Below, one piece after another: positions 1 through 22,655 of a stretch of 22,655 nucleotides of DNA. The notes beneath the pieces were generated by a model. The model was not told where the DNA came from, did not search any database, and saw only the letters and a list, made by a program, of their open reading frames with translations. Every line of letters starts with the position of its first letter. Position 1 is the first letter of the stretch. The position numbers and the translations under genes were made by a program. This stretch comes from a virus. The stretch is taken from positions 1-22,655 of the IMG/VR virus record IMGVR_UViG_3300020185_004102; one strand, given 5' to 3'.

Positions 1-2
1 CA

Positions 3-3000
3 ATCATAAACGGTGTGGCTAATGCATTCAAGGGTATGGTCAAAAATCTTGTTGAAGTTGAGAAAGCCATGGCTGATGTTAATGTGGTTATGGGTTTGAG
101 CGCTCAAAACTTAGAAAAATTTAGTGATGGACTTTTTAAAGTGGCAAAAGAAACTGGTGCGGCATTCAAAGTTGCTGCAGATGCTGCCACAGAATATGCT
201 CGTCAGGGCTTGGGTGTTGAAGAATCTCTAAAAAGAACGAGAGATGCTTTGGTTCTTACTCGTTTGACTGGCATGGATTCTGCCGAAGCGGTAAAATCTT
301 TGACTGCTGCGATGAACACATACGGCACGCAAATCAAAGATACTACGCAATTGGTTAGTAAGTTTGCTGCGGTTGATGTTAAGTTTGCGGTTAGCGCGCA
401 AGATTTTGCGGACGCTATTTCTCGTACTGGTCAATCTGCTCAAAGTGCTGGTGTGAGTATCGATGAACTTGTGGGTATTGTAACTGCCGCTCAGCAAAAA
501 ACTGCTCGTGGTGGTGCGGTTATTGGTAATGCGTTGAAAACAATTTTCACAAAAACAGGAAAAACTGATACGCTCAATCAACTTGAAAATTTAGGAATCG
601 CAGTTCGCGATCTTGAGGGAAATACAATTGGTGCACAACGTATACTGAATGATCTCGCCAATACGTTTGATACTCTTAGCGCTGCGCAAAAAGCTCAAAT
701 TACTCAAACAATGGGTGGACTGTTTCATATCAATATTTTGAAAGCTGTTTTGAGTGATGCCGCGAAACAGAATGGTATCATGGCTGAAGCCACCAGGATA
801 TCTGCTGGCGCTACAGATGAAGCTATACAAAAGAATGAAGAGTTGCGCAAAACAATGTCTGCAGTTGCCACAGAAACAGGACTTGCCATCAAACAAGTTA
901 GTACGCAAATTGGAGAAATTGCACTTGCTCCAGGAATGGAAAAGATTCTCAACTCTGTCAAAAGTCTGGCCGAAGGATTGAGTGGTGTACTTGGTGATGG
1001 CGAGAGTACTGGAAGTAGTTTTGCTACTGGCCTTCTTAAAGGTATTGGTAATGTTATTACTGGGCCAGGATTGGTGGTTCTCGCGGGTGTATTTTTCAAG
1101 TTATTTGGTCAAGCATTAAAGTTTACAAAAGAAAGTTTAACATCTTTGGTCGGCGTAACAACCGAAAAACAAAAACAAAAAGCCATACAAACAAGCTTGG
1201 TTGCATTGTTTGGTCAAAACGCAGCACTCAACAAAGAAATGTTGCGTACAGATATTGGCCGCACCGAAAAAGAAAAAATCATACTCGGTCTACTCAAAGC
1301 TCAAGTTGTTGAGGCTAATGCATTAAACAAATTGACTGCTGGCATGGCTGGCACATTGTATCGAAAGGGATATGGTGCAAATTTAACACCTGTTGGCAAA
1401 AAAGCGAGCGGACATATTCCTAATTATGCAAACCCAGAACGCGCACAAGCTGCGCAGGGTGGATATGCTGCTGGAAATATTCGAAGTATGAACATGCCTG
1501 GCGAAGGTTCAGTTATATATAATAGCGCAGAAAAAGTCAAGAATTTCAAAGGTATGAGTCAACCTGCAATCATGCCTCCTCATTCAAGTAAAGCTGGAAA
1601 AAACTATCAACAAGCATTTGGTAATATACATGGATTCGATCCATATGCTGCGGGAGGATATATACCGAATTATGCTCGTAAAGATACGCTTGATGCATTT
1701 TTAAAAACAAAATCATTTAGAATGTTGGCGGCTTCACCTGGGGGAACGATGCTCCCCCCGGTGAATTTGAATAATACTCAACAAAAAAGAGCTGAAGACT
1801 CATATGCGTTACTAATGTCTTATGCGGATCGAACTAAAGCCAATTTAACACCAAAAGCGCTTGTCGACGCATACAGAGGCGATACCGTACAACAAGATCC
1901 AAAAAAATCTTTGGCAGCAATGCTTGTACCTCCCGAAGGTTACCGGAAACCTTTTGCTAATCATAAAGATCTTACGTGGCCTGTGTATGGTTTAAGGCCA
2001 GACGCTCAAACAGATCCAAGTTTAAGTGGCATGGTGAAAAAAGATTTCAAAAAAACAGGAAGTGAATATGGAAATAAAATAGCTTCCACATTTAAAACCA
2101 AGCAAAAAATCAGTGGTGATACAATCTGGAGTCGCATGGAAAAAACCGCAGGAGCTATGGGCGCGTGGCAAGCTGCTGTTGGATCATTATTTGAAACAGC
2201 CATAGCTACCGCATTAGATTATAAAGCGAAAGGTAGAGGAAACGAGCAGGGAGATTTTGATGTTCGAGCAGGAAAGAACAAAGAAATTCTCTCAAAAGCT
2301 TTTGATGGTTTTCCTGAAAGCATGATTTTAGCTGATTTTAAAAACGATAGCGAAAGCTATGGGAATAAAGAATCTTTCTACAAAAAAGTTATGAAAGAAA
2401 AAAGGTTTGAGAAGATGCAAAATAAAAATAAGCTAATGCCCAAAAGAAAAGCTTACGGCCATATCCCCAACTTCGCCGATCCATTATCTGATGCAATAGG
2501 CCGAGAAAAAGCAGCTGGTGTTCCAGTTTCACAAATTCGCGTGGGCTCACACGGCGCACTCATGGGCAAGGGCAACCCCCTCGGCCTCGGCGTAACCAAT
2601 ACACATGATGAGCCAAATGGTTTGCGTGATGTGTTTGGTGCGAATGGATTTGTGCCGAATTATGCCGCCGGAGATTCTAGAGTTAACATTATTTCTAAGC
2701 TTCTCGACAAATGGAAAAGTGTTTCCCAAACTTCTTTAAGTAATACAAAGCAAGAACTTGTTGAAGACATGAGAATCAATACAACCCGAAGAGGTTATAG
2801 CGCACAAGAAACCGCCGAAGATGCAAAACAATTAGGTTTTTCAAAACAAGAAACAAAGGAAGCTTTATCTCAATTAAACTTTTCAAGACAAGAAACTAAA
2901 CAGGCATTAACTTCAACATATGGAGCTGGAGGTTTTACTGGTTTAAATAAGCGGTTTGAAAAAACAATGGTTGGTCGAACTTTAGGCGGCGCAGGCGGAC

Positions 3001-6000
3001 AAATGGGGGTAATGATGGGATTACCAATGGCAGGCAGTTTCTTGCAGCAAAGTATTGGCGGCGCTGGTGGTGCGCTAGCCGGAGGAGCTTTAACGGGAGC
3101 TGGAACCGGAGCTTCTATGGGTATGATATTCGGGCCTTTGGGTATTGCAATAGGCGCAACAGTCGGCGCTTTTGGGGGACTTATTTCTGCAATTAATGAT
3201 AATGCTGAGTCTCAGAAAAAGGCCGCTCAAGAAAGAAGTCAGCAACTTGGTCAGCTTGGCTCTTCGTTGGCCCCAATTTTCTCTAAGGCAGGCTCTTTTG
3301 AGGTAGAACCTTTGAATGCAAAAGCTAGTATTAGATATGAAAATTTAGAAAAAGAATTAAATAAAATTGATATCAATGCTGGTAAGGTAAGTAAAAAATA
3401 TGCGCAACTCGCTAGAATACAAAAAGGTTTATCTGATTTACCTAGTCACCTTACAGGAGGTATGACTCAAGAGCAAATAAAACAATTTGCTTTCATTGGA
3501 CAAGGTAAGGGGGCTGGATTAACTTTTGATAAGGCTGGAATTATGAATCAAGCCGAAGGAAATCTTCAGGGGTTATTTGATCGATCTGCAATCCTGCAAA
3601 GTTTAAAAGCTTTACCTTCTGATTATAAGTTTCAAGCAGAAACAATTGCTACAAAAAAGGGTGAGAAGGTGGTCTCTAAACAGTTTACAGGGCCTGAGTA
3701 TGCCGCCGAATTAGAAAAATTACCATTATCAGAATTTAAAAAAGTTACTGAAGAAGGGAGGGATAAAACCGATCTTTATAACGATAAATTAGATGAACAA
3801 CAAAAAGGTATCATCCTTCAACTTAATGCTCAACGTGCAATTCTAGCTGCCCAACAAAAAGCCAAAGAAATACAATTCGACATCAAATCATCATACGCAC
3901 AAATAGATAGTTCTCTATCTTTACAAGCCAAGTTGATGGGAAGTTTCGCAACTGAACAACAAAAAGCTCAGATGAATTATACTAAAGCAGTCAATAAAGC
4001 TGCTGAAAAATATGCTACAGGCGCTCAATCTGAAGAAGGTCAGTATAGAGCTAGTATGCTTGAGTTTTCTAAAAATGATGTTATCGCCGGCGCTTTAAAA
4101 ACTAGTCTCGCAAAAAAACAAATATTAAGAGACCAAGGTCCGGGCGGGTTGATGGGGGACAATGTTGCGAATACCGCCAAAAAAATAGATTTAACTAAAG
4201 AACTGCTAAAACTATCAAACGATGAATTGTACGCTGAGTTGAAAAAAGCAAACCTAAATGATAAACAATTACAAGCTCTTGAAGATTTCAAAAACAGTAA
4301 AGGGAAAAATGTAGAAATGCTGTTAAAAGAACTTGGACTATCTACCAAAATAGCAGAAAACGAATTTAAAATAAATGATGCAATTGCTAAAAGAAAAGAT
4401 TTGCTTGCGAGTATGTCTACTGCAATTGGTATGTCTGACAAGCAGCTTGCTCACGATCAAAAAATGAGAGGTTTCTCTTCTCAGCTTGCCGCAGCGCAGA
4501 GACTAACTGATGTTGGTCCTGGCTATCAAACACGCGCCGAGCAAGAAGATTTTCAAATGAGAGAAAAAAGAATTACTCTTGGGGAAACAGCTACAACTTT
4601 AAGAGAAAATGCTACATCTGCGGTCAACAAAAAAATAAAAGAGCGTACCGATCTAGAGCTGCAACAACAGATAGCTCAAGAAAGAGTCTCAGCTATTAAA
4701 GGGGGTGCCCAACCAACTACTGCACAAGAGCAACAAGAATTAGAGGCGCTTCTTGTTAAGCAACAACAAACCCTTGCTTTCATAGATCATGAAATAAAAA
4801 ACATTAATGAATCAACAGAAGAAGAAATATCAAATGCCAAAAAACTATTAGCAGAAGAAGAAAAAAGATTAGCCGCAAAACGAGCACATGAAACTGGTCC
4901 AGGTGCCTTCAAAAATGGCTTGAAAGATGGTATGAAACAATTGCGCGAAGATACTTTATTGATTGATTATCAATTGAGTAGGGATATTCCCCAAAACTTT
5001 GCGAATGGATTAGCTGGCGCAATGACCGAAGCTCTTTCTGGCGCAAAAGATTTGGATGATGCTTTGCGTGATGCAGGTATTGCATTTTTAAAAACTATCC
5101 AACAAGCAATGATGCAAAAAGCCGCGAACAATCTTGTGGGTATGCTTCCATTCTCTCGCGGTGGAAATGTAAGGAAATATTCTCAAGGAGGCGGTGTGCC
5201 TGCTATGGTGAGTGACGGCGAATATGTGATGGGTGGTGGTGCAGTAAATAAATATGGCGGCGCATTTATGCATGGATTGAATGCTGGCGGAAATGTTCCT
5301 GCGTTTAGCAATGGCGGCAAGCTTGAAGGTTTTCAATACAAATCTGGCCGCGCATATCAAAGCAAAAAAATGAGCGGCGCTTTTTATGGTAGAGCAGATA
5401 ATGTGGGATTGCGAGAAGATGCATCATCATTAGCGGGGGCGCTCGCAGACAAGCGCGCAAAAGAAGAAGAAGCAATAGCAAAAGCAAAAGAAGAAGCCGC
5501 GAAATACAATGCGCGAGTACAACAAATAGTGAGTACCGTAGCAAGTATAGCAATGGCTGGAGTAACTGCAGGAATGCAAGGTTCTGGCAAATTAACCGGA
5601 ACAGCAAAAGCTGCAGGTTATGGTTCGAAAACTCCATTTGGGGTTAAAATGGCAACCGATGCCAGTGGTCAGGCCGTAAGCTTATTGCCAAATGTAGATA
5701 CTAGCGGATTCAATAATGTAACTAATACAAGAAGTTGGAACCCAATGTCTTGGGGATCTCCTTCTACTGTAAACCCAGGATTGGGTCCGTTTTTCTGGAA
5801 TAAACCAAAAAATGAGTATTATGGAGGACCTATTCGTCAATATGCTAGTGGTGGACACATATCTGGTAAATCTGGAATCGACCAAATTCCTGCAATGCTC
5901 AGCGAGGGAGAGTATGTTATTCGTGCAAGCAGCGCTCGTCAAATTGGCAAGCCCATGCTTGATCGTATCAATGCAGGAAAATTTAATGATGGTGGAGCAG

Positions 6001-6248
6001 TTGATAAAATAGCAGGGTCCGAAGAAACTTCTGGAACAAGCGGTAACACAAACAACATAAATATTTCTGTTAATATAGAATCTGGTTCAGTAAAAGACGA
6101 AAAGAAATCGTCCGAAAATTCATCTGTTGAAGCAAGTGTTGGAAGCAAAGAAAAAGAAAGTGGCTCGGCTATTGCAGACAAAATAAAACAACAAGTTCTT
6201 TCTGTAATAGTTGAAGAACAACGTCCTGGAGGATTGTTGAGTGATTGA
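3..6248 (+). CDS. Phage tail tape measure protein, TP901-type core, 5' end outside window
   Basis: This protein sets tail length and occupies the tail tube lumen. The frame is open to the left edge (in-frame codons from base 3), so the GTG at 15 is probably not the real start. Residues below count from that GTG. Residues about 20-290 match the TP901 tape measure core (for example EYARQGLGVEESLKRT and the following SLTAAMNTYG region). Hydrophobic segments lie near 339-370 and 991-1062, and Gln/Lys/Glu-rich helical stretches fill about 1230-1650. Four GxIPN[YF]A-type motifs lie between 466 and 884. The C-terminus has two copies of the GEYV-type motif found near the end of many tape measures, then ends in a lambda-type EQRPGGLLSD tail. 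At least 2081 residues would correspond to a tail of roughly 300 nm if all helical at 0.15 nm per residue; this is an upper limit because globular cassettes are present. It ends in TGA, next to the following gene. Confidence 0.95.
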   Translation: MINGVANAFKGMVKNLVEVEKAMADVNVVMGLSAQNLEKFSDGLFKVAKETGAAFKVAADAATEYARQGLGVEESLKRTRDALVLTRLTGMDSAEAVKSLTAAMNTYGTQIKDTTQLVSKFAAVDVKFAVSAQDFADAISRTGQSAQSAGVSIDELVGIVTAAQQKTARGGAVIGNALKTIFTKTGKTDTLNQLENLGIAVRDLEGNTIGAQRILNDLANTFDTLSAAQKAQITQTMGGLFHINILKAVLSDAAKQNGIMAEATRISAGATDEAIQKNEELRKTMSAVATETGLAIKQVSTQIGEIALAPGMEKILNSVKSLAEGLSGVLGDGESTGSSFATGLLKGIGNVITGPGLVVLAGVFFKLFGQALKFTKESLTSLVGVTTEKQKQKAIQTSLVALFGQNAALNKEMLRTDIGRTEKEKIILGLLKAQVVEANALNKLTAGMAGTLYRKGYGANLTPVGKKASGHIPNYANPERAQAAQGGYAAGNIRSMNMPGEGSVIYNSAEKVKNFKGMSQPAIMPPHSSKAGKNYQQAFGNIHGFDPYAAGGYIPNYARKDTLDAFLKTKSFRMLAASPGGTMLPPVNLNNTQQKRAEDSYALLMSYADRTKANLTPKALVDAYRGDTVQQDPKKSLAAMLVPPEGYRKPFANHKDLTWPVYGLRPDAQTDPSLSGMVKKDFKKTGSEYGNKIASTFKTKQKISGDTIWSRMEKTAGAMGAWQAAVGSLFETAIATALDYKAKGRGNEQGDFDVRAGKNKEILSKAFDGFPESMILADFKNDSESYGNKESFYKKVMKEKRFEKMQNKNKLMPKRKAYGHIPNFADPLSDAIGREKAAGVPVSQIRVGSHGALMGKGNPLGLGVTNTHDEPNGLRDVFGANGFVPNYAAGDSRVNIISKLLDKWKSVSQTSLSNTKQELVEDMRINTTRRGYSAQETAEDAKQLGFSKQETKEALSQLNFSRQETKQALTSTYGAGGFTGLNKRFEKTMVGRTLGGAGGQMGVMMGLPMAGSFLQQSIGGAGGALAGGALTGAGTGASMGMIFGPLGIAIGATVGAFGGLISAINDNAESQKKAAQERSQQLGQLGSSLAPIFSKAGSFEVEPLNAKASIRYENLEKELNKIDINAGKVSKKYAQLARIQKGLSDLPSHLTGGMTQEQIKQFAFIGQGKGAGLTFDKAGIMNQAEGNLQGLFDRSAILQSLKALPSDYKFQAETIATKKGEKVVSKQFTGPEYAAELEKLPLSEFKKVTEEGRDKTDLYNDKLDEQQKGIILQLNAQRAILAAQQKAKEIQFDIKSSYAQIDSSLSLQAKLMGSFATEQQKAQMNYTKAVNKAAEKYATGAQSEEGQYRASMLEFSKNDVIAGALKTSLAKKQILRDQGPGGLMGDNVANTAKKIDLTKELLKLSNDELYAELKKANLNDKQLQALEDFKNSKGKNVEMLLKELGLSTKIAENEFKINDAIAKRKDLLASMSTAIGMSDKQLAHDQKMRGFSSQLAAAQRLTDVGPGYQTRAEQEDFQMREKRITLGETATTLRENATSAVNKKIKERTDLELQQQIAQERVSAIKGGAQPTTAQEQQELEALLVKQQQTLAFIDHEIKNINESTEEEISNAKKLLAEEEKRLAAKRAHETGPGAFKNGLKDGMKQLREDTLLIDYQLSRDIPQNFANGLAGAMTEALSGAKDLDDALRDAGIAFLKTIQQAMMQKAANNLVGMLPFSRGGNVRKYSQGGGVPAMVSDGEYVMGGGAVNKYGGAFMHGLNAGGNVPAFSNGGKLEGFQYKSGRAYQSKKMSGAFYGRADNVGLREDASSLAGALADKRAKEEEAIAKAKEEAAKYNARVQQIVSTVASIAMAGVTAGMQGSGKLTGTAKAAGYGSKTPFGVKMATDASGQAVSLLPNVDTSGFNNVTNTRSWNPMSWGSPSTVNPGLGPFFWNKPKNEYYGGPIRQYASGGHISGKSGIDQIPAMLSEGEYVIRASSARQIGKPMLDRINAGKFNDGGAVDKIAGSEETSGTSGNTNNINISVNIESGSVKDEKKSSENSSVEASVGSKEKESGSAIADKIKQQVLSVIVEEQRPGGLLSD
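1733..1765 (+). other. GC-rich inverted repeat (potential hairpin) in the tape measure gene
   Basis: The arms 1733-1745 and 1753-1765 are complementary at 12 of 13 positions around a 7-nt loop, with G and C runs unusual in this AT-rich gene. It lies just after the second GxIPN[YF]A motif. No T-run follows, and it is inside an open frame, so it is not a standard terminator. Confidence 0.6.
2151..2420 (+). other. Possible PD-(D/E)XK nuclease-like domain inside the tape measure
   Basis: Residues about 713-802 (counting from the GTG at 15) are unlike the rest of the protein. They hold a helix with Glu727 (VGSLFETAIATALDY), a strand GDFDV with Asp747 and Asp749, and about 25 residues later a strand ILADFK with Asp774 and Lys776. 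This order (helix Glu, Asp, then D-x-K) is what the PD-(D/E)XK fold shows. It lies between the second and third GxIPN[YF]A motifs. The assignment rests on motif spacing only; it could be a non-catalytic globular insertion. Confidence 0.35.
2793..2918 (+). repeat. Three tandem 14-residue repeats (xFSxQETxxAxxxL)
   Basis: Three exactly adjacent 42-nt units encode GYSAQETAEDAKQL, GFSKQETKEALSQL and NFSRQETKQALTST. The shared core is [YF]-S-x-Q-E-T. The DNA differs between units, so they are not very recent copies. Each unit could form a short helix of a helical repeat, just before the glycine-rich hydrophobic segment. Confidence 0.85.
5196..5997 (+). repeat. Duplicated GEYV motif at the tape measure C-terminus
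   Basis: Two related units occur: VPAMVSDGEYVM through HGLNAGG at 5196-5291, and IPAMLSEGEYVI through RINAGKFNDGG at 5886-5997. Each is preceded by a Gly-rich RKYSQGGG or RQYASGGH stretch. This [IV]PAM[LV]S[DE]GEYV pattern is typical of siphophage tape measure C-termini. The segment between them holds a charged Lys/Glu helix and a Gly/Asn/Pro-rich linker. Confidence 0.8.
6228..6233 (+). promoter_or_regulatory. Shine-Dalgarno GGAGGA before the first tube-like gene
   Basis: GGAGGA lies inside the end of the tape measure gene. It is 11 nt from a TTG at 6245 and 17 nt from an ATG at 6251, both in frame for the next gene. The spacing favours TTG; codon preference favours ATG. The choice changes the protein by two residues. 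Confidence 0.55.
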
Positions 6249-6250
6249 TC

Positions 6251-7384
6251 ATGAGCTATTCAAATTACGAACAAACAGTAATAGTCAATGGTCATCGGTT
6301 GCTTGGTGTTCAAAGTGTTGATGGTAGTTATGGAATAAGCGAAAAACCAATTCGCGTGGCGGGTGTTGGTTTTATTGATGCAATGTCGGATGCACCGCTA
6401 CAAGGAAATTTTAGTATCAATAGAAAAATGGTTGGGGAGGATCCGTTGTTAGAGAAAAATTCGCTCGGTAAATATCTTTTTGACGAACAGGAAATAGATG
6501 GTCTTGTGCTCTACGATAATGATACAAAAGGATTTGGTTTTACAAAAGGTCGCGTGTCAAGGTACAGTGTGAATTGTAGCGTTGGAAATGTTCCTGATAT
6601 ACAAACAGATATAACTGTTTATGGTAGTTTGGGTAAAAATGTATTGAAAAATAATTCTTATACTCAAAATTTAAATTCATCATATTATCCAACAAATTTA
6701 AGTCAAGTATATATTGGAGAAAGAGGTTCATCTTCAAATGTTGTTGATTCATGGAATGCAGGAACGTTAATAACTACAGATGAAAAATATTCGAATATTC
6801 CTGATATCACGCGAGAAAGAAGATGGACTAGTACTGTGTCTGGAATTACGTATCGTTGGCTTGAGCTTGGTAAGGATTCATTTACTTTGGTTCCGTATGG
6901 CGCGGTAATTGAACACGCAAATCAATCAATACAATATCCTGATCAATCAAGTATAAAATTTAATGTAAGTGATTTTAGTATAGATGCAGTTGTTGATTTT
7001 AGTTATAGTAGGTCAATAAATGTTGTGCCATTGTATGCATTGCAAAAAGATGGTGTTAAGACTTGGAATAGTGGTCAACCTATAACAAGCCCGAATTATG
7101 ATCCTGTGCAAATTGACACACAGTATCCAATTGAAACAGATATATCTGTGACCATGATTGCAAATACTTATGAGATTCGCGAAATAAAAGATCGATTGCA
7201 AAATGCACCAAGAAGTGAAATATCAATTGATATATGCGATGCAAATGATCACGCAAATATAATCAATAGTTTTGTGGGCAAAAATGTAAGATTGATTAGT
7301 GAAAGTATAAATAGCACAACAGAAGAAGAAATGAATATAAGTCTGTCGTACAAAAGTTACGAATCTTATCACAACGAGGTTTAA
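6251..7384 (+). CDS. Putative tail-tube-like / distal tail protein (paralogue 1)
   Basis: This is a protein of 377 residues (379 from TTG 6245), beta-strand rich, with no signal peptide or membrane segment. The N-terminal half carries an APLQGNFSI strand and an NCSVGNVPDIQTDITVYGSL strand pair that match LQGQLNISF and the IYGTI region of the next gene, so the two are probably paralogues. Residues about 145-215 are a linker or inserted segment rich in Ser, Asn and Tyr. The C-terminal half (FSIDAVVDFSYSRSINVVPL to the end) looks like a second beta domain. Position between tape measure and gpM/gpL-like genes, where lambda has none, suggests rings at the distal tube end. I recognise no specific family by sequence; the tube-like assignment is inferred from strand pattern and context. 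Confidence 0.55.
   Translation: MSYSNYEQTVIVNGHRLLGVQSVDGSYGISEKPIRVAGVGFIDAMSDAPLQGNFSINRKMVGEDPLLEKNSLGKYLFDEQEIDGLVLYDNDTKGFGFTKGRVSRYSVNCSVGNVPDIQTDITVYGSLGKNVLKNNSYTQNLNSSYYPTNLSQVYIGERGSSSNVVDSWNAGTLITTDEKYSNIPDITRERRWTSTVSGITYRWLELGKDSFTLVPYGAVIEHANQSIQYPDQSSIKFNVSDFSIDAVVDFSYSRSINVVPLYALQKDGVKTWNSGQPITSPNYDPVQIDTQYPIETDISVTMIANTYEIREIKDRLQNAPRSEISIDICDANDHANIINSFVGKNVRLISESINSTTEEEMNISLSYKSYESYHNEV
7376..7379 (+). promoter_or_regulatory. Shine-Dalgarno GAGG before the second tube-like gene
   Basis: GAGG lies 7 nt upstream of the ATG at 7387, overlapping the last codons of the preceding gene. It supports that start. Confidence 0.6.
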
Positions 7385-7386
7385 TT

Positions 7387-8307
7387 ATGGCGCGACCGTT
7401 TCTTAGATTTGAAGATGGCAAGATAACCTTGAATAACAAGGATCTTATGGTAAACTCTGCCAGCCTTTCGATTTCTCCATCTTTGCAGGTTGAGCGAGTT
7501 TATGGTGATTATGATGCGCAAATCGCGGGCGCTCGAACTGAGTTTGTTAATTTTGCTCCAACTCAAAATCTACAAGGACAATTGAATATATCATTTTACA
7601 TGTCTGCAGATACAGTTTCTCCTAATAGTGTCAATAGGTTGTTTGAATTATTAGAGGTTGCGGATCCAGGAAATGCAAAAAGCTCAATTAGTGAAGCTCC
7701 AATAAATGGAAATGTTGTGGGTAGATATAGTTTTGATAATATGTTTTTAACTAGTTTCAATCTCAAGCTTGAGCCGTTTCGCTTGATTGTTGCTAATGCA
7801 TCATACAATATATACGGTACAATAAATCGAACAGTTGATAAATATTTTACTCAATCAGATGTTGATTTCGCGCATGCACTAAAATCTTTTGGGGAAGTAA
7901 AAATAAGCAACCAAGCAACTGACGAAGAATTTGAAGTGAAAAGCTTGAGTTACAGCATCAATGTAGAACGTAAGATATCAAACAAAATAAGAGAAAATGA
8001 AAATACCGCGATTAATACATATGCTGGTGGAGCACTTCCGCATCGAGTTAGCGTGGAATCAATAACCTCTGAGGTTAATATAGAAGGTAATGAAATGGCT
8101 GAAAATTTAAATCCTTATGGCGACCAACAAACATCTTCTTCTCCATTTGGAATTGATGATTCTCTGGTGGATATATTTTTATATAGTCTTGGTGGCGAAA
8201 GAATTTCCAGATTGCATTGCGCAGGAAAAATACAGAATCAATCGATGAATATCGCAGAAGGTTCTCATGCAACAAGCTCGATCACAATAAAACAAATAAT
8301 CAAATAA
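7387..8307 (+). CDS. Putative tail-tube-like / distal tail protein (paralogue 2)
   Basis: This 306-residue, beta-rich protein starts 2 nt after the previous stop. Residues 1-145 resemble the N-terminal half of its upstream neighbour: a V/L-N strand near the start, an LQGQLNISF strand, and an ANASYNIYGTI strand. Residues about 170-306 form a second domain beginning EVKSLSYSINVERKI, with the FSYSRSINV-like strand also seen in the neighbour. This two-domain plan is compatible with tail-tube or distal-tail rings, but the family is not recognisable by eye. Its TAA overlaps the next ATG (TAATG), so translation of the two is probably coupled. Confidence 0.55.
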   Translation: MARPFLRFEDGKITLNNKDLMVNSASLSISPSLQVERVYGDYDAQIAGARTEFVNFAPTQNLQGQLNISFYMSADTVSPNSVNRLFELLEVADPGNAKSSISEAPINGNVVGRYSFDNMFLTSFNLKLEPFRLIVANASYNIYGTINRTVDKYFTQSDVDFAHALKSFGEVKISNQATDEEFEVKSLSYSINVERKISNKIRENENTAINTYAGGALPHRVSVESITSEVNIEGNEMAENLNPYGDQQTSSSPFGIDDSLVDIFLYSLGGERISRLHCAGKIQNQSMNIAEGSHATSSITIKQIIK

Positions 8308-11300
8308 TGCAAAATCTTACAAACATATCCAATTATATTGGTGATTATACTCCTGGCGTGGATTATAAAAAATTTGATTTTGTTTTTAATAAAGTAGATA
8401 GTTTATATTATTACGCGAAAGATGATATAACTTGGAGTGATGAATTGATTAATACTTTTGCGAATCGATACTCGCTCGATCCTTCTGGACCTCTATATGC
8501 TGGAGCTCAAACATATTATCTTTTTGATGCGCACAATGATATGTCTGATTATAAAATTGGACAAACCATAAACATTGGTGGGTCACTGTATGAAAATGAT
8601 GGTAATTTTAAAATATTAAACATAGAAAGTAATTACAATCCAAGTGCAATAAAGCCTGGAGATTATGTGCTTTCTGAAATATTGAATGGGGAGGAAGGTG
8701 TGAGTGATTGGTTTTTGTCTGACTGGTTTTTGTTGGATCAAAAAGATATTTATTGGCCTGGTCGAGATTTTGCTGCGTATGTTGATTCCAATATTGATTT
8801 ATATAATGCATACGAATCTAGCGACAAAACTTTAACGAAAGAAGCTTGGGGTAGACAACATTACAATACATATGGCGAAACAGAAAATAGGGCAGTTCCT
8901 TTGAATGAAAGAGGGAATTGGATATACCATACAAAAATAGGCTGGGTTTACACTTCGATTAAAGGTAATTTTACTCCTTCCGACAAGTCTCTATGGATGA
9001 ATATCGGCGGGCTTGATGATATGTGGTTTTTTGCCAAAAAAGATTGGACCGATGGAAACAATGCTGTATTGTATTACGAAGATTCAGGAAGAGAGGAGTA
9101 TAGCTATGAAATAACCAGCGAAAATAAATCATTTGATTCGGATACTCGAGAAATTGATGTTAGTGATGATGGTCAATTTTTAATTGCTAGAGACAATTCT
9201 TCAATAAAAAGGTATGCAAAGAATGGTGATACCTGGATTGAACAAGCATCTTTGGATTTTAATGGGGAATATAGATATTTGTGTTGCGACGGGGATTGCG
9301 ATACAATCGCTGTTTTATCTTATGATGACAATTACTACACTTTAAACACTCAAATGCTTCAAGAATATAAAGTGCATTATGATTATAATAGTGGACCGAG
9401 GGCTAGTATATATCTTTCTGTTGTACTTGGATTACCATGGAAAACAGAAAGCGGCCCACTAACAAATAGTCAATTAGAAAACTTTGAGTCTATCAGTAAT
9501 TTAAAATACGCCGGAGATCTTAAAATTTATAAATACAACTCTTCTGCGAACGCTTGGGAGGAATCTCACTCAATATCACAAATTGTAGAACAAAACTTGA
9601 TCGCAAATTTCAGTAAAAACGGTAATAATTTATTTGTTTTTGAACCTCACTCTCACGAATATAATCATTACAAAAATGGATTGCTCACTTGGCGTAGGCA
9701 ATGCATGAGAGTTTTGGCTTTTAGTGGATCTGTGTGGGAAGATGAATTGATTATGGCAGGCACAAATTACGGAAATTTTGTTGACAATAAGGAATATTCA
9801 TATGATGAACATGGATATTCTCAATCACTGACAATACACTTCAAGACTTTTGATAATAATACTTACGGTTCTGATGTGAATGTTTTATATTTTAATAGTC
9901 ATTTTGTTGCTGATCAGTTTTCTGAATATTCTTCTTCAAAGCAAGTTTATGGATCAGGATCTTTTTGTGCTAGAATGTCTGGAGATGGAAATAGAATATT
10001 TTATATCGACCATAATACCAATAAAATAAAATACATAACGCGCTCTAATTCTGGAAACTGGTTTGATAATATTGGAGAAGTTACTATGGGTGGTGATGTT
10101 TATGAATATGAGTTTCCTGATTTTCCGCTACCAATTAACGAAATAAATTTCAAAGCAAAGCAAACTGGTTGGGGCTCTAGTTCAAGAATGAATCTCGAGG
10201 TAAATTTCGATGGTTCTACTGTTGTTGCTTATGGGGCAAAAAAATCTAGTTATGAAAATTTGTGGAATGATTTCACTCAACAATATGAACGATTCGAAAA
10301 AGTCACAGAAAAAACACTTGTTTATGTCAATAATTCTTGGAAGGAAATAGATTTAAATATAAGAACAGAAAATGTATACAATACGGTTGTTAATGATATT
10401 CAATTAAGCAGAAGTTCCACAAGTCGCTTGCGAGCCGCAACGATTATGAGTAGAGAAATTAATCCAAAAAGACATTATGACTTACAATATATAATAGGTG
10501 GAATTTCTGATGCAAGTATACCTTTGAGTGATCTAAATTTGACTAGTGAGCGTGGGGGATTTAATAATGCTTGCTTGTCTATTTTTGAACTAAATGACAA
10601 TAACGAGTGGATTCAGATTGGCGAATTTGATAGAGAATCTAAATCTATTGATTTTGCGGTAGACGAGAATATTGATCATGTTTACAATTTAAAATTTGAT
10701 ACTTCAGTCTCTGGGCAAAATAGTTTATATAAATATACGGTCGGATATTTTAAATACTATACTCTTGATAGTGAGGATGGGTTCATTTATGTACAACCAT
10801 CATCAACAAGCGATGATCTTTTTGATTTTTATGAAGTCGACCAGCAAACATGGTTTACATTAAAAAGTGACAAAAAAATAATTCAAGCTGCAAATCAACA
10901 AGCCCAGCCTACTATAAATATAAATTTTCAACAAAATGAAGCTCCTGCACTCAATGTGGGGCAAGATTTTGGCACAAGAGTATGGTTGGTTGGCGCTTCA
11001 AATAATGATTCAATAACACAACTAGAAGATAAATCCGATAATGAAATAACATTAACTTCGGCGAATACTAATCCAGGTGTTGATTCTCCAGATTGGATAT
11101 CCGATGTTTTTTTCTTTGATGCAGATTATGGATCAAGTGTTACATTTACATGTCAAAATAAAAAATATGAATATTCAGATGGATATTATATATATCAACC
11201 AGATAGCATAAATTCATTGAGCGCCGAAATAACATTATTGTTTAAAAATAGATCAAGCAGAGAAACAAATGCCGTGCTTCATTTTGTTGAGAGTCACCTG

Positions 11301-12848
11301 GGTCAATATGATAAAGATAGGCCATCCCCAAATCTAAAATATAGTCAGGGTATTGCCGGATTTAGGTGGGGCGGAGAGTCAACATTTCATCCTTACGATT
11401 CGACAAGTATGCAGTCTAAAACATTTTATTGTTTAAGCTATGATCATTCATTAAATTTTGAAGATAGTAATGATTTAACTGTTAAGTTGAATAACTTTAA
11501 TACTTCTTTGTTGAATAAATCTGAAGAATTGTTTGTAAAGCGCGCGAATGATTATTCTGACACAAGATATTATGAAAAAAATGATGTTGTTTTTGTTAAG
11601 GAAAATCACCAGCATTACTATTATAAAAAAGAAGATTCTGGTTTTGGGGCTTATCCAATATCAAGTAAATCAAGCTCTTGGTCAAGAAGCGGTGGGTACT
11701 ATCAAGATATAAACACAGATTCATGGACTAGAGATTTCTTTTGGAAACCCTCTTTGGGGCTAAAAATTTCAAACAATCCAAGACTTAAGAAATTGAATCT
11801 TAATGGTCCTTATACTCAAATATATCGAGACGGAATAAATGAAAAACTATTAAACATAGATTTGGAATTCAATAACCGAGATGATCAAGAGGCATATGCT
11901 ATACTTCATTTTCTTGAACATCATTATGGATGCATTCCTTTTGCTTTTAATGTTCCTGTGCCTTACGAACAAGATAGAAATTTTGTTTGCCAAAAATGGA
12001 CTCACACCTACAATTTTAAAAATAATCATAGTATAAAAGCAACTTTTGAAGAATACCCTTTTAAATTAAGCGCTCAAAAATATGATTCTTTGATAACCGA
12101 GCCAATACTAAGAGAGTCTGAGCTGTCTATGCCTTCATCAATAATTTTTGAAGATAGTATTGAAGCCTTGAGAAGGTCTAACTTATTTAAAAAAAGAGTG
12201 TTTTTTAAAAATGTAGGAGATAAACCTTTAAAGATTAAATCCATGCAGATTATTGAATCAGAGTTTGATATTGTTGGTCAAGATGAAGATTCTTCTGAAG
12301 CCGTAATGTTACTAGAGAAAGATAATGATATTGATTATGTTTTGGTATTACCCCCCGGTTCTAATCTCCCTTTTGGGTTGAATAATCAAACAATTAGAAT
12401 ATATAAACAATATTCTGATGGAGTTGCAGGGGGAACTTCTTTTAGTGTTGTTCAAGAAATTAATGGTTCTTACCAAAGAGTATCAATTGATGGCTCGCCA
12501 AATAGGTTTTTCCAGAGTAATGCCGGTTATATTATGAATTTAAATACTGGGGAAATTAGTGATACATATGCAGGATTTATTGATGATTTATTGTTCAAAA
12601 ATAATAGAAATAAATATCTTTCTGGATCTTATATTTCTTTGAATGCTGGGAAGACGGGGTATATTGATATTTATTATAATGGATCTTTGCAAGAACTTGA
12701 TTTTTATGATTCTTTAACTGATGCTCAATTTATACAAGTTATACAAGCACAAAAAAGTTTCAATGGAAAACTTGAAATTGTCGTTGAAAATAGTAATGGC
12801 ACAGAACAAACTTTAAGTTCAGATATACAAATAAACCTACAAAAATAA
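8307..12848 (+). CDS. Giant gpM-like minor tail protein with propeller-like and accessory modules
   Basis: This is a 1513-residue tail-tip protein. The frame extends upstream to 8217, but ATG 8307 in TAATG is the likely start; earlier codons only re-read the previous gene. Order: a short Tyr-rich CBM-like segment (residues 10-41); a DLYNAYESS to YGETENRA module (about 166-200) like repeats in extracellular bacterial proteins; a WIYHTKIGWVY motif (about 210); a diverged beta-propeller-like stretch (about 277-690) with repeated S.DG....A and Y....W patterns; two M domains (929-1070 and 1139-1255); and an Ig-like end domain. The second M domain (RDGINEKLLNIDLEF, then ILHFLEHHYG, then FVCQKW) matches the lambda gpM family, whose prototype has only about 110 residues. 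Role inferred: tail-tip assembly around the tape measure end plus surface binding. Confidence 0.75.
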   Translation: MQNLTNISNYIGDYTPGVDYKKFDFVFNKVDSLYYYAKDDITWSDELINTFANRYSLDPSGPLYAGAQTYYLFDAHNDMSDYKIGQTINIGGSLYENDGNFKILNIESNYNPSAIKPGDYVLSEILNGEEGVSDWFLSDWFLLDQKDIYWPGRDFAAYVDSNIDLYNAYESSDKTLTKEAWGRQHYNTYGETENRAVPLNERGNWIYHTKIGWVYTSIKGNFTPSDKSLWMNIGGLDDMWFFAKKDWTDGNNAVLYYEDSGREEYSYEITSENKSFDSDTREIDVSDDGQFLIARDNSSIKRYAKNGDTWIEQASLDFNGEYRYLCCDGDCDTIAVLSYDDNYYTLNTQMLQEYKVHYDYNSGPRASIYLSVVLGLPWKTESGPLTNSQLENFESISNLKYAGDLKIYKYNSSANAWEESHSISQIVEQNLIANFSKNGNNLFVFEPHSHEYNHYKNGLLTWRRQCMRVLAFSGSVWEDELIMAGTNYGNFVDNKEYSYDEHGYSQSLTIHFKTFDNNTYGSDVNVLYFNSHFVADQFSEYSSSKQVYGSGSFCARMSGDGNRIFYIDHNTNKIKYITRSNSGNWFDNIGEVTMGGDVYEYEFPDFPLPINEINFKAKQTGWGSSSRMNLEVNFDGSTVVAYGAKKSSYENLWNDFTQQYERFEKVTEKTLVYVNNSWKEIDLNIRTENVYNTVVNDIQLSRSSTSRLRAATIMSREINPKRHYDLQYIIGGISDASIPLSDLNLTSERGGFNNACLSIFELNDNNEWIQIGEFDRESKSIDFAVDENIDHVYNLKFDTSVSGQNSLYKYTVGYFKYYTLDSEDGFIYVQPSSTSDDLFDFYEVDQQTWFTLKSDKKIIQAANQQAQPTININFQQNEAPALNVGQDFGTRVWLVGASNNDSITQLEDKSDNEITLTSANTNPGVDSPDWISDVFFFDADYGSSVTFTCQNKKYEYSDGYYIYQPDSINSLSAEITLLFKNRSSRETNAVLHFVESHLGQYDKDRPSPNLKYSQGIAGFRWGGESTFHPYDSTSMQSKTFYCLSYDHSLNFEDSNDLTVKLNNFNTSLLNKSEELFVKRANDYSDTRYYEKNDVVFVKENHQHYYYKKEDSGFGAYPISSKSSSWSRSGGYYQDINTDSWTRDFFWKPSLGLKISNNPRLKKLNLNGPYTQIYRDGINEKLLNIDLEFNNRDDQEAYAILHFLEHHYGCIPFAFNVPVPYEQDRNFVCQKWTHTYNFKNNHSIKATFEEYPFKLSAQKYDSLITEPILRESELSMPSSIIFEDSIEALRRSNLFKKRVFFKNVGDKPLKIKSMQIIESEFDIVGQDEDSSEAVMLLEKDNDIDYVLVLPPGSNLPFGLNNQTIRIYKQYSDGVAGGTSFSVVQEINGSYQRVSIDGSPNRFFQSNAGYIMNLNTGEISDTYAGFIDDLLFKNNRNKYLSGSYISLNAGKTGYIDIYYNGSLQELDFYDSLTDAQFIQVIQAQKSFNGKLEIVVENSNGTEQTLSSDIQINLQK
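9136..10370 (+). other. Diverged beta-propeller-like repeats in the gpM-like protein
   Basis: The region reads as repeated units of the form S-x-D/N-G-x-x-[IVL]-x-[AVF], later Y-x-x-x-x-x-x-W. Examples are DVSDDGQFLIARD followed by IKRYAKNGDTWIEQ, LIANFSKNGNNLFVFE followed by FSGSVWED, ARMSGDGNRIFYID followed by NSGNWFD, and EVNFDGSTVVAYGA followed by YVNNSWKEID. This is the pattern of FG-GAP/WD-like propellers that I recall from environmental phage structural proteins. The blades are strongly diverged and the blade count is uncertain. Confidence 0.5.
11091..12074 (+). repeat. Tandem duplication of the gpM-type domain with an inserted aromatic module
   Basis: Copy A (11091-11519) and copy B (11721-12074) align by eye. 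DWISDVFFFDADYG aligns with SWTRDFFWKPSLG, the strand LSAEITLLFKNRSSRE with LLNIDLEFNNRDDQE, VLHFVESHLG with ILHFLEHHYG, and TFYCLSYDHSLNF with NFVCQKWTHTYNF. Copy B keeps the family signature better; copy A carries a Gly-rich insertion after HLG. Between them (11550-11690) is a short Tyr/Trp module, YYEKNDVVF to YYYKKEDSG to SSW, of the CBM5/12-like kind. Confidence 0.7.
12147..12848 (+). other. Split Ig-like (ASH/HYDIN-type) C-terminal domain of the gpM-like protein
   Basis: The segment KRVFFKNVGDKPLKIKSM followed by a SEFDIVG strand resembles the first half of ASH/HYDIN-type Ig domains (v.F.N.G..pL.I). The matching last strands, SLNAGKTGYIDIYYNG and GKLEIVVENSNG, appear only about 110 residues later. 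The insert between (about 12360-12610) holds a Phe/Tyr-rich segment with VSIDGSPNRFF. The assignment is by pattern only. Confidence 0.4.
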
Positions 12849-13942
12849 TGTCTCAATCAGAATCAAATTTAAACAAACAATTATCTTCTTTGTTGCCCGA
12901 CACATTAATCGAGCTGTTTGAAATAGATTTTAGTACCATGCAGGAAAATTTTGAAAGATTGAAAGATATGTATGGTATTAATGTTGGGGCAGATACTGTT
13001 TATAGATTTTGTTCATCAGCAAATTCAACCAATCCAATTATATGGAAGGGTAAATCATATCAGCCTATGCCTATTATGGTAGAAGGCTTCGAAAGTAAAA
13101 ATGACGGTCGATTTCCAAGGCCAAAATTAATGATTGCTAATCCAGATGGCATATTTTCTAGAATAATATATAATAACAATGATTTTGTTGGATGTAAGGT
13201 CACGCGAAAAAGAACATATGTTCGATTCTTAGATGACGAAAATTTTCAAAACAGAAATTTAAACACAGAAGGAAAAAATCCATTTGGTAAATCTGATAGC
13301 GATTCATTTTTGCCTGATGATGTATATTATATAAATCGAAAAGTTTCTGAAGATAAAAGCTCTATCGCGTTTGAACTATCTTCCCCATTAGAGTTGAAAG
13401 ATTCTTGGTTACCTGGAAGGAGGCTGTATGCAAACATGTGCACATGGAAATATAGATGTGATATTGGTTGCGGTTATAAGGGTTTGCCAATTGAGACAGT
13501 TGACGGGCAAAATTTAACAGAAAACTTTGCATTTAATAATAATTTAGATAATTTTGGTGGCATAAACCCTTTGCAATATCCTGGTGGTATTGATGATATC
13601 CCTGAATGGTCAAAGTTTGGAAGAACTGGTCAATCTACTTCTGCTGGAGGTTATAATTTGAGCGATGTTGTGAAAATAATTCCAAGAAGTTCCAATAATC
13701 CATACAAGCGAACTGCGCAAGTTTTTGTTTGTATACAAGATCATATATCTTCTGCTGATCATCATCCATATTTTGATAAAGAGTTTTGGTTGAAAGATGA
13801 ATGTTCAAAAAATTTAAAAGCTTGTAAAAAAAGATTCGATCCAAATTCCGAGTTTGGTTCTCATAATAAATCAGAAAATATCAGCCCAGGCTTGAGGTTC
13901 GGGGCATTTCCTGGTGCGGCAGGATTTGGTTATGAGTCATAA
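12848..13942 (+). CDS. L: Minor tail protein L-like, iron-sulfur tail-tip protein
   Basis: A 364-residue homologue of lambda gpL, longer than the prototype of about 230. The N-terminal part follows the family pattern: LLPDTLIELFEIDF, then the ITWKG-like IIWKGKSYQPMPI, EGFESKNDGRFPRPKLMIAN, and KVTRKRTYVRFLD. The C-terminal part carries the cysteines that bind a 4Fe-4S cluster in lambda gpL: Cys198 and Cys208 (CTWKYRCDIGCGYKG), Cys319 and Cys326 (ECSKNLKACKKRFD). An extra Cys204 sits between the first two. The protein ends in the family-typical FGAFPGAAGF. About 110 residues separate the two cysteine pairs, and an aromatic CBM-like module fills part of this loop. The start is ATG in TAATG, without a visible Shine-Dalgarno. 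In lambda, gpL joins the tail tip with gpJ, gpI and gpK. Confidence 0.88.
   Translation: MSQSESNLNKQLSSLLPDTLIELFEIDFSTMQENFERLKDMYGINVGADTVYRFCSSANSTNPIIWKGKSYQPMPIMVEGFESKNDGRFPRPKLMIANPDGIFSRIIYNNNDFVGCKVTRKRTYVRFLDDENFQNRNLNTEGKNPFGKSDSDSFLPDDVYYINRKVSEDKSSIAFELSSPLELKDSWLPGRRLYANMCTWKYRCDIGCGYKGLPIETVDGQNLTENFAFNNNLDNFGGINPLQYPGGIDDIPEWSKFGRTGQSTSAGGYNLSDVVKIIPRSSNNPYKRTAQVFVCIQDHISSADHHPYFDKEFWLKDECSKNLKACKKRFDPNSEFGSHNKSENISPGLRFGAFPGAAGFGYES
13646..13798 (+). other. CBM-like aromatic module in the loop between gpL cysteine pairs
   Basis: Residues about 267-317 read GGYNLSDVVKI, then QVFVCIQDHISSADHHP, then FDKEFW. This is the plan of small CBM5/12-like modules (Y..GD.V, then a strand with an aromatic or Cys, then H/N...P and a terminal W). 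It lies directly before Cys319 of the iron-sulfur site. Sugar binding is inferred only. Confidence 0.45.
13921..13924 (+). promoter_or_regulatory. Shine-Dalgarno AGGA deciding the start of the JAMM gene
   Basis: AGGA lies 7 nt before ATG 13932, inside the end of the gpL-like gene. It favours 13932 over the upstream in-frame GTG at 13914. Confidence 0.6.
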
Positions 13943-14282
13943 AATAAGTGAATCCATTTTGAAACAAATCTCAAGCTTTGCGAGGCAAAATAAAAATCAA
14001 GAAATTTGTGGGATTATTGTAAATATTGATGGACAAAAAAAATTCATCGAATGTGAGAATCTTGCACACGATAAACAAAAATTTTTCGCTATAGATTGTG
14101 GGGTTTATATTGAGAATAATGTGGAGGTAGTTGTTCATTCTCATTGTCTTGGTTCGGCTAGCCCGTCGTCAACAGATTGTAGGTGCGCTAATAATCTAGA
14201 GCTTCCTTTTTTAATTTATAGTACAATTGATGATAACTTTTGTTTATATGAAAATAAAAGTGTAATAAAATTTAAGGTTTAA
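13932..14282 (+). CDS. K: gpK-like JAMM (MPN+) zinc metallopeptidase, lacking the NlpC/P60 half
   Basis: A 116-residue protein with the full JAMM motif: Glu24 (NQEICGII), then H69-x-H71-x7-S79-x2-D82 in VVHSHCLGSASPSSTD. The spacing is exactly that of active JAB1/MPN+ enzymes. Lambda gpK joins this domain to an NlpC/P60 peptidase, which is missing here; the reading frame simply ends after FKV with TAA. A frame extension to GTG 13914 exists but has no ribosome site. The gene overlaps the 3' end of the gpL-like gene by 11 nt. The role in tail tip assembly is known from lambda; the substrate is not. Cys32-type residues (Cys26, Cys49, Cys72, Cys84) are frequent for such a small protein. Confidence 0.88.
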   Translation: MSHKISESILKQISSFARQNKNQEICGIIVNIDGQKKFIECENLAHDKQKFFAIDCGVYIENNVEVVVHSHCLGSASPSSTDCRCANNLELPFLIYSTIDDNFCLYENKSVIKFKV

Positions 14283-14285
14283 GGA
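14281..14285 (+). promoter_or_regulatory. Shine-Dalgarno AAGGA before the I-J fusion gene
   Basis: AAGGA overlaps the TAA of the JAMM gene and lies only 3 nt before GTG 14289, a short spacing. No better in-frame start exists, since the first beta strand (KVYLHG) follows at once. Confidence 0.5.
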
Positions 14286-14288
14286 ATA

Positions 14289-17200
14289 GTGAATAAGGTA
14301 TATCTACATGGTGGCCTCGGCAAGAGGTTTGGTAAAACATGGCATGTTGCTGCAAACAATTCTCAAGAGGTTGTTCAGGCAATTGATGCCAATGCAGATG
14401 GTTTTGTTGGATATATTGTAAAGCAATCTCTTGAAGGAAACGAGCATTATTTACTTGCAAAAGATCCCAAGCAAATAAAAACTCAGGAGGAACTAATTGA
14501 CAACATGGTTGATCCCCAAAAATTGTCAAAAGAAATACACATTGTACCAAGCATATATGGAGGGTTTATTGCAGGCTTCCTGGGAAAATTTGTCATCGCA
14601 AAAGTGGCGGGCGCAATGTCCGCCGCAATCTGGGGGGCTGTTGCTCAATTGGCTATCAGTGCACTCATGAAAACTCCAGAAGACAAGGTGCAAACACGAG
14701 GAGAAAACGTTTCAACAAAATCATTTTTATTGGGCGCATCAAGAGAAAGTGCGAGTCAGGGAGGTTCAATACCTCTTGGGTATGGCCGCGCTTTTGTGGG
14801 TCCAAACTTGATTGGGCAATCAATGAAGACAACCAAAATAAAGAGCGATTATTTAGAATCTTCCACAGAATTAACATTCACCCACTTGATATCCGAGGGT
14901 CCAATTGAAGGTCCTGTTAATGAATATGGGAAAAATGTTGATGCATGGGAGACAGATACAAATAATCAAATCAAACCAAGTAAAGAAGTTCAGCGCGCAT
15001 TGTATATAAACGAAAATCAACTGCTGAAGGGTGAATTTTATAATTACAACCTGAATGAAGAAGATGCGCTTCCGGTTTTAAATATTGACCCAAAAGAATC
15101 TAAAATATTAAGCAATTACTCTTCGTTTATCTACACATATGGACAAGAACTTTTTGGAGCTTCTCCATACTTTTCTTCAGATAATACCGCTAGAACAACT
15201 CCTGTTCTTACGATAGAAGAGGCTTTAAAGGAGGCTACAATATTTTCCCATAAAATTTCTAATATAGACACAAGTCAAGTAATTTTAAATATAAGAGCAT
15301 CTATTTTTGAGACTGTTCAGGAGACAGGAAACAATAGAGCTGATGAAGTATTTTTCGCTGTTTTTGTTGTACAGGATAATGGTACTCGAGTGAATGTGCT
15401 TGATGCTCCTGAGTTTTGCTCGGTTAGAATGGATGCCTCTGGTGTATTAACTGATCAAGATGGTAATTTCTTGGGAGTTTCAAAAACCGGATCTAATAGT
15501 TTTAAAATTAATGGAGTTGCAACTTCTGCTTATCAATTTGAGCTGGCTATAAATTTTAAAAAAGAATTCAAATCAAAAACACCAACAATTCAAATTGTAA
15601 AATTAAGTAAAGAGCTTGATACTGCGGCGGCTTCAAATGTTTTTACTCAGTGGCAAACAACAAAAAAAAGATTATTCAGTAAAAAAGTTAATACTCACAA
15701 AAAAACTGACTGGAATAGCGTTGGTGGGCAGGGGAGAAGTAGAAGTTTAATAATTGCCAATATAGAAGAAAGAATATATGCTCAATTACTTTACCCAAAT
15801 TGTGTTACTTCGTCTATCAAGATTGATAGTTTGAACTTTTCAAATCAACCGACCTTTATGTGGCATTTAAAATTAAAAAAGGTATTGATTCCAAGTAATT
15901 ACGATCCAGTTGCAAGAAAATATTACGGGCCGTGGAATGGTCTATTCAAGGGACAAACTAGCGTGGCGGAATCAATATATTCTATACCTGACTCACAAAA
16001 GCGTTGGACAGATAATCCTGCTTGGGTGTTTTATGATCTTGTTTCTAATCCTACATATGGCTGCGGGAAATATGGCGTAGAAGAATTTGATATTGATAAA
16101 TGGCAATTGTATAAAATAGCAAAATATTGTGACGAATTGGTTGAAACGAGTTATTCAATACAAACTGCTTCTGGCTTGCCATATAGTTTTGAATATCAAG
16201 ATACTGGTAACTTGACGGCAGTTGAGGGCGAAAAGTATTTCAGTATAACGATAGATGAAAAACATTATTACAAGCAATCGGGCGGATTGATTTCACAGGA
16301 ATTGACCAACGAATCATTTCAAAAATATTATGAATTTAATAGTCCAGGAAATTATAGTTTAACTGTTCCAGAGGGGGTTAGATCGGTGACTGCTTTTGTA
16401 GTTGGCGGAGGCGGTAGCGGTGAGCGCATCGGATTTAATGCGCCTAGTATTAATTTTGCAAATAAGGACACTCTTTTATATACAAACGTCAATGGATTGA
16501 ATGGGCAAGCTTCAAGTTTAAGTTCTAGTGGTGGTTTGAATATTGTTGCTCATGGAGGATTAGGTGGAGGCAGAAATGATTATGCTAACAGTGGAAAAAA
16601 TACAATAAATGGAGCATCAAAAGTCAATTCTCAAATTCTGGGATTTGCATCAAACGGAAGAGGTGGAGCAAGTAGAATTTCAAGTAGTGATAATTTTGCT
16701 ATTGCTGGCGCCAAAGGTTCTAATTTTGGACCTAAGGGGTCTTCTAGTTTAAAACCATCATATGGAGCTGGAAGTGGAAGTGGTTCTAGGATAGTATCGT
16801 ATTTTTTCCCATTTAAAGGTGTGGTAACTACAGAAATAAAATCTGTAGATTTGCTTGGTGGGGGATCTGCCGGAGCATCTTTATGTGAAATAAATGTTGA
16901 TGCTGGTCAAGTTTTGAATATAACTGTTGGTTCTGGCGGAGCAGCACACAGTGGAGTAGGCGCTGGTGGATCTGGTAAGGTTACTATAATTTATAATATA
17001 GAAGGTTTAACTTCTCTAAGCGCTGAGGAGCAATTTATTGATATGTTTGGAGATGGAGAAAGTCATAAAGGCAAGTCTGTTGCATTTTTTATAAACAAAC
17101 ATTCGCACCAAAATAACGCCTCTAATTTTATTCAAGACATTAAAAATAAATCTGTACTGAGGGAAAATATCTCTATCGAGCGGCGACAAATAATAAGCTC

Positions 17201-19589
17201 CAATTCAAAAACACGTCAAGTAACACTGTCTGGAGAACATTTCGCAAGGCACCCATCTTCTTTTGAGTCTGACGGGAAGATAAGATTATATGGAGCTTGT
17301 GCGGCCGAAAAAGATTATCCGCTTATTGAACCAAGGTTCTCTGCGAATCTGTATCTAAGAGATTCTGTAAACTCAATAAATATTTTAAACATGTTTGGTA
17401 ATTTGTTTAGATCAAGATTGTGTTATACTTCTGGCAAAATCAGTTTGCAGCAAGATTCAAAAGTTTTACCCATTCAGTTGTTTAACAATACAAATGTATC
17501 CAGCGAAGGGTTTATGTATTCTGGTTCACAGAAAGATCAAAGATTTTCTGTTGTTAAAGTATTGTTTAATAATAAGGAAAATGAATTTCAAGATGAATAT
17601 GTTTATGAAGAGGATGCGTCGGCAATACAAAATATAGGAATTATTGAAACAGAAATAAATGCATTATCAATTTCTTCTGAATCTGAGGCAAGAAGGTTTG
17701 CTAAGTGGATATTGATGAGCGCTCAATACGAGCAGGAGGTTGTTAAATTCACAACTGGGCAAGAAGGGGCTTACGCGTTTCCAGGGGCTGTTATAGAAAT
17801 ATTTGATGAAATGAGAAGCGGAAATCTTAGATCTGGAAGAATTTTGGATATCATTGAAAATGATTCTGATAATGGTTCATATTTTGTGATTGATAAGTCT
17901 ATATTGTCAGAACCTCTTCTTGGTGATATAGAATTTACTGTATCAACTGGCGCGGATCATACAACAATTGATAAAATTGAATCGCGCGCTAAAAATGAAA
18001 AATCTACTACCGATCAAGATGTTGAAATTGATAACGTGAACTCACAACAATTGTTGAAATTTCAGGCCAGAATCATTCCCAATCAAGATGAATCTAAATC
18101 TAATGTTGTTGATATGGCTGTAAAGATGCAATTTACTATATCAGAGCATGAAAAAAAGAGTGAACAAGATGTAATTAAAAACACAAGAATAGAAAAGGTT
18201 TTTGAGGTTTTTTACCACGGATTTGAAGATGGTGATAAGGTGAGGTTCGCAAGTGATGGTATACTGCCTAAGGGTATCACTCCATTTGAAGAGTATTATA
18301 TTATTGATTCAACAAAACATTCTTTTAAGGTTTCAAAAACACAGTCTGGATCAGCTGTAAAAATTTTTGGACAAGGAAAAGATAAGTTGTTTAATGTTGG
18401 TGGTGAGCATTTTGTGATTCCAGTTGATACAGAAAAAACAAAAGAAAAAATAGATCAGGTTATGATTGGCGCAATATATTCTATTAGAGGAGATATTGGT
18501 GTGATCGAAAACAATAAACAGGATATCTCTTTAACGCAACTGCAAAATCTAGGCGTATCCAATTCGATATCTGATGATTGGATGAGTTCGAGCATTTTTG
18601 GTCAAATGAAAATTGTTGATCAAAATTGGATATATGCCAGAAATCTAGGGTGGATTTACATAGGAGACATGATCGACAAGTCGGGAACTCCAGGTGAATA
18701 TTTCTGGTTTTATACTGGAGCTTTTGGGTGGGTCGGCACAAATGAAATATTAAAAAATACAATATGGTTTATTCCGTCTGTTAAACAAAATAAAGATGGC
18801 GCCTCTGGTTTTGTTAATATAAAATACAGCGGATTTTCTGGTAACATATCAAATATGTTTGTTTATTACGATTCGGTTGATAATGTAAATCAAGATGATC
18901 AAACATTTAATCTTGGAAGTTCAAATAAAAAACTAGGTCGATTGTGTAATGTTGAATTTATTAATACAACTGGTATCTTGGGGTACATGTTGAATATTGC
19001 TGATTCGATTGAGCCTGAGGTTAATCTTGTTGCATCATCTCATTCCGAATTAATGAGTCAAGATAAATATGATGAAATTAGTATAGAAAGTTCTAGAATT
19101 GTTGATGTTGGACAAGCTTTGCAGGAAAAACAGTCTGTACAATTAAATATCATTAATAATCTTGAATTTGATTTGACGCGAAATTATAATATGTTTATTG
19201 ATGGAGTAACAGGAATAAATTCATCGTTAATAAACAAAACATGGAATTTTATATTTGTGAATGAAAATACAATTGAACTTGTTGACTCTGAAGATATTTA
19301 TACATTGAATGCTGGTTTCAATTTTGATCAAGCAAATTTTTACTTGGTTGCTGAGTTTGATAGCGATCTTAAGAAGTTCATTGAGGCAAAATATTTTAGA
19401 ATTTTAAACAATAAAGAAGTTGCTAAGGGAAATTATGAAATTACCGCGACAGAATATGCGGTTGATAAATTCGATGCTATTGATAAAAAAGGTGTAATCA
19501 GGAAACCTGTAGTTCCAATTCCACCTCAAGAAGGTATGGAGGTTCCTGATGGGCCAACAAATTTAGTATTAAAAAGTTCCACAATATAA
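14289..19589 (+). CDS. J: Fused tail assembly protein I and tip attachment protein J
   Basis: This 1766-residue protein joins two genes that are separate in lambda. Residues 1-180 are gpI-like: a ubiquitin-like start (VYLHGGLGKRFGKTW), a hydrophobic segment near 93-127, then SQGGSIPLGYGRAFVGP at about 157. Residues 190-620 follow gpJ (LISEGPIEGPV, then YPNCVTSS, YYGPWNG, WTDNPAWVFYDLVSNPTYG, IAKYCDELVE). A glycine-rich insertion occupies about 681-904. gpJ resumes at about 1012 with EPRFSANLYL, then SSESEARRFAKWIL and FTTGQEGAYAFPGAVIEIFDE. Later come two HG..DGD-V-type beta modules (about 1308-1377 and 1615-1690) and a WIYARNLGWIY motif (1446). It ends in VPDGPTNLVLKSSTI, the first strand of an FN3 domain. 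Role: binds tube end and host receptor. Confidence 0.9.
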   Translation: MNKVYLHGGLGKRFGKTWHVAANNSQEVVQAIDANADGFVGYIVKQSLEGNEHYLLAKDPKQIKTQEELIDNMVDPQKLSKEIHIVPSIYGGFIAGFLGKFVIAKVAGAMSAAIWGAVAQLAISALMKTPEDKVQTRGENVSTKSFLLGASRESASQGGSIPLGYGRAFVGPNLIGQSMKTTKIKSDYLESSTELTFTHLISEGPIEGPVNEYGKNVDAWETDTNNQIKPSKEVQRALYINENQLLKGEFYNYNLNEEDALPVLNIDPKESKILSNYSSFIYTYGQELFGASPYFSSDNTARTTPVLTIEEALKEATIFSHKISNIDTSQVILNIRASIFETVQETGNNRADEVFFAVFVVQDNGTRVNVLDAPEFCSVRMDASGVLTDQDGNFLGVSKTGSNSFKINGVATSAYQFELAINFKKEFKSKTPTIQIVKLSKELDTAAASNVFTQWQTTKKRLFSKKVNTHKKTDWNSVGGQGRSRSLIIANIEERIYAQLLYPNCVTSSIKIDSLNFSNQPTFMWHLKLKKVLIPSNYDPVARKYYGPWNGLFKGQTSVAESIYSIPDSQKRWTDNPAWVFYDLVSNPTYGCGKYGVEEFDIDKWQLYKIAKYCDELVETSYSIQTASGLPYSFEYQDTGNLTAVEGEKYFSITIDEKHYYKQSGGLISQELTNESFQKYYEFNSPGNYSLTVPEGVRSVTAFVVGGGGSGERIGFNAPSINFANKDTLLYTNVNGLNGQASSLSSSGGLNIVAHGGLGGGRNDYANSGKNTINGASKVNSQILGFASNGRGGASRISSSDNFAIAGAKGSNFGPKGSSSLKPSYGAGSGSGSRIVSYFFPFKGVVTTEIKSVDLLGGGSAGASLCEINVDAGQVLNITVGSGGAAHSGVGAGGSGKVTIIYNIEGLTSLSAEEQFIDMFGDGESHKGKSVAFFINKHSHQNNASNFIQDIKNKSVLRENISIERRQIISSNSKTRQVTLSGEHFARHPSSFESDGKIRLYGACAAEKDYPLIEPRFSANLYLRDSVNSINILNMFGNLFRSRLCYTSGKISLQQDSKVLPIQLFNNTNVSSEGFMYSGSQKDQRFSVVKVLFNNKENEFQDEYVYEEDASAIQNIGIIETEINALSISSESEARRFAKWILMSAQYEQEVVKFTTGQEGAYAFPGAVIEIFDEMRSGNLRSGRILDIIENDSDNGSYFVIDKSILSEPLLGDIEFTVSTGADHTTIDKIESRAKNEKSTTDQDVEIDNVNSQQLLKFQARIIPNQDESKSNVVDMAVKMQFTISEHEKKSEQDVIKNTRIEKVFEVFYHGFEDGDKVRFASDGILPKGITPFEEYYIIDSTKHSFKVSKTQSGSAVKIFGQGKDKLFNVGGEHFVIPVDTEKTKEKIDQVMIGAIYSIRGDIGVIENNKQDISLTQLQNLGVSNSISDDWMSSSIFGQMKIVDQNWIYARNLGWIYIGDMIDKSGTPGEYFWFYTGAFGWVGTNEILKNTIWFIPSVKQNKDGASGFVNIKYSGFSGNISNMFVYYDSVDNVNQDDQTFNLGSSNKKLGRLCNVEFINTTGILGYMLNIADSIEPEVNLVASSHSELMSQDKYDEISIESSRIVDVGQALQEKQSVQLNIINNLEFDLTRNYNMFIDGVTGINSSLINKTWNFIFVNENTIELVDSEDIYTLNAGFNFDQANFYLVAEFDSDLKKFIEAKYFRILNNKEVAKGNYEITATEYAVDKFDAIDKKGVIRKPVVPIPPQEGMEVPDGPTNLVLKSSTI
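16329..17000 (+). other. Glycine-rich receptor-binding-type insertion in gpJ
   Basis: Residues about 681-904 begin YEFNSPGNYSLTVPEGV, followed by AFVVGGGGSG, which is the common opening of glycine-rich tail adhesin domains (F..PG.Y..tVP.GV..v...vvGGGG). The body is rich in Gly, Ser and Asn (GGLGGGRND, GAGSGSGS, GGGSAGASL, GAGGSGKVTI) and closes with a VTIIY strand, also typical. It interrupts gpJ between the CDELVE segment and EPRFSANLY. It may be a variable host-range element. Confidence 0.7.
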
Positions 19590-19590
19590 T

Positions 19591-22500
19591 ATGTCTACAT
19601 CGATCACAGTTGAGTTTCAGGTAAATGACCTTGATGCAAATTATGAAGTTGTTGGTACTTCTGATAATTATTCATTTCAAGAAAAGATTGGATTAGGTTC
19701 AGATATTGTTTTTGCTGAGGGAGATGCTTTTGTTAAAGTTATTCCCTTGAGGGGAAATTATGGAATATTTGATGTACGAGTTTTTGCTGTAACGGAAATA
19801 GGGGTTCGCTCTCCATCGGTCATTGGAAGAATAGAAGTATTACCAAAAGAACTTGAAGGCACTTTTACATTTTCAGAAATTAATACAAATCAAAACCTTG
19901 AGTCGTCCGTTATTTATTCTCCAACATATGCTGGAGACAAGCTAGAGATTGATTGCGAATTTGGTGGCAAATCAATTGAGTTTAATTGGTCTTTAATTCC
20001 CCCCAATGGACATCCCCAAGAGGGAAATTCTTTATCCACAGAGTTGTTGAGTGATACTTTTTTGTCTGGTTTTAAAATAAATTTGTTTAATGACGGTCAA
20101 ATCATTGATCTCGAGCAAGCGAGTTATTCAGAAACTTCTCTCGCAGCTTTATCTTCGACCCTTCAGACAGAAAAAGAAAATGTCCAGGATATATTTAATA
20201 ATTATAGAGACTTTTCTTTAAGATTGAACGAGGCAGTTTTTAATGATTTGAATTTATCGAGAGATATTTCTTTGCAGATTATTTCTGTAGATAGATTTGG
20301 TGGAGAATCTACAGGCATCGCAAATGCTACAAATTTAGAACCAGTCATAAGTAACCTGAATTATTCAACCAAGGGTTCTGACACAAGTTTTTCATGGGAG
20401 TCTACAGATGCAGATTTTAAAGATGTTAAAATTGAGGTTTTGGCTATACCCGAGGGAACTTCTTTAATTCAAGAAGAAGACCTTCAGGCTAGCGCAAGTT
20501 ATTTTCAAGCTTTAAAACAAGCGAAACCATACAATGATTTCGCAGGTGCATATTATACCGCCGGGGATAAAGTCGTTTATAATGGAAAAATATACGAAGC
20601 AATTCAAACTCATACGCGAGGAAACAATGAATATCCAGATGATGATTTTGAAATCGATGAGCAGACCGGAGAGGTGATTGAGGGCGTTGCAAATTGGGCA
20701 TTAATTGGTGACGCTATAAATTTCTTGTATTTCTCAAGTAATGACCCTGATGATGATTTGGGGTTAAAAAATATAAACGAAGATGATACATTAAAAAATG
20801 TTGAAATATCAGATGATTTAAAAACTTTTAGTGCTACACAATTGTGGGGATATAAATATTATTACACTTTTCAGCCTTATGATGAATTTGGTGAGGGTAA
20901 AGTATACAACCTGACAAAAAAAGGATTGATTGATAAAAATGCAGATGATTCAATATTAGAACCAATATTGGTAAATGTAAAAATTGATAATTTAAGATTC
21001 CGCGAAGTTAAAGACGATCTGGTCTTCAATTGGGATGCAACTGATCAAGACGGAAACCTAGTAGACTTGAATCAATATAAATTTTTGTTTGGCGGGCAAG
21101 ACTTTCCTTCTCTTCTTGGTATAAGCGGTTCACTGTATGATGTTCATACAAATCAAAAAATAACAGGAATAACAAATGGATTTAATTCCAAAAGTTTGGA
21201 TTTTGATGAAGATGGAGATCTTGTTGTTAATTCAAATCTTCCAAGTGCAAAGGTGTTTGATCAATACAAATATACGCGCGAATTAAATAATAGCATATAT
21301 AAGACTGGCGGATTTCCTTCTGATTTCGGAGACTATGATACATCAACAAATTATGTTTCTGGTGATAATGTATTAAGTGATAATAAAATTTATACTGCAA
21401 ATACACAAAACAATGAACAGTCTCCAAATGTTCAGCCATATTATTCTGGCTGGTCTTCATCTCAAACATATTACGCTTCCTCCTCTGACGCATTTAATTA
21501 TAGAAATAATATATATAAAACAATAAACGACTTTGGTCCAAATTCATCTAATATATCAGGGTTGTTTAATGAGGGCTTGGTTTATAATGTTGGGGATATT
21601 GTATTGTCTCCAGAAAGTGATGTTTCTGTGTTTAGCGAAAGTGATTCGTACGTTCCTGGAGATTTTGTTTTTTATAATGGTTCAATATATGAATGTCTGC
21701 AAACAATCGCAACCGAAGAAAATGCGTTTCCTGATAATGCTGATTTTTGGTCGCGCTTAGATATATTTAATGATCTTACATGCGCTTATTTTCAATCAAC
21801 TGCAAATAGTAATTCTAGTTACCCTTTTGATGTTTCAAGCAATTGGAGCAAAGTAAATCCAGCTTCTTTAGCTGCAAATGGGCAATTTTTTGAATTTTTG
21901 ATACCAGCTTATGAGTTGCCTGTTTCAGATTGGAGCTCGCAGGATTCATATAATGCAGGAAACTTTGTTGTTTATGAAAATGATATATGGAGCGGTACTC
22001 AATTTAGCCAAAATCAAATTCCATCTGAGGGTTCAAATTACTGGAGTAATCAATCGAATTCTCAGGATATAGGATTATATTCAACATATTATTCAAGAAA
22101 TTATCAATCTGGTGATTTGGTTTATAGTAATAACTTTGTATATAAATGCACAAGAGATGACCCTGCTGGCGGCCCAATAACAGCCATAACAAATGAAGGA
22201 CAATCAATTTTATCAAGCTACGAGCAAACAAATTGGTTGCCATATTGGGAACTGAATGATCAATATGATAACATTGTATTTAAGCATGTTGGCATTCCTC
22301 AAAGTGGAAAAAGGAGTGTTGGTATAGAGTTGGGTATTGTTGATAAAAACGGAAGAATAATAAATCAAGCAAATCTTCTTGCTGACAATCCGCCGCCATA
22401 TATATTGACCGAAGGATTTGATGTTGATAGCACGGGCGAAGCAACAAAAGTAAAATTTAATTTCAATTACGCATTAGGATTTCAAGAAAAAACAACAAAA

Positions 22501-22655
22501 GTATATTTGTATAGATCTGAAAGCCCTGATTTTGATGTTGTTGATGAATACGGATTTCCTTTGACCGGAGAAAATACTCCGTTTGTAAAAAGTGTTGTTG
22601 GCGCAGGGGATGCAACATTTGGACAAAACATTACACAAATAATTGACGAGCCTCC
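19591..22655 (+). CDS. FN3-like adhesin with multiple CBM-like modules, 3' end outside window
   Basis: The frame is open from ATG 19591 through the right edge for 1021 codons. Start: ATG follows the gpJ stop after one base (TAA-T-ATG), with no Shine-Dalgarno. Residues 1-85 read as the rest of an FN3 domain whose first strand ends gpJ. Further FN3-like segments begin near 250 (PVISNLNYSTKGSDTSFSWE) and near 453 (VNVKIDNLRFREVKDDLVF), each ending in strands such as YYYTFQPYDEFGEG and RSVGIELGIVDKNGR. CBM5/12-like modules (Y..GD.V.Y...Y....P...W) lie in their loops at about 317-374, 581-621, 622-661, 682-723, 781-820 and 830-886. No signal peptide or membrane segment. Position after J and composition suggest a host-contact tip protein; a role as central tail fibre extension is inferred. 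Confidence 0.8.
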   Translation, partial: MSTSITVEFQVNDLDANYEVVGTSDNYSFQEKIGLGSDIVFAEGDAFVKVIPLRGNYGIFDVRVFAVTEIGVRSPSVIGRIEVLPKELEGTFTFSEINTNQNLESSVIYSPTYAGDKLEIDCEFGGKSIEFNWSLIPPNGHPQEGNSLSTELLSDTFLSGFKINLFNDGQIIDLEQASYSETSLAALSSTLQTEKENVQDIFNNYRDFSLRLNEAVFNDLNLSRDISLQIISVDRFGGESTGIANATNLEPVISNLNYSTKGSDTSFSWESTDADFKDVKIEVLAIPEGTSLIQEEDLQASASYFQALKQAKPYNDFAGAYYTAGDKVVYNGKIYEAIQTHTRGNNEYPDDDFEIDEQTGEVIEGVANWALIGDAINFLYFSSNDPDDDLGLKNINEDDTLKNVEISDDLKTFSATQLWGYKYYYTFQPYDEFGEGKVYNLTKKGLIDKNADDSILEPILVNVKIDNLRFREVKDDLVFNWDATDQDGNLVDLNQYKFLFGGQDFPSLLGISGSLYDVHTNQKITGITNGFNSKSLDFDEDGDLVVNSNLPSAKVFDQYKYTRELNNSIYKTGGFPSDFGDYDTSTNYVSGDNVLSDNKIYTANTQNNEQSPNVQPYYSGWSSSQTYYASSSDAFNYRNNIYKTINDFGPNSSNISGLFNEGLVYNVGDIVLSPESDVSVFSESDSYVPGDFVFYNGSIYECLQTIATEENAFPDNADFWSRLDIFNDLTCAYFQSTANSNSSYPFDVSSNWSKVNPASLAANGQFFEFLIPAYELPVSDWSSQDSYNAGNFVVYENDIWSGTQFSQNQIPSEGSNYWSNQSNSQDIGLYSTYYSRNYQSGDLVYSNNFVYKCTRDDPAGGPITAITNEGQSILSSYEQTNWLPYWELNDQYDNIVFKHVGIPQSGKRSVGIELGIVDKNGRIINQANLLADNPPPYILTEGFDVDSTGEATKVKFNFNYALGFQEKTTKVYLYRSESPDFDVVDEYGFPLTGENTPFVKSVVGAGDATFGQNITQIIDEP
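20539..22248 (+). repeat. Array of CBM5/12-like aromatic modules in the adhesin
   Basis: At least five, perhaps seven, diverged copies are visible: YYTAGDKVVYNGKIYEA to NWALIG (20539-20712); NYVSGDNVLSDNKIYTA to YSGW (21331-21453); SDAFNYRNNIYKT (21454-21573); SYVPGDFVFYNGSIYECL to DFWSRL (21634-21759); a half copy SSYPFDVSSNWSKV (21820-21852); SYNAGNFVVYENDIW to NYWSNQ (21931-22053); NYQSGDLVYSNNFVYKC to YWEL (22078-22251). The consensus Y..GD.V.[YF]...[IV]Y....P...W is that of small chitin-binding-type modules. Copies are too diverged to be recent DNA duplicates. Confidence 0.6.

Follow-up and report, generated by a model that had tools for sequence, protein, structure and literature searches.

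Shared add-on modules at a few sites in the tail-tip proteins of uncultured phages with a lambda-type tip

The window, i.e. the whole 22,655-nucleotide stretch of viral DNA analyzed here (IMG/VR record IMGVR_UViG_3300020185_004102), carries short protein elements that recur in tail-tip genes of different ancestry. This raises the question of whether such elements spread between adjacent tip genes or are ancestral parts of each gene.

Results

The window encodes a lambda-type tail tip

The genes of the window are ordered tape measure, U1, U2, gpM, gpL, gpK, gpI-gpJ fusion and adhesin (Table 1). Homologues of gpM, gpL, gpK (JAB domain only) and gpI/gpJ thus lie in that order downstream of the tape measure, and the core proteins are homologous to those of the lambda tip (PDB 8iyk, 8k35); the phage, an uncultured siphophage, has a tip of the lambda type, and the window encodes the distal part of its tail. 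U1, labelled in 68 ORFs of our comparison set of 88 loci, matched no PHROG family; judging by synteny, U1, U2 and the adhesin are probably virion proteins. Profiles of U1, U2, gpL and gpM did not match one another, and mutual paralogy was rejected on that ground.

Unlike in lambda, gpM is duplicated in tandem: the two halves of the family alignment match each other (E=9.7e-16, 109 columns), and the single-domain gpM of a lambda-type tip is not found here. Lambda tip structures hold six gpM chains each (30 over 5 entries), and the duplicated protein may form a trimer (pseudo-hexamer) in this tip. The insert of about 647 residues in gpM had no match in a Pfam search. Also unlike lambda, gpL carries a CBM-like insert. 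The gene originally predicted to be gpJ-like does contain a gpJ part (the family profile aligns with HK630 gpJ 16-501, E=7e-39) but is really a gpI-gpJ fusion, and it stops shortly beyond the residues that match lambda 565-601. Lambda gpJ too bears insertions, an FNIII domain and the HDIV insertion, according to PMC10721106; the gpJ modules of the window occupy the place of lambda gpJ ~502-564, within that HDIV region. The adhesin was also considered as a split-off C-terminal half of gpJ and rejected as such, its N-terminal profile being unmatched in HK630 gpJ (best E=0.29).

Table 1. Positions of tail-tip genes and modules in the window
Feature	Position	Strand	Evidence or remark
U1, conserved, between tape measure and gpM	6251..7384	+	carries YLT insertion
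YLT module in U1	6689..6883	+	HMM match, residues 149-213
gpM-like distal tail protein, 1514 aa	8304..12848	+	PF05939 E=1.3e-20, 2 stretches
CBM5/12-like N-terminal element of gpM	8331..8426	+	kept in relatives
First W element (SDWFLSDWFL) of gpM W-repeat	8703..8747	+	overlaps sole tandem-repeat match
DLHY nested in gpM W-repeat	8766..8900	+	iE 5.9e-29, profile includes this copy
Remainder of gpM W-repeat (WIYHTKIGWVY...)	8916..9047	+	WREP profile, iE 2e-5, residues 232-278 of long ORF
Lineage-specific gpM insert, ~647 residues	9048..10988	+	missing in short relatives
First gpM domain	11100..11525	+	
CBM5/12-like link joining the gpM domains	11547..11750	+	conserved
Second gpM domain	11736..12053	+	PF05939, residues 1145-1250
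gpL-like hub protein	12848..13942	+	PF05100 E=1.7e-43; lambda gpL structure 8iyk_L E=3.8e-23
CBM5/12-like gpL insert	13646..13810	+	between two cysteine pairs of iron-sulphur domain
gpI-gpJ fusion	14289..19589	+	phrog_32 residues 1-184, phrog_31
Glycine-rich gpJ insert, core site 618	16326..16997	+	
HG..DGD-V module of gpJ	18207..18404	+	residues 1307-1378
W-repeat of gpJ (WIYARNLGWIY...)	18573..18776	+	predicted beta-hairpins
Adhesin-like gene, runs off contig	19591..22653	+	PF02839
Adhesin CBM5/12 modules, five	20545-20646, 21334-21459, 21631-21753, 21931-22050, 22093-22245	+	profile, iE<=7e-9

Module families are shared by different tip genes

The recurrence of modules across tip genes, which the original prediction had read from this one locus, was borne out when 437 nonredundant tip ORFs were compared with one another by blastp: 377 cross-class HSPs appeared at e<=1e-3, and only 4 with reversed subjects. 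Profile searches of the 88 loci, whose counts do not represent independent events because near-duplicates are numerous, located DLHY in gpM (22 loci), gpL (14), gpI-gpJ (5), adhesin (2) and U2 (1), the W-repeat in gpI-gpJ (58), gpM (25) and U1 (4), YLT in U1 (20), gpM (10) and gpI-gpJ (3), and SGSN in gpI-gpJ (4), gpM (1) and adhesin (1); none of the four profiles matched the tape measure, gpK or the 194 unlabelled ORFs of these loci. Profiles built from the copies of one gene still recovered the modules in other genes. A W-repeat profile made of gpJ copies only gave 16 hits in gpM (best 7e-6) and 4 in U1, with no match to reversed sequences at 1e-3, indicating that the likeness of WIYHTKIGWVY in gpM to WIYARNLGWIY in gpJ is real. 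The shared vocabulary had been placed from 8307 on; it is present there and also reaches further upstream, into U1. DLHY, nested within the gpM W-repeat, had been overlooked in the first reading.

Modules are gained or lost at a few docking sites

The same modules sit in otherwise unlike proteins, at several places, and are cleanly gained or lost in frame among close relatives. The gpI-gpJ protein of L033 carries DLHY and that of L032 does not, the two being 86% identical with flanks of 97 and 90%; gpM of L062 has YLT and SGSN, both missing from the 86% identical gpM of L063, and U2 of L062 has DLHY, missing from the 81% identical U2 of L065. Given that presence or absence is clean and in frame between proteins of 81-86% identity, we concluded that gain or loss was recent and occurred at preferred sites. 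Likewise, the gpM W-repeat is found in only some relatives, short gpM proteins lacking it, and YLT is missing from U1 relatives of ~293 aa, the insertion point being core 132. The docking site of gpM (core 119-139) holds DLHY nested in the W-repeat, YLT plus W-repeat, the W-repeat alone, or nothing, and that of U1 (core 132-140) holds YLT or YLT plus W-repeat; further sites are at ~333 in gpL and at 396, 729-742, 1093-1101, 1321 and 1416 in gpJ. Four junction alignments inspected by eye showed no recombination footprint, and no target-site duplication or terminal inverted repeats of the kind that a transposon-like element may leave.

CBM5/12-like and HG modules are fixed parts of their genes

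The adhesin modules are members of CBM_5_12 (PF02839) by score (E=4.2e-20, 71.9 bits vs cut-off 26.2) and number five by their own profile, in agreement with the original prediction. The CBM5/12-like stretches likewise predicted in gpM and gpL are profile-level relatives only: the adhesin CBM profile aligns best at gpL columns 270-320 (score 26.6, against a mean of 12.0 and a maximum of 17.1 in 40 column-shuffled controls) and at gpM 328-372 (24.2, against a control mean of 12.7 and maximum of 17.3), with gpM 24-55 ranked second (E=0.011), but both fall below PF02839 reporting (E<=5) and its curated cut-off. These stretches are kept in 13/13 gpM rows and, for the gpL insert, in 26/26 nonredundant gpL rows; the gpL proteins of HK630 and the other cultured phages used for comparison lack this insert. 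In L037, an M10 protease is inserted within the gpM link. As for HG..DGD-V, several copies in gpJ had been predicted and just one is present in the gpJ of the window; a profile search of the tip gene classes of 88 loci did not find it outside gpJ. Both this module and the gpJ W-repeat occur in 57/57 gpJ proteins of at least 1400 aa. Because they are universal in relatives reaching that far, the CBM5/12-like parts of gpM and gpL, HG and the gpJ W-repeat are old gene parts and not products of recent spread, an outcome that the original prediction had itself named as counting against it. The spread between adjacent tip genes proposed originally therefore stands for modules common to, and inserted in or lost from, these genes, but not for the examples on which it was mainly based.

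Discussion

It is likely, in our judgment, that this clade decorates conserved tip cores at few docking sites with pooled add-on domains that are putatively surface-binding. Each tip protein would keep its core and receive small add-on domains at a few sites from a common pool consisting of W-repeat, DLHY, YLT, SGSN and, once, a metalloprotease. Ordinary recombination, homologous or illegitimate, among the tip genes and with co-infecting relatives would have brought the modules to their sites, where they may act as auxiliary multivalent devices around the conserved hub that bind a receptor or, probably, glycans; CBM5/12-like and HG modules would be older, fixed members of like equipment. Only tentatively do we extend this to an interchangeable scheme, in which docking sites on six tip proteins take clade-specific cassettes, alone, in tandem or nested, with copies also spreading within a genome as in L078. 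The entire tip could then be re-dressed, leaving the hub core untouched.

It is quite possible, though short of probable, that the modules enter independently from outside, from hosts or other phages drawing on a shared environmental pool, without passing from one tip gene to another inside the same genome. Consistent with this, the test suggested with the original prediction, whether module phylogeny follows the genome, was positive for DLHY through L078 alone, the signal vanishing when L078 was removed, and null for the W-repeat (988/2000 permutations reached the observed value); no same-genome signal was found for YLT and SGSN. Moreover, CBM5/12 (16 hits) and SGSN (9 hits) also occur among the 80 loci returned by a genome scan for the host. 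Against it, L078 has four similar DLHY copies spread over three genes, and DLHY, W-repeat and YLT were found neither in 50,697 phage records (single-sequence tblastn) nor in 7700 ORFs of the 80 genome loci, so that the outside pool is not in sight. Neither the gpM nor the gpL copies of DLHY, and neither the U1 nor the gpM copies of YLT, formed one clade in any of 200 bootstrap trees; given that the module trees are short and poorly resolved, with few supported branches and labels partly clustered by gene, we relied on presence/absence and sites.

That the modules serve as spacers within the structure or as assembly elements, and not as binding devices, seems unlikely. Lambda gpM and gpL form rings, as PMC10721106 describes, and a search for homologues of known function of DLHY and YLT found none, both in keeping with such a role; however, module sites are optional, many relatives being without them, CBM5/12 is a family of binding modules, and the HG model resembles a binding domain. 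The predicted HG fold resembles the beta-barrel of endosialidase (K1F-type tailspikes), reported to bind sialic acid (PMC12632334), with which it aligns at Z 5.6-6.4 (rmsd 2.6-3.0, ~70 residues, 16-19% identity), values below 8 that may reflect merely a common arrangement; the catalytic propeller was not identified here. For the W-repeat, a Foldseek search of the PDB with the whole gpJ model gave nothing at E<=0.001, and further structure comparison barely covers the repeat. The AlphaFold model of the gpM N-terminus, the part that holds DLHY, was poor (pLDDT 48.7) and was set aside.

Least probable is that all modules are ancestral to their genes and similar through old common descent or convergence, which fits the parts present in all reaching relatives and the tracking of W-repeat similarity with gene and not genome, but is contradicted by the gpM W-repeat, DLHY, YLT and SGSN, which vary among relatives and occupy many sites.

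The original prediction that no name exists for such a decoration is too strong in view of near precedents. In the 936 lactococcal siphophages, CBM decorations are described on Dit, MTP/TpeX and NPS, alongside 'evolved Dit', with the authors invoking both common structural bricks and shuffling (PMC6669499). As there, related modules, here putatively binding, recur over several virion proteins, the same family being found on more than one; unlike there, where the CBMs are BppA-like and the phages infect Gram-positive hosts, the tip here is of the lambda type, the modules belong to other families, six tip genes carry them, and insertions are nested. Phage domain mosaicism, as presented in PMC10684548, similarly comprises fragments common to otherwise unrelated proteins, is ongoing and is strong in receptor-binding and tail proteins; that work surveys all phage proteins, whereas ours concerns a single clade in which the sites are defined and insertions between near relatives are seen in gpM, gpL, gpJ, U1 and U2. 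The principle is thus already known from these sources; new here are the families of modules, their occurrence on a tip of the lambda type and across as many as six genes, and the docking sites. No description of the DLHY, W-repeat, YLT or SGSN families was recognized in the literature searched, the coverage of which was partial. Our data suggest that even conserved ring and hub proteins (gpM, gpL) of lambda-type tips are platforms for exchangeable domains; the concrete docking sites and the families DLHY, W-repeat and YLT can be used for annotating uncultured viruses and tested for host binding.

The genome scan did not find a locus close to the window; the nearest of the 80, L094, lies on a contig, possibly a mis-binned phage, of a Halobacteriovorax MAG and has a duplicated gpM and a gpL aligning over nearly its full length at 31%.

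Short modules recur in different tail-tip genes

Exploring the complete IMG/VR record of 22,655 bases, we compared its tail-tip genes with those of related loci, whose number rose from 42 in the initial scan to 88 (the window counted) in an alignment-based scan. Gene order is identical across the set as far as each locus reaches. Near-duplicates occur among these loci, so locus counts are not event counts.

Tail genes of the window
Gene	Position	Strand
Tape measure	15-6248	+
U1	6251-7384	+
U2	7387-8307	+
gpM-like	8304-12848	+
gpL-like	12848-13942	+
gpK-like, JAB domain only	13914-14282	+
gpI-gpJ fusion (gpIJ)	14289-19589	+
Adhesin	runs past contig end	+

The tape measure carries a short motif several times over (GHIPNYA, GYIPNYA, GHIPNFA, GFVPNYA), and the gpK-like gene is without the NlpC/P60 part that lambda gpK has.

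When 437 nonredundant tip ORFs were compared all against all, 377 matches between gene classes were obtained at e<=1e-3 versus 4 with reversed subjects, and module profiles made from a single gene recovered copies in other genes with 0 reversed-sequence matches at 1e-3, as expected from the original prediction that different tip genes draw on common modules. Searching 795 ORFs with profiles of five modules, whose names we coined, placed DLHY (DYexYVdxxxDL...tKexWGxxHWxxxGxxExR, ~45 residues) in gpM of 22 loci, gpL of 14, gpIJ of 5, the adhesin of 2 and U2 of 1; the W-repeat in gpIJ (58), gpM (25) and U1 (4); YLT in U1 (20), gpM (10) and gpIJ (3); and SGSN in gpIJ (4), gpM (1) and the adhesin (1). 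HG was confined to gpIJ, and tape measure, gpK and 194 unlabelled ORFs had no match to the five profiles at 1e-3.

Contents of docking sites differ between relatives

After the motif YKILNIE, gpM has a docking stretch (core 119-139) with varying contents: DLHY nested in a W-repeat (window, L007, L036, L043), YLT with a W-repeat (L070, L086), a W-repeat with nothing nested inside (L062, L072, L084), or nothing (13 of 22 rows). U1 docks YLT, alone or with a W-repeat, at core 132-140, and DLHY occupies about eleven distinct places in five gene classes. In gpM of L037 (L037:4858-9993), the link that joins both gpM domains holds an inserted M10 metalloprotease domain (E=3.9e-13); it is matrixin-type, with the motif HELGHVFGLTH. 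Positions 9048-10988 of the window encode about 647 gpM residues that had no Pfam match; strands with S.DG and with W keep returning there and by eye resemble a propeller. L077:2355-10001 is gpM-like (2549 residues); the models for internalin K and clumping factor B match it weakly, with scores far under their cut-offs.

Close relatives differ by entire modules while the reading frame is kept, a sign of recent gain or loss: DLHY in gpIJ (L033, not L032), YLT and SGSN in gpM (L062, not L063), DLHY in U2 (L062, not L065), and YLT at a single point of U1 in many pairs. By eye, no target-site duplication or inverted repeat was seen at four DNA-level junctions. Whether a module was gained or lost is not proven for every case; since L059 carries a copy similar to the YLT of L062, L063 may have lost its gpM YLT.

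Some elements are ancestral parts of their genes

The adhesin has five CBM5/12 modules. The CBM5/12-like label given to gpM and gpL stretches holds at profile level and no further, each exceeding all 40 column-shuffled controls. Their supposed spread, with that of HG..DGD-V and the gpJ W-repeat, is contradicted by their constancy: the first gpM stretch is the N-terminus in 13/13 rows, the second links the tandem gpM domains in 7/7 rows shown, the iron-sulphur domain of gpL has the insert between its cysteine pairs in 26/26 nonredundant rows, and HG and W-repeat both occur in every one of the 57 gpJ with 1400 residues or more. These are ancestral parts of their genes. Unlike this clade, HK630 and the other cultured phages compared have gpL without the insert (that of Psymv2 is split across two frames). 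Almost the whole of the distant L094 gpL can be aligned, so the insert may predate the clade. L094, a contig in a Halobacteriovorax MAG and the nearest named relative found, has a duplicated gpM and, where its gpJ ends, CBM5/12.

In gpJ, HG and W-repeat are flanked by parts matching HK630 gpJ 16-501 and, weakly (E=0.0046), 565-601, a position corresponding to the HDIV insertion region that PMC10721106 describes for lambda gpJ.

The window's gpJ has a glycine-rich insert (16326-16997), which resembles glycine-rich domains of tail fibres; relatives have inserts of other lengths at the same core site, 618.

Module similarity follows the genome in one case

Comparing different-gene copies within one genome with those across genomes (2000 permutations), we found DLHY similarity of 0.344 versus 0.240. 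Of the 2000 permutations per run, 2 reached this in the first run and 1 in the second. Without L078, 631 permutations reached the observed value, and no same-genome signal was found for W-repeat (988), YLT (1365) or SGSN (659). Intragenomic spread is thus indicated in one genome only (L078, DLHY); the proposal that modules follow genome rather than gene is borne out there alone, and the W-repeat, including the pair in the window's own gpJ and gpM, gave no sign of it.

Predicted structure, function and distribution

In the predicted model of the gpJ C-terminus (pLDDT 75.0), beta strands of the W-repeat line up in pairs that resemble hairpins, and HG forms a small beta domain. HG aligns at Z 5.6-6.4 with the beta-barrel of endosialidases, which in the K1F tailspike binds sialic acid (PMC12632334). 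These values are middling, and we therefore only infer that the modules may bind surfaces or glycans. The gpM halves match each other over 109 columns and each lambda structure entry contains six gpM, from which we infer that three duplicated gpM could stand in place of six.

At E<=0.1, single-sequence tblastn over 50,697 phage records found no DLHY, W-repeat or YLT, nor did their profiles in 7700 ORFs of 80 genome loci, where CBM5/12 and SGSN profiles did match. Shuffling of virion modules is already known in principle (PMC6669499, PMC10684548).

Follow-up and report, generated by a model that had tools for sequence, protein, structure and literature searches.

The window analysed here, a 22,655-nucleotide viral stretch from IMG/VR, encodes part of a tail-tip protein of the lambda J type in which small modules with a CBM5/12-like fold lie inside FN3-like domains rather than between them. 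The larger set, an array of about 330 amino acids placed before the last two strands of the fourth such domain, is present in some relatives and wholly missing from others, and its modules are inherited vertically rather than swapped. By likeness to the CBMs of the evolved Dit and Tal proteins, we favour a reading in which the array would serve accessory, avidity-type adhesion while the distal end of the fibre decides the host, and we give this reading a probability of about one half.

A lambda-J-like protein with inserts in its FN3-like domains

The window carries a tail-tip gene set of the lambda type, comprising the tape measure, minor tail proteins, gpL-like and gpK-like genes and a gpI-J-hub fusion (14289-19589), followed after a 1-nt gap by the ORF at 19591..22655 on the plus strand. 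Profile searches recovered the J family (phrog_31, central tail fibre J, E=1.1e-88) as well as PF13550, PF05100 (gpL), Prok-JAB (gpK) and phrog_32; a hub domain, a J-family match and the L-K-I-J gene order are hence all found in the window, and FN3 domains before the fibre are indicated by the Foldseek matches described below. In gene order, hub domain and FN3 domains preceding the fibre, this set resembles lambda gpJ (8iyk, PMC10721106, PMC11101478), and the ORF at 19591..22655 encodes that half of a lambda-J-like protein of the tail tip which comprises the FN3 domains and the central fibre. Unlike lambda gpJ, J is here split over two ORFs, the gpI-like part being fused to the hub half and the FN3/fibre half starting at 19591, an arrangement also seen in the relatives that were looked at. 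Two further observations concern the upstream ORFs. In the hub ORF, the PF13550 match is preceded by a stretch of about 228 aa that is rich in glycine (20%; 16323-17006), and the ORF at 8217-12848 (1543 aa) shows a gpM-like Phage_min_tail match at residues 1174-1279 only, behind a long N-terminal part, in addition to a weak BppA/CBM_4_9_1 match below the cut-off (E=0.017).

The ORF at 19591..22655 is open at the contig end; it reaches 1394 aa on another contig of the same phage, and its complete homologues measure about 2000-3200 aa. A natural gene end at this point is ruled out, the contig stopping at an assembly or recombination junction: the last bases of the window (22653-22655) coincide exactly with a mosaic junction at residue 1021, where the DNA identity of the same phage (L015) to L016 and L017 is 58-87% upstream and 96-100% downstream. 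Two contigs of the phage stop at the junction base, and among contigs that carry its upstream sequence just one was found that runs past this base. The junction reflects either a chimeric assembly or recombination among phages that occur together. Searches with the ORF returned no match in INPHARED and no relative among 84,980 prokaryote species scanned at one genome per species, and thus no provirus or host link; Rfam and tRNA scans yielded nothing. The phage family is uncultured and mostly marine.

Pfam FN3 finds no match by sequence in this ORF. When the FN3 domains were compared with one another by profile, inserts excluded, all matches were weak (at best 14.8% probability, E=0.0018; the strand-F match of the second domain to the fourth is likewise weak), and because of this weakness strand equivalence between the domains is not claimed from it. 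The second FN3-like domain (FN3-2; residues 91-245, 19861..20325, on the plus strand like all features given below) is delimited by alignment, and a non-CBM, partly helical-looking segment precedes its last strands. For the following domains, AF2 models were obtained of window residues 246-985 (740 aa, 25 input sequences, pLDDT 78.3) and of the counterpart region of L058, a relative whose array site is empty (374 aa, pLDDT 79.4), the strand letters being taken from DSSP order and not from inter-strand pairing. FN3-3 begins with strands at 20326..20460 (residues 246-290, containing WESTDADFKDVKIEVLAIP; model residues 10-16, 19-25 and 31-42) and ends with strands at 20842..20925 (QLWGYKYYYTFQPYDEFGEG...; model residues 176-186 and 194-203). 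The insert at 20461..20841 carries module M1, with its CBM5/12 core at 20530-20712, and the model places M1 after the early strands of this domain and before its strand F. FN3-4 comprises strands A-E with the short helix RELNNSIY (residues 455-570, 20953..21300), then the array (residues 571-898, 21301..22284), then strands F and G (22285..22383, HVGIPQSGKRSVGIELGIVDKNGRI...; model residues 665-673 and 678-686), the last forming a conserved block in 12 sequences. Its strand order, namely early strands, short helix and last two strands, is identical in the filled model of the window and the empty one of L058.

The sequence-only reading had proposed that the modules sit in FN3 loops, citing four strings that all lie in frame where it had placed them in the ORF (WESTDADFKDVKIEVLAIP at residues 269-287, YYYTFQPYDEFGEG at 423-436, LNQYKFLF at 493-500 and RSVGIELGIVDKNG at 908-921). 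The predicted structure agrees, since the array falls between the helix and strand F of FN3-4 and not between complete domains. The boundaries nevertheless required correction: the array starts not after LNQYKFLF (residue 500) but after RELNNSIY (residue 570), because residues 501-570 are kept in relatives without the array; further, the interval 20539-22248, although it does hold modules, is not one block, as host-domain strands at about 20842-21300 split M1 from the array.

Foldseek searches point in the same direction. The empty L058 model has the lambda tail tip 8iyk_F as its top match (E=1.2e-4, probability 1.00), along with FN3 pairs; its empty FN3 pair thereby matches lambda gpJ, a protein with FNIII-1/2 and a central fibre. 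For the filled model, the matches are Vibrio chitin oligosaccharide deacetylases with CBM12-type domains (probability 0.96-1.00), together with numerous proteins from phages that are annotated as CBM5/12 or as chitin-binding type 3 (best viral E 1e-16). TM-scores are low for both models because these are long chains of small domains.

Relatives lacking the array or a single module

IMG/VR scans with the full alignment as query yielded 53 loci, and more contigs were gathered with a bait made of the last strands of FN3-4 and the start of the next domain, which selects neither for nor against the array. The entire array is missing as one block from five phages in two clades, L058, L059 and L072 on the one hand and L110 and L113 on the other. 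In these, FN3-4 runs directly from NNQIHG or NNSLYG into ESGKRS or GGKRS, i.e., the strand-A-to-helix part is joined straight to the strand F/G part. Additionally, a single module of the array, Mf, is missing alone from five representatives, again in two clades (L045, L050 and L105; L048 and L055). The comparison of relatives thus bears out the earlier proposal that gain or loss at the loop involves entire modules. In an unrooted tree, without an outgroup and inferred solely from columns of the host domain, both absences fall in two clades each, and constraining the five array-less rows to one clade costs 58.5 log units (AU p=0.025). Loss of the array is favoured in L058, L059 and L072 because they are nested in the tree; for L110 and L113, the tree having no outgroup, the absence may reflect either loss or a gain elsewhere.

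These natural empty sites bear directly on whether there is an insertion at all. That the modules are tandem small domains strung between two complete domains would fit their contiguous, tandem arrangement and the loose, low-scoring Foldseek alignments of the multi-domain models; however, the direct joining seen in the five array-less phages and the unchanged strand order of the filled and empty AF2 models contradict it for the array, and we consider it very improbable. Judged from the alignments, the array is a true loop insert with a host domain that closes with or without it, and is optional for that reason. The insertion of M1 in FN3-3 is a prediction of the model, because no relative lacking M1 was found: the module occurs in all relatives aligned over that insert.

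Membership of the modules in the CBM5/12 family

The fold proposed for the modules by the sequence-only reading was recovered by both sequence and structure comparison, the whole protein matching PF02839 (CBM5/12) with E=4.2e-20 (71.9 bits against a cut-off of 26.2). Two stretches of the window exceed the cut-off (20542-20625 and 21634-21720) and two are weaker (21931-22044 and 21334-21426), M1 and Md being the only modules individually above it. The M1 stretch matches PF02839 with E=6.3e-10, and M1 matches the chitinase A1 ChBD (1ed7) by phmmer with E=0.0022. An HMM of the family was seeded with its M1, Md and Mf, whose recovery by it is circular and was not counted; it also recovers the non-seed modules Ma, Mg and, weakly, Mb, and thereby adds modules at residues 621-654 (weak) and 830-856 to the PF02839 stretches.

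The array had been read as six equal modules. They are indeed CBM-like units, but resolve into five recognisable modules and two that are half-modules at best. Ma (21322..21444) matches PF02839 with E=4.7e-4 and the family HMM with an iE of 3.4e-5. Mb (21445..21555) is truncated and lacks the final Trp, with a family HMM iE of 0.019 that becomes 3.6e-8 in L024. The half-module Mc (21562..21636) has a weak HMM match (0.084) and strands at model residues 425-435. Md (21634..21762) exceeds the PF02839 cut-off with E=7.1e-8. The half-module Me (21766..21858), a C-terminal half, is delimited by alignment, its HMM iE of 5.4 not being significant. Mf (21922..22056; PF02839 E=6.7e-5) is the unit missing from the two clades noted above, and Mg (22084..22260; family HMM iE 1.4e-5) has a long loop before its W-x-P...W end.

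Comparison with the chitinase A1 ChBD and a Vibrio deacetylase (4ny2) shows the shared pattern Y-x-x-G-D-x-V-x-Y-N-G-x-x-Y...W, and the core aromatics of CBM5/12, the Tyr of the YxxG start and the final Trp, are found in the modules, the latter being kept in M1, Md, Mf and Mg and absent from Ma and Mb. Unlike in known CBM5/12 domains, with core and surface aromatics distinguished as in PMC8449059, the exposed aromatics that bind chitin are missing from nearly all modules. At the reference Trp column, in a reference sequence confirmed by search output over residues 6-29, M1, Ma, Mb and Mf show either a gap or residues that are not aromatic, and Md shows no aromatic residue apart from one Phe; Mg alone has a W-x-P that may be equivalent. 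The description of the modules as sugar-binding-like is therefore apt as to family but not as to the ligand-contact residues, whose loss from most modules makes chitin an unlikely ligand for them. They may instead bind another glycan, or no sugar at all.

Vertical inheritance, the distal fibre and a putative accessory role

The modules are inherited vertically: in 99 of 105 cases the nearest relative of a module is the module at the same position in another phage, which rules out position shuffling, and array distances track those of the host domain (r=0.80). Divergence is faster in the modules, at a mean distance of 0.66, than in the host domain, at 0.51, and dN/dS of the array in close pairs is 0.08-0.49, which is above most host segments and below 1, thereby ruling out diversifying selection on the array.

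The sequence-only reading had suggested that the loop might be a reception site for exchangeable binders, by which host range could diversify. Both the whole array and individual modules do come and go as units, and extra YYDxDFFYvxTxxGWKR repeat blocks have been added inside module loops in L025, L027, L029 and L052. However, the positional orthology, the tracking of host-domain distances and the low dN/dS argue against exchange, and no unrelated binder replaces the array among the 43 sequences compared. Moreover, near-identical phages retain the array and differ elsewhere: L048 and L049 show full identity across the array and as far as about residue 1350, but only 46-60% over residues 1501-2100, and the same retention of the N-terminal half with a differing distal part is seen in L045/L047, L047/L050, L035/L057 and L058/L059. 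We therefore regard exchange at the loop as unlikely, the distal C-terminal fibre being the more probable place for a switch of host range.

Another account holds that the array is a structural decoration, its CBM5/12-like units having lost sugar binding and offering surfaces for packing, spacing or docking, either towards other proteins of the tail tip or between J protomers. The retention of core aromatics with loss of ligand-contact ones in five of six modules, the half-modules without a full fold, purifying selection and the fixed order and position of the modules would all suit it. Against an essential role in assembly stands the complete absence of the array from two clades with an intact host domain, and the faster divergence of the modules is as in exposed surfaces; a purely structural role is possible, but not what we would expect.

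The accessory adhesion that we favour would work as follows. About seven units of CBM5/12 fold would be displayed from two FN3-like domains, M1 in the third and the array, an optional decoration that probably faces outward, in the fourth. If J forms trimers, a virion would bear three arrays with up to about 20 units, which could make many weak, reversible contacts to surface glycans, while the specific contact that decides the host would be made by the distal end of the same fibre. The closest known systems are the evolved Dit and Tal proteins of siphophages of Gram-positive hosts (PMC7291167), Oenococcus phages included (PMC8540738), which likewise carry carbohydrate-binding-type modules on a conserved tail-tip scaffold with a proposed role in accessory adhesion, inserted into loops in the case of evolved Dits as they are here. 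In evolved Dits, the CBMs borne on loops recognise the host that is also bound by the true receptor-binding protein, but their affinity for it is lower (PMC7291167). The scaffold in these proteins is the Dit galectin or the Tal hub, with BppA/CBM4-type domains set in a loop of the galectin; here its place is taken by an FN3-like domain from the fibre half of J, which bears small tandem CBM5/12-type units.

Tail-tip loops decorated with CBMs are thus already known, as are inserted domains in gpJ, lambda gpJ having an FNIII-A in its HDII-insertion domain (PMC10721106). In contrast to the CBM-like inserts of the FN3-like domains here, the passages on lambda that were consulted describe no CBM array. 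In the literature searched we found no description of a removable CBM5/12-like array in an FN3 domain of a J protein, though one may exist. The natural empty sites show that a lambda-type J can carry such an array, and the concept of evolved Dit and Tal proteins thereby reaches the J fibre of phages whose tail genes are of the lambda type. These observations would also separate two roles, that of an accessory array close to the hub, which is stable and inherited, and that of a distal tip, which changes fast, and they yield a concrete prediction as to which part of the fibre sets the host range of these uncultured phages.

More speculatively, and with considerable doubt, J-type FN3 domains could have a general insertion site in the segment that precedes their strand F, one that allows nesting, with modules in the FN3 loop and further repeats in the module loops (L025, L027 and L052). 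If so, branched adhesins would be built on a fixed scaffold in this family. The repeat blocks of L025 (6832-7254 and 7642-8034) match no Pfam family above the cut-off.

The distal fibre ends themselves differ in kind: L058 (9992-17419) has a Peptidase_S74 chaperone end, and L016 (10001-16399), like L018 and L022, has GGGxxN-type repeats that look YadA-head-like by eye only.
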